From: Nymphaea colorata
Lineage: Eukaryota; Streptophyta; Magnoliopsida; Nymphaeales; Nymphaeaceae
Direction: 5' to 3'
Assembly (NCBI RefSeq): GCF_008831285.2
Contig: NC_045139.1
Coordinates: 2,426,704-2,490,703 of the forward strand
DNA: 64,000 nucleotides
Under the pieces are notes generated by a model, which worked only from the letters and a program-made list of their open reading frames with translations, did no database searches and was not told the origin of the DNA. Within the stretch, counting starts at the first letter, position 1; each line of letters begins with the position of its first letter. This document shows positions 1 through 64,000 of this stretch, piece by piece. Position numbers and translations under genes: made by a program.

Positions 1-228
1 AGCAAAGACGACAACCTTTGCTTGTGGCATTACAAGGAGGCTGACCGGGTGTTCCCTCGTGGAAACGTGAAGATCACACTAGTGCACCATGAGTGGATAA
101 AAGACGAGGTGAGGAATGGTGGCCTTTGTGAGCCCGAAAGGGAAGTAGAAGCAGCAAACCAGGATGGGCAACAAGCTTCTGTCTTTGAATGCATCGCACG
201 CTGTTGCAGGACAAGCAATACAGCTTGA
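1..228 (+). CDS. 3' end of an unidentified gene (partial; weak BRCT-like ending)
   Basis: Frame 1 is open from the first base of the window to a TGA at 226-228, about 75 residues, so this is the terminal coding piece of a gene that begins left of the window. The stretch VKITLVHHEWIKDEVRNGG has the hydrophobic strand plus Trp plus short helix spacing seen at the end of BRCT repeats, but no other BRCT landmark is visible and I do not assign a function. The piece is more GC-rich than the AT-rich DNA after it. No in-frame ATG is present, as expected for an internal or last exon. It could also be a chance open frame. The region after 228 would be its 3' UTR. Confidence 0.4.
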   Translation, partial: SKDDNLCLWHYKEADRVFPRGNVKITLVHHEWIKDEVRNGGLCEPEREVEAANQDGQQASVFECIARCCRTSNTA

Positions 229-1160
229 TGGAATTCAATCTATTGGCACAAAGGTGCAGGATTGTGCCTGACCCCAAATTGGCGATCAAAGGGGAAGGAA
301 AAGGGCAGAAGTGGAACTAGCACTAGATTGCGTTGGAACTGCACGGTGAAGGTCGCGAAATACTAAACTTGTAGATACTATTCATGTAGCGCTAGAGAAT
401 ACTTAGCGTTTGCAGTAAAATGATTGCAAATGCATAATCACATTTTCTCTGTGTTCTTAGCGTCCATATTCTTTTTCTTTCTTTAGGCAGCATTTCACTG
501 TTTTTCCTGATTTGGATGGGAAATTTCACTAGGAGAAAGTTCAGTTGATAAAAGAACGAAAGAGGGGGAACTTCACCTCATACTAAAATGAGGTGTGTTT
601 GATCAACTAGAAAAAGTTAAATTGGAGAAATTTATTGAGGTTTGATGGCTAGGTGTGGAGAGGAAAAAAAACAGTTATAACCACCAATTACAAATTTTAT
701 CATTTTTAATTTGTATTTCAATAAGCCACATGATTTAGGGACCTAGCAATTTCTCAGCAGAAAATAGATTCAGGAACTTACCATTGAAACAAGAATATTG
801 AACTGAAGATCAAATGGAAAATAGAAGGATAGATAACCTTTTAAAACATAAAAAAAAAAACTAGATAGATTAGGGAAGAAGCAGTAAAAAAAACAATATA
901 TAGAACAGATTCCCACGATGAATGCACGTACTGCAGGTTATGTTTCGGGCCAGTTTGAGAATATACTCAAAGATGGTACATGCACCAAATTTATGCTACT
1001 GCATTTTGGAAATCGATGTTTTAGTTGTTGGACCTCCTCATAATCATTTTAACAAACATTTAATCCACAATCTGCACGTGAACTTGTAACATGTAAAACT
1101 AGGAAAAATGAAATAGGGGGAAAGCAGGCGCACAGACAACCGCACGTCCTTCGGCTTTGG
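229..1160. other. non-coding 3' flank
   Basis: AT-rich DNA with poly-A and poly-T runs. It probably begins with the 3' UTR of the partial gene to the left. I see no coding region or clear transposon here. Confidence 0.5.
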
Positions 1161-1411
1161 GAGGGAGAGAGAGAGAGAGAGAGCAAATCTAATACTGAAT
1201 GGGCAAGAGAGGATCATATCTTACACAGAGCTACTTACCAATTTAGAGAGAGAGAGCAAATCTAATACTGAAGGAGCAAGAGAGAATCATATCTTACACA
1301 GAGCTATTCAACAATTTATATAGAGAGAGAGCAAATCTAATACTGAAGGAGCAAGAGAATCATATCTTACACAGAGATATTTACCAATTTATAGAGGGAG
1401 AGAGAGCAAAT
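1161..1411. repeat. tandem repeat, 73-75 bp unit, about 3.3 copies
   Basis: The phrase GCAAATCTAATACTGAA starts at 1183, 1256 and 1331, and its first bases return at 1406, giving periods of 73, 75 and 75 bp. Each unit is a (GA)n run, this phrase, then a shared tail containing ATCATATCTTACACAGAG and ACCAATTTA. Copies differ by a few substitutions and by GA-run length. No reading frame crosses it. Confidence 0.92.
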
Positions 1412-4375
1412 CTACATGTGCAACAGTGCAAGCATCTCATGCGGATGAGGCTTTAGTACTTTGCGTTGCTGTTGACATCTGCTATCTTAATTGACATGGC
1501 ATATGCTAAATGCAGTTATTTTCCCTTCAAAACTTTGGCCAAATAAGATGTAATGTCCTTCTACAGTTATTTGTGGTACTGATCACAATAGTTTTTGTCA
1601 CAGAATGCTATTCTCAACAAGATTTTGCCACAACCTGAGCGTCTTCTATGCCCGCAACTAAATGCTATGTGTCGTTCATTGTGCACAACCATTCCATATC
1701 CTTCATATTCTCCCATGCATCTGAAGTTTTTTTTATCTTCACTCGTGATTGGAACAGCCAACGTCAGTTACACTGTCAGTGGAAATTGAATTTCTATTCT
1801 CCTAAAGAATTTCACATGTTTGCAGCATTTTCGTTTTTTCTACTTTCACATATTATTTCATTTCCACAGCAAGCAGAAAGTCATGATCCCGTTCATTGTC
1901 CATAGCTCCCCTATGTTGTGAGCTACCTACAGTTGCATTTTCTTTAAAAATATTTGGTCTGCAGAATCGAGCTATCTGGTTAGGCTTTGCACGTTCAAGA
2001 CATTCTTTCTTTTGATAAGAGAAGATTGTTGTTACCACTTTTGTAGAGTTGAAACACTTGTGAAGTTTTTGATGCAGCTCTGAATTTTTTTTTAAAAGGG
2101 CTTCACTTTTTCTTTGATAGGCAAACCTGCCACTCGTTTAGCATCTTTTTACTAATCAAGAGATTCTCCAACTTAAGCAATTGGTCATACACGCCGACCA
2201 TGAATGGCAGCTGGAGTCCCACCGAATCAGTTTCTAGCTCACAAATAAGGACTTAAAATCAGTGAGAAATTTCACTACAGATTTTTGACCTCCATAAAAT
2301 AGTGAGGTATGGACTCGTTGCCTTGAGTTAATGTACCAGTCTAGTTCTCCAACATAATTCGTTTGTGAAAATAATGTTGTGGAGTCCTCCCATGCTTGTT
2401 TTGAGGTTTTGACTTCTCATATGTGCCCCAGCAACTTTTTTGGGTAGAGGCTTTAGTGACAGTCTTTCTTGCTTTTCCTCTCCACTTTTTTGCCGAATCA
2501 ATTGGCAACGAATACGATGGAAGTAGGAATCCTTAAATAACTCCAATAACCACAGTTATTTTAGTTTTAGATTCTCAAAGCTACTAATGTAATTGCTAAA
2601 TCTGCCATGACTCTTCCTTTCACAAAGGAAAATCTCTCGTGGAGCAAAATAGCAGTTACAAAGACTACAATTGCTTGTAGAGTAAAGACATAAACAACTC
2701 TCTCCTTTAAATGTTATAATACAGTCAAACAAGTGAAAAATTGATGCATCCGTAGGATAGTCAAATTTAGCTTTGACACCAACTAAGTTATAGGCCTCAG
2801 TACAAGTAAAGATTGCACCACCGAATTTTCACAGCACTTCTGCACTTAGTTACAAACCTTAGAAAAAATTCGGCAGCGCCCTGAGATGCACATATATTTG
2901 AATAAAGAGAAATCCTAATTCTCAAAAACCAGCAGGTGAAACCTTTTTAATAAACCTTCATAACCTTCTTGAGACAAAGAGAGGGAGCAAATGCTTCAGT
3001 ATGGCATAGAATGAGCAAAGAGAACTTTTTTCACACTATCTATCAGCTATTCATTTATAGTTTTCTCTAAGTGCCTCAACAGGACAATCATTTATGGCTG
3101 ATACCAACCATATTTAAGCGCGCTAGTTATGCAGCTAGTCAAGAAGCCAAACATGGCTGCAATGCTACGTACCTATCCAGACACCACAGGAAGGGGTCAT
3201 ATGACTTCTTATGCAGCTGCTTGGCAAAAGCTAGCCAGAATCAGCAGACTGCCTAAATAATGAGCTAGACAATGACCTCATTGTAACAATCAACTTCCAA
3301 GATAAAAGGTTAGTTGTATAGAACCTAAGTACTTACCCAAACAAAGACATGCATTACAAGTTTCAGAAAGTTTTATAATTCCCGTGAAATAGGCCTCACC
3401 CTACATATGGCAGCGTGATAGTATTCACCTATTACTTAACCTTCAGCCTAGATCATTCAATAGCATGTAGCAGCGCATTTGCATTGACTTATTACATTAC
3501 TTGATTTCGGGCCTAGGTCCTTGAAAACTTGTCACTCGTGGTTGTGAAGATGATAAACCCTATGTGCATGAAAAGAATTCAGAGAGATGCGACAAGAACT
3601 GTTCATGGTTAGAATGAAGATCTTGGAAAACGTAGTAGGTTGTGGGAACATGGGAACAGGAGAAAAGCTTGCAAGCATTGAGCAATGGCTGAGAAATACA
3701 AACACCAAATTTTCAATTTTGACTGTGTCATGGAGTGCATCTGTTATTGAGATCAATCCTTGTCGACAGGCCAAAGCATACAACATATTGGTTTCTTTTT
3801 CAGGAGTATCAGAGTTGAACATTAACTCTCATGCAGCACTGTACAAAGTTAGTTGATAAACCTGGAGAATGCCAACTTCATTGCTAGACCTAATGGCCAA
3901 TGTCATGGCTGCCCAACCGCATGAAAGCAGAATTAGACAAGTTCACAGACAGCAAGGATGGTGGCCGCCGAACACAGTAAGGCATGAAGGTAAGAGCATT
4001 CTCCAAAGATTTAGCACTGTTGGGTTCACGTAGAAGCTTTGCTAATCCAAAAAAAATGTTGGGCTAAGAATTCTCCAAAGAACTTTTACATTCTTACCAT
4101 GTCAAGTAGCTGCAGATGCTGGTGCCGGTAAGTTCAGTTATGAATATTTATTTACATATGTTGGTTATGTCTATGTACATATAAATGAAGCTTTGCCACA
4201 TGTATGGAAGAATTACATGTACTTGAGTGGGACGTATAATAGACATCATGTATAAACAGCTGCATCTGCACCTGCAGCCCAGTTGACTTCGGTGGAGCAA
4301 CTTGTTTGCTTCGACTCAAAACAGCCCCCAGTGTCAAGGTTTTTTTCTGTAACCATTCTTAAGAAGGTAGTATTC
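1412..4375. other. intergenic, no gene seen
   Basis: Only short scattered open frames without domain similarity or consistent codon character. Ordinary AT-rich plant intergenic DNA. It probably includes the 3' UTR and terminator of TNL1 near 4.0-4.37 kb. Confidence 0.5.
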
Positions 4376-6789
4376 TCAGGCCTGAAGTCTACTGCATCCC
4401 ACTGTCGAGCACTTGATAAGTCTACCCAATAAATCAATGGAATCAGGCAGCTTTTCAATCCTTGACCGGTCCAAAACCAAAATGGTCAGGCTCCTGGCAT
4501 TGCCAATAGCAGTAGGTAATCTTTCCAACTTACTGTCACTCAAGTCCAATTTCCTGAGGTTGGTCAAGGCGCAGACAGAATCTGGCAGTCGAGCAAATGT
4601 TGTACCTTTCAGGTGAAGAGCTAATAATGATGGAAGACCGCCAACAGAATCTGGTAACTTGTGCAGTGCCTTACACTGATCGGCACTCAGTATCTCAAGT
4701 TTCCCCAGGCATCCCAAGGAATCAGGCAAATAATTGAGCATGGAACACCCAGCCAATAGAAGTTTCGTGAGAGCTGGCAATTTACAGATTGACTCTGGTA
4801 AGTTTTTCAGATGGGAGCAGTTTGAGAGATTAATGGTTTCGAGGGAATTCAACCCAAAGAAACAATCTGGAAATTTAACTAGATTGCTGCAATCCTTCAT
4901 ATTCAATAAGACTAGCTTCTTCAAACCCGCAATTGATGGATGTATCTCTTCCAACTTTGAGCAACCTTCAAGAATCAGCAGCTTCATGTTAGGGAACATA
5001 GACAAACCTTCTGTGCTGGAAAGCTTATCACAGCCGCTAAGATTAAGGACCTTCAACTGAGTGAAAACCTGTCAGCACAAAGGAAAACAACTTCTTAGGG
5101 TTTCATCTATAAAAAATGGCAGAATCTAAGAGAACTTCTCTTACTACCGACTTGATTTTCTTGCCAAGACCACTTCCAAAGTGGAAACCTTCCCCAAAGT
5201 CGAGTAATCTTGCTGTGGGACAGGTCAAGTACCACCATATTTTGAAGTTTGAGACTGGAAAGTGATTTCAAAGGGGAACCATGCCACTCCATCCATCTTA
5301 GATTGTGTGCAAGACGGCTGAGTTTGGAACAGAAGCTGATGCTACTGGGTTGTGCAATATCATTCCTAACATTCACGCCTTCCACATGCTTCATCTTCTA
5401 CAACAATATTGAAAATTAGTAAGCAAAGATCCTGCCGTGAAAGGAGATACAACTAACATAACTGGCCAGTATAAAACTAAAATCAGTAGAGCTTGTGCCA
5501 TCTATTTTCTGAACCACTGCTGGGTAGCTCTTATAACCAATAAACCAATAAAGGGTCATCTAGCCAGATGTAGCAGGGGCTATGGTGATCCCTATCTCAT
5601 TAGAAAAGCACCAACAGAATATACAAGGGCAAAGACTTTTTCTTCCAAATTGTACAAAAATAATTGGTACTAACATGCCAAACAACAAAAAAAATGCAGA
5701 AGTGAATAAAACCTATGCAATTATGGCTCTTACTTCTTTATCATTCAATATGCTCACCACTTCATTATGCCCCCACAGCCTACTATCATCTTGAACAATT
5801 GCTCTCCCCATGTCTCGTATCAGATCATGCATCTCAAGCCTATTCTCATCATTGATTTTTATTAGGCACCTGTTTGACAGCGCTCTGATTGCATCAATAC
5901 TGTTCTCCCATATGTAGCACGCAATTTCGCTATGCATGCCAACATAAAAGCATGCTATGTCAACAAATACGCCTTCATGGCCACTGCCTTGAAGTTCCTT
6001 GCAGCTCAACTCCAAAATCTGTTTGATATCTCCAGGTATAGATATCCTCCACTTGCCCACGGACGTTCTCCATTCTGACTTATCTCTCCTTAGACGCAGT
6101 AAGCCTCCCAAAAGCTGAAGAGCTAAAGGCATGTTACACGCATACCTTAGGACCTCCTTCAGAAGCCCTTCATAACCTGGTTCACACTGATGTGTCTCGA
6201 AGGCGTGATAACTAAGTAGTTCAAGCGAATGTTTCTCGCTTAATTTTTCAACTAGGTAGACGTAAAGGCCTGATTTAAATTTATGATATGTGCGCATATC
6301 CTGCTTTGTGGTTGTGACGATAATTCTACTCCCACTTCCAAACCACTCTGGATCTCCAGCCAACGCGTCAACTTGATCCTCGTGATTCACATCATCAAGG
6401 ATAATAAGTGCCTTCTTACATGGAAGTCTTTCAGAAAGCAGGATTTTACCTTTGGTGACTAGTTTTACATCTTCTTGACAATTTACAATCTCTTTGAGTA
6501 ACTGCACCTGGCACCCGCAGAGATCCTTCCTTTTAACCTTCTCAAGAAAAGAACAAGCTTCAAAATTTCTGGAGACATGGTTGAAGACAGCTTTGGCGAG
6601 AGTTGTCTTCCCAATGCCATCCATACCATACATACAAACCATTCGTACATGGTCGCTGTCTTCAATAGCCAATAGCTGTGTTATTTCTTCCACACGCTCA
6701 CTGATTCCAACATGGTACCCTATGTCATGGTGAATCTTCATCCCTTGAATGAGTCTTTCACAATTTTGTTGATGTGAAATCCCTCACGG
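4376..6789 (-). CDS. TNL1 body: NB-ARC and LRR exons of a TIR-NB-LRR gene (TIR lost)
   Basis: Resistance-protein remnant read right to left in three exons. Exon 2 (6789-5734) encodes NB-ARC with P-loop GMDGIGKTT, kinase-2 ALIILDDVN, the GLPL-like MPLALQLLGG and MHDLIRDMG. Exon 3 (5397-5152) encodes the linker and first LRR (LRWMEWHGSPL). Exon 4 (5068-4376) encodes about eight leucine-rich repeats and ends at a stop. Exon 2 ends at GTAAGA; the exon 3 donor GTCGGT is weak and was chosen because it keeps phase 0. TNL2 is the close paralogue. A 1-bp deletion near 6751-6755 breaks the frame at the very start of exon 2, but an ATG at 6741 lies after it, so a 648-residue NB-LRR without TIR remains open. 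Known TNLs are nucleotide-dependent immune receptors. Whether this one is expressed is unknown; it may be a pseudogene. Confidence 0.85.
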
Positions 6790-7810
6790 CTGCAGTGTAA
6801 ACGTTCTACAACATCAAATTGCAGGAAGAAGGAACACATCAAATTAGAATGAGGCATTCCTAAGACACTGGTGAGATGAAAATTTCATGATCCCTTCGTG
6901 ATATTGCAAAAGCCTATCAATCCTCTGGCTGCCGACTCATTGAAAATCACTGTAGATGATGGTTTCTCTAGTGCTTCATGCCAGAAGCCAAATCCCTAAG
7001 ACACTTTCTCCCTTGGAGAGAGATCCCCATTTGCAAAAGAACATCACTGCGTAGGTTGTCCTTTTCTTGTTCGTTTTTAGCGTCTCGCTATGATTTGTCT
7101 TGCTAATGATGGAAAATCCTCCTAGGGTCAGAGACCATTAGACCCCCTAACGGATTGGTTCTGCCACGATCTAGAGAAGGATGCGGAGTGGAGAAAGCCA
7201 TAGGACCTGACGCAGGATCTTCACCACAAACCCTTCGTGGCTTCCCTCTGAGTCTCACCTACTCCACCTGGCCATGGGTTCCTGCCATTGATCCCCACTT
7301 TCAAAGCCGTAAACCTGCGTTTCACGGACCAAGATGGGAATTCAAGATTGGATTCGAAATGGCTAATGTCAGAAGAAATTAATCCGATCCTAGAAATTTC
7401 TGTTCCCCTGAAAAAACAATTTCGTTTTGTGTTTGAGAAGCTACGAATCTTATGCTGAAGACATATCGTCTCATAGTTCAGAAAGACGTTTACTGAATAA
7501 TATTGCGCATGTCTCAAAACAACTCATCTAGATCGCAGGCAAACTCAATAACATCAGAAACTTCACTTGATTAATTTAATTTAGACGGGGGTTCTGTTGT
7601 GTTTCCTTATTTCGAATTTTGATTCAAGAATGAAAAAATTCCAGAATCATAATTCCTCTTCAAACTGGAATGAAATCAAAATTCCTAATTTTCGTTTCCT
7701 AATTCCAGAAACAAAAGACCTAGTTTGTTTAATAATTCTAATTTTTTAAAACTTGAGCATTTTGACTCTAAAATTCAATGATTCTAGGTATATAAAACGC
7801 CCGAAATCCT
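6790..7810 (-). other. TNL1 intron 1, NB-ARC-proximal part
   Basis: Begins next to the acceptor of exon 2 (CTGCAG just above 6789). Several stretches match TNL2 intron 1: the run from about 7330 to 7560 (AAATTAATCC, the TTTGTGTTTGAGAA part, ACAACTCAT.TAGATCGCA) resembles 18880-19085. This shows that TNL1 and TNL2 were duplicated together with their introns. Nothing coding is evident. Confidence 0.7.
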
Positions 7811-7815
7811 GTAAT

Positions 7816-8167
7816 TGTTGGGTCGGGTCCAGCCTCAAAACTCGACCCGGCCCGTCACTTAAGTGACGGCCGGGAGAAAGGAAGGGCACCCGATGGTGCC
7901 CCTTCCTCACGCGTCCTCTCTCACGTCTCTCTCTTTATCTCTTTTGGGGAAAAAGAGAAGGGAAACCTCTTGTGGCTGCATACGAGAGGAGGAGGAGAAG
8001 GAGAAGAAGAAGAGGAAGGCAAGGAAGAGAAGAGGAGAAGCAAGGCGCGTGGGTCGATTGACACGCCAAGAAGAAAGATGAAAGACAAAGAAGGAAAAAT
8101 GAAGGGAGTCTTCGTTAGGTGATTTCTTTCTTGAATCTTTGGAGCTCTTTCTTTCATTCGCATAACA
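7816..8167 (+). repeat. Copia1 5' LTR (352 bp)
   Basis: Starts TGTTGGGTCGG and ends CGCATAACA. It contains a perfect 14-bp palindrome GTCACTTAAGTGAC near 7854 and a long GGA/GAA purine tract at about 7984-8040. It matches 12208-12569 over its whole length with scattered differences. Confidence 0.95.
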
Positions 8168-8170
8168 AAA

Positions 8171-8184
8171 TGGTATCAACGCCA
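8171..8184 (+). other. Copia1 primer-binding site
   Basis: TGGTATCAACGCCA starts 3 bp after the LTR. It differs at two positions from TGGTATCAGAGCCA, the usual copia site complementary to the 3' end of initiator tRNA-Met. Confidence 0.8.
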
Positions 8185-8233
8185 GGTTGGTTGTGTGCAT
8201 TCTTATTAAAGGATGTAGTCGACCCCCACTAGG

Positions 8234-11200
8234 ATGGTCTCTTTAAATGAGAACAATTGGACTATATGGAAAGCGAAAATGAAAGATTTGTTGTATTGTA
8301 AAGACTTATATGCACCCATTGAGAACCAAAAGCCAGCGAATATGACAGATGAAAAATGGAAGTTATTGGATAGAAAAACCATTGGCACCATCAGACAATG
8401 GTTAGATGACTGTGTTTTTCATTGGGTATCCGCAGAGACGAGCACGAAGTCGTTATGGCAGAAGTTGCATGATCTTTACGAGAGGAAAACAGCTGGGAAC
8501 AAGGCTTTCTTGATTAGGCAATTGGTAAATCTTAAACTTAGAGAGGGAAAACCAGTGTAGAGCATTTGAATGAAGTGCAGAGCATAATCAATCAGTTGTC
8601 AGCCATAAAAATGATATTAGATGATGAGTTACAGGCACTCTTGTTGCTTAGTTCTCTTCCCGACAGTTGGAAGACTTTAGTTGTTTCTTTGAGCAACTCC
8701 GCTCCAGATGGTGTGCTTACGATGAAGCATGTAACCAGCAGCATTCTAAATGAAGAAACAAGGAGAAAGTCTCTTGGTACTGGTAGCTCGCAAGTGTTAG
8801 TGATGGAAGACAGGGACAGATAGAAGAACCGTAACAAATGGCATGATAGGTCAAACTCTAGGTCTAAATCAAGACCCAAGATGACAGGTAAATGTTTTCA
8901 CTGTGGTATTCCAGAGCACAAGAAGATTGATTGCAGGAAATTGAAAGAAGAAAAAGAGCGTAAAATGAAGACTCAAGAGAATGTGAAGCCAAAAGAGTAC
9001 ACTGCAGTTGCTTCAGATGATGAGGTAGTGTTATTTTTATCTGAAGAAAATGATTATCTTACAGTTCAGAATGGTGATTCTACATGGATTTTAGATACAG
9101 GGGCATCATATCATGCCACACCATGTAGAGAGTTATTCTTATCCTACAGAGCAGATGATTTTGGAGTAGTTCACATGGGCAACAGTGACACTTGGAAGAT
9201 TGTTGGGATAGGAGATGTTTGCATTCAGACAAGCACAAGATGCAAGTTGACTTTGAGAGATGTGAGACATGTTCCAGACTTGAGAATGAATTTGATTTCT
9301 GCAGGAAGACTAAGTGAACATGGATATTGTACTTCGTTTAGTCAGACAGGTTGGAAACTTACCAAGGGGGCACTAGTGTTAGCTAGAGGTGACAGATTTG
9401 GCTCTTTGTATGGGATGAAGTCTCGAATCAGTAGTGTGGATGTCAATGCAGTTACTGGTGCTACTTCGTCAGATTTGTGGTATAAGAGGTTAGGTCACAT
9501 GAGTCAAAGAGGAATCGACTTGCTCACCAAGAAGAATTTGTTACCAAAGGCAGATGGTGCACAGATATCTCCATATGATCATTGTTTGGTTGATAAGTTG
9601 CATCGAGTTTCCTTTCAGAAAAAGTGCTCTTCAAAAACTAAACATGTTTTAGATTTAATTTATTCAGATGTATGTGGACCTATAAATGTAAAATCTAAAG
9701 GTGGAGCATCCTATTTTGTTACATTTATTGATGATGCATCTAGGAAGGTGTAGGCCTTTACATTGAAAAGCAAAAGTGAAATAAGTAGTATCTTTATGAC
9801 TTTTCATGCAGCGGTTGAGCGCGAGACTGGTAAGAAGATGAAGAGACTGCGTACAGATAATGGTGGTGAGTACATAGCATCTTCTTTACGAGATTATTGT
9901 CTAAAGCACGATATTAGACATGAAAAGACAGTTCCTTATACTCCACAGCATAACGGAGTTGCAGAAAAGATGAATAAAACAATAATTGAGAGAGTTAGAA
10001 GTTTGTTATCTAGCTCTAAGTTGCCTAAGTATTTTTGGGTAGAGACAATGCGTACTGCAGTTTATTTAATAAACAGGTCTTCTTTAGTGTCTCTAGATGG
10101 AGACATTCTACAAAGAGTTTGGTCAGATGAAGAGGTTAAGTATGATCACCTCAGAGTTTTTGGTTGCAAAGCGTTTATGCATGTACCTAAAGAACATATG
10201 ACCAAATTAGATGATAAAGCTATTCCTCTAATATTTCTTGGTTATGGAGATGATGAATTTGGTTACAGGTTATGAGATCCAAAGAATGACAAAATCTACA
10301 GGAGTCATGATGTTGTCTTCAGAGAGGATCAGACTATTGAAGATGTCATGGGAGACACGAAGTCAAGTGTGAATGCTAGTGGTATTCATGAGCCAACTTA
10401 TGCAGAACTTGAAGAACTTTCATCTGAGCATGGTGAGACTGATGATGATGTAGAGGAAAAGGAAAGAGAGGTAGATGAGCAGTATACAGATGGCAGCCCT
10501 ATGGAGACTCAAACTGATCATGAGCATGAGTTGGAGGGGGAGCTTCCTCCGCATTCAGAACCAATTAAGGAGCAATTGGAAAGAGGTAAAAGAACACGCA
10601 TACCATCTACTAGATATTCTACTGATGAATATATTATGTTTACAGATAGTGGAGAGCCAGAATGCTATGTAGAGGTGCTAGATGATGTGCATAAAGATGA
10701 ATGGATTAAAACTATGAAGGATGAGATGAATTCTTTATACAAGAATCACACTTTTGATTTGGTAGAGCTACCAAAATATAAGAAAGTGTTGCAGAACAAG
10801 TGAGTCTATAAGCTTAAAAATGAAGGTCAAGGCAAGTTGAGATACAAAGCTCGGTTAGTGGTGAAAGGTTTCAAGCAGGAAAGAGATATTGATTTTGATG
10901 AAATTTTTTCTCCTGTTGTTAAAATATCATCTATCAGGGTAATACTTGGTTTGGTAGCTTGTCTAGACTTGGAGTTGGAGCAGTTAGATGTAAAAACTGC
11001 TTTTCTTCATGAAGATCTAGAGGAAGAAATCTACATGACACAACCAAAAGGTTTTGTGGTTGCCAGGAAGAAACACATGGTTTGTAAGTTGAAGAAGAGC
11101 TTGTATGGACTTAAACAAGCACCTAGACAGTGATACAAAAAATTTGATGCATTTATGATAAATCAAAAGTATCGCAGGTCAGCCGTAGATCATTGTGTCT

Positions 11201-12156
11201 ACATCAGAGAGTTCTCATCAGGTAGCTTCATTATCTTGTTGTTATATGTAGATGACATGCTTATTGTTGGACAGGATTGTCAATTGATTGGCCAATTGAA
11301 GATCGATATGGACAAGTTATTTGATATGAAAGACTTGGGGCCAGCACAACAATTGTTAGGCATGAGGATTGTTCGTGATAGAAAGACCAAGAAGTTTGGT
11401 TATCACAAGAGAAATACATTGAGAAGGTGTTTAGCAAGTTCAACATGAAAGATGCCAAAACTGTAAGTACACCTTTAGCAGCACATTTTAAATTGAAAAA
11501 TGAGCAATGTCCTTCTTCAGCAGATGAGAAAGAAAGAATGGAGAATGTTCCATATGCCTCCGCAGTAGGGAGTCTCATGTATGCTATGGTTTGCACACGC
11601 TCAGACTTGGCTTATGCAGTTGGTGTAGTTAGCAGGTTCTTGTCAAATCCAGGCAAGGAGCATTGGGCAACAGTGAAGTGGATCCTAAGGTATCTGAAAA
11701 GTACTTCCACTTACTGTTTATGTTTTGGTGAATCTAATCCAAAGATACAAGGATTTATTGATGCAGGCATGGCACGTGATTTGAACTCTAGGAAGTCTCT
11801 TTCTGGTTATGTTTTTACTTTTGCAGGGGGAGTTGTATCATGACAGTCCAGGTTGCAGAAGTGTGTTGCTCTTTCCACTACAGAGGCAGAATATATTACA
11901 GCAACTGAAGCTTGTAAAGAGTTGTTGTGGATGAAAAGTTTTCTTCATGATATAGGACTTAGTCAGAAGACCTATGTGTTGCATTGTGATATCCAAAACG
12001 CTATACACTTGGCGAAGAATTCAGCGTTCCACTCAGTTAGAGAAGATACAGACAGAGAAGAATCCTGTAGATATGATGACGAAGTCTCTACCGAAGGAGA
12101 AACATGGCATGTGTAGAGACCTAGTTGGGATGACTGTCTTTAAAGCAGTGTATTAA
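8234..12156 (+). pseudogene. Copia1 gag-pol, broken
   Basis: Starts at an ATG followed by NENNWTIWKAKM, typical of copia gag. Then come the zinc knuckle CFHCGIPEHKKIDC (about 8893), protease WILDTGASYHATP (about 9084), GAG-pre-integrase LWYKRLGHMS (about 9475), integrase core with RTDNGGEY (about 9850), reverse transcriptase with YVDDMLIVG (about 11245) and RNase H with STTEAEYITA (about 11874). In-frame stops lie at 8558, 8821, 9751, 10273, 10801, 11131 and 11841, with frameshifts near 8555 and 11405. A short deletion near 12030-12050 removes part of the RNase H end. Five of the stops sit where copia proteins have an invariant Trp. Not functional. Confidence 0.93.
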
Positions 12157-12207
12157 TTTTGTTCTTTTTGCAGGTATGTTCCCTCTCTTGAGGTTAGAGG
12201 GAAAGTT

Positions 12208-12569
12208 TGTTGGGTTCGGTCCAGCCTCAAGACCCGACCCTACCCATCACTTAAGTGACGGGCGGGAGAAAGGAAGGGCACCCGATGGTGCCCCTTCCTC
12301 ACGCGTCCTCTCTCACGTCTCTCTCTCTCGTTATCTCTTTTGGGGAAAAAGAGAAGGGAAACCTCTTGTGGCTGCATACGGGAGGAGGAGGAGAAGGAGA
12401 AGGAGAAGAAGAAGAGGAAGGCAAGGAAGAGAAGAGGAGAAGCAAGGCGCGTGGGTCGATTGGCACGCCAAGAAGAAAGAGGAAAGACAAAGAAGGAAAA
12501 ATGAAGGGAGTTTTCGTTGGGTGATTTCTTTCTTGAATCTTTGGGGCTCTTTCTTTCATTCGCATAACA
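12208..12569 (+). repeat. Copia1 3' LTR (362 bp)
   Basis: Second copy of the 7816-8167 LTR, starting TGTTGGGTTCGG and ending CGCATAACA. Differences include extra CT and GGAGAA units and several transitions. The palindrome GTCACTTAAGTGAC is kept. A 218-residue plus-strand frame over this region is LTR read-through, not a gene. Confidence 0.95.
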
Positions 12570-12595
12570 GTAATAACTTGAAAGCTGATAAATGG

Positions 12596-12600
<5 letters not shown>

Positions 12601-12628
<28 letters not shown>
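12601..12628. repeat. (GA)n microsatellite beside the TNL1 intron 1 donor
   Basis: Fourteen GA units on the plus strand, read as a (CT)n run on the coding strand directly after the GTATGC splice donor of the TIR exon. TNL3 and TNL2 have CT-rich tracts at the same place. Confidence 0.95.
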
Positions 12629-12629
<1 letters not shown>

Positions 12630-12633
12630 ATAC

Positions 12634-12773
12634 CCTTCAACCGCATATCCAGCTTTCCTACCGATTGATCTCACAGGAGCCTTCCATGATTGAGATGAAG
12701 CAGATGCGCCATTTTGCTCTATTTCTTCTTCCTTCGTACCCTTGTGATAGAAATTCTGAAGAAGTCGATCCTT
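12634..12773 (-). pseudogene. TNL1 exon 1 remnant, TIR domain deleted
   Basis: Reading right to left from the in-frame TAG at 12774-12776, the frame encodes a short leader ending EQNGASASS joined directly to QSWKAPVRSIGRKAGYAVE, followed by the donor GTATGC. In TNL2 the same leader and the same C-terminal block are separated by the whole TIR core. From the aligned start codon TNL1 has 89 nt and TNL2 467 nt, so exactly 378 nt (126 codons) are missing and the frame is kept. The TNL2 start ATG aligns with ATA (12722-12720) here, and no other ATG lies between the stop and the donor, so this exon can no longer start a protein. Confidence 0.85.
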
Positions 12774-13552
12774 CTAAGGAGGAGCCAAAGCTGACTTGTG
12801 TGGAAGATGAAGCTTTCTCTTTCGCTTCCTAGGACAAGAATTATTTTGTTGCAACTTATAATTTTACTATTTCCAAAAATGAGCTTCATATTTTTCAATA
12901 TGCTGTTAAAAAGGTTAATGTTACATGAGTTAACATAAAGCTTGAGTAGTGGGTCCGGCAGCTCGATGTTTGAAACCCGAGCTTGAACTCAACTCGGTTC
13001 AATTAAAAAATATATATATATTATATTTTTAAAATTAAAATAAACATTTTAAATATAAAATATATTTTATTATATATATTAGTTAAATAAAAATAATATT
13101 AAATAATTTGTGAGGGAGTCCGAGCGGAGCTGATCGGACTGGGTACCATGCCCACCCTAGTTAACGGGAATGGCGTCAGAAGACGCAAAAGAGTTTCCCT
13201 CTCTTATGGAATATGCACATGAAATTGAAGAGGGATGACAAGGAAAATCCCAATTTACTTTATGTGTTACAAAATCAATTTTCTAAATTTTCAAAACATA
13301 TTTACTTTATATTCGATATTTCACTAAGAATTAGTGAGGAACCACGATTTCATATCATCTTCTCGTTGTGGCATCTTTTCTCTAACAAACAAGTTCCCTG
13401 TACTTTTACAATTGATATAACCTTTCCATGAATGAAAGAATCTTTTTTTATCTATGATACATGCTTGTTTGATTGGATAAGTCAAGTTCCATTTCAATTG
13501 AATTGGTTGTAATGTTTTCCATGTGTCAATGTTGTGTTTTCTTTCCCTCATT
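12774..13552. other. intergenic with a degenerate MITE-like fragment
   Basis: No gene seen. About 12945-13160 carries the CCGAGCTTGAACTCAACTCGG type of sequence and an AT-rich core typical of old hAT-family MITEs, but clear ends were not found. 13160-13552 is featureless AT-rich DNA. Confidence 0.4.
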
Positions 13553-13970
13553 TTAATTAGTCATCCAAACATAATAAATGCTATCCTTGTTGTAGTCCAA
13601 AATACTTAAGAAAATTAAATTGTTTTGGAGTTCATAAATGTGATGCACCTCGAGTGTTCTGATAACGTTGTCAAACATTATATTTTTAATTATACTATCC
13701 CTGGCAACTGCAATGGTCCTATTATCTTCCAAGGTCACAGTACCACCACCCATTGAGCACATATGTGGAAAGTACAACCAAGAATCAAGTATTTGACAAT
13801 CTCCAGTGGTGGTAGTAGAGACTGACATGACACTCTCACTATCAACAGTCTCCTCTTGATCAACATCAACTGTCTCATTAGAAGACTCTGCTAGCATTTT
13901 ATTTTTCCCCCTTTAGTTTGGACAATCTTTATAGATGTGCCCCTTTTGATTGCACAACATAACATTTTGG
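13553..13970 (-). pseudogene. copia gag-protease fragment
   Basis: A 114-residue minus-strand frame ends with a stretch aligning by eye with the copia protease and GAG-pre region: DSWLYFPHMC stands where copia has a WILDSG..HMC motif, followed by GGGTVTLEDN, MFDNVIRTL and NNLIFLSILD. Upstream, about 13965-13925 in another frame, NQKGHIYKDCP is the second half of a zinc knuckle. The active-site DSG is degraded and the frame is shifted between the two parts. No LTRs were found nearby. A dead scrap of a copia family different from Copia1 and Copia2. Confidence 0.6.
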
Positions 13971-15792
13971 GTTTGTTCATTAATTTGGATTCTGATTTTG
14001 GCCTACCCTTCTTTCCAAACTCTATTTTACAATTCCACCTTTCAGTATCAGGCCATTTGGCCAATCCTCGCTATGAGTTTTTAATACTTGCCTTTTCAAG
14101 TTTCATCTCCTCAGGGTTCAAGGAAGACTTGACATCTTATATACAAATATCATCTTTCCCATATAGGAAAATATCAACAAAATTCTTTAGGCTTTGTTGC
14201 TAAAAAGGAGTTATATATTCTCGTTCTGCTCCCGTTCCTGTGAGCTTCCTTGCGATCCTTGCCTTCCGGTGACCTTTTTTTTTTGGTCGCATTTTTCTCT
14301 TCTTTGGTTGCATCCACCACCAACTGATTGTGGCATTGTCACCAGTGGGCCGATTTTCTAATGATCAGGAAACATCTGCTCATTGTCCAGCGACATGGGT
14401 GGTTGAACTTTCTTCGGCGGAGGAGAAACATAAAATTAAAAGATGGAACTTGGAAGCAGCAAGTTCTGATCCGCTCTGGCAGATGCAATGGTTTCTTACC
14501 TCCTGACTGAAAGGAAAAACACAAAGCCCGAACAACTAAGGCAAGAGTGTTCATAGAGCAAGGAAATTAGGTATGTTCCTCCCTCTTTTTTTGTTCCCCT
14601 GTTTCCCCTTCAATTTTCTGAGGATAGAAATAGGGTGTCTAGCTACCTTAGCCTCCGCTGGACGGCTGCTATTCTATGTTGTCCAGATGTTCCCGTGCAG
14701 GAGCATCAAGGGTTAGTGTTAATCCTATTTTTTGGAGTTACTAGAATCAAATTTATTGTGGTTTTAGCATGTTTTTTTCTAATTCAATCCTTACTGCTTC
14801 AGATTGGTCGACTGACGAGTTCTCTTTGCAGTGGATCCCATTCCTCTCTACAAACCTATTTTCATGAGTTACGATTTCCGTTATTGTTGACCTTCAGAAC
14901 TATTTGACTACGCTATTAAATGTGCCCCTCCTTGTAGCATGTGTAATGGAGGTTTCGAGGCATTCAGCAATAACGATGACAACGAATCACCAATGGATAA
15001 GGAAACAAAGTAAATCTAGAGACAAAGGATTTACTATATAGGAGGCTCTCTAATACATAATTAGATCACTCTGCCAGAAGCAGAACAGCAGATTCCGAAG
15101 GAGCACTGAAGAAACTCACAGCACGTGCTAGACAATGCAAGCCTCTTCGAGGAAATCATACTCGTGTCCTGCAGTTCAAGCAAGGGGCCTTCTATGAAGA
15201 CGAAGATTACTGGCAGATTACATTATGCTTGAGATTCTCTAAAATGCTGATGAAGAAATTGATGGGCTATGTTACTATGTTTAACATATAGCATTTTAGG
15301 ATGGGTAGGATCTATTTTATCAAGTTTGCAGGGAGAACAAGCATTTCCTGTTGTGGTCAGAAAAAAAAATATGATAATCGGATTTGTTTCTTTAATAAAT
15401 AGAAAGTTTCTTGGAAATTATGCAGAACTCAGATGGAACTTTTCTCGAAAGAAGCGATAGATGTACTCCTCAAACAGACAGGTGCCCAACTCATGACCAA
15501 CTTTTATGCAAACTTTGACACTCAAATTATGTTAGAACCTTTGCATCTGTGCTAGATACAAACAAATCCAGGCCAACCCAAATTATTTTTCTTAAATTAA
15601 GACACTTTGCATTTAATTATTTCGAACAACAGTTACACTCGAAAGTTGCAACGCAACCGAACCTAACATGTACAGTAAGTCGTAGCTTTTCTGATTTTTT
15701 GTTTTCACCAGGGATGGTGTCTCTGTACTGCCGTGGGAAAAGGTATTTCCTCGGCATCGCTGACATAGTGAGAAGGTAGCAATGTAGCATTC
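13971..15792. other. intergenic, no gene seen
   Basis: Short frames only, none with recognisable domains. The right end (about 15.5-15.79 kb) would hold the TNL2 3' UTR. Some moderately GC-rich patches (14.3-14.5 and 15.1-15.2 kb) may be older transposon or gene debris that I cannot identify. Confidence 0.45.
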
Positions 15793-18615
15793 TCAGGACT
15801 TGAGTCTACTGCATCCCTGTTTTGAGCATTTAAGTCTACTGCATCCCTCTTTTGAGTATTTAACAAGTCGAGGCAATAAATCAATGGATTCGGACAACTC
15901 TTCAATATCTGACTTGTCCAAAACCACAATTTTTAGGTTCTTGCAATTGCCAATAGCAGTAGGTAATCTTCTTAACTTACTCTCACTCAAGTCCAATTCC
16001 CTGAGGTCGGTCAAGGCGCATATTGAATCCGGCAGTTCAGTAAATGCTGTACCTTTCAGGTGAAGAGCTTGTAGTGAACGGAGACCGCCAATAGAATGTG
16101 GTAACTCCTCCAGCGCCTGACAGTGATCAGCAATTAGTATCTCAAGGTTCTTCAGGCATCCCAAGGCGTCAGGCAAACATCTGAGCTTGGAACACCCAGC
16201 CAATAGAAGTTTCCTGACAGATGGCACTTTACAGATCGAATCTGGTAATTTCTCCAGACACGAGCAGTTCGATAGATTAATGGTTTCAAGGATATTCAAC
16301 CCGAAGGAATCAGGCAAACATCTGAGCTTGGAACACCCAGCCAGCAGAAGTTCCCTGAGAACTGGCAAATAACAGATTGAATCTGGCAGCTTTACTAGAT
16401 TCCGGCAGTCCTTCATATTCAACAAGGCTAGCCTACTCAATTTCTCAATGTCTGGATGTATCTCTTTCAGCTTCGAGCAACCTTCGAGAATCAGCAGCTT
16501 CATCTCAGGGAACGTGGACAAACCTTCCGTGCTACGAAGCTGACCACAGCCGCTAAGGTTGAGGACCTTCAACTTATTAAAAACCTGTCAGCACAAAGGA
16601 AAATATTTTTACAGCGATTCATCTATACAAGGTGGCAGAAAAAAAAAATCTCTTACTACCGACTTGACTTTCTTTCCGAGATGGCTTCCAAGGTCGAATA
16701 ATCCTGCCATGGGACAGGTCAAGTACCACCACCTCCTCGAGTTTGAGACTAGAAAATGAATTCAAAGGGGAAGCATGCCACTCCATCCATTTTAAATGAG
16801 GAGGGATGAGTTCGGAACAGAAGCTGTTGCCTTTGAATCTTAGAACTTCAAGATTTGGTATCCTCAAATTTTCTAGGTGGCTGGCTGTACTTTGTTGTCC
16901 AACATCATTCATAAGATTGATGCCTTTCACAAGTCTCATGTTCTACAAGAATATTCAGAATTAGTAAGCAGATAATGTCGAGAAAGCAGACGAAGCTAAC
17001 AAAAAAATGTCTGTAAAATTAACATTAGCAGAGCCTGTGTCATTTTCTAATAATAGTCACAAATAACGTCTCATAATTTTATACGATGAGACTTTTTTTC
17101 AATTATAATATTAGGTTTGAAAAAATAAAGAAAATGGTATTTAAAAAAAAAAAACTAAAAATGAGGGAAAATAAAATAAATATGAAAATCATAGCACAAC
17201 CAACAAAAGATAAATAGATTTACAACAAGTAAAAAAATAGAAAATAAAAAAAAACTGTTTGACATGAAAAAAATACAAAAAAACATGTTTTTTCAAAAAA
17301 ATATGTTTTAAAAGTTTTAGACAGCATTTCATTTTCTAATAACAGGTTTTTTGTGACTATCTGAACTGGATAGTTTTGATGACCAATAAAAGGTAATCTC
17401 ACTTAGATGTTGCAGGGCTATGGACCTACGGTGAGCAGGGTATACAAGGCCAACGGCAAAACCCTTCCCCTAAATTGTCCAAAAATAATTGGTACTGACA
17501 TGCCATGCGACAAAAGATCTGCCGGAGTGAAAAAAAATCCACTTCTTCATTATGCGATGCTTCAATGACATCATCATGGCTCCACAGCCTGCTATACTTA
17601 TTTTCCTATCGAACAAGTTCCATCCCCATCTCTCGTATCAGATCATGCATTTGAAGCCTATTCTCATGATTTATCTTTATTAGGCACCTGTTCGAGAGCT
17701 CTATGATTGCGTCGATACCGTTCTGCCATCTGTGGCGTGCAATTTCTTCATTCACCCCAATAAACAGGCACGCTATGTCGATAAATACGCTTTGGTGGTG
17801 TACATCTTGAAGTTCCCTGTAGCTCAACTCTAAAATTTTGTTGATTTCTGCTGGGGGAGACTTCGTCCAAGCATCAATGGACTCTTTCCATAATGATTTA
17901 TCTCTCTGACGCAGTAAGCGGCCCAAAATCTTAAGAGCCAAGGGCAGGTTACGTGCGTCGTGCATAGCTTACGACGTCTTTCAAAAGATCCTCATACCCT
18001 GGTTCAGATTGATTCCCCTTGGCGTGATAGCTAAGCAGTTCAAGTGAATGCTCTTCGTTCAATATTTTAACTTTATAGACATTATGTACCCATTTCCTGG
18101 TTAGATATGTAGTCATCGCAGGGCTGGGGGCTGTCATGATAATTCTACTCCCAGGTCCAAACCAACCCGGATCTCCAGCCAATGCGTCCATTTGATCCAC
18201 GCGATTCACATCATCAAGGATAATAAGTGCCTTCTTACATGGAAGTCTTCTGCGAAGCAGGGCTTTACCGCTGCTGACTAGTGTTATATCTTCTCGATAT
18301 TCAAGAATGTCTTCGAGTAACCGCATTTGGCAGCTGCAGAGATCCTCCTTTTTTTTGTTACGCATCTCAAGAAAAGAATAAGCATCAAAATTTCCGGAAA
18401 TGCGATTGCGGACGGCCTTGGCGAGAGTTGTCTTTCCGATGCCATCCATACCATATAGGCAAACAATGCGGACATTGCCGTTGTCTTCAAGAGCCAATAG
18501 CTGTGTTATTTCGTCAACGCGCTCATCGATTCCAACGGAATAGCCTATGTCATCATGAATCTTCACCCGTTGACTGACCTCCTTCACAATTTTGTTGATG
18601 TAAGATACCTCAGAA
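15793..18615 (-). pseudogene. TNL2 body: NB-ARC and LRR exons, disrupted
   Basis: Tandem paralogue of TNL1. Exon 2 (18615-17543) encodes NB-ARC with GMDGIGKTT, ALIILDDVN, NLPLALKILGR and MHDLIREMG. Exon 3 (16942-16664) is the linker and exon 4 (16584-15793) the LRRs. Exon 2 contains a 7-bp insertion at 17952-17965 (TATGCACGACGCACGTAAC, an imperfect GCACG duplication) just before the GLPL motif, and a TAG at 17606-17608 shortly after MHD. Exons 1 and 2 sum to 1540 nt; subtracting 7 gives 1533, a whole number of codons, which supports the insertion call. The donor of exon 2 is a weak GTGGAT where TNL1 has GTAAGA. Repaired on paper the protein would be about 867 residues, a usual TNL length. As it stands it is a pseudogene. 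Confidence 0.9.
17047..17365. repeat. AT-rich MITE-like element in TNL2 intron 2
   Basis: The left end reads ATAGTCACAAATAACG and the right end GGTTTTTTGTGACTAT, an imperfect terminal inverted repeat about 16 bp long around a poly-A/poly-T rich core. The right part resembles 55640-55965 (shared GATTTACAACAA and the GCATTTCATTTTCT then TTTTTTGTGACTATC ending), so it is a dispersed family. No clear target duplication was found. Confidence 0.55.
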
Positions 18616-19096
18616 CTGCAGTGTCAACGTTGCAGAACATCAAATTGCAGCAAGCTGAAGCAATATCTGAAATTAGCATGCAAACTCACAGCTGTGGTGG
18701 ACACGATGAGGCGATGGGATCCTACCACCGATCCCCTCAATCTCACCAATGATCGGAGTTTGGTCTGAACTCTAGTGCGGGCCAGTCAATTGTTTAATCC
18801 AGCGGAGCATTGCAGTACAGAATTTCAATTCGAGGAGTGGTCGGACTTCAAATCACATCGAATCCGAGATCGAGGATAAACAAACATGGCAGAGACCAAG
18901 ATAGAGACTCCAGAAAGGATTCTCAAAGGTTAATCCCTCAGGAAATTAATCCAACCCTTGAATGGATTTTTTTTCTCCTTGAAACGAACAGGATTTTTTG
19001 TTTGAGAAATTACGAATCTAATGATCAAGTGATAAAATAGTGGGCCTACCTAAGAACAACTCATTTAGATCGCAAATAAACCCCAAAAAACAGAAT
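18616..19096 (-). other. TNL2 intron 1, NB-ARC-proximal part
   Basis: Intron sequence between the exon 2 acceptor (CTGCAG) and the Copia2 insertion. It resembles TNL1 intron 1 at about 7330-7560. No coding content. Confidence 0.7.
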
Positions 19097-19101
19097 CTTT
19101 G

Positions 19102-19391
19102 TGATAAACTGAGACAATGATTAGAAAAGAAGGAGGTGGAGAGAAAGAATGGCACACGGTTTACGTGGTTCAGCTTTGCAGCCTACATCCACGAGCAAGA
19201 GAGACCAATATGATGATATATTCACCACTGCTGATACACTTGTCTTTATACATCAAGGGAATATTAAAAGGAAAGGAAATTTGAGAAATTTCCATAAACA
19301 ATGTATACGTTAATTGATGACCGTTGCCCAACTTTATTTCCTTGCCAATAGTTGCCATATTGATCTTCTTTTGGTCGTTGCAATTCTGTCA
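19102..19391 (-). repeat. Copia2 3' LTR (290 bp)
   Basis: On the element strand it starts TGACAGAATT and ends CAGTTTATCA, the canonical TG...CA ends. A likely TATA box, TGTATAAAGAC, lies at about 19254-19243. The first three bases (19391-19389) also serve as the stop codon of gag-pol. Confidence 0.97.
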
Positions 19392-22300
19392 CTCCCCCTC
19401 AAGTGGGGCGTACATGTTGTGACATCCCCACTTGCTAGTGGCTATATTCAATTTCAGTTTGCTGACTCCTTTAGTTAAGGCATCGGCAACTTGATCGGTG
19501 CCTTTAATGTAAGGAGTTCTAATTTCTCCAGATATGACTTTCTCTCTGATGTAATGACAATCGATCTCAATATGTTTGGTTCTCTCATGAAATACAGGGT
19601 TTGTAGATATGTGTATTGCAGCCATGTTGTCACAAAACATATCCATTGGCTTGGTAATACTAAAACCCATTTCTTCAACAAGGTTCTTAGTCCATGTGAG
19701 CTCACTAGCACCAGATGCCATTGCACGGTATTCTGCTTCTGCACTAGACTTAGCCACCACTCTCTGTTTCTTGCTTTTCCAAGATACTAGATTTCCTCCG
19801 ACAAAAACACAGTATCCTGTGGTAGATCTTCTGTCACTAATGTCACCTGCCCAATCAGCATCAGTAAAACCAACAATGTCAATATTTTTGTTTCTTTTAT
19901 ACCAGAGTCCTTGCCCTGGAGTACCCTTCACATATCTGAGGATGCGATCAACTGCGTTCATGTGAGATTCTCTTGGACTTTGCATATATCTGCTAATGAC
20001 ATTCACAGCATAAGAGATGTCAGGACGAGTAACTGATAGATATATCAACTTACCCACAAGTCGTTGGAACCTTTCTTTTTCAACTTCAGGTTCATCATCG
20101 CAAGGTCCAATTTTGAGGTTTGGTTCAATAGGAGTGTCTGCCGGTCGAGCATCTAACTTTCCAGTCTCCTTTAAAATATCTAATGCATACTTTCTTTGAC
20201 ATAGCATAATACCTTTATACGATTGAGCAACTTCAATACCAAGAAAATATTTGAGTTTTCCCAAATCCTTTATGTCAAAGGTTTTCTTTAAGTAGTCTTT
20301 CAGAATCTGAATGCCTTCTGTATCATTTCCAGCCACAACTATGTCGTCTACGTAAACTAAGACCACAGTGATGTTTTCTCCACATTTTTTGACAAATAAG
20401 CTATTGTCTGAGTGACACTTGTGGTACCTTGATTTTTCCAATGCCTGACTCAACTTTATGTACCAAGCTCTGGGAGATTGTTTTAAGCCATATATAGCTT
20501 TATTGAGTTTGCAGACTCTTCCTTTCCTTTCATCTGGGTGACCTGGTGGTAAAGACATATAAATTTCTTCATTGAGTTCTCCTTGTAAGAAGGCGTTTTT
20601 GACATCTAGTTGATGTAGACTCCAATTCAAGTTGCAAGCAATAGAAAGCAATATTCTCAAGGTGTTCATCTTTGCGACAGGAGCAAATGTTTCTTCATAA
20701 TCCAACCCTTTAGTCTGTGTGAACCCTTTAGCCACTAGACGAGCCTTGTATCTCTCTAAGGATCCATCGCTATTGTACTTTACTCTATAATGCCATTTGC
20801 ACCCCACTATGTTTGTGTTTTTTGGTGCGGTGACAACCTCCCATGTTCTGTTTCGCCTTAGAGCTTCAAGTTCTTCATCCATAGCCTTCCTCCAATTAGG
20901 ATCTTCTTGAGCCTCTTGAAATGACTTAGGCTCTTGAATGTTATCAAGATTTCTAACAAACTTGGCATGATTGTTGGAAATTTGATTGTAGGACACATAT
21001 TTGTTGATTGGGTAGGTTTCATAATCTACTAGGCGTGAAGGAGCGTGCCTAATTCTCTCAGATCTTCTGAGAAGTGTTGAGTTGTTCTCTACATCTTCGG
21101 TAGTAGTTGCAAGTTCTTGATCATTTGTGGGGCTTTCATTCTCAGCATGAATCTCATTATTGGCTCCCTGTACATCAACCACAGTGATAAACAAGTCATC
21201 ATAATCATGCAAAGTTGAGTTAGTGGGCTCCCCCTGACTTTGTCCATCTATATTGACGTTAAAGTAAGAGAGAGATTCATTGAATTGCACATCACGGGAA
21301 ATAAAAGTTTTTCTAGAGACAGGGTTATAGCAAACGTACCCTTTACTTTGCATATCATAGCCCACAAAAATGCATTTAATAGATCGAGGACTTAACTTGT
21401 CTCTTTTTGATGGATGTTGCCACACGTATGCAACACATCCGAACACCCGAAGATGATCGAGCTTAGGTTGAGATCCCATGAGACGCTTGATAGGACTATG
21501 GTAGTTCAACAATTTGCTCGGAGTCCTATTAATAACATAGCATGCTGTAGAAATAGCATATTTCCAATAATTTTTTGGTACATTCATCTGAAACAAGAAA
21601 CTTCTTGCTACTTCGAGTAAATGTCTATTTTTCCTTTCAGATATACCGTTTTGTTGAGGTGTATCCACACAAGACGTCTCATGTCTAATACCATGTTCAC
21701 CAAGAAAAAAATTGAAATCATGATTTTTATATTCAGTGCCATTGTCAGATCTAATACTTTTAATTTTCAGTCCATATTGAGTTTCAATCATTTTGTAAAA
21801 ATTTTTGAAGTGAGAGAACACTTCGGACTTATTTTTCATAAAATAGACCCACATGGTCCTAGAAAAATCATCAATGAAAAGCACATAGTAACGAAATCCA
21901 TCCATAGAATCAATAGGCGCAGGGCCCCAAACATCAGAGTGTATTAAATCAAATGGTTTTTGGCTAATGGAATCAGATAAAGAAAATTTAGGTCTAGTCA
22001 TTCTAGCAAATTTGCATATTTCACACTCTCTACAATTGAAACAAAGATTAGGAAATAGATATTCTAAAATTCTAGAAGATGGATGTCCCATCCTTTGGTG
22101 CCAAATTTCTCCATTGTTGGCATGATTCACGTTCAATGCATGATTCATAGTTCTTATTTGATAGAGTCCATGGATGAGTTGCCCTTCACCAATCGTCTTC
22201 TGAGTCATCCGATCCTGAAAAATAACATTAGTAGCAGAAAATACTACATTGCAATTTAATTCCTTTGTAATTTTAGCAACTGATAGGAGATTGTTAGTAA

Positions 22301-23630
22301 GGTTAGGCATGACAAGCACATTGCTTAAATGACTTTTGTTAAAAAAATCTATTTTACCCGATCCATTGACAGCTATTGGAGCCCCGTTGGCAGCAGCTAC
22401 AGGACCAATATCTTTAGAATGACAATAGGAACTTAAGAGAGAAGATTTATTGGCCATGTGATCTGTTGCTCCCGAGTCAACTATCCATTGTAAATCTTGA
22501 CCATCAATGTTATTAACAGAAGTAAGAGCCATACCTGATTTGATTGTACCTTTGTTCCCCAAGTTGGTTGCGATGCCGGCGGTTCTTTGGACTTGAAGTT
22601 CTTTAATCATTTCAGCCAATTTGTCCAAAGTGATCTGATTTTCCAATGAAGTCGTGGCATGATTTGCTTGATTGGAGTTGTGATCTCTTTTTTCTTGATT
22701 GCGAGCCATGCTTCTAATGAAAGAATTCTGCCCTTTTTCAGGTTTCCCATGAAGGAACCAGCAGGAATCTCGAGAGTGCCCATTCCTCTTGCAGTGAGTG
22801 CACTTGACTTTCCTAGAGTCCTCACGTTTGTATTTGAATGACCTCTCACCGGTGGTAGAATAAGCATTATTGCTTGTTGCAAAAGCCAATTTTTCTTCAT
22901 TGGGTATTTCTTGATAACCGTCAGCCAGCATTCCCATAGCCTTACGCCTGGACTCTTCACGCATAAGCAAGGATAAAACTGATGCTAGAGAAGGCAAATC
23001 ATGGGCCATAAGTATTTGACTACGAAGTTGTTCATAATCATTAGGCAGGCCGGCTAAAATTTCAAAGATGCGATCTTGTTCACGCTGCCTTTTGGCCTTA
23101 GTAAGGTCTGTAGTAAGAGGTGAGTATATGTCCATCTCATCCCATATTGCTTTAAATGTACCAAGATATTCACTAATAGATGACATTCCTTTTTTCAAGC
23201 AACCCTTCTTTTGTGCTAATTGATACATACGGGCAGTATTGTATTGTTCTCCATAAAGGTCTTTGGCCCCTTGCCAAACTTCTTCGGCGGTTTCTAAGAA
23301 GGTAAAACTTGTTGCGATCTTGGGCTCCATAGAATTTATGAGCCAAGATGCTACAGTGTCGTTGGTGGACCTCCATTCCTTGTATTTTGGATCATTAATG
23401 GCAGGTTTTTTTATACTACCGTCAATATAATCCAACTTAGATTTTCCACTAAGAAATCGTGTAACTGCCTTAGACCATGGCAAATAGTTGAAACCATCAA
23501 GCAAGGTGTGAGTAATTTTGAGATTGGGGTTACCTTGTTCATGAACGACAATCTTATGCATCGACCCATCGCTGGTTTGAATGATGGTGGCTTCATCGTT
23601 GTCATTCCTGGTTTCCCTTTCTTGCTCCAT
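19389..23630 (-). CDS. Copia2 gag-pol polyprotein, intact (1413 aa)
   Basis: A single open frame from the ATG at 23630. Order: gag (residues about 1-270), zinc knuckle CTHCKRNGHSRDSC (about 277), aspartic protease WIVDSGATDHM (about 385), GAG-pre-integrase IWHQRMGHPS (about 510), integrase with SDVWGP and IRSDNGTEY (about 560-720), reverse transcriptase with VYVDDIVVAGND (about 1120) and RNase H with KSSAEAEYRAMA and KHIEIDCHYIREKV (about 1290-1390). Protease-integrase-RT-RNase H is the copia order and the length is normal for the family. It makes particles, reverse transcribes its RNA and integrates the cDNA. It differs clearly from Copia1, so it belongs to another lineage. All key motifs are present. 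Confidence 0.97.
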   Translation of the reverse strand: MEQERETRNDNDEATIIQTSDGSMHKIVVHEQGNPNLKITHTLLDGFNYLPWSKAVTRFLSGKSKLDYIDGSIKKPAINDPKYKEWRSTNDTVASWLINSMEPKIATSFTFLETAEEVWQGAKDLYGEQYNTARMYQLAQKKGCLKKGMSSISEYLGTFKAIWDEMDIYSPLTTDLTKAKRQREQDRIFEILAGLPNDYEQLRSQILMAHDLPSLASVLSLLMREESRRKAMGMLADGYQEIPNEEKLAFATSNNAYSTTGERSFKYKREDSRKVKCTHCKRNGHSRDSCWFLHGKPEKGQNSFIRSMARNQEKRDHNSNQANHATTSLENQITLDKLAEMIKELQVQRTAGIATNLGNKGTIKSGMALTSVNNIDGQDLQWIVDSGATDHMANKSSLLSSYCHSKDIGPVAAANGAPIAVNGSGKIDFFNKSHLSNVLVMPNLTNNLLSVAKITKELNCNVVFSATNVIFQDRMTQKTIGEGQLIHGLYQIRTMNHALNVNHANNGEIWHQRMGHPSSRILEYLFPNLCFNCRECEICKFARMTRPKFSLSDSISQKPFDLIHSDVWGPAPIDSMDGFRYYVLFIDDFSRTMWVYFMKNKSEVFSHFKNFYKMIETQYGLKIKSIRSDNGTEYKNHDFNFFLGEHGIRHETSCVDTPQQNGISERKNRHLLEVARSFLFQMNVPKNYWKYAISTACYVINRTPSKLLNYHSPIKRLMGSQPKLDHLRVFGCVAYVWQHPSKRDKLSPRSIKCIFVGYDMQSKGYVCYNPVSRKTFISRDVQFNESLSYFNVNIDGQSQGEPTNSTLHDYDDLFITVVDVQGANNEIHAENESPTNDQELATTTEDVENNSTLLRRSERIRHAPSRLVDYETYPINKYVSYNQISNNHAKFVRNLDNIQEPKSFQEAQEDPNWRKAMDEELEALRRNRTWEVVTAPKNTNIVGCKWHYRVKYNSDGSLERYKARLVAKGFTQTKGLDYEETFAPVAKMNTLRILLSIACNLNWSLHQLDVKNAFLQGELNEEIYMSLPPGHPDERKGRVCKLNKAIYGLKQSPRAWYIKLSQALEKSRYHKCHSDNSLFVKKCGENITVVLVYVDDIVVAGNDTEGIQILKDYLKKTFDIKDLGKLKYFLGIEVAQSYKGIMLCQRKYALDILKETGKLDARPADTPIEPNLKIGPCDDEPEVEKERFQRLVGKLIYLSVTRPDISYAVNVISRYMQSPRESHMNAVDRILRYVKGTPGQGLWYKRNKNIDIVGFTDADWAGDISDRRSTTGYCVFVGGNLVSWKSKKQRVVAKSSAEAEYRAMASGASELTWTKNLVEEMGFSITKPMDMFCDNMAAIHISTNPVFHERTKHIEIDCHYIREKVISGEIRTPYIKGTDQVADALTKGVSKLKLNIATSKWGCHNMYAPLEGE
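19392..19402 (-). other. Copia2 polypurine tract
   Basis: On the element strand TTGAGGGGGAG sits directly before the 3' LTR. This is the expected plus-strand primer. It overlaps the last codons of gag-pol (encoding LEGE). Confidence 0.85.
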
Positions 23631-23681
23631 AATGACTCACTGTTTGAAGCTTGATGGTGTTTGTCTCATATGATCTTCTTA

Positions 23682-23694
23682 TGCTCTGATACCA
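23682..23694 (-). other. Copia2 primer-binding site
   Basis: On the element strand TGGTATCAGAGCA follows the 5' LTR with no spacer. It is the standard copia site for initiator tRNA-Met. Confidence 0.92.
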
Positions 23695-23984
23695 TGATAA
23701 ACTGAGACAATGATTAGAAAAGAAGGAGGTGGAGAGAAAGAATGGCACACGGTTTACGTGGTTCAGCTTTGCAGCCTACATCCACGAGCAAGAGAGACCA
23801 ATATGATGATATATTCACCACTGCTGATACACTTGTCTTTATACATCAAGGGAATATTAAAAGGAAAGGAAATTTGAGAAATTTCCATAAACAATGTATA
23901 CGTTAATTGATGACCGTTGCCCAACTTTATTTCCTTGCCAATAGTTGCCATATTGATCTTCTTTTGGTCGTTGCAATTCTGTCA
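23695..23984 (-). repeat. Copia2 5' LTR (290 bp)
   Basis: Base-for-base the same as 19102-19391 as far as I can compare by eye. The promoter-like TGTATAAAGAC is at about 23847-23836. Both LTRs contain the same 62-residue chance open frame. Confidence 0.97.
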
Positions 23985-24160
23985 CTTTGCTTAGTAAATA
24001 TTTCGATAAATTTGATTCTGACGAGGTTTTGCCATCGAAAGGTGTAGTAAAATAAGAACTCCCAACTAAAAACGTTTATAGTAAATTGAAAACTGAGAAA
24101 TGGCCGACTTTAAACTTTTGGGTTCAATCCATCGAAGAGAGAAAGAGAAAGAGGGAGTAC

Positions 24161-24627
24161 TCTTTCACCACATGCCCAATTTTCTGACCAACTGCCCTCA
24201 AAGCAGCCTTCCATGATTCGATCAACGATCTATTCACATGGCCTGCATTCTCGTGCCCGCTGAAGGCCTCCCCGAACTTCCCTTCCAACTTCTTCACATG
24301 GCCGACCTCGACTCGGTAGAACACCGGAATTATCCACCGCCCGCAGTCCACCATCTTTGCTATCTCCCGGAGACACCACTCGGACTCGGCGTAGTTTTCG
24401 GAGATCACGGCTACGAACACCTCCGACACCTCAATCTTGTGCATCAAATGCGCTATCCGCTCGCCCGTCTTCAACTCCTCGGTGTCCCTGAACGTCCGGA
24501 TGCCATGGTCTCGGAGGGCGTTCTAGAGATCGCGCATGAAGGTGTGGCGAGTGTCCTTCCCTCTAAAGCTCAGGAATACATCGTACTGAAATCCGGTGGC
24601 CGAAAAGGATCCGCCATTTTTCTCCAT
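24161..24627 (-). pseudogene. TNL2 exon 1: TIR domain with a nonsense codon
   Basis: Start ATG at 24627 (MEKNGG), then YDVFLSFRGKDTRHTFMRDL, a TAG at 24525-24523, and the rest of the TIR: IRTFRDTEEL, the alpha-C helix with the presumed NADase glutamate in SEWCLREIAKMV, WIIPVFYRVE and the ESWKAALRAVG helix. The exon ends at donor GTACTC. TNLs normally have Tyr at the stop position (DLYxAL), so one base change in a Tyr codon explains it. The remaining 135 or so residues are well conserved, so the lesion looks recent. The rest of TNL2 continues beyond Copia2 at 18615. Confidence 0.9.
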
Positions 24628-26230
24628 TTCTTCCTCTTCGACGCCCTTCTGTGAGAGCTTCTCAAGCAGGGCTGAGCGCCTCTAGATCTCGGTACCCTGC
24701 CATGGAACAAGTCTGCGCTGACTTGAGCATCTTACCAGGATGCTGACGCTGCCGCCCCGCTTTAAGCCTTTTTATCGACACCTCTTAGTTTTTTATGTAT
24801 TTTGGTGACTCTTAAACAATTAGACACCCCTTAGTTTTTTATTATATTTTCTTGACTATCTAGAATGTCACCTAACATCGCTGGTCGGATTCGCGTTATT
24901 AATTTGATTTTCATAGCCGTTACAAGTGGCGGAGTCAAGAATTTTCATGCGTGGGGCACTGCTTTAGTGTGTGCATTGCATGAAATTTTAGAATCATAAC
25001 AAAGTTAACACAATATAATGAATTTTTTTATGGACTGGCGTGGACAATGGCCCACCCCAGCCAATAAGTAGCTCTGCTATTAGTCGCTACTCATCAAAAC
25101 TGCAAAAGACGCACACCACCTATAGTTGACGAGTGTCTTTAACTTAATTGACGAGTGTTTGACTCTTCACTTAAATGCAAAGAGGAAGGAACTTGAGCTC
25201 ATTGGGTATCTCTGTTTGCACTATCAGATGTTCAGATCCATTATTTTCTTAGTTTGGTAAGATGCATGGTTATGTCGACAGTAAGTTGATGAGTTCATAC
25301 GCTTTGGAGTCTAATTATTAAAATACTTTTTGCATAATCTGACCTGACGGTAATAAATATGATCTTATGATAACTTAATGGCACTTATACTAAATCAGTA
25401 GTTTGCCGAGTTTAAATGAGTCATCTATTAATAAAAAATTAATAACTTTTATAACATAAAAAAATTTAACAGTAAAAAAGTTGATTTTTTTATTAAAGCA
25501 TGCTTTATGCTAAACTATTATTCACAAACATGTTAGCCTGTTACAACTTTGTTTAAATTACTTTCTAAAAGGATTTCAAGCAGCCTGATTGTTATTTCTG
25601 AACCAAATAGTTGTAGTTCTCTCTCTCACTCCCTCTCACTCTCTGATACGGGTCTACCTAAGCCTCCTCCTAGGAGCGTGCATGAACACGGCGAGAGTAG
25701 TCGAGCCAGGGTTGAAGGACTGGAACTACAAGATGAGCAAGGTCAAGCGATCTTGGGGATAGGACCTGTTGTAAGAAGGGGTCTAGGCCTACTCCGGAGC
25801 GAGGTCCTATCACTCTCGCTCGTATATTTGATTAAATTCTAAGCCGCCTTAATTAGTCATAAAGGGGTGCCGACTATACTTTGGGTTTTATTGGCAGAAT
25901 CATGTAAATATTATTTTAAAACAAGATAATGTAGATTCTAGGATTCCGAAGAAAAGCTTGCTTCCTGATGCACCTCAACGCACATATTCTGGTTGTCGAC
26001 CTATCACCATCCTGTCATTTCTTAAATGGGCGCTAAACAAGATTTCTTGCTTTGGAAAGAAACTTGTTCTTACCGTTTTCATGACCAACTCCAGCTGTTC
26101 ACATGGATGTAATCATCATCTCACTGGTTAATTTCTTTATCAACCATCTGTTAAATAAATTGCCAATGAAGCTTACAGGCCAGAACTTGCCAAAACAGAA
26201 GCCTGCTGCTCAAGCGCAATGTTATGAAGT
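24628..26230. other. intergenic between TNL2 and the PPR gene
   Basis: Contains the presumed TNL2 promoter near 24.63-24.9 kb. 25.6-25.85 kb is a GC-richer patch with a 97-residue plus frame that I cannot identify. No convincing gene. Confidence 0.45.
24926..25080. mobile_element. degenerate hAT-type MITE (GTGGCGGAG family)
   Basis: The left end AAGTGGCGGAGTCA and the right end TAGCTCTGCTATTA are imperfect inverted copies. The flanks GCCGTTAC and GTCGCTAC agree at 6 of 8 positions, consistent with an old 8-bp hAT target duplication. Same terminal motif as the better kept element at 62678-62829. Confidence 0.5.
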
Positions 26231-28624
26231 TCAATGCAATTCAACATTAGCTTGTGTGTCACTATCTATTGTTTTCAAATCCATGAATCCTGCTTCCTCC
26301 AAAAGCATCATCTCTGAGGTTAGAAGGTCAAGGGTCCTATAAATTTCGATGGACAGTGGGTGGCCCTCGTCACCGACTAAGAAAGCATGGACCTGATCTT
26401 TAACCTCAACCCAGCTGCAGCCTGGTGATTTCTTCAGGCCCTTCTCTTTCATCAATCTTCTAATCCTTGAAACATCATTCCACCGGCCGGCAGCTGCATA
26501 GATATTTGACAGTAAAATATACCCAGCTGAGTTTTCTTTCTCTAATTCCCAGAGTCGCATTGCAGCTCTTTCTGCAATCTCCTCGTTCCCATGAATGCTG
26601 CACGCATTCAGAAGAGCTGCCCAAGCATTAGCCTCTGGCTGAAAAGGCATTGCGTTGATAAACTCTTCAGCCTCAGTTAGCCTCCCATCTCGAGCTAAAA
26701 GATCAACCATGCACGAGTAATGTTTTCCTCTGGGTTTTATGTGGTACACACTCTGCATAGATTTAAAGTAATGCCATCCTTTCTCTACCAAACCACAATG
26801 AGCACATGCAAAAAGCACACCCAGAAATGTTAGTTCAGTAGGAATTACTTTCTCTTGCTGCATTTCCTCGAATAAGTCAATGGATTCTTCTGCAAGCCCA
26901 TTGTCTGCCAGAGCCTGAATCATCGCAGTCCAAGAGATCTCGTTCCTCTCCGTCATTCTCCTGAACACTTGCCTTGCAGAGGTGATATCCCCAGATTTTG
27001 CATACATGTCCAGGAGAGCAGTACCCATGAAAACTCCATACTGTATGCCAAGTTTCACCATCTTTCCATGAAAATTTGATCCTTTCTCTAATGATGCTAC
27101 GCTTGCACAAGCACGAAGAGTGCTAGAGAAAGTAGACATGTTTGGAATTGCACCTGCCAATTGCATCTCATTAAAAATTTCCAATGCTCTCTCACAATGT
27201 TCATTCTGTACATATCCCGCAATTATTGCATTCCAGGAGACTATATTTCTCTCTGGTATCTCATCAAACATTTTCGTTGCTTCTTCTAATTCATTATTGT
27301 AACTGTAACCAGTTATCATAGAGTTCCAACAGACAGTACTCTTGTAAGGCATGATTTCAAACACTTGACGCGCATCCCTAGTCTTTCCAGATTTAGAATA
27401 CATGTCAATTAGTGGGCTACCTATGAAGACATCATTTTCTATCCCAATCTTGACAACATAACCATGGAGTTTCATCCCAACGTTCAGAGATTCCAAGCTT
27501 GCAGCTGCACTCAGCAAACTCGATAACGTTGACAGGTTTGGGTTGAAGCCAGAAGAAAGCATCTGCCCGTAAAGATCCAAAGCTTCTGCAGGATCCCCAT
27601 GCTGACAGTACCTCGCAATCATGGCACTCCATGAAATCTCATTCTTATGAGGCATCTCATCAAATAGCCGACGGGCTTCATCCAATTCCCCTGCTTCAAC
27701 ATATGAATCAAGCATTGCCGTCCAGGACACAACATTCTTCGTACTCATTCTATCAAAAATTCTCCTGGCAACATCAACCTCCCTAAGCCTAACATGAAGC
27801 GTTATCAATGAATTGCAAATGGAAGGATCGTGTTCAAGTCCAAGTTTCACAATCATCGTTAAGACGCTCCTCCCAACCTCAAATGCGCGGAGTCCAACAT
27901 ATCCGCTGATAATAGACACAAAGGTGAACATGTTCGGCATAATTCCACGCTCAACCATCTCCAAAAAAGCAATCAACGCATCCTCATAATAACCATTCTG
28001 CACATACCCACTAATCATCGCAGTGCAAGAAACGACACTCTGTTCAGGTATCCTCTCAAAATACTCCATAGCATCACCAACCCTACCAAACTTCATCAAG
28101 CCACTGATCATGGCCGTCCATGTAATTATATTTGTCTGAGGCATTTCCTCAATCAGTTTGCGAGCCTCATCGAAGCGCCCAGATTCAGCGTGGCTAGCAA
28201 CCATGCAATTCCAAGCAACAACGTGAAAACCAGGCACATCATTGAAAGCGCGACTTGAATCCATTGTACTGCTGCATTTGATGTACATGATAAGAAGTTT
28301 GATGGAGACGAAGGTGTCTGAACAGAGACCCATCTTGGCAACATGACCATGGAGGAGTCTACCTTCTGAGATGGCACTTTCTGATGCACAGGCCTTGAAC
28401 AAAGACCCACAAGCATCAGCGTAGGCATTAAAATTTTGTGGATCGGTTCTACACAGTCTCTTGAAGCCATCCTTGATCTTGACACTCGAGCAACTGAATT
28501 TCTGATCATAAAAGGAGGGTGCTGAAGAGTGGAGAAAATGTGAAGGTTGGTGCTGGACTCTGTGGAGGGAGAACCGAGAGAGCTTGAACCGAATTAAACT
28601 GGCATTCATGTTGGTCCATGGCAT
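26231..28624 (-). CDS. PPR protein, PLS class with E-type C terminus (797 aa)
   Basis: An intact intronless frame from ATG 28624 (MPWTNMNASL). After a basic, Ser/Arg-rich start that looks like an organelle-targeting peptide come about 16-18 pentatricopeptide repeats in the P-L-S pattern, with typical phrases such as NIITWTAMISGLMKFGRVGDA, NVVSWTAMLDSYVEAGELDEA and NIVSWNAIIAGYVQNEHCERA. The end is an E-type extension (ANAWAALLNACSIHGNEEIAE, YILLSNIYAAAGRW, LKKSPGCSWVEV) without the DYW deaminase. Proteins of this class bind organelle RNA base by base and usually specify C-to-U editing sites with a partner deaminase in mitochondria or plastids. The RNA target is not deducible here. Length and gene structure are normal. 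Confidence 0.95.
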   Translation of the reverse strand: MPWTNMNASLIRFKLSRFSLHRVQHQPSHFLHSSAPSFYDQKFSCSSVKIKDGFKRLCRTDPQNFNAYADACGSLFKACASESAISEGRLLHGHVAKMGLCSDTFVSIKLLIMYIKCSSTMDSSRAFNDVPGFHVVAWNCMVASHAESGRFDEARKLIEEMPQTNIITWTAMISGLMKFGRVGDAMEYFERIPEQSVVSCTAMISGYVQNGYYEDALIAFLEMVERGIMPNMFTFVSIISGYVGLRAFEVGRSVLTMIVKLGLEHDPSICNSLITLHVRLREVDVARRIFDRMSTKNVVSWTAMLDSYVEAGELDEARRLFDEMPHKNEISWSAMIARYCQHGDPAEALDLYGQMLSSGFNPNLSTLSSLLSAAASLESLNVGMKLHGYVVKIGIENDVFIGSPLIDMYSKSGKTRDARQVFEIMPYKSTVCWNSMITGYSYNNELEEATKMFDEIPERNIVSWNAIIAGYVQNEHCERALEIFNEMQLAGAIPNMSTFSSTLRACASVASLEKGSNFHGKMVKLGIQYGVFMGTALLDMYAKSGDITSARQVFRRMTERNEISWTAMIQALADNGLAEESIDLFEEMQQEKVIPTELTFLGVLFACAHCGLVEKGWHYFKSMQSVYHIKPRGKHYSCMVDLLARDGRLTEAEEFINAMPFQPEANAWAALLNACSIHGNEEIAERAAMRLWELEKENSAGYILLSNIYAAAGRWNDVSRIRRLMKEKGLKKSPGCSWVEVKDQVHAFLVGDEGHPLSIEIYRTLDLLTSEMMLLEEAGFMDLKTIDSDTQANVELH

Positions 28625-29369
28625 AGGAGACTCGTAGAACTATGAGCCGTAGGAGTTGGGCCTGGATCGATCTAAGAATCAGACCGAGTAGGGCACTGGA
28701 CAGACGGCGAACTCCCCCGTTTTTGAGGGATAAGACGAGTACACCAAGTACCACAAAAATCTATATTGTTTAATGGTTACAAATAATGGACCAGATATCG
28801 TTCAACTCGAAATGCAACCCTGGGTCTTCTAGATACTGAAATTTCTTGGAGGGGCTGGGTTAGTGCACTGAATCGAGGTCTACTGATTTGGTGAATCGGT
28901 TTTTGGCTTATGTAACATCTAAAAGTGATGTCAATACCAGATCCTATGTGCAACCCAAATCTGGCCCGCCATTTAGGGGCAATCCAATCCAAGTTAACTG
29001 AAGACTAAAATATAGGTCCACAAACATCATCCCAAGCCACTTGTTTGTCCAACCATTCAGATTATAAACTTTCATGTTCAAACTTCTTTTCCATATGGAC
29101 TGGATTTCAAATATATGTTTTTTTTTTTTGTGGATAGATACTTGTCTATTTGTTCAGTTCAAATAAAGTTTCTAATAGATACTTTAACGTATAGGTTCTT
29201 ATTTTCCTTACAACACAAAATCATAAACCTTCTTTTGGCTAATTCCAACCAAAATAATTGGGATAAATAGATTCTAATCTGGAACTGGATTCTAATGAAA
29301 AGAAGAATTCTAGATCCAGTTCACTGCTTAAATATAGTAGCTTACAATAGCAGCTCAAGGTGTACAAGT
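28625..29369. other. intergenic, PPR 5' flank
   Basis: Contains the PPR promoter region near 28.63-28.8 kb. 28.78-29.0 kb is a denser patch with a 71-residue minus frame of no known family, probably transposon debris. Nothing else seen. Confidence 0.45.
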
Positions 29370-31638
29370 TTACACGTCTTCCTCACATAGATATCCAACT
29401 GGGTCTGCTTGAAACTCAAGTTCAATATCAAGAGATGCTGCTCTGTTCTTATCAGGTTTACAGTCGGTATAGAAACCGTCACAGTTGAATACCATTTCAC
29501 CGCGTCTCAAGAAACCATGGGTGGTAGACACATATACCATGGTGTAGCTTCCTCTGATATGTTCCTGAGGATCTATGTCAAAGTGAAATATATGAATCTC
29601 CTTCGACAAAATGAATTTCTGTGCTGTCTTGAACACCAAAATTTCATCTATCTTCACTTCGACATTAATGGTTGTTTCCAGCATGATCCCCAAGAGATGC
29701 TGGTGGAGTGCTAGCTTCAGCTTCTTCCATTCGAACCTCTTAGGGTGAAGAAAACGCATCTGCTTGCTAGAACAATTGGAAGGGTCCGGTTGTCCCGCAA
29801 TTGAGAACTTGAACAGTCGTTCTAAGTTCTCCTCCTGCGAGACAGTTAGCGCGTATATTATTTAGGAGAAAAGAGAAGGGTGGTAAAATTCACCAACTTT
29901 ACTCTAAGCAACGCCTAAAAGAATTTTACAGAACGAAAGCTCCTTACCTCAATTCTTTCCCTTAGGCCATCTGAAAGGCGGCTACATCCTTGTAGCTCTA
30001 ATTCTTCTAAGCGGTTCAAGCTCTCAAGGCCACAAATGTCAATAAGCTTCTTACAGTCGCACAACTGCAATTGTCGCAAGGCCTTTGCATTTGAAACATC
30101 ACATAAGAATTCCAAGGCAGAGCAGCCATCTGCTGCCAGCATCAATAAAGATGAAGGAAGTCGAGGAACAAATTTGAGCCTGCTACACTCATTGATCTTC
30201 AAGCTCTCTAAGCAATCCAAATTTTCGAGCATATGAAGACAGGAAAACATCTTACATTTGCTTAATTCAATATGCGTAGACTTTTCAAGTTCGAGGCAAA
30301 CAAGGTTAGCCCAGAAGCAGCTGAAGCAGGGGAATGTGTCATATGTGGTGTCTGCATCAATAGTGGAAGAGGAGGAGACTCACTGATTCCTTCAAAATTC
30401 AACTCAACCGAGCCTTTCAAACGATACTGGCCAGGAATATCAGCTGAGACCTTTTCTACAGAATGGCAAGAACTCAAATCAAGATCAATTAGAGAGCCAG
30501 AAAGTTGAGGAAGAGATTGAAGTTGGTTACAGTGGCAGAGTTCCAAATTTTCCAAGCAAGTCAAAGATTCAAGAGCAGAAGCATCAACAAGCTCATGGCA
30601 GCCACCTAAACTTAAATCTCGTAAATTCTTCAAGTTCAAAACGCCTGAGATATTCTTCAAAGCAGCGCAACCATTTGCAGAAAGTTTGACTAGTGAAAAA
30701 GGAAGTTGAGGGAAATGTTGAAGCTCTTTACAACCTTCTACATTGAGTGTCTCAAGTTGAGAGAGGCTGGTCAAACTTGAGGGCAAACTGTATAGGCACA
30801 CACAAGTTTGTAATATCAAGCGTCTCAAATTTGTAAGGCTTCCAATAGTTTCTGGAAGTCCTGTAACACCACCAATTCTTCCAGAATTGGAATCCTCGCC
30901 TGCTTCTAGCTCCTTGAGATTTTTCAGTAGCCCAACGGATGAGGGAAGAACTTTGAGATTGGAACATCCTGATAATGATAGTTTCTCAAGATTTCCCAAT
31001 AATCCAATTGAGTCCGGCAACTCTTGCATGTTCGTGCTTTGCAAATCCAAATACCGTAAGTTCTTCAAATTACCAAAAGAATAGGGTAAATTTGCCAGTG
31101 ATTTGCAAAACCCAGCAGATATGCTCTGGAGATTGATTAGTCCCTCAATGGATTTTGGTACCTTTTCAATTTTAGTACCTAATATGTTTAGATTTTCCAA
31201 TGATTTCAATCCTCCAATCCATTCTGGGAGATGCTTGATTGATCGACACCAATGAAAGTCTAGTTTATTAAGTTTCTTCATTTTTGACATAGACTCAGGC
31301 AGAGTTGTTATTCTAGTATAACTGAGGTTGAGATGCTTTAGTGACTTCAGATATCCCAAAAGATGTGGCAAAGCAGAGATTCCAATGCAATAGAAGAGGT
31401 CAAGTCTTTGAAGAGAACTCAAATTACAAATATTATCTGGTAGCTTTTTGAGCTTTCTACAATGTCTCATGCTCAGGCAAACCAAGCTCTTGAAAGAACC
31501 GATTGATTGATGAACTTCAACCAACATACGACATCCATCAAATATCAGCTTTTCTGCATTTCTTAAGTTACTAAAATCTGGGGTCGTGACCAGATGCTGG
31601 CAGCATGTGAGATCAAGGACTTTCAATCTATCAAATAC
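29370..31638 (-). pseudogene. orphan TNL 3' end: LRR exon plus post-LRR domain
   Basis: Right to left: an LRR exon opens after an acceptor TTCGCAG at 31638 with VFDRLKVLDLT and runs through about 17 leucine-rich repeats (for example NLEKLSLSGCSNLKVLPSSVG) to donor GTAAGG at 29947. A last exon (29834-29370) encodes FSIAGQ followed by a beta-rich domain like the C-terminal jelly-roll (C-JID) of many TNLs. One base is missing at about 30264: the frame should read LNLSKC but AATTAAGC gives a stop, and the frame resumes one base over for 105 more codons. The two-exon length is one base short of whole codons, as expected. No TIR or NB-ARC exons are found between here and TNL3. Either a truncated copy or an alternative 3' end for TNL3. 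Confidence 0.85.
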
Positions 31639-31879
31639 CTGCGAACAACATTTGTTCTATAAGAAAGAAGAATGGAGGGAGAAAGGGAAGTAACATCTCT
31701 AGACTCTACTTTTTAAACGAGAAGTTAGGGATTAGGCCCACGCCTACCAGATTATGCCGACAAAGGCGTGCATGTGATGTTGAAATTTCAATTTCCTGCC
31801 GGTCGTTAAAAAATCTCATTTTCTTCTTAGCCAGAAGAGCAATCCCCAAGTCACAATATTAAACAAGCTTCACATCCCC

Positions 31880-31887
31880 ATATATAT

Positions 31888-31931
<44 letters not shown>

Positions 31932-31941
31932 TAGCGAGAGA

Positions 31942-31976
<35 letters not shown>
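31880..31976. repeat. compound (TA)n and (GA)n microsatellite
   Basis: (TA)n with one slip at 31880-31928, a short spacer, then (GA)n at 31935-31976. Confidence 0.95.
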
Positions 31977-31977
<1 letters not shown>

Positions 31978-34863
31978 CAAAGTAGTTTGAAAGTATCTCC
32001 TACCAGTAGCGGAGGCAGATATGAGTTTGTGGCAATTGCCCACACAAACTCACATACATTACTTATATGAATACTAACAAAATATTGTTGTCGTTGATGA
32101 ACAATCTAACCAACTCCATCTATGAAATTCGTCTAAAGTTTCACAAAGAATTCCCTCTCTCTCTCTCTCTTTTTCTAAGAATTCGCCTCTGACTAGCTCC
32201 CTCGGTCCCTCCTTTTCTCTTGTCTTTTGCTTGTTCGGTCCGTTCTCTTGTTTTTTTTTTCTGTTCATGCTCAAATTACTGTTTTTGCATGTTTTTTGCC
32301 CTTGCTTTCTTTTTTATTTTTCTCCCTTGTTGCTTGTACCTTTCTCTTTTATTATTTGTTGTTTGTTTGGTGAAGCCTTATCATTATTTTGTCTTGAATG
32401 GATTGTCAAGTTGTCCACTCTCTTTTGTCTCTTGATATCGGCAACTTAATGTCTAAAAATCATGTTATGGAGAGAAAACGGAACGTTTACCTTCTTTTTC
32501 TTAATAATAGTCGTGCACATTAGTGTGTTCAAAGACGTTGAGGAATATTTTGCAATCTTTCATGTACATCTTCATAATATTATTACATCATTCTCGCGTT
32601 TTCACATTTCCAAATTCACATCCACTCTCTTGGGGATTAATTCAACCAAACCAAGTTCACAGCTTGCTGCAGTTACTAAACAATAAAGATTTTTACCAGG
32701 CACCTCTCTCTCTCCCTAACTGACAGACACAATCTTTTGCCAGAACTATACTATAATTATGTCAAGTACATACTACTTACACAAATTTAAAAAACAATAA
32801 CTTTCTTCAACTAAAAATTTATGTATTTGTGCATACCGTCATTTAAATTTCTTACTGTGGCACTGTATTCAGTGAAAGCTAAGAAGCAGAGCAGCTTGGA
32901 AGCGGGCCAGAACGCAGGCTCCCGTGTTGATTTTTTGTTTTAAGTATTCAATTTCTTTCGATCCTTTTAAGGAGAGTTCTTCTTTCATCATAAAAGGCAT
33001 TCCGGTTATTTCGGGCCCTGGAACTGCACTCTGTGTTCAGGACTGAATGTCTAACCTCCTGCGGTTAAGAGGAGTTTGTATTTGAAACTTTATTAAGACC
33101 CTCATGAAAGAAGAAAGCTCATATGAAAAAAAAACAAAAAACTTTAAGAGAAGTTGGTATTCGAAACTTTATGAAAACCCTCATAAAGAAAGACCTGATG
33201 TGGAAAGAAAAGAGGTCAACTATTTCTTTGCTTCCTCATCTATGCAAAAGAAAGTGGGAGGAACGTCCTTCACTAGCAGCTTCCCACAAGTCAACTTGGG
33301 CATTGAGATTTGGATCTGGATTCCCAAAAAAAAAAGGGACATGATCTTGTCTCAAATGGATATATATTTGTCACAGTAATCTGCATTTCCAACTTTAGAT
33401 TTCACAGTTCAAGTTGTTTTGCCTTCAATTTGATGGTCTGTATGGCTCGTTTAATGACCACAGTATTGATTAACAATCTTTACACGATCGACTCCTATTT
33501 TCTTGATTATGGATTTTATGAACTTGAAAGAAACATTAAAGTATTTGAAAATTTAATATTAAAATGAAAAAAATAGAAAAATAAAAACCTTGTACTGGCC
33601 TTGTGTAATATGGATAAGTATACCCTTTGTGATTTTTCTATCCTGGAAAGAATGTTCTCAGCTTAAAAAACTTGGTGCATTTTCAGACATTAATTTTTCA
33701 GTCACCCATAACTCTGATCCGAGTTGGATCTCGGCAATTTCGGAAGTAGTTCATATTAAATTAAAAGTTGGAAAAAAAATCCCATTTTTCGGGTTCCAAT
33801 CGAGGCAAACACGTCGCACATAACGTAGATGGCACCTTCTGACTTTCCCTCTTACCATACCTGAGCAGATGATTATTTCTCATATACTGTCATATGCCTG
33901 GTTGGCATGCTAATATTAAACAACCGATCGTTTCAAGTATCTCTATGCTCATAATTTAACATTGTTTTCCTCAGTCTAATCTTACAGATATGATTATATA
34001 TCAAATAAACAAAAAATACTTGTAAATATGTACTTTTCTGACATATATTTTCTTGAACATTAAACAATCAGCGGCTCATATAACAGAAGAAAAGACTTGA
34101 TGATTATATGTCTAATTTACAATATTTATTGAAACTAATTTGAAACCAGAGAATGATTGATAAGGAACAAGCAACACACAGCATGTCAGCATGTTCCGGT
34201 TAATTCACCAGACATATTGTACGCATGTTTCTAAGGTTTCGACTTTCCGTACGTCTAAAATACAAGTTTGTGCGGCTTCATTCGAACTCAGTGGACCCAT
34301 CAAAAGTCTGTGGTACATAAAAGAAGCGAGAGAGCAAAGCAGCCAACCAAGATGGGTTTACCTATTTCGTTATCTTCATTGTTTTTTTGAGCGCGTATCA
34401 GTCGAACCGACCTATACGCCGTATCGTAACGTACCGCAAACATAGCGTAGTGTATCGTAAAATTAATTTTTTTAATTTAAAAAAAATAAAAAATAAAAAA
34501 ATCATTAAAAATCTAAAAAAATGAACATAAAATCAAAAATGAAGAAAAATGTATTCAAATATAAAAAAAGTCTTCATACATAGGAACATTCATGTGTATC
34601 AACGACACATTCAAAAATAAGAAATCAAATATTCAAGAATAACATATAAGCATTCATCACAATTTTAAACTTGAAAAGTTTATAGAATCGACATAGAGTC
34701 TTAGGACTTGGAGTTTTAAGACTTAGATTACATCAGTTCAAAACATATAGTTATCATTTTTCATGATTCAATCCTTGGTTATTTTTTATAAAATTAAGCA
34801 AAATCTCTCCCTCCTACGTTTATTGGATAACATTGGTGGGAATCAATTTTGAACAAACTTATA
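31977..34863. other. intergenic between the orphan LRR exon and the minisatellite
   Basis: No gene seen. A fragment with the GTAGCGGAGGCA hAT-type end lies at about 32004. 33068-33195 holds two diverged direct copies of a segment with GTATT.GAAACTTTAT..A.ACCCTCAT.AAAGAA. 34.45-34.6 kb is A-rich low-complexity DNA. If the orphan LRR is an alternative TNL3 3' end, this stretch is intron. Confidence 0.45.
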
Positions 34864-35525
34864 TAAACCAAGCCGAAATGAACACAACTTACTGAAGTCA
34901 TAAAGTGAACAAACTTATAGAAACCAAGCCCAAATGAACACAACTTACTAAAGTCATAAAGCCGATATGTTTATTGGATAACATTGGCCTATTGAATAAC
35001 ATTGGTGGGAATCAATTTTGAACAAACTTATAGAAACCAAGCCGAAATGAACACAACTTACTAAAGTCATAAAGCCGAAATGAACACCACTTACTAAACT
35101 CATAAACCAAGCCGAAATGAACACAACTTACTAAAGTCATAAAGCCGAAATGAACACAACTTACTAAAGTCATAAAGCCAAAATGAACACAACTTACTAA
35201 AGTCATAAAGCCGAAATGAACACCACTTACTAAACTCATAAACCAAGCCGAAATGAACACAACTTACTAAACTCATATATATAATGAAGGAAATGAACAC
35301 AACTTACTAAAGTCATAAAGCCGAAATGAACACAACTTACTAAACCCATAAATATAATGAAGGAAATGAACACAACTTACTAAAGTCATAAAGCCGAAAT
35401 GAACACCACTTACTAAACTCATAAACCAAGCCGAAATGAACACAACTTACGAAAGTCATAAAGCCGAAATGAACACCACCAAGCCGAAATGAACACAACT
35501 TACTAAACTCATATATATAATGAAG
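34864..35525. repeat. 33-37 bp minisatellite array
   Basis: At least fifteen units built on GAAATGAACACAACTTACTA followed by AAGTCATAAAGCC (33 bp) or AACTCATAAACCAAGCC (about 37 bp), with variants ending ATATATAATGAAGG. The left edge is a higher-order copy in which the unit is joined to ATTGGTGGGAATCAATTTTGAAC. Because 33 is a multiple of 3, minus-strand frames stay open and give the repetitive peptide SCVHFGFMTLV; I regard this as chance. Confidence 0.93.
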
Positions 35526-35870
35526 GAGCTGAATAATACTCAAGCGACACCAAGCAGATTAAGCAGATTAAATCTTCTTGGCCTGTATGGGCTGATAGTT
35601 AATTCTCACAAGATATATATGTTACTTGCTTAAAATAGCATGTACAATGCCACTTACCCGACCAATTCGCACACTAGGTTTGGATCGCTGGTCTGACGGA
35701 TTCCAGACCAGTCCCCAAAATTCTTCTGTACTGACTCACAAAGGCTAAGAACCAATACGTCAACTCACTTACAACTTTTTACAAGTCCCTCAAAATTACT
35801 TACTCTTAGATACAGGACTAAAACTTTTGGGTGTAACACTTCATATCTTTTGCTCATACTGCCTTTCAAG

Positions 35871-38800
35871 TCTTTAGCTTGTTCCACTTCCATCATTCAC
35901 CTTGCGTGCTCGCCTCCGTAATTTGCGGAAATCAGCACTGATCTTCAAGTCATCCAGTCTCCAAATATCCCTGGGCAGTTCAGAAACCTCAGTACCTTTT
36001 ATATCTAAGCTTCGTAGATTCTTCAGTTGTATAATAGAGGCAGGTAAGCTTCCTAGTCTATCACAGTAAGATGCTTGTAGGACCTCAAGATTTTCCAAGA
36101 GACCTATTGATTCAGGCAGATAGCGGATGTTGGTTCCATCTAAACAAAGCCTCTTAAGGTTTCTTGCATTGCCTAAAGAATTCGGAAGACTATTCAATGT
36201 ATAACACTGTGTTGCTTTCAGTTCTTCCAGATTTTCTAAACACCCGATAGAATCAGGCAACTCTTGGATTCCAGAACTATCCAAGTAAAGAACCCTCAGA
36301 TTATTTGCATTTCCAATTGAATTAGGCAAAGCACTCAACGCCAAGCAATCCCTGAGATCAAGTGCTTGGAGGCTGCTCAAAAGTCCAACTGTATCCGGTA
36401 TGCTTTGAACCATGATACCACGCAAGTTGAGCTCCTTCAAGGATTTCATCTCTCCAAGCTGTTCAGGTAAAGTGTTAATATAGACGCACCCTTCAAGGGC
36501 AAAGTTTTCAAGCTTATTCAACCTGAAGATATCATCAGGCAATTTCTTTAGCCACTGGCATCTTTTCATACTCCAGTAGACCAAACGCTTAAGATGTGAA
36601 ATAGATTCATGAACTTGAATCAAGGCACAACAATCATCAAGCACCAGTTTTTCTAGGCGTGGAACACTATCAAAATTGGGAGTGACTTTAAGATGGTTGC
36701 AGCCAGTCAGATCCAGGACTTTCAGTTTATCAAATACCTGCAGGGTAATTTTCCAGTTCTGTCATTATTAACAAAGAGAGCAGACAAAACGAAAAGGCAC
36801 GTTTCATTTGCAACAAACAGACAAGCTCATAAGGTATGAGGATATCATCCTTCAGAAGTTCACCTTGTTAGTCATAGTTCCCGAGCTGTTACCACTCCAC
36901 ACATTGGTAATGCTACTATGAAATAAATCAAGAACCACAAGTTCCTTGAGTTGTAAGTCATCTGGCAGCGAGTCCAACATACATCCATGCCATTGCAACC
37001 ATTTCAATTTGGTAGGAAAGTTATGAAAATGACCTTCAAAGTCTACAGCATTAACATGTAGCAGTCGAAGTTGGGTGATTGCAGCAAAAGCTTCTGTACT
37101 GAAATATGCTCTAGGACTATACCATTCATAATCAAGAGCCATGCACTCTATGTTCCTTGTTCCCTGTACATTGAACAAGTAAATCAAACATTCATGTGGT
37201 ACACCAATAGCAAATTTCAATTTTGGGTAATGTAAGCCAATCCCTTAAATGGAAGTTAGTCCTGTGCAAATAAAGCAGCTAGGGTACCTGCATACAGGAA
37301 TTCTGGTCTTCATGTTTCAACATGATAATCTATGCCCTAGAAGTGAAGTAAGTCATATTAGATAGATACCCATAAACTATACTCAGCATGGGCTTCCAGA
37401 AAAATGAACCAACCCCTAGCTTTTCAAACACATATTCAAAATCAAGACCCTGTCACAATATTTACATCAAAATTGAGACCAAAAAATCTAGAAGCATAGC
37501 AGATATAAAGGAAAAACAAAATTAATGGCTGCAAAAGATAAGAAAAAAAAAATCAATATTCTACAAACTAATGTTACAACATACATTTCAACCTAGAACC
37601 AAATTCTAAAATGCTAGAGCTTCAGAAACAAATCTAGATCAGAATGAGTAATCTTGTAGCAGGTACTCAGAACAGATTGTACTGAGCCCTGCATGTGATA
37701 CTGGAATATTTATTAGTCAAATGCAGTGCATTCATGATGCGTCATACTTGAGTCAAACCTGTAACTTTCGACCTAAATCTTCTTGGCCAAGCGATGGTTT
37801 TCGACTAAAATTAATGCTAAATGAAGATGCGTTATTCTTCTACCATTAGAACTTCATCCTAAACTAAACTGTGATTATTCACTTGAGTAACAAATACCAG
37901 AAAATTTTTCACATGTTTGATGAATTTTCCTCCATGCCTTCTAGAACATGAGCATGTATTACGTGAACATATTACTTATATCAACTGATTTAGAGCAAAA
38001 ACTAATCTATATCTTACCTTGTGGTTTTCTAACACATCTAGTATTTCATCTTCCTTCCACAACCTGCTACGCTGTTCTGGGAGGCTTTCATGCAAAACTA
38101 TATGCATACCCATCTCTCGAATTTGTTCGTGCATTTGAAACTCATCTTTGCTGCTGTCAATCTTAATAAGAGATTTATGCAAGAATACCTTAAGTGCTAT
38201 AGTTGGAAAAAAGTTAGACGCCCTCCACATATGAATGGCATTAGCTTTGCCTCTTCCACTGAAAAAACATGCAATGTCCAAAAATATTTGCTTTTCCTCT
38301 TCATCAAGTCCATCATAACTTATTTTCAGTCTTTGATGGACATCCTTATGTTGATCTTGCTTCACCCTTTCCCATGCTTCGTCCCATTCCTCAATACTTC
38401 TCTTATCGAAAAAAAATGAGCCAAGTACTTCAAGGGTTAATGGCAATCCGCCAGTAGTTGATGCAATTTCCTTAGATAACACTGCATAGTTCTCTATGGG
38501 TTTTGCAGTCCCAAAAGCATGGTAGCTAAAAAGCTCGAGTGACTGTTCAGGATTTAAGCCTTCAAGCTGGTAGGTCTCATGTTCTTTCAACCCGTGAACG
38601 TTTAATATATGTTTATTTCTCGTCGTGATGATAATCCTACTTTCTGGGGAAAACCAATCTCGGCTACCAGCAAATGCACTGATGTGACTCCTTTCACCGA
38701 CATCATCAAGAATGATCAGCACCCGCTTGCAGTGTATCCTTCTCTTGATCAGATTTATTCCCTGGTCAACGCTATTTATAGAAACATTTTTGTCATTGAG

Positions 38801-39819
38801 AACCTCACGTATGAGCTGCTCTTGCAGAGACGTGAGGCCATTGCGTCGTTTGGCTACCTCTTTAATATCTGAAAGAAAACAGCTTGCTTCAAATTTGCTG
38901 GAAATTCTATTGTAGACAGCCTTTGAGAGGGTAGTCTTTCCTACGCCCCCCATGCCATATATACCAGCCATTCGAACACCACGGGAGGTTAGGCTTAACA
39001 GCTTCATAATATCAACAGCAAGAGGTTCAAGTCCAACAGGATACCTTGCCACATCAAGAGAGACCTTGCTTCTTTCATCAACAACCCTCTTAACAATAAA
39101 TTGGACAAGCTTGTGCTCTTTCCTATAAAAGGAAAGCAAAAGAGCGAACTTAGCTGCTGTGTAGTAGCATCAACATGGTATCAAGGAAACCAAATAACAG
39201 GAAAAGAAAAAGGGCGAAACACACAGAGAGAGAGAGAGGTATACCCATAAGCCTCGTTTTGGATATCGTAGCCTTTGATTTCGCCTGTTTCTTTCAACGC
39301 ATCCCTCCACTTTTTCACCGTCTTACTGTCCAAGTCCTGGCTCTCTTCATGCTTTCTGAACGCAGATTCGTAAGATCCCCTTTGGTTCCTGACCTCTCGA
39401 GGCTCGACGTCGTAGAACACCGGCAGCACCAACCGCTTCAATTCGACCATCCTCGCGACTTCCATGAGGCAGACCCTGCAATCGGCATAGCCTTTGGAGA
39501 AGATGGGTATGAAGATGCCGGACCTCTCCATGGCTCCTAAAACCTGCTCCACACTTCCAAACTCCTCTCTACTCTCCTTGTCCACGAAGAAACATGTGCC
39601 CAGGTCGTGAGCTTTGAGGGCCTCGCAGAGGTCTTGTGTGAAGGCCTTGCTGCTGCCATCTCCCAAACGAAAGCTGAGGAACACATCGAACTCGAACTCA
39701 CCATCACTCCCCAATGTTGGTGATGAACACGACGACGATGACGGCGACGACGGCCAAGACTCTGGCAAAGGCGACACTCCCTCACGTCTGTGGCCCTGGA
39801 TACTGGTCAATGTGGTCAT
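35871..39819 (-). CDS. TNL3: complete TIR-NB-LRR gene (948 aa, four exons)
   Basis: Exons: 39819-39245 (TIR), 39122-38018 (NB-ARC), 37163-36864 (linker), 36737-35871 (LRR). Their sum, 2847 nt, is exactly 949 codons including the stop, and all splice sites are GT/AG. The start is ATG 39819, the first ATG of the open frame. A Ser/Pro-rich leader of about 43 residues precedes FDVFLSFR. The TIR has the presumed catalytic Glu in VCLMEVARMV but lacks the usual Trp before it. The NB-ARC has GMGGVGKTT (about residue 248), RVLIILDDVG, GGLPLTLEVLGS and a MHE in place of MHD. About ten LRRs follow, ending in a basic tail RKLRRRARKV without a C-JID. Predicted role: intracellular immune receptor whose TIR hydrolyses NAD. 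It is more diverged from TNL1/TNL2 than they are from each other. The 5' leader lies inside a large inverted repeat. Confidence 0.93.
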
Positions 39820-39865
39820 TCCAGAAACCAGATCTCCCCAAAACAGGGACAGGGAAAAGAGGGTG

Positions 39866-40060
39866 GGGAGTACTCTGATCACATGAACTGCCAATCAAGA
39901 TTTGTATAAGATGTACAAGCTTCACCTTCCAAATTATCTGGTAAGTGGTCAATGCTACGAGACTTGATCACTATTAGGCTTTGGGTGGAGGCAATGAACT
40001 ACTGGTCCGACAATAGTTCGACGGAGTTCATCGACGCGGCTATCCGTGGAGAAGTCCATG
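39866..40060. repeat. left arm of a long inverted repeat upstream of TNL3
   Basis: 195 bp, reverse complement of 40537-40338. By eye the arms differ at three bases and one 5-bp unit (TTGGG is extra in the right arm), about 98% identity. The arm begins 46 bp upstream of the TNL3 start codon, so it covers the expected 5' leader or core promoter. Confidence 0.95.
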
Positions 40061-40337
40061 TCATCGCATATTTTTTCAATGCCAATTGCAGCTTCGCCAT
40101 TCTTGATAACTGCATTTCCAAGTTCGATGCTCATTTCACAAAACCAACGGCTCTCTTGGCATTCAGTTCATCTTCAACCACAGTCACCAGGGTGGACGCA
40201 GGGTGCGGCAGAAAACGAAACGCAGCTTTGTCGATGCGACGTGCTGATGTGACTCGTATTCACACCTCATCACTTTAATGAAAAATATTATAATAATAAA
40301 TTATTAATAATAATAAATACTCTCTCGCTGCACTTAA
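40061..40337. other. 277-bp spacer of the inverted repeat
   Basis: The left two thirds are GC-rich and coding-like. On the minus strand a frame (SIELGNAVIKNGEAAIGIEK) runs from the spacer into the left arm. The right third is AT-rich (TATTATAATAATAAATTATTAATAA). No family recognised. Confidence 0.6.
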
Positions 40338-40537
40338 CATGGACTTCTCCACGGATAGCGGCGTCGATGAACTCCGTCGAACTATTGTCGGACCAGTAGT
40401 TCATTGCCTCCACCCAACCCAAAGCCTAATAGTGTTCAAGTCTCGTAGCATTGACCACTTACCAGATAATTTGGAAGGTGAAGCTTATACATCTTATACA
40501 AATCTTGATTGGCAGTTCATGTGATCAGAGTACTCCC
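40338..40537. repeat. right arm of the long inverted repeat
   Basis: 200 bp, inverted copy of 39866-40060. Read on the plus strand from 40339 it gives a 61-residue open frame starting MDFSTDSGVDELRRTIVG; the left arm gives the same protein in reverse orientation until the 5-bp indel shifts it. This looks like a captured piece of an exon, but I do not recognise the gene. Confidence 0.95.
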
Positions 40538-41534
40538 TAGCCTCGTCCCACTCAATTGGTGAAGTGTTGATTAATACAATAGTTCAAGGTAACGCTCAAG
40601 TAGCCAATTCCATAAATGTAAATTCATATATAAGCACAATTCAATCTTGAAATTGCAAGTCGTATTCTTCTCATGGGTTTACAAGAGTTGGGCATAAGCC
40701 TCTAAAGGAATTAAATAAGAGAGACGTTAATGGGTGGCACCTAATAGCAACACAGTCCCTTTCTCTGCTGAACCGCATGGACCAGCATCACTAATGTCAG
40801 GCCAGCGACTTTTCTAAAGGAATTAGATAGGCTCCATATCAGCATTACGAATGTCAGCCCAGGGACTTTTCGAAAAGCCAAGTTAATTATATTCTTCGTG
40901 CAGCGACTTTTCAAAAGTCAACTTATCTCTATTCTTTATGTTGTAGTGGGTTCTAAGTTGGCAGCATTGACTTTATATTGTATTCTGGGAGATTCTCATA
41001 AGAAAATAATGATGCAATCAGTTTTGAGAGTCCAAATTCATTCAAGAGGTGTTCTGTTTTTTTCCGTAGATGACGGCAGACACCACAGTTTGCTTATAAT
41101 CTGCTTTTCAGACCACCTGCCTGTGGACCTTTGGTTGGAGATGTTGGATTTTTACGAGTAACCAAATGGTCCACCTATAAGTGAAAAGATGGTCGGACAC
41201 TCTGGGAGAAGTGTAATTCTATTCCCGAAGTGTATTACGGACCATATAGAGCACCTGTTCTGTTGGTGCGTCCTCTGCAATTTCCTCGCACCTTGCCGGC
41301 CCTGCCGTTCCATTTCGGAGAGAAAAAAAGAGAGAAAAGGAGTCTCTTCCGAAATAACTATGTTTTTACAACAGAATAACTATGTTTTTACAACAGAATG
41401 TAATTCATTCAGACACTGAAACTTTAAAAGACTCGTTATTCAGGTAATATAGATTGTTTATGTACAGCCCCTGCGATAGATGTGTGAGCATTACACAGAA
41501 ACAGACCAGACACTGACCCAATTGCTAACAGCTA
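40538..41534. other. intergenic between the inverted repeat and the SOUL gene
   Basis: No gene seen. 40.78-40.92 kb repeats the phrase CAGCGACTTTTC three times with variation. A 22-bp unit, ATAACTATGTTTTTACAACAGA, is tandemly duplicated at about 41356-41399. The right end is the SOUL 3' UTR. Confidence 0.5.
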
Positions 41535-43984
41535 TTAGTAAGAACTTAAACTAGAAGCAGTGGGGCAACCTCCTTGCGGCCCAACCACATCCACCCACAC
41601 CTCATTGGTGCGTCCAATAAACCTGAATGGGCTATTGTACTGTGCAATCGAGTAGGCATATTTGTCTTCATCAAAAGTAGTTGAATTTGCCCATGGAGAT
41701 CGTCCAAGGCTTGTTGCCAAGCTCTGTGCCTCCTTCACGATATTACTGTCACGAGCAAACCCAGAGAATTTCCTTACTGCAACGCACCGGCCCTCCCATT
41801 TCTCTTCTTGCAAGTCCAGTTCTGGAAGTGGGAGTGGTGGAGTTTCCTGAAATTTCGTGGGCAGGTAAAATCTCACGATGTACCCAGAGGAATACAGTGG
41901 TCCAGATCCAGGTACAATGCTGGTAAGTACTGGAGCAGTCATGGGGATCCGTGAGAAATTCAGGTTAGCACCTTGAATATACTGAAACAACCTGTTTGGT
42001 GAACAAAAAACATCAGGAATTCGTATAAAGATACATGGACGGCATATATGAGGATTGTGTTGATCAAGTTCAAATATTACAAGCCTTTCAGACTTTACAG
42101 CAGCTGAATAACTAATCAAATCTTAACACGAGTGAACGTCCAGTACATGGATGTGAATCTTGGTTCACAGCAATGGCTTCCACAGTGATAACCATCCAAC
42201 TTCACTTCAAAGAATACAACAACTCAATCACGATCCACGCTGCTGAGTGCTGATTCTTTTCTTCATGAAATGACATGACTGACAAGTATTAAATTGCACG
42301 ACCTAAAGTAAATGGAGTAAAAACCGCTATGAAGGCAATAGAACTTATATGCACAATCTCAATTTAGTAGGAGAAACTCCTGAATTTCTTTTTCTGGAGT
42401 TAGAACCTTTATTCACGGTTTCATCAACCATAACAAGTCAATGCTCAAGCATGTCTTGTTTCTTTGTATATCAGACAAGCTGTACAAACTTGCAATTTCC
42501 TGGGACGTTAGCAAGCTGGTGGTTCTTCAACAATGATAATCTTACGTTACTCATACCCTCAGCAGTCAGCACAATATGAAAAGGGTAAGACCACATTCAA
42601 GATGAGTTACCGAACTCCTGAATGACATTGAGAATCCTGAATTTCAAATTTGAAAATTCTCACAATGATCCAGCATGATAAAGAAGCAAGTGTTCGTCCA
42701 GAAAAAACTTTGTCAATTGATCCAGTTCAAGTTCAAGCAACCAACATCTAGTAAAAGAAGAAAGTATCTTATTCAATTTTCATAAACACAAATGTCAGCG
42801 CACCTTCAATTTATCATCGAAATTATTCTACTACTAGCACAAGAAATACTGAGTCACATTAATTCTAACTAGAGTTATATTAGTTTCCCGGAGGTACTTG
42901 ATTAGAACAAACCATCGAACAGAAGGATCAGGAAAAGAGGAAACACTTTCCAACAGTTTCATCAAAAGTCGACATTCACGCACTTAACCCTTCAGCTAAG
43001 GCTTTTAAATCTTGCTCAGGTAGAAGAAAGAAAGGGAGGCAGGAAAAAAAATAATAATCCAGGCCCCATTTTGGGGAAAAGTCTCATTAACTATCAGCTT
43101 TTTTTCTTACTATGTGCATATTATTTCAAAAGATCACATCACTATTCTTCATGAAGCAATTTTACAGGTCTATTCTAAAATTTCTCCAACTGTTAAATTC
43201 CAAACAACAAAAAGTCAAAAAGCCAAAGGCCGATACATCTAAATGTTCTCTGTAATATTCCTTTTTCTCTTCTGATACGTATACTTTCATATACAACCAT
43301 ATATAGACGACCACTGTTCAAGTGGAAGCAATTTCTAGTGACTGTTTAAACGTACAATCATATACGTGTTCCTCATTACCAAAGCACACAAGAAACAAGT
43401 ACCAGAACCAACAGAATTACACATCAAACTAGATCATTGAAGACAATGATCAAGCAATTCGACCCTCCAAAGGGAACCCAAAAAGTAAGGGCACCATTTT
43501 AAATATGAGGAAAGAAAGGTGGACTGCTCATATTACCGACTCTAAGAGCGCCCATCTGGACGCAAGTGACTACCAACAAAATTATTTTCTTCTTTTGCCT
43601 ATGAAATAAGCATAAACAGAAGACCGATTCTAAGAAAATCCATCTGAAAACAGGTAAAAGGTTCCTTCCTTTGCTCAACAATCGTACAATTTTCAATGGG
43701 ATCGACGCAAAAGTAATGAAGAAATTGGTATTTCTGCGAAGGAGAAAACCATAAGGAAAAGAAGCGGACGGGACCATGAATTACCTGTGGAAACCGCCCC
43801 TTGTGGACTTCTCGAAGGATATATCTTGGACTAACGCAGACATCCATGAAGATTCCCTGTACAATCTGATTTCGAATTCAGACTCCGAGTGGATGAGGGT
43901 AAACTGAGGGGATTCGATTCCCAGGCCTTGGACAGAGAAGGCTAAGAAGGTCGCGAAAAATAAACAGAGAAAGTTCCTCCCCAT
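41535..43984 (-). CDS. SOUL haem-binding family protein (218 aa, two exons)
   Basis: Exon 1 (43984-43785) starts at MGRNFLCLFF, a clear signal peptide (hydrophobic run LCLFFATFLAFSVQGLG), followed by the first strand of the SOUL fold (FTLIHSESEFEIRLYRESSW). Exon 2 (41991-41535) continues HRLFQYIQGANLNFSRIPMTAPV, the diagnostic SOUL motif, then PTKFQETPPLPLPEL and FSGFARDSNI to the stop. 200 plus 457 nt is exactly 219 codons; donor GTAATT and acceptor AACAG are canonical. The 1.8-kb intron has no coding content. Plant relatives bind haem or tetrapyrroles; the signal peptide points to the secretory pathway. Length is usual for the family. The upstream ATG in the same frame (near 44038) is less likely because it lies before the hydrophobic start. 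Confidence 0.95.
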
Positions 43985-46005
43985 CTTGAGTGCCTCGCAG
44001 AAAATGGCCGGAGTAACTAGAAAGGAAAAAAAGCGCAAGATGTTGCTTCTTCTCGACGCTTTAAGTCATCAATTCGGGACTCTTTATAGCTTTTTTTTTT
44101 TTTTTTTGCACCTAATCCTCACAAAGTACAAACGATTAGTAAATTCATCCCAAATAACTACCATCAAAAAATCGTTGATATGTTTTTTCTGTCACTTTAT
44201 GCATAATAAATATATAATTTTTTCTGCATATATATAAGGAAATGGGTTCAATCAATAAAAACGTTTTTTCAACCCCATTTTTTTCTCACTTGACATGCTC
44301 TTTCAACCATCTTTCTTTTTTTTCTTCAAAAAATCTCATAAACGTCCTCTCTACCTTAAAATTGTTGGATTTGAAAAAAGGAAGTGTCATTGAAATTCAA
44401 TTTCAAAATACCTTTTCATGGATCCTAGGAAGGAAAAACACCATGCAGCAGAGTTAAGAAGAGATAACCAACTTGCTCCCACAAGTCCAACGTTCATGAG
44501 AATCAAATTGAGTACAAGCCTTCTAGCTGCCAACCAACCCGACCAATTACCCTGAACCCCTTGAGGCAATAAAAGGAAATTCAACGATCTGCTTCGAAGG
44601 TTGTGATTATGAGCGTGCAATGTTGAACACATTTGTAAAAACCTTCCAAAAATAAAACGATTTTCATTATCCCCTTTACATGCAAAACTGTTGGCACAAA
44701 CGTATAAAGTTACGTCTGACCAGAAATTTGTCACGCATGCATTAGCAAATGCTGTCCTTTGGATGTACAAGTGAACCAATAACTCAATCTAAGGGAGTTC
44801 GGCTCCCATTTGGGTGGTAAGATACTCCTCCCGCTCACCTGAAACCAACAAGTCCCCATGTCTAAGGTATGGTTGACCAAGACCATGGTGAAGTCTCCAT
44901 GACAAGGTCGGGTCCATACATGATCGCTTACCGAAATAGAAAGGTCTAGTCAATAGTTTCAGGGAAAAGGAAATCCATATTGGCCGGGAGACATCTAGAT
45001 TTTGGAGAAAATCAGTCATGAGATGCAGCTGTTACCTCCATTTCCTTTGCCTCAAGTTACAACTAGTTGCCAAAAAGAGCTTGAGATCGCAAGCCAAAGC
45101 AGGTCTAAGAGTTCAGTGGTCAGAACCACCATACAGTTTCAGTAGGAATGCCCCAAAGATCCCCCGACCAATCCACTAGGTGCAACAAAAAAATGGAATG
45201 TTTTCTAGGTAACCATGCATGGAAGCCAAAAATGAAATTTTGATCTATAAAACTAGTGCCGGAAGGTTGGCCTAATAGCCTGTCGTAGGGTGACGATTCA
45301 AATCTTGAAAAGTGCCACATGCAAATGGCAGAAGATAGTGACCATCCACAGCAATCATACAAAAAGGGAAGCACCGATTCATGGCTCCAAGCATGAAGAC
45401 CATGCAAGGGATTCCTGCATGATCCAAAACGCAATCTTTTAGCTTGAAATGTAGGTGTTGAGCAGCATTTCCATTAATTAATGAGACTGAAACTCACTGA
45501 TTCAGGTCAAGTCAGTCATTGGTACTATAAATGTCAGAAAAGTGAAGGAAAAACCTATACAAGGAACAAGAAAGGAATTCTGTAACATTTTTTTCGATGC
45601 TGATTGAATGGGAGACACGGGATTGACCTACTGATGCTACTGACGGTGGTAGGGTTTTGGCCGTCGCTCTGTTCATATAACTTTGATCCTTCCACGAATC
45701 TTCTTTTCAGATTGTCACTTAACCCGTCCACAAGTGAAGAGATTGCATCCAACATTGCTAACTTTGGATTAGGCTGATTCATACAACTGCAAGAGACTCA
45801 TGAGCAACAACTCGGGAAACATGCGCTTAAAATGCATCCGTGAAATTTATATGCTTGCAAGAAACAGCAGTTGGAGAGATTCATTATTTGCAGAGAATTT
45901 GTACTCGAAAGGAAGTTGTCCATGAGTAAACTCAACCAGCGGGGAGTTGCATTCAAAATGATGAAGCGCAAAGGTTAAAAAGAAAACATCAGGAGGGGCT
46001 GGCAG
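43985..46005. other. intergenic, several minus-strand frames of unknown origin
   Basis: 44.0-44.1 kb would be the SOUL promoter. Between 44387 and 45782 four minus-strand frames of 75-130 residues follow one another (44387-44779, 44789-45019, 45120-45434, 45555-45782). Their clustering on one strand suggests decayed transposon coding sequence, but I could match none of them to a retroelement motif. Confidence 0.4.
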
Positions 46006-49000
46006 CTACAGCGTCTGCACCTTCAGATTCTTTCGCTTCAAATACTCAGCCCACTCAACAGGCTTCCGAGAGCTTCCTCCGTAGGTTACATGCTTTGGTA
46101 GTTGTTTGCCGTAACTCAAAAAGGTCCCCCCGTTCATCACAGCCTTTGCAACTGCAGTCGCCTGTGAACCATCGCTAAAATTTATGGCAGCACTGGGGCT
46201 TAATTCACCGACCAATCGTTTCATGTACCTGAAGAGGAAGGATCAAATAGTCAAAAAGAAATTCCCATAAGTATCGAAAGCAAGGGAAAATTGGGTTTCT
46301 GAGTGTCAAAACAACTCTCGGTTGTCACCAGAAATTATTTCCATGATTTTTACATCGTTATATCTGCATCAAGGCCAATTTTACTTTTTAAGCAAACAGA
46401 AGGGGGAAAAACATTGCGAAATGTTCAGATAAAGAGACCACAAAAATGTTGAAAACAAACTCTCATTTGAATCCAAACAGGGTATTCTGTAGCCAGTGTG
46501 CACAATAGGGTCTTGCCAGACAACCGAGATAATATGCAGGAACTCATTTTTCATTGCAGCAGGAACAAGAACATCACCCCGTAGAAATAAAAATAAGTTA
46601 TAGCTTTAATCAGCACACAGTAATTTTAACTCAAAAAGCAATGTCCTAGCAGAAGCCGCAGAATGACAGGCACAGCACCAACCAAAAGCTTTTTGCGATC
46701 CCAAACAAAGGGAAAGTTTTAGAAGAAAACTTGTGAAAATAATTAAGAGAGATTCACAGATATTCATTTCATTTCTATACCACAATTTGGAGAGGAGAGG
46801 CAGAGAGAGTATTATTTTTGAAATTGAAAAATAGCTGGTAGTAGTATGTTCCTGGCTTAAAGTAACATTCTCAATAGTCCTATTGAAGTATTTTACCTAA
46901 TGGTTCGGTTGATATGTGGGAGTCAAAACTGGCAAATGATTATCTTGCAGGTGATGGCACAAGCATTTCCATCATTTGTGCACATGAGAAAAACAAGTTG
47001 ACATTTAACCATTGCAGTACTTAAAATCATTAATTTGCGTGATGAAAGAGATTATAGAACAAAGTCACTGATACATGGTATAAATTACAAGAATGAATTT
47101 TCACAGGAACAAGATTCAGGCTGAGAAAAAGTATATGAGAAAATGCAATTGGAACATAGAAAAAATTTGTGACAAATTCTTCCAATAGCAAGAACATAGA
47201 GAAGTTATGCTTTCATCAATATAAAAAGAAATGCAGTAATGGACAAAGTAGACCTAAATCATAGATATACTTCTTACATGATGTTGGTAATTTTACTACA
47301 GTTGATTGTTATAACTAAACATGGAGAAACATAAGTACCATGTTCTTGTGTAACTCTCTGGCACAATAATATCTGCCCCAAGGGCCTTCAGCGCTTCAAT
47401 AGTTTCTGGATTCCCAGGCTTGTCTTCAATTATACTTAGAGTCCGAAGCTTACGCTCCTTTGCCAGTTCAATTACTGCTTTCCCAATGTCACTATCACCA
47501 CAATTTTGCACCAAAGCTCCACCTGCAATGGTACAAGGTTTCATCAGGCAACAATGACAACATCAGAAGGCAGAATCAAACAGTTTGAAACTCTTAAAGT
47601 AATTCAAAAACTAAACTAAGTTACAAGAAGATATATAAAAGTATAATCCAAATATTATTTTGGTTATTTAAGTTGACCACCCAAACTTTTGTTTCTTTTT
47701 CCTGCAGAAAGTGTTGCACTCAAGAGTTGAGCCTCCATTTGACATTAATGGGCCCTTAGTTTACACCGCAACACCAAGCAATCAGGTCTCAATGGCGCTT
47801 AAATCAAAATCAAGAATCTTTTCATAGTGGACATAAGTAAGATAGTAAAGAAGTTTTGAAACGTGAAGAGACAACAACGGAAACTATTTGAGAAGTGACT
47901 TCTCAGAAATTGATTGGTTAAGGTAATTTGTGTGCTTTAGCTATAACATTAGTTACGACTTGTATTACATATATTTGTAAAGAATATAAAAATTGTATAC
48001 ATTGAAATAAATAGCTATCCTGCTATCCTGAAGGTCGTCTACGGATAATGATTCGAGTAAAAACCAGTTTGTCTGGACTAACCTTCCAATACAATGTTCT
48101 CCTACTAGATTTTTTTTTTCCCTCTATTAAGAAATCCAATGGAAGCAATGACTCTACAAATTACACCAGTCAGAAAATGGTTCAGATCGAATTAGGATTT
48201 TTAGAATTTTTGTTTCAGTACCGATCATATAGAAGCATATCCCACTTACAAGATTAATTCGTCTGGGATCATAGTGACTAAGGCCTATGATTCGAACTTT
48301 TAATAGTTCGCCTGATCTCATTAGTTAACTCAAGAACACATTTCTGTTTTCAGTTCCAAGTATCACATCCAAGTGTAGGGTTCTAAAAGAAAGAATTAGA
48401 ACTTAGAAGACTTGGAGTCAGCTTAAAGAAAGAGAACAACAATGTTTGCCTATCAGTGAAAGTTGAAAGGAAAATCGCTGTTGCATCTATTGCTACATCC
48501 ACACCAAAGGGAATGCTTGTACAAGAAGTCCCCATCTGCGGTGCACAATTAGGAACCCACAACAGGTCCACTGCATGGGAACTAAAGCTATCTTGGACAT
48601 CATCTGCACTGCTCTCTGCATTCATCGGAACATGATAAATAGATCACCTGTGCCCATTTTAAAAAATATGGCATCATCCTCCCTTTTCGGCAACCTAAAT
48701 ATACTAATCAACTTCTTGCTCCCCATCCTCCATTCCCCTCGAAACAGTATAACGGTTAATAAATTTATGTATCCTTGGAAATGCAAAACCACCGTCATTC
48801 TCCCGAAGCTACAGCCAACCACTTTCCACAAAGAAATAAAATTTATTTCAACAAACAGAAACCAGTTCAAAAATCACCATTCTGCATGTCCCACTACGCA
48901 AATTCCACAAACGAACTCCCGGGCCGCTCAGTCTGATTGCTTGCTTAAGTCATCATCTGATTAGCTGCAAATTTCCATAACTTAGAGCTCGTTCATTTCC

Positions 49001-49601
49001 TCTAATCTTTTACTTGTTCTATCACCTAATTCTCAACGAAAAGTCATCAAAAGGAACAAAGTGTCCGGATATTCAATCTATTGAACGATAAAAAGAGGGG
49101 AAAAAAAAAAAGGAATTTTAGTCCCACGATCGCTTGCAGCAACAACAGTCAAGTCTGTTGTCATTCAGAATTACTTGATGGACATTAACAGAAGATCCAT
49201 AAATTCCCTTCCTCGTCCACAAATTCAAACGAACAAGAAGAAATAATAAGCACCAAATACTATCCGACCGCAGTTTGCTTTAGTACCCACAATCTCAGAA
49301 AATTTATGCGCTTCAGCGCATTTAAAATCGCGATCTCATATCTAGGGAAAAAAATATTCACTGGATATATCATCACCGACGGGATATATCAAAGAAGACT
49401 CCAAATGCACGAAATCGAGAATGGGGAGAAGGTGAGTAAGTTCTCCGCACCTGGCTTGAGAGCGAGCGCGTCAAGGATGGCTGCAGCCTTCTTCCTGACG
49501 GAAGACTCATCGGAGGTAGCGAAGCATCTGACAGTAGTGGTGGAGAGATTAGGATTAGGGTTCCGTGTAGCGGAAACGAGAGACCTGCGGATCGCCTGCA
49601 T
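46006..49601 (-). CDS. short mitochondrial enoyl-reductase-like Rossmann protein (185 aa, three exons)
   Basis: Exon 1 (49601-49451) encodes MQAIRRSLVSATRNPN...VRCFATSDESS, a typical mitochondrial presequence rich in Arg/Ser, then VRKKAAAILDALALKP. Exon 2 (47522-47339) encodes GGALVQNCGDSDIGKAVIELA, KLRTLSIIEDKPG and LKALGADIIVPES, which match the NAD(P)-binding part of mitochondrial trans-2-enoyl reductase (MECR). Exon 3 (46228-46006) encodes WYMKRLVGELSPSAAINFSDG, AVMNGGTFLSYG and a stop after LKVQTL. 151, 184 and 223 nt sum to 186 codons. MECR proteins are about 350 residues with an N-terminal GroES-like catalytic domain; that domain is absent here, so this is a half-length relative rather than the enzyme itself. 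It may be a plant-specific accessory protein. A catalytic role is not supported. Confidence 0.85.
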
Positions 49602-50639
49602 CCTCTCTCTCTCTCTCTCTCTCTCCCTTTCTCTCTCCTTTCTGTCCCTCTTCCTGTTAGCTCGGGACGATTTTCTTGGACTCAGATCAGGCCAAGATCC
49701 AGTTGTGCCCTAAACAGAGATCCATTAGACCCGTTGGGCAAGGGACAAAGGTCTGGGTTAGAGCCTGAATTGGGGGTGGAACTGAACTCACTACCTTTCA
49801 ACCCAAATCAATGGCAGAGTATTTGGTGTGGGGCAGTTGTGCGGCTGCACAACTAATCAAGCCAACTTGACATCGATGCGAACTAGCTCAAAAAAATCGG
49901 TTCATGCTCGATTCGTTTATAAACAAGCCGAGTTCAAGCCTTTAGAGATACTTCAAACCGTTCGAGTTTCAAAAACTCAACTCATTTATACTCGACTTGA
50001 CTCATAACTCTGTATAATGTTGCCAAAACCAGTTCACCGAATCACTGGTTTTATCATATCCAATTGATTCAAATTTAGAAAGAAAAAACCTACGTCTTAT
50101 CTGAGTCCAAATTTTGAATTTGAAACGGGATCCCAACCACACTATCATGCATGAAAAACTGATTGATTACCAAAATATACTGCCATTGGATATAGGATAT
50201 CTATTTAAAATAAATATAAGTTCGAATTTGAATCTGGTTTTGATCAGATACTTATTAAAACTGAATTCTTATCCGAATCGGATATCCTAAACGAGTGTTA
50301 AACTTTTTCCCCAAAGACAGCCGAATTCCATTCCATTATGGAGAGATTAAAAGTTAGAAACAGCATCTTAAAAGAGAAAATGCACGCGAACCGGCGATTT
50401 CAGAAGCAACTATTAAGGGTGCCAAATATCAACTAATTGGATTCAGCCTGGATCCAACCTCTACTGGATCAGACAGAATCCAAACCTGGACCAAAAAAGG
50501 AGATCCAATTGTGTTCCATGATACTAGAAAGTCCGATCCATCCATGGCTTGTGAAATCAAATCTTATTGGATTTGGGTTTCTCCGTGTGCATAAGGGAAT
50601 CAAAAGAGGGTTCCTCTAAAAGAGGCCACTGGCCCCCTC
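49602..50639. other. upstream region of the reductase-like gene
   Basis: Directly before the start codon the coding strand is a (GA)n tract (plus-strand CT at 49603-49625 and beyond), a likely purine-rich 5' leader. 49.84-50.0 kb has AACTAGCTCAAAAAAATCGG and CTCGACTTGACTCATAAC, debris of the GAGCTCGAG MITE family. No gene seen to 50.64 kb. Confidence 0.5.
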
Positions 50640-50654
50640 TGGCTTTTTACAAAG

Positions 50655-50795
50655 CATGTTTCGGGCCCTTTTACGAGCTAGAGGTAGAGCGTACTAGAAC
50701 GTGACAGTGATCACTCCAAGGTTCGAACATGAGTTCTTAGAGAAGTCAGACCACCTTACCGCTCAGTACGCTACCACCTCTCGGGGTAATGAGAA
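50655..50795 (-). mobile_element. tRNA-derived SINE-like unit
   Basis: On the minus strand GAGAGGTGGTAGCGTACTGAGCGG (from about 50783) resembles the head of plant SINEs, with a pol III A box in TAGCGTACTGAGCGG. About 30 bases further is a B box, GTTCGAACCTT (50728-50718). The spacing fits an internal tRNA promoter. The 3' tail was not resolved. It does not fold as a normal tRNA, so it is not called as one. Confidence 0.55.
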
Positions 50796-51427
50796 GAAGG
50801 TCGACCCTCCTGATTTGTAATGCAGGAAATTTTGGTGAAGTTTCACTAAATTAATCTTTTGATTCTGATGAGATCCTATTTTGATCGATCAAAGCAATGG
50901 ACAAAAAATTTCTCCTCCATAATCATATTAATATCGTTAACGAAGTAGTGCTCTTATTCTTCAATCCAGCATATTTAGACCGAACATCATTATTCAAGTA
51001 AATCAAACATTAGAGAACGAACATAAAAGACAAATGAATTAACGTACTTCGTCTTTCATCTAATACAATTAGTACAATTAGTCGTGGACAAAGTGTCTTC
51101 TAGTCCTTGTATTTTGCAATCAATTCAACTGTACGTACGTAAGGGATTTGCTCTGAAATGACTGAAGCGGGAGCCCTGTCAAACCCTTATTATATATGAT
51201 TCCAAAATTCGAACTTATGCCGACTTGGCCGTAACATCATTGTGACTAAAAAGTATCGAGAGGAATATGACACTATTTTAAACACTTGGTAACAGTTTCA
51301 CACACACACACACACTAATAACCACGATTTTCAGATTAGCTAAATCTAGAGTGATTAAAAAAGTAACTTTAAACGAAGATGCCAACTTATAAAAGCAAAA
51401 ACTTAATATAAAAATTAACTATATACA
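50796..51427. other. intergenic, nothing recognised
   Basis: AT-rich DNA with a (CA)n run at 51300-51315. No gene seen. Confidence 0.5.
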
Positions 51428-51637
51428 TATATATAATTAGATTTTTACCTTCATTTTTCTCTCACATGCCTATGTACCACAATCTAGGCTGCCCTAGAAT
51501 TCGTGAAAACTGAAAGAGGGAGATATATATATATATATATATATATAATTAGATTTTTACCCTTATTTTTCTCTCACATGTCTTTGTGCAACAATCTAGG
51601 CTACCCTACAATTTGTGAAAACTGAAAGAGGGAAATA
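51428..51637. repeat. tandem duplication of a roughly 110-bp segment
   Basis: The segment ATATATAATTAGATTTTTACC ... TTTTTCTCTCACATG ... CAATCTAGGCT.CCCTA.AATT.GTGAAAACTGAAAGAGGGA occurs twice, at about 51428-51522 and 51540-51632, joined by a (TA)n run. The copies differ at roughly ten positions. Confidence 0.9.
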
Positions 51638-51715
51638 AATGAAAAACTAGGTAGTTTAAAATCAAGATTGGCATTACTTCGTTTCTTATTTAAACATTGC
51701 ATACACACACACACA

Positions 51716-51900
51716 AAGAGAGAGAGAGAGAGAGATTGCTATTATTAGGGCTGCAACACGAGCCAAGTTGAGCTGCACGAGCTCGAGCTCGAGCTCCACT
51801 TTGAACTTGAGTTGAGTTTGATCTAATGGGCTCGAGCTCGACTCAACTATACAACGTGAGCTTGAGCTTGACTCACTTAATTTGTTTGACACCTCATTAA
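51716..51900. mobile_element. fragment of the GAGCTCGAG hAT-MITE family
   Basis: After a (GA)n run at 51716-51735, TAGGGCTGCAACACGAGCC starts at about 51748 and continues with GAGCTCGAGCTCGAGCTC and ATGGGCTCGAGCTCGACTC. This is the start of a MITE like 61006-61552; the other end is not evident. Confidence 0.5.
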
Positions 51901-54900
51901 CTCGTTTAACTGGTTTCTTTTAACTAATTGAACTATGAATAACCATCTAAAAGAAAATCCAAAGAAAGAATATACATATTCTGCATCCAAATATCTCTTA
52001 AATAAAACTTAGCAACATAAACAAGATTTGAAGCAAGCCTGTGTTGCCCGTACTTCGAATGTGAGAAAAGAGATCATTATTCCCACAATGCATGTCTGTT
52101 CTTTGTGAAACAACTGCCTGTAGAATATATCTCTTTCCGGATTCCGACTGCAAGTTTTGAGAAGGAATGTTCCTATGGCTTGTAGGAATGAGATCCAAGT
52201 AGAGTCTGCAAAGGTGGAAGACGAGACCGAAGTCCTGTCAAGACCTCTGCAGAAATGGTCATTCCAGCAGAGACCAGTAGAGGTCATGATGCCTTCCATG
52301 GCTGCAGGCAGCAACTCAGTATTGCAAATGGCCAATCAATCAGGTTCTTTCTAACTATTTCAATCCATCAGTTCTTGTTGGAATAATTTCAATCCATCAA
52401 TGTGCTAGCTAGCATCCATATGCCTTCTTTTGGCACTTTGAAATGATTGTACTTGAACATTACAAGGATGAACTTTAATGGAGAAAGCAAATATTGATGA
52501 ACCCACTTTATAAAAAGTCTCCTGAAATCGACTGGTGCTAGCTATTCCTTTGTTTGACCAATACCATCAACCGCACACTTGAAGCCACATCTCAAGGATA
52601 TTGAGCCATTAAAAAGAAAATGATGCAATGGGCTCATATCCCTTCAAAGAGCATCTCTCTATCTTAGAACGTATAGTGAGAACTATATGCATACATATAT
52701 CTTCGAAGGTTGGCTTTCCTGAACTTGTTTGTCGTAACGCAAGGGTGCAGCAATATTAAGACATGGCATTTAAAGCGAAAAGTTCAAAATTCAGTCATGA
52801 TGTTCAATATATTTGGACGGTAGTTACTGTTTGTTTTCAGTATATCAAGATCTAAGTTTTGTGATGCATGTGTTAAAGCTCGTTACATCTAATCATCGTA
52901 AACTTTGCAAACACTCGTTGTTTAGTTATCTACATCTTAGTCTATTTTCTGCCAAACAGACAACTTGGTGTTGGAAAGAGCCATACATAATTATGAAATT
53001 AGAGAGGCATACTCTGGTCGCTCTCAACTCTCAGCCAAGTCACTAATGTTTGCAAACAGAACAGTTTGTAATTGCTCATCAATCTACCCTAAAAGTTAGG
53101 ATATATTTATAAAACACTTTAAGTTGTTTCATGAATCTACCTCAATTTTTATGTTATATTCATCAAACAATTACATGCTGTTTCATTTGCCAAACTTGTT
53201 GTGAAAATTATGTGCTTTATGCTCCATAGCACTGTCAGGGGTGGAGATAGACACAAAAAATATTTATTTTCATATTAACAATTCAGGGTAATTTTGGTTA
53301 CACATATTAAAGCCCATTAAAAACTAAAATTGTATAACTGTTAGGTTTTTAACTAAAATTTTATAACTGTTAGGTTTTTTTTTCATTAACTCAAAAATTT
53401 AATATAAATAAGGCCTAAATGCTTTAAATAGGGTAAAAACGGATCTACGGATCTGGACCCAAATAAAACAATAATAAATAAAAATCCAAAAAGGTTTTGT
53501 TGTTGCTCCACTCCTGCATCATATTATACAGAAAAAATAAGAGGATTCAAATATTATATAGAAAAATAAGGGCGATGACGTTCATGATGTGACAGTATCG
53601 TGGTAAAATGCAGCCTTCTGCCTTACAGCAATGAGCTTTTGATGTTTTCTAAAAATATCACAAAGAATGCATTTTCGAATTTCCGGATATGTTGTCGACT
53701 GGCTCAGTGACTGCTATGTATGGATCTTTGATAAATTCGGAAAGTAACAAAAATCCACCGTTAATATCCGAATCTGAATTTGAAATTAATTATATTGAAA
53801 AGTATGAATTGTAAAATGCTCAGTTTAAGTGAATTTTAAATTCATGTTACACTTATAAAAAAATCATAGATTTAAGGCTGAATAAAGAAGTAAAAAAATC
53901 CTTCGTTAAAAGATGGTTTTTGGTGATTTTCGACACAAGTTAAACAAAAAGGTCTATGACTCATTTCAATAGTGACCGACTTCTTTGTTCCGGAGAAAGA
54001 ATTATATAACCTGCAACTTCTACATGAATGTGATGAACCACGAGGCGCGTTTGATAGTACTGCGTAAAGATTTCTTAAGACAATTTCTCTAGCGATCTCG
54101 TATCCTTGTTTGGTGGGACCCACTGCTCCAACAAACAGTGGGTTTCAGGTCCACCTTTTCCATCGAAAACGCCTGATATGCGGTCCGATTGAGGGGTCCT
54201 TTCATTTTTTATTTTTTGGACCTTAGATCAGATTCTCCATTTAACAAACACACCCTTTTAAGTCCATGAATCTAAGATCTGATTACCTAAGATGTGTGTG
54301 GTATATATATATATATATTAGGACAGAGGCAATCAAACAAAGCCTTATAGCTAATGCTATCATTGGAGTAAAGGTTGAAGCTTCTTCTTTTCTTCTGGTT
54401 CCCTTAAACAGAAGTAGAGTTATGATTTTTTTTTATCGCAGAGACCAAACTGTAGTTTTAAAATTTTAACAAAGACCAAAATATATTTTTTCAATTTTTT
54501 TATAAGTTAAACTAAAATATTTAAAATTTAGAAGTAAAATTGTATGTAAAAAAAATCCAAAGGAGGGCTATGGCCCCTGCAGCCCTCCCTCCTTTGCTCA
54601 TGCCCTTAAGGTCCAAGGCTATTTTCGGTGTTTCGGATTGACGTTCTTGCTAACGCTTTAATTTGTATATTGGCATCAAAGTTTGAACTTTGAAGACTCA
54701 CTTCAATTGAAATATACAAAAGGGATGTGTATTTAAAAATACCATAATCATATGAGGAGATAATGTTTTCAAACCTTCACACTCACTAATTTGATCAGAT
54801 GATCAAGCACCTTTCTCTTCACAGTAATGTTTGTAGATTTGAATCAAAGCCTTGACTTGTTGAATCATGCACTTGGATGCGTGGATTTCTTTCTCTAGCA

Positions 54901-55639
54901 AAATGAATTTTAAGATCTTAGGCACTTAAATATATTTCATGCTTAAAAAATCTCGCCTACAAGTCATGACAAATATATATATATATATATATATAATCCT
55001 GATGTGATGTGGTGCCCCAGCAATAACCTCTTAAAGAGTGGAAAACATTCTTCCTTTTTCAATAAAGTGCCTCTCCACAAAGTTGTATTCTTCTTTTCTC
55101 CTTTCTCAAGTTTCGCTAAAGGTGGTTGCTTCAGTCAGAGTGCCTTCGCGTGTTTCCCCTTTTCCATGCCTCCACTTTTTTCACATCCTTAAATGCTAAT
55201 CCTTTTTATGTTAAATTTCCTTGAAATCTGCATCCCTTCAACGCGTACGAGTGGTAACCGATGCTGTCGGTATAGGTATTAGGTTTGTATCGTTTTCTTG
55301 ATCAAGTTGGCAACCGATACATATCCTGTATCGGGGCCTAAGAGCCCACTTTTATATTTTTTTTTCATTTAAAACAATAATAAGACTGAATTTAATTCAC
55401 ATAGACCTGAATCACTTAACTAGTTAAATGAAACATTTTTTGGCAAAAGAAGTGGTTCAATAAATGATCAAATGAGATTTAATTAAGGGGTCTCTCCTAC
55501 TCTTTGCCGCTGTTTGGCAATGAAAAAAGTTTGTTTTGGGGTCGGCCTAATGCCCGAAACCAGGGCCCTAGCCCCGATGCTCAAAACCTGGGTTCAGGGC
55601 CTGATTACAATAAAAAATTTATTTTTTAAATATACAACA
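51901..55639. other. intergenic, no convincing gene
   Basis: 52.0-52.36 kb is moderately GC-rich with overlapping frames on both strands (plus 52157-52354, minus 52009-52335) and no known domain. 53328-53385 has a short tandem copy of AACTAAAATT.TATAACTGTTAGGTTTTT. (TA)n runs lie at 54301-54318 and 54971-54994. 55.24-55.35 kb repeats CCGATAC-type words. No gene supported. Confidence 0.45.
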
Positions 55640-55965
55640 AATGAAAAACACCAAGTTGCTTTTCACTTGCAGTATCATTGCAACACTATGTATAAAAAAT
55701 GGTATTTTTAAAAAAAATAAAAAAAATAAAACAAGTGAGAAAATAATAACAGCAAACATAAAAAAAAAGACAAGTAGATTTACAACAAATAAAAGTAAAA
55801 AATGAAAAACAAAAGTGCTTGGCATTACCATGTTTTTTTTTTCATTTTTCACATTTTTTCCAAAAACTTGCATTTTTTAATTTTAAAAGGCATTTCATTT
55901 TCTCATGTTTTTTCTGTCTTTTTTTTTTCAAAAATAACGCGTTTTTTGTGACTATCTTTAAAAGA
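55640..55965. repeat. second copy of the AT-rich TTTTTTGTGACTATC repeat family
   Basis: Shares with 17047-17365 the order: poly-A rich region, GTAGATTTACAACAA, a TGGCAT/GACATG segment, a poly-T region, GGCATTTCATTTTCT, and the terminus GTTTTTTGTGACTATC. The left terminus is not clear in this copy. Confidence 0.5.
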
Positions 55966-57472
55966 TGATACCTACCATTCATTTTCCAAGGAGAGCTTTG
56001 AACTTAAACCGACCTGATCTAGAAGCTGAACCATAAAAGTAGCTCACATCTAGGCTCGCAAGGTCTGACTGGGCTCAGACTGATCTCAGAGCAGCACCAC
56101 TGACAACCTGCTTCTTCAAAGCACAAAAGCTACAACTTTTCCAAGAAACATCTGAGTTGGGAAACCAAAGGAGATTTCAGGAAACTCTTCCTTTCATTTC
56201 TTCGGCCATTTCATTGTCCAGTGGTCCACAGATCAATGTTGGTGCGCCATTGGCTTTTTCTTGGTGCCCGTAGTTCAAAAGGGCAATCATCCACAATGAC
56301 AGGTACCTCTCAGCATGCTTTATAGAAGACCCACCTGCTCCTTGTTTTGGACCATTTCAGTGTAATGATCCAGCAACCCACCCACTGAGCTCTTGCTGTA
56401 CATGCATGGTTCATGTATATGGGATCTTACTAAGAACATGCATTCAAGCAATTCATTGTGGACCATTGATGACTACCATTTTCATCTCTTTCTTCAAAGC
56501 TGGATTGGAATTCATGGTGGCACATGGCTTATCGTTATTGGTTCTGTCAAAAGGCACTGGTTTTCTTCATATACCAACTGTTTGGCTCTTTTGGGTAAAA
56601 GATGAACTTCTTTTTCAAAAAACTAGGGAGCAGTAAATGCAGGAAAAAGACCTGAGTGTCTGCTTCTATGTGGGCTTATTTGCTCTTAGGAGATTCTAAA
56701 TCAACAGGTGAAATATATGCCAAGCTTTGAGAAAGAATACCTTAAAGAAGAAAGGAAAAGACATAATTTGACTAGGTTCACAACATTTCATGTATATGAA
56801 GAGAATTCGAAGTTCAGATGGGGACGTGTCGAAGGAGACACTCAACCAGAATAGTCATCAAAGGCGACCAAACTATTGATTAGATTAAGAGCATGTTCAT
56901 GTTGGAATTTATCATTATAAAAAATATGGAAACTTAGAAGTGATGTAAGATGATTCATGCTCTGCTAAGAACAGTCTACTCAGTGTGGCGTCTGCACCGA
57001 GTATGAATAAGACCCCGGTCCAAACCCTTTCACTAGAAAAGGCAACTGCAGTTACAGTAGACAGAGAAGTACCATGGTTTTTGGAAGATAACGTATAGAC
57101 CAGGAAATCATATTCGAGGAAAGCCACACACACACACACACACACACACGTATCTATTCAACTAAGATTACAGAGATAACATGAACACTGTATAGATTAT
57201 CTTGTTCTCTCAAGAAGGCTAGAGAAGATATTGATCATAAATGAGAGGATTGTTAAAGAAGGACAACCAATACCAATTCACATTCATATACATGAGAATT
57301 TCAAGCATCCAATCAACATGGTTAAATCAGGTGGTTATCAAGGCCATCATCTTAGAAGAGTTAACACTTGGTTCTTAATATAGGCAGTCAACTTTGAAAG
57401 GAGTTGACATATTGCATATTCACAACTTCCTCAGCACATATGGATTTATTAGTAAACTGATTACATTGAATG

Positions 57473-57521
<49 letters not shown>

Positions 57522-58601
57522 GTGTGCGCTTCTGTGTCAAAATTTAAGAACATGGTGAGGCTCAAAGAAAAATTTGGGCCTTCCATAAAGCAAAACAAAG
57601 CTCAAATGCAACAAGTGAAAAGGGTAACGGTTTTTGCAATCACCACATTTCAATAAAAATAAAGTTGGCCTCAATCTTTATCAACAAATATGGGAGTTCA
57701 TGATGCAATCAACAGTTGAAATGAACAAGCGAAATGGTTGTGTTCAGGTCCGGTCTTGTCTGTTTGGAAGGCATCTACTAAAGGGCTCATAAGCTCAAGT
57801 AAAAGAAAGCAATCCTCTAGCTTGATAAAATGACTGTGCATGAAACCACGCTATACATAGCTACTTTAGCTAGACTAAGTGAATCGTATCGACCTATGTG
57901 TAAATAATTGAGTTGGTGGAATGGCTTAAAGGTGTTGGTGCTGTTAGGTTTCCATCCTAAGAGCATGGTTGGTGATTGGGATACACCTAGATGTACTACT
58001 GCCTGGGGTTCAATAATGAACATTCTTTCATCACTATCATCTTCCTGGTTGTTCTCCACTTGGAGTTAGATAAAGTGATGAACATAAAATGGGAGATATC
58101 TCCCAATATACATAGTTCCCAGCAATATTGGGAAAAGATTTAAAAAGAAAAAAGTATGATTCCGGCGCATAAAGATCTTGAAATCAAAGGGCATCTTATC
58201 AAGATAAGATTATGCTGTAAAGATGGTGGTCGAGTTCTTAAATGCTAAAATACTTTTTACACTTGAAAATTTGAAATTATTGTCAGCCTTTTTTAGTATT
58301 AAAACTTACATCGTAGGTAATTGAATGAATAAGAAATAATAGAGTTTTGGACATTATTTGGTCTCAAACATTGTTTAAATGCTGCTTAATCTTTACAATC
58401 CCATACTGATAATGAAAATAGCAAAAAAGGTGAGCTTCAGTGCTGAACACGGAGGTAGTGCTTGGGTAATGGGTCCTCAATATTTAATCACCAGCATCTC
58501 CCTATGTCTAAAAAGGACTCTTTAGAACCAACAATATTGCTACCAACAATTTATATTCAACCGGCGTCGCATCAGCAGTTCTCAATTATTGGATTTACTA
58601 T

Positions 58602-58632
<31 letters not shown>

Positions 58633-58844
58633 CATATTATGTGCCGATTTGTTTGTTCCTGTGTGTGTGTGACACTACTGTTGGACCAAGTAAAGTAACT
58701 CTTTATGTAGCATCTCATAAATGTTCAGTATTCTTAAACCACTAATGAAAAAACTGTTTGAATTGTCATAATAGTTATAAAGAGATCAGATGTATGTTTG
58801 GTGGATTTTTCTTTTCCTTTAGTTTTTAAAAGGAAAAGTATAGT
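55966..58844. other. intergenic with microsatellites
   Basis: (CA)n at 57126-57149, (TA)n at 57475-57519 and a (CA)n(TA)n compound at 58602-58630. The plus frames around 56393-56636 are short and overlapping, without domain similarity. No gene seen. Confidence 0.5.
57475..57519. repeat. (TA)n microsatellite
   Basis: About 22 uninterrupted TA units. Confidence 0.95.
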
Positions 58845-59143
58845 TAGGGCTGCTCATGGGCTGGTTTCAGGATGGGCCTGGCCTTTTCAACCTGGACCAA
58901 CCTGGATAACTAGGGTAGACCAAGCTCGGCCTGCGCTCGATCCGATCTTAAAAGAACCGAGCCAAACTTGGAGAACCCACCCATCTTGGCCCATTGGCGA
59001 TTGTTATTTGTTAACGATGATTAAGTTACTACCTTCTTAAATTTAATAAGCTTCTTGTAGAAACCAAGCTCAGATTATAGATTTTTAGATGCCGAACTCA
59101 GGTCAGGCCATGGCGGTCCGGCCCCTAGTGCAGTACAGCCCTA
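58845..59143. mobile_element. hAT-type MITE, about 299 bp
   Basis: Begins TAGGGCTGCTCATGGGC and ends CAGTACAGCCCTA, inverted ends agreeing over TAGGGCTG. The flanks AGTATAGT (58837-58844) and AGTTTAGG (59144-59151) agree at 6 of 8 bases, as expected for an aged 8-bp target duplication. The interior is the GGGCC/AGCTCGGCC type of GC-rich filler seen in these elements; no transposase. Confidence 0.6.
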
Positions 59144-61005
59144 AGTTTAGGGGCAAGGCAGACAGACGTCCACATCGCCGTTGGTACAGAGGGTACTGGT
59201 ATGCATGGGCGTGATACACCTTTTATTGGGGTTTTTGCGTGTGGCCAGGCTGAAGATACTAGGGCCCGAGCTCCTTTATCGCGGTGCTGACCCTCCCAGG
59301 TTTAGCCATCGCCGTCACCGTCACCGTCGCCGGAAAATGTCCGTCTAAATGCTAAGCATATAGAGATAAAAGAGGCCGAGGAAGTCCAAGCCAATTGTAT
59401 ATTAAATGCGCCTTTCGGCCGGCAAATCCAGTTTGCATCTTCCCAATGGCGAAGAGGCAATATGAAGTTTTAAGCGGTAGTGATCTTAGAGGAGTTTATG
59501 ATGTATTTTATGTTTAGCTTGTCACTTTGTTTCCGCTAAAGTCTTATTTTTGGAACATAATGCACACACGTATCATAAGACAAGGATGTACGTGGTTAAA
59601 GCTTAAGACAGACTAAGGTCTTCTTACATCCTTACTAAGTCTCTAATATTAACAAAACTGTAAAAAAAATTACAATAATACCCATATTCACAAATTTGAA
59701 AAATCCTATCAAATTGGGATCAAGCTCCACACTTGGAACAGTTTAATGCCAAATTTATAATTAACATATTGCCACAAGAACCCAAGATGTCAGATTTACT
59801 TTGTTTTTCTGAACTGCAAATGATGACAGACATTATTCTTGAGCTGAATGTATAACTATAAGTTCATCCAAGTCTCGATAAAACTCTAAATCTAAGGGCG
59901 AAGGGGAAGGAAAAAGGTTTCGACCTCTCTCTCATTTGGGGCGGTCGGATTCTCTCCCACCTGAATAAGAAGTCAAGAAAAGGGCTTGTACCGTCGAAAC
60001 AGGCCTACTTGAAGGGTATTTTGGTCATTTACAAAAAAACATTTTATACATTCTTGTTTTTATGCATTCCATAAAATGTTATTTTTCCTTATTTTCCTTT
60101 TTGTCCTTATACAAAGGGTTTTTCATTTCACAGACCAGGGTCTTTACAGTAATTTCGCACTCCGAACATGCACCAGGGCGAAGCATATAACGTTAGAAAG
60201 GCCTCGAGGCTCAGGAAGGGCGAGAGTTGAATGCACAGAATATTCGACCAATGAGTTTCCCATTTTAACTGAAATCATATTCAAGTAAATTTATAGACAA
60301 GTTTCTCCAAGTTTATGTCTCATCGAGGGAAGCTTCCAGCTTTTGGGAAGCGAGTAGGTAAAAATTTCGTGTATCATAGAATACATTTGAGTTAACCTAT
60401 TCCCTCATTCAAACAGGTCATGTATAGGTCAAAGGGCATTTTTCACCCTTGGGAAAGAAATTCACATGTCCAAGACCTTAAAAAATCAGGAAATTTCTCG
60501 TTCCAAACACGGGCCCCTTAAGAAACAGGAATATGTAAGAAAAAGGAAAATTATTTTGATATACATGGAAACCACTGTTGAAACTGCATGTTCTATGTAT
60601 GGTAGCGACCAATTAAACATACCCAAAAAGAACCACATATACAAACAAACAAAAAAATGTAGCAATAATATGAAAAATTTAAAACTGAGAACTGAAAAGG
60701 CTGACGGCTGCATTATCTCATGCGTGCATTTTACTACTACTTTCACACTCATCTGCTAAAAAATGCTTCATCATCACCTCTGCACCAAAGGCGTTTGCAC
60801 GCGAGGATCCCCTTTTTATCTTCATCCTTTGCCTCCCCACTTCCTTCTCCACTGAGAAACAGAGAGAACCAATTTCGCAGATTTCGAATACAATTGAACA
60901 AGCATCGAATATATTCAAATGAGGCTATTTCCATCGTCCGAGTAAAGACGGAAGCCACCCCCTTCCCTCTTAACCACTTCTCTCCATGTTCCATAGGGTC
61001 CAAGG
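59144..61005. other. intergenic, no gene seen
   Basis: 59.15-59.35 kb is GC-rich with a (CCGTCA)n-like stretch (GCCGTCACCGTCACCGTCGCC). 60.7-61.0 kb has overlapping frames on both strands of 66-109 residues without any recognised domain. Otherwise AT-rich. Confidence 0.45.
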
Positions 61006-61552
61006 TAGGGGTGAACAACAAGTCGAGCTCGAGTAGCTCGACTCATTAAAACTTGGCTCGTGAACGAGTTCGAGCTGAGTCATTTGCTTAACCAGTCAAG
61101 CTCGAATTCATGAGTCGACCTGTTCAAATAATCGAGTTGAGTTCGAGCTCAAAACATAACTGCAAAATTGATCTTGAGCCTTAATCGAGTTTGTCAACCC
61201 GTAATTAAGTCGATATATTCAAACAAGTTTGCCGAGTTTTAATCGAGTCGAGCTCGAGCTCGAGCTCAACATGTAACGATGAATATCAATTATATTCAAA
61301 CGATTTTGCTGAGCGTTAATCGAGTCGAGCTTGAGTTCAACACGTAACGATGAATATCAATTCTATTCAAACGAGTTTGTTGAACCTTAATCGAGTTGAG
61401 CTCAAGCTCAACATGTAGCTGCCGAGTCAAGCTCGAGTTACTTCCATCAAGCTATTCTCAAAGCTCGAGCCAAGTCAAGCTTGAGGTTTTTTTAGTTTAG
61501 CCGAGCTCGAGCTGACTGAACTTGGGCTCGACTCGGCTCATGTTCACCGCCA
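61006..61552. mobile_element. hAT-type MITE, 547 bp, GAGCTCGAG-rich
   Basis: Ends TAGGGGTGAACA and TGTTCACCGCCA are inverted copies at 9 of 12 positions. The flanks GTCCAAGG (60998-61005) and GTCCAGGG (61553-61560) form an 8-bp target duplication with one mismatch. The interior contains three diverged internal copies of a segment with AACGATGAATATCAATT and CAAACGA.TTTGCTGA, and many GAGCTCGAG words. No coding capacity, so it depends on a transposase elsewhere. Confidence 0.8.
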
Positions 61553-62677
61553 GTCCAGGGTAGCTTTTGGTGTCTCAAATTGATGCCCCCTCTATGCTTG
61601 AGCTTGCATTTCGGTCTCCTTTTCAGCCATTGTGCCAACCCCATTGAAAATCGGCAATGGTTCAATTTAAATTGGCTATTTCTAGTCAATTTTTATAACA
61701 GTGTAGACTAACTTTTCTCCAGTGAAAGTTGGCACAGATTAAAACTGCCAATCAATCGAAGGTGGAGTCCACTAGAGCACCAACATGTGCATGGGCACTT
61801 GCAATCCCTTCACACCCACAAAAAGCATGCAGAAAGATGCAGCCACACCCATAAATAATGTGGTCTACATGCTTTTTGGAGGAATCCTGTCCTTTGCCCA
61901 CCATGGGCATGCTGGTATATTAGTTTGTTACTGTCTCTTTATGGTGAATGCCCTAGAAAGAAAAGCATCCATGGCAGCCTTTGCACATGAGCATGGAGAA
62001 ACTGGATTAATCTAATTGGGTTCTTCTCATAGACAAAGAAGGGGACCTACCACTGTAATTTTTTTTTAACCTTTTGTTTAATCTTCAACTTTCAAGTTTT
62101 GGGTCGCTTTTTAACTTTTCTTTACCTGCATTGATCAGAAACTGAGGGGTTAGTCATTTATAAAGTTAAAAGGGAAGAAGAAATACATAACAGAGATAGT
62201 GCTGGTCATGGCCACTGTCAGGAGAAAACCAGTAAGAAATTCTAGATTGCTGCAGTTGTTCTCATGATGCTTCATTAGTGGCTTCCACAACGGGCAAAAG
62301 AACTTTTCTGGTAAGCCTGATTACCGAGGCGAAACAAGTCATTAAATTTCCGAGCTTACTTAATGATCTCTTTCTTGAAATGTAAGCCTAGAGCTTACGC
62401 AGACTTCTACTGATTTACATCATAAATGTTCCTCGAGTATTGAACTCTTACCTCCTTCAACTTGAAAACTCTTGACCTCCTTCAACTTGAAAGTTGTAAT
62501 TAGTCGAAAATTTTTAGCTGAAAGTCACTAATGCACTAAGTGAGCGATTCTTTAACTATTTAATACATCCTAGGGCCTCGGGTAGTTTTGTAGGAGGAAC
62601 ACTCCATAAGTACTACATGAATATGCTTCGGAGTTTGATTGATTGAGAAACACTAAAATATCGCTATAAGATGACAC
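61553..62677. other. intergenic, nothing recognised
   Basis: A 76-residue plus frame at 61785-62015 shows no family. CTCCTTCAACTTGAAA is tandemly repeated near 62451-62490. No gene supported. Confidence 0.45.
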
Positions 62678-62829
62678 AAGTGGCGGAGCTACATATAGGC
62701 TGGTGTGGGCAGTTGCCCGCACCAGCTTCTCAATTTTCTTCTGTTTTTTGTAAGCATGTAACTGCCCCTTGTGGTATGAGAACTTGTGAATCAGTGTCCT
62801 TTCATAAATTTTTTCTGGCTTCGCCACTG
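62678..62829. mobile_element. hAT-type MITE, 152 bp (GTGGCGGAG family)
   Basis: Starts AAGTGGCGGAGCT and ends GGCTTCGCCACTG, inverted repeats with two mismatches. Flanked by GATGACAC (62670-62677) and GATAACAC (62830-62837), an 8-bp target duplication with one mismatch. The CAGTGGCGGA-type terminus is the one commonly seen on Tip100-like hAT elements in plants. No coding capacity. Confidence 0.8.
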
Positions 62830-62837
62830 GATAACAC

Positions 62838-63896
62838 CTGGCTCCACCGATGCTAAATATGTTTTAGATAATAATGTAGCTTACGATAGAACATTTTTTT
62901 GGTTTCTCATCATGTCTGTTGAAAAATTAAAAGTTTAGTTATTTGGAAAAGTCAGAAGCCACAGTGTCTCATTTATAAACAAATTGAATGTTGACTCCAA
63001 GATGATTAATAATGGAAAAGGATGGGCTGTCCAATGACACATGAATAAAAAATCAAAGTGCTTGTCCCACTGCATGTAAAGATCAAGGTCTTAAATGTAA
63101 ATTATTGGGGAGTGGTATTACCCTTGAAGGTGGTGATAGAATCTATTCTTCCAACTCATGCTTAGGTTTGTAATAAATTAATGGGTCTTTTTTCTCTTTG
63201 TTGTAAAAAGTTAGTCACCAAGAGACCAAATCTTATCGAAAGCAAGCCGGCTTCGGCCCTCTTATTGGATGATAGGATGGAATACTTCTCATGTTCACCA
63301 AACTTAATGCATAAAATCATAAGAAAAACAAGAATTTATAGTGTTCAACAATAAGAATGAAATATAATTTTATGGTAGTTCAATTGATCATACTTATTTA
63401 TTTCAAAATACTGGGAATCTCTTTATTTTATTGATTTGCTGGATGTTGGCAAGAATTTGTAGCTTGCTTGTTGATGTAAAAGCCCCAGTAACTTTCTTTT
63501 TTCTCACCAAAAGTCTCTGATTGCTTTAGCTTTGCAGTAAAAGAAATACGCTTGGAATATTAAGGTTTTGAGCACATTTAGACAACAAATTTGTGAAATC
63601 AAGATCCAGATTTGTTTATAGCAATGTTAAGCTTAATTACAGAAAAATTGGTAAGGGAACATCAAATTTCACGGCATGTTTACAATTAATAAGTAAGTTT
63701 TTATGCGGATTCATGAATCGTATTGACCTATTATACACAATAACCAATTATGTGAGCTCTTTGTATGAACCCTAATAACTTTGTATCCTGATCTCTGTCT
63801 CTCCCTCATAGAGTCAACCTCGAAGCTGTATTTTACATTTGTCAACAGTGAGGCTCGATTTACCAAAAACTGTTACGCATGTTTATTTTCAAAGCA

Positions 63897-63900
<4 letters not shown>
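62838..63900. other. intergenic, nothing recognised
   Basis: AT-rich. No gene, repeat array or transposon ends seen. Confidence 0.5.

Positions 63901-63984
<84 letters not shown>
63901..63984. repeat. long (TA)n microsatellite
   Basis: About 42 uninterrupted TA units near the right edge. The exact length may be affected by assembly. Confidence 0.95.
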
Positions 63985-63987
<3 letters not shown>

Positions 63988-64000
63988 AGGCTCATTAATG

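Follow-up and report, generated by a model that had tools for sequence, protein, structure and literature searches.

The window, the whole 64-kb stretch of Nymphaea colorata DNA analysed here, carries TNL3 on its minus strand. The gene has a first-exon open frame with a TIR domain and a second open frame with NB-ARC and winged-helix domains, the latter related to Roq1 (7jlv, E 9.7e-74). Since both frames are open, TNL3 may be a functional gene. Upstream of TNL3 and on the same strand, a SOUL-domain frame ends at 41535, so the intergenic stretch is about 1.7 kb long, and it contains the inverted repeat under study. The features of the locus are as follows.

37979 to 39169, minus strand: TNL3 open frame with NB-ARC and winged-helix domains (Pfam NB-ARC 1.9e-31, WHD_ROQ1 3.3e-14)
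39184 to 39819, minus strand: TNL3 first-exon open frame with TIR domain (Pfam TIR 1.4e-20 for 39184-39894)
39817 to 39819, minus strand: first in-frame ATG of TNL3, 46 bp from the left arm
39866 to 40061, no strand assigned: left (gene-side) arm, 196 bp, homology reaching 39859, probably the parental copy
39902 to 39908, minus strand: weak TATA-like site in the left arm, 1 of 11 minus-strand matches in 39820-41540
39947 to 39952, minus strand: W-box-like TTGACC of the left arm, with a mirror counterpart in the right arm
40062 to 40336, no strand assigned: spacer of 275 bp, beginning with unique sequence and ending in a MITE fragment
40178 to 40337, plus strand: most likely the front part of a hAT-like MITE, ending where the right arm begins (from alignments, TIR and TSD)
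40337 to 40537, no strand assigned: right arm, inverted, 201 bp, homology reaching 40544, probably the derived copy
40413 to 40422, no strand assigned: approximate position of the additional 5-bp TTGGG (minus-strand reading), from the arm alignment and the sequence
40451 to 40456, plus strand: right-arm counterpart of the left-arm TTGACC, in mirror orientation, from the motif scan

The best-scoring paralogue of the TNL3 TIR exon in the genome was 55% identical (among 150 scored of 242 candidates). By eye count, about 62 of these 150 scored TIR-exon matches, query included, fall in C2:1.69-3.79 Mb, and this 2.1-Mb stretch around the window is a large TNL cluster in which some members have in-frame stops. 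Directly 3' of the TNL3 LRR frame, positions 34821-35540 hold an array of related units (AACCAAGCCGAAATGAACACAACTTACTAAA...) with a spacing of mostly 33-73 bp. A Copia-like LTR element (named by eye) occupies 19102-23986; its two LTRs, each of 292 bp, are 100% identical, and its open frame runs to 1415 codons. It lies between an apparent TIR exon (about 24127-24585, with an in-frame stop) and an NB exon (17952-18623), and is apparently a recent insertion splitting a second TNL. A second Copia-like element, at 7815-12569, has LTR-like ends that are 94% identical over 363 bp and sits between other TNL pieces.

Comparison of the two arms by BLASTN (39859-40061 against 40544-40337) gave 198 identical positions out of 208, with five mismatches and one 5-bp gap, at an E of about 2e-93 in the window search and 1e-95 in the pairwise search. 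The same two blocks were returned by a repeat finder, and the inverted repeat was confirmed as genuine, far above chance expectation. Between the arms proper (39866-40061 and 40337-40537) we counted three substitutions (C/T, T/A and G/C) and one 5-bp indel, as the first-pass annotation had described. The indel is an additional TTGGG unit carried by the right arm, and the remaining two mismatches lie within the outermost 7 bases of the extended homology. The annotation had also given the arms and spacer as 195, 200 and 277 bp, a geometry that we recovered as 196, 201 and 275 bp by inclusive counting, and its distance of 46 bp between the gene-side arm and the TNL3 ATG was reproduced, with the A of the ATG at 39819 and the arm start at 39866. 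Arm divergence is 3/196, or 1.5% (Poisson 95% 0.3-4.5%), which at an assumed rate of 7e-9 per site per year would put the age of the arms at about 1 My. Because only 3 of 196 positions differ, the event that formed the arms would be recent, or the arms would have been converted, two alternatives that are indistinguishable here; the earlier reading of the high identity as recent origin or ongoing conversion agrees with this.

We assessed how unusual such a structure is and whether its parts recur. With a seed of 14 and a minimum length of 60, three inverted pairs were detected in the 64-kb window, two being halves of the TNL3-upstream repeat and the third consisting of two AT microsatellites (72%). 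Under dust-filtered BLAST with fixed limits (arms of at least 60 bp, at least 80% identity, gap of at most 1.5 kb, E at most 1e-5), the TNL3-upstream repeat was the one inverted pair in the window. The same dust-filtered search found no comparable repeat in 20 random 10-kb stretches of the own genome (200 kb, 10 contigs), a small control sample in which a count of zero is compatible with up to about 15 per Mb. Upstream stretches (17.9 kb in all) were also taken for 12 other TIR exons, picked from the 150 scored matches; none contained an inverted repeat under laxer limits (at least 40 bp, at least 75%), and three short similarities of other TNL upstream regions to 39600-41500 all lay in the TIR coding part.

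When the left arm with its flank (39820-40070) was searched against the genome (408 Mb, 783 contigs; E up to 10), two candidate places were obtained, both were scored, and they proved to be the two arms; no homologous target loci were found elsewhere in the own genome at E<=10. The first 214 bp of the spacer (40062-40275) and the flank beyond the right arm (40538-41540) each had one place in the own genome, single-copy statements that hold at the sensitivity of a search which passes over very common words. The arms thus appear, from this search, private to the TNL3 locus.

The right part of the spacer is different, being most likely the front portion of a dispersed hAT-like MITE. Positions 40275-40337 are repetitive, with at least 39 other places in the own genome at 88-98% identity (40 of 99 candidates scored). 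A diverged MITE copy (L004) matched the spacer fragment at 91% over 56 bp and at 76% over 63 bp, the latter match covering 40204-40266 in the correct order. Support along the fragment is secure for 40282-40337, probable for 40204-40266 and weak for 40178-40203; full MITE copies compared with 40178-40275 alone gave 24.7 bits, where the highest of 100 mononucleotide shuffles reached 22.0, a weak signal. Among 25 fetched loci, several of them near-identical, both ends were located by script in nine; the left end was wrong in four of these (L014-L017), and another (L031), a shifted match, was set aside. The fetched copies have terminal inverted repeats CTATGTCACCAG...CTGGTGACATAG, and 8-bp TSDs, matching at 7/8 or better, were present at 4 of the 25 loci examined (L020, L024, L029 and L030). 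Being dispersed, with TIRs and 8-bp TSDs, the family qualifies as a MITE family, and the window fragment itself lacks the 3' end. We take the family to be hAT-like from its TSD length. The 3' part of the MITE was absent elsewhere in the window (four full copies as queries, E <=0.01), and MITE homology ceases at 40337, which is the inner edge of the right arm.

Related sequence occurs at other places. In the window, a short stretch at 13062-13105 matches the AT-rich core of this hAT-like family at 80% identity. A MITE-type AT-rich core is also found inside a larger repeat (L005-L008, own genome C8), of which up to 2.6 kb is shared in pieces about 97-99.7% identical; four copies of this larger repeat are at C8:1.42-1.52 Mb.

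We consider it probable that the repeat is a locus-private inverted duplication of a TNL3-upstream segment, with a break in the MITE and the left arm as parent, and that it is most likely near-neutral. The left arm is taken as parental because only the right inner edge coincides with the interruption of a known repeat: truncation of the MITE is expected if the right arm forms the new junction, and is a coincidence if the left arm is the insert. This edge is our one pointer to the copying direction, and a parental allele without the duplication was not seen. In the event that we envisage, a break or template switch would have occurred inside the old MITE, at about 40337, and the gap would have been filled by backward copying of the nearby upstream segment, from about 40061 to 39859. 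The end would then have been joined to unrelated unique sequence at 40545 and the remainder of the MITE lost, making the left arm the parent and the right arm its copy. Arm-against-arm BLASTN showed that the spacer is not mirrored at the TNL3 locus. At the inner junction, comparison with MITE relatives suggests a microhomology of about 1 bp. This falls below the 2-8 bp described for 13 of 21 sequenced human fold-back junctions (longer repeats are given for three more; the accessible part of PMC3907307).

The opposite direction, with the right arm older and the left arm an insert that gave TNL3 a new proximal promoter, agrees with the outer edge of the left arm lying just 46 bp from the ATG and with our finding nothing else resembling the leader in the window or the genome, but it requires a chance truncation of the MITE at the inner edge of the right arm, and we regard it as decidedly improbable. 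In overall shape the repeat also resembles a non-autonomous DNA transposon that has landed upstream of TNL3, either a long-TIR MULE or a foldback element, with the 200-bp arms as its terminal inverted repeats. Such a transposon should have relatives and a target-site duplication. The arms end in an 8-bp palindrome (GAGTACTC) that is readable as a TSD, and these ends (GAGTACTC or TA) could serve as an 8-bp or 2-bp duplication; the exact 7-8 bp direct matches at the ends are this palindrome, which lies within the arms. Beyond the arm-end palindromes, the flanks of the 39859-40544 unit showed no exact direct repeat of 7-11 bp (15 best listed) and no repeat of 8-11 bp with one mismatch. Membership of a MITE or TIR transposon family is therefore opposed for this unit, for which neither a TSD independent of the arm ends nor further genome copies were found. 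As no further copies of the arm, the 214-bp spacer part or the outer flank were found in 408 Mb, the repeat does not look like a copy of a repeated transposon, and the spacer, made of unique sequence and a truncated member of another family, also speaks against this origin, which we judge very unlikely. Least credible is an inverted chimera made in assembly or library preparation: inverted duplications are a recognised class of artefact, but the arms are separated by three substitutions and a 5-bp tandem unit, the spacer has no mirror copy and the outer flank runs on as single-copy sequence.

Several other identities were tried and rejected. A coding origin of the arms was examined by six-frame translation of 39800-40800, and seven pieces searched against Pfam gave two hits far below the cut-off (E 0.12 and 0.17); two translated pieces of the arm region had no match in PDB at E <=10. 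A plus-strand frame through the left arm and spacer had weakly coding-like codon usage (0.10-0.14, where the references, both in the training set, scored 0.10 for SOUL and 0.27 for the TIR exon), which was treated as noise because a homologue was not found. A bacterial or phage origin was dismissed, as the matches listed (five of seven plasmid records and five of 18 phage records) were at most 50 bp long with E of 2 to 9, and a sigma-70 promoter scan is not applicable to a plant. For known MIRNA precursor families, there was no Rfam match in the window at the gathering threshold.

We next considered how the locus could be transcribed. An RNA across both arms was predicted to fold into a stem of about 200 bp, with an energy of -450.6 kcal/mol where 20 shuffles averaged -184 (z -43). 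The first-pass annotation had proposed that a transcript through both arms would form a duplex and feed small RNAs; the folding capacity bears out the first part, while the idea of TNL3's own mRNA as the hairpin is opposed by the geometry of the locus. TATA-like matches on the minus strand lie at 39908 in the left arm, at 40292 and 40319 in the spacer, at 40489 and 40498 in the right arm, and beyond it at 40632 and five further places. TNL3 transcription directed by the site at 39908 would begin close to the end of the left arm that faces the gene, and the right-arm copy of this site would point the opposite way. A TNL3 start in the left arm or the spacer would read at most one arm. The TATATA at 40632 allows a transcript over both arms, and an RNA starting beyond 40544 contains both arms, with at least 16 upstream ATGs and the 200-bp stem before the TNL3 ATG; unless this upstream part is spliced out, such an RNA should be translated poorly. 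Because an outer start puts these ATGs and the stem ahead of the coding sequence, we think that the productive TNL3 mRNA is without the hairpin and that any dsRNA would come from other transcription. Expression of TNL3 would thus begin within the left arm or the spacer, and crossing transcription (minus-strand read-through, antisense or Pol IV) would be the sole source of the roughly 200-bp duplex. Any siRNAs arising from it would have the TNL3 locus itself as their main target.

The prospect that small RNAs are made is weighed here against related cases. A review, as far as its text was available, puts the gene-near Arabidopsis inverted repeats making 24-nt siRNAs at about 486 of 634 (PMC12595863). 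In the accessible part of another paper, hairpin transgenes are reported to be invariably methylated in the repeat and the adjacent promoter, with mismatches preventing methylation (PMC9263138). Given the Arabidopsis base rate and this reported methylation, the chances for and against some 24-nt siRNA from the TNL3 arms seem evenly balanced. A measurable effect on TNL3 expression is unlikely, and the repeat is most likely near-neutral in operation. Any homology-guided effect should act mainly in cis, since no other homologous locus was found at E<=10, a search that covers matches longer than siRNA length.

Self-silencing, in which RNA across the arms is diced to 21-24-nt RNAs that methylate or repress the TNL3 promoter or leader in cis, concerns the function of the repeat, whereas the other alternatives concern its origin, so our confidences in the preferred account and its rivals are not exclusive. 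The near-perfect arms and the strong fold are in keeping with self-silencing, as are the frequent 24-nt siRNAs of gene-near inverted repeats noted in the review excerpt (PMC12595863). For an artificial inverted repeat built from promoter segments of the TNL gene RMG1 (180 bp) and of RLP43 (137 bp), the accessible text describes hypermethylation and impaired induction (PMC7880685), and the available section on PAI1-PAI4 describes read-through that produces fold-back dsRNA (PMC3203196). Mismatches of the kind reported to prevent hairpin-transgene methylation are few in the TNL3 arms (PMC9263138, in part). Against this, the likely TNL3 starts read one arm only, the inner arm and spacer are not CpG-poor although the outer arm is, and one of the three arm differences is a C/T change; we consider self-silencing unlikely.

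The CpG observed/expected ratio was 1.24 in the inner arm, 1.2 in the spacer and 0.19 in the outer arm, against 0.55 for the window, and other windows reach higher values. With the inner arm and spacer rich, the outer arm poor and higher ratios elsewhere, CpG content gave no clear verdict as a marker of past methylation, and together with the C/T count it does not clearly point to methylation over a long period, though the repeat appears young. CpG-rich, G+C-poor patches also occur at 34190-34400 and 61051-61131 (280-bp windows starting there; ratios up to 2.9 and 2.0). W-boxes numbered four in 39820-41534 against about two expected (1.19 per kb in the window) and are not clearly raised.

The TNL3-upstream repeat most likely belongs to the known class of gene-proximal inverted repeats. 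Like the polymorphic inverted repeats of Arabidopsis (Arce et al. 2023, as cited in the available text of PMC12595863), which lie within 3 kb of a gene and are hairpin-capable, it lies within 3 kb of a coding gene, at 46 bp from the TNL3 ATG. About 68% of the Arabidopsis repeats are attributed to transposons there, whereas the TNL3 repeat looks like a private duplication of its own upstream DNA. With PAI1-PAI4 of Arabidopsis Ws, as described in part of PMC3203196, it shares an inverted endogenous duplication and the need for a transcript over both arms to make dsRNA; PAI, however, is a whole-gene tail-to-tail repeat with homologous targets elsewhere, whereas the TNL3 arms are 200 bp of upstream DNA for which no such targets were found. 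The IR-RMG1p/RLP43p transgene is close in another respect, as it too contains inverted TNL upstream DNA in segments of comparable size (180 and 137 bp) with W-box-type motifs; according to the excerpt it is artificial and 35S-driven (PMC7880685), whereas the TNL3 repeat is natural, has no known driving promoter and is not clearly enriched in W-boxes.

Human fold-back inverted duplications share the inverted copy beside its parent and the single-copy spacer (PMC3907307, accessible part), and the TNL3 spacer is single-copy over its first 214 bp, its right end being the repeat fragment. The human cases are large and mostly have terminal deletions, whereas the TNL3 repeat is 200 bp and interstitial, and inverted homology of 2-8 bp or longer is given in the same text for 16 of 21 human junctions, against about 1 bp here. 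Proto-MIRNA loci derived from inverted duplication of target genes (Allen et al. 2004, cited in the available portion of PMC10575705) likewise combine a young inverted duplication with an NLR locus, but their arms are coding sequence, whereas the TNL3 arms are upstream DNA with no trans target found. In the titles and abstract openings listed for the open-access literature, we recognised no report of siRNA production from a naturally occurring inverted repeat of an NLR promoter.

Whether or not small RNAs are made, the truncated MITE at the arm edge gives both the likely direction of the event and a dating marker that can be sought in relatives. It is distinctly improbable that the repeat is a young natural cis-only silencing switch, in which the TNL3 promoter would be its own hairpin source and would dampen TNL3 until demethylated. 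Crossing transcription, by read-through or induced antisense, would in that case methylate the arms, the presumed core promoter and the W-box-like site, and the locus would parallel, in nature, the artificial IR-RMG1p/RLP43p transgene, with itself as the sole target. Should small RNAs be made, the locus would be a natural experiment of unusual clarity on whether a receptor comes under RNA-directed silencing simply through inverted copying of its own promoter, because no other arm-homologous locus was found in the genome. Should none be made, the locus would show that nearly identical inverted arms next to an NLR may be no more than a scar of DNA repair, so that tallies of regulators based on inverted repeats close to immune genes would need to be read with care.
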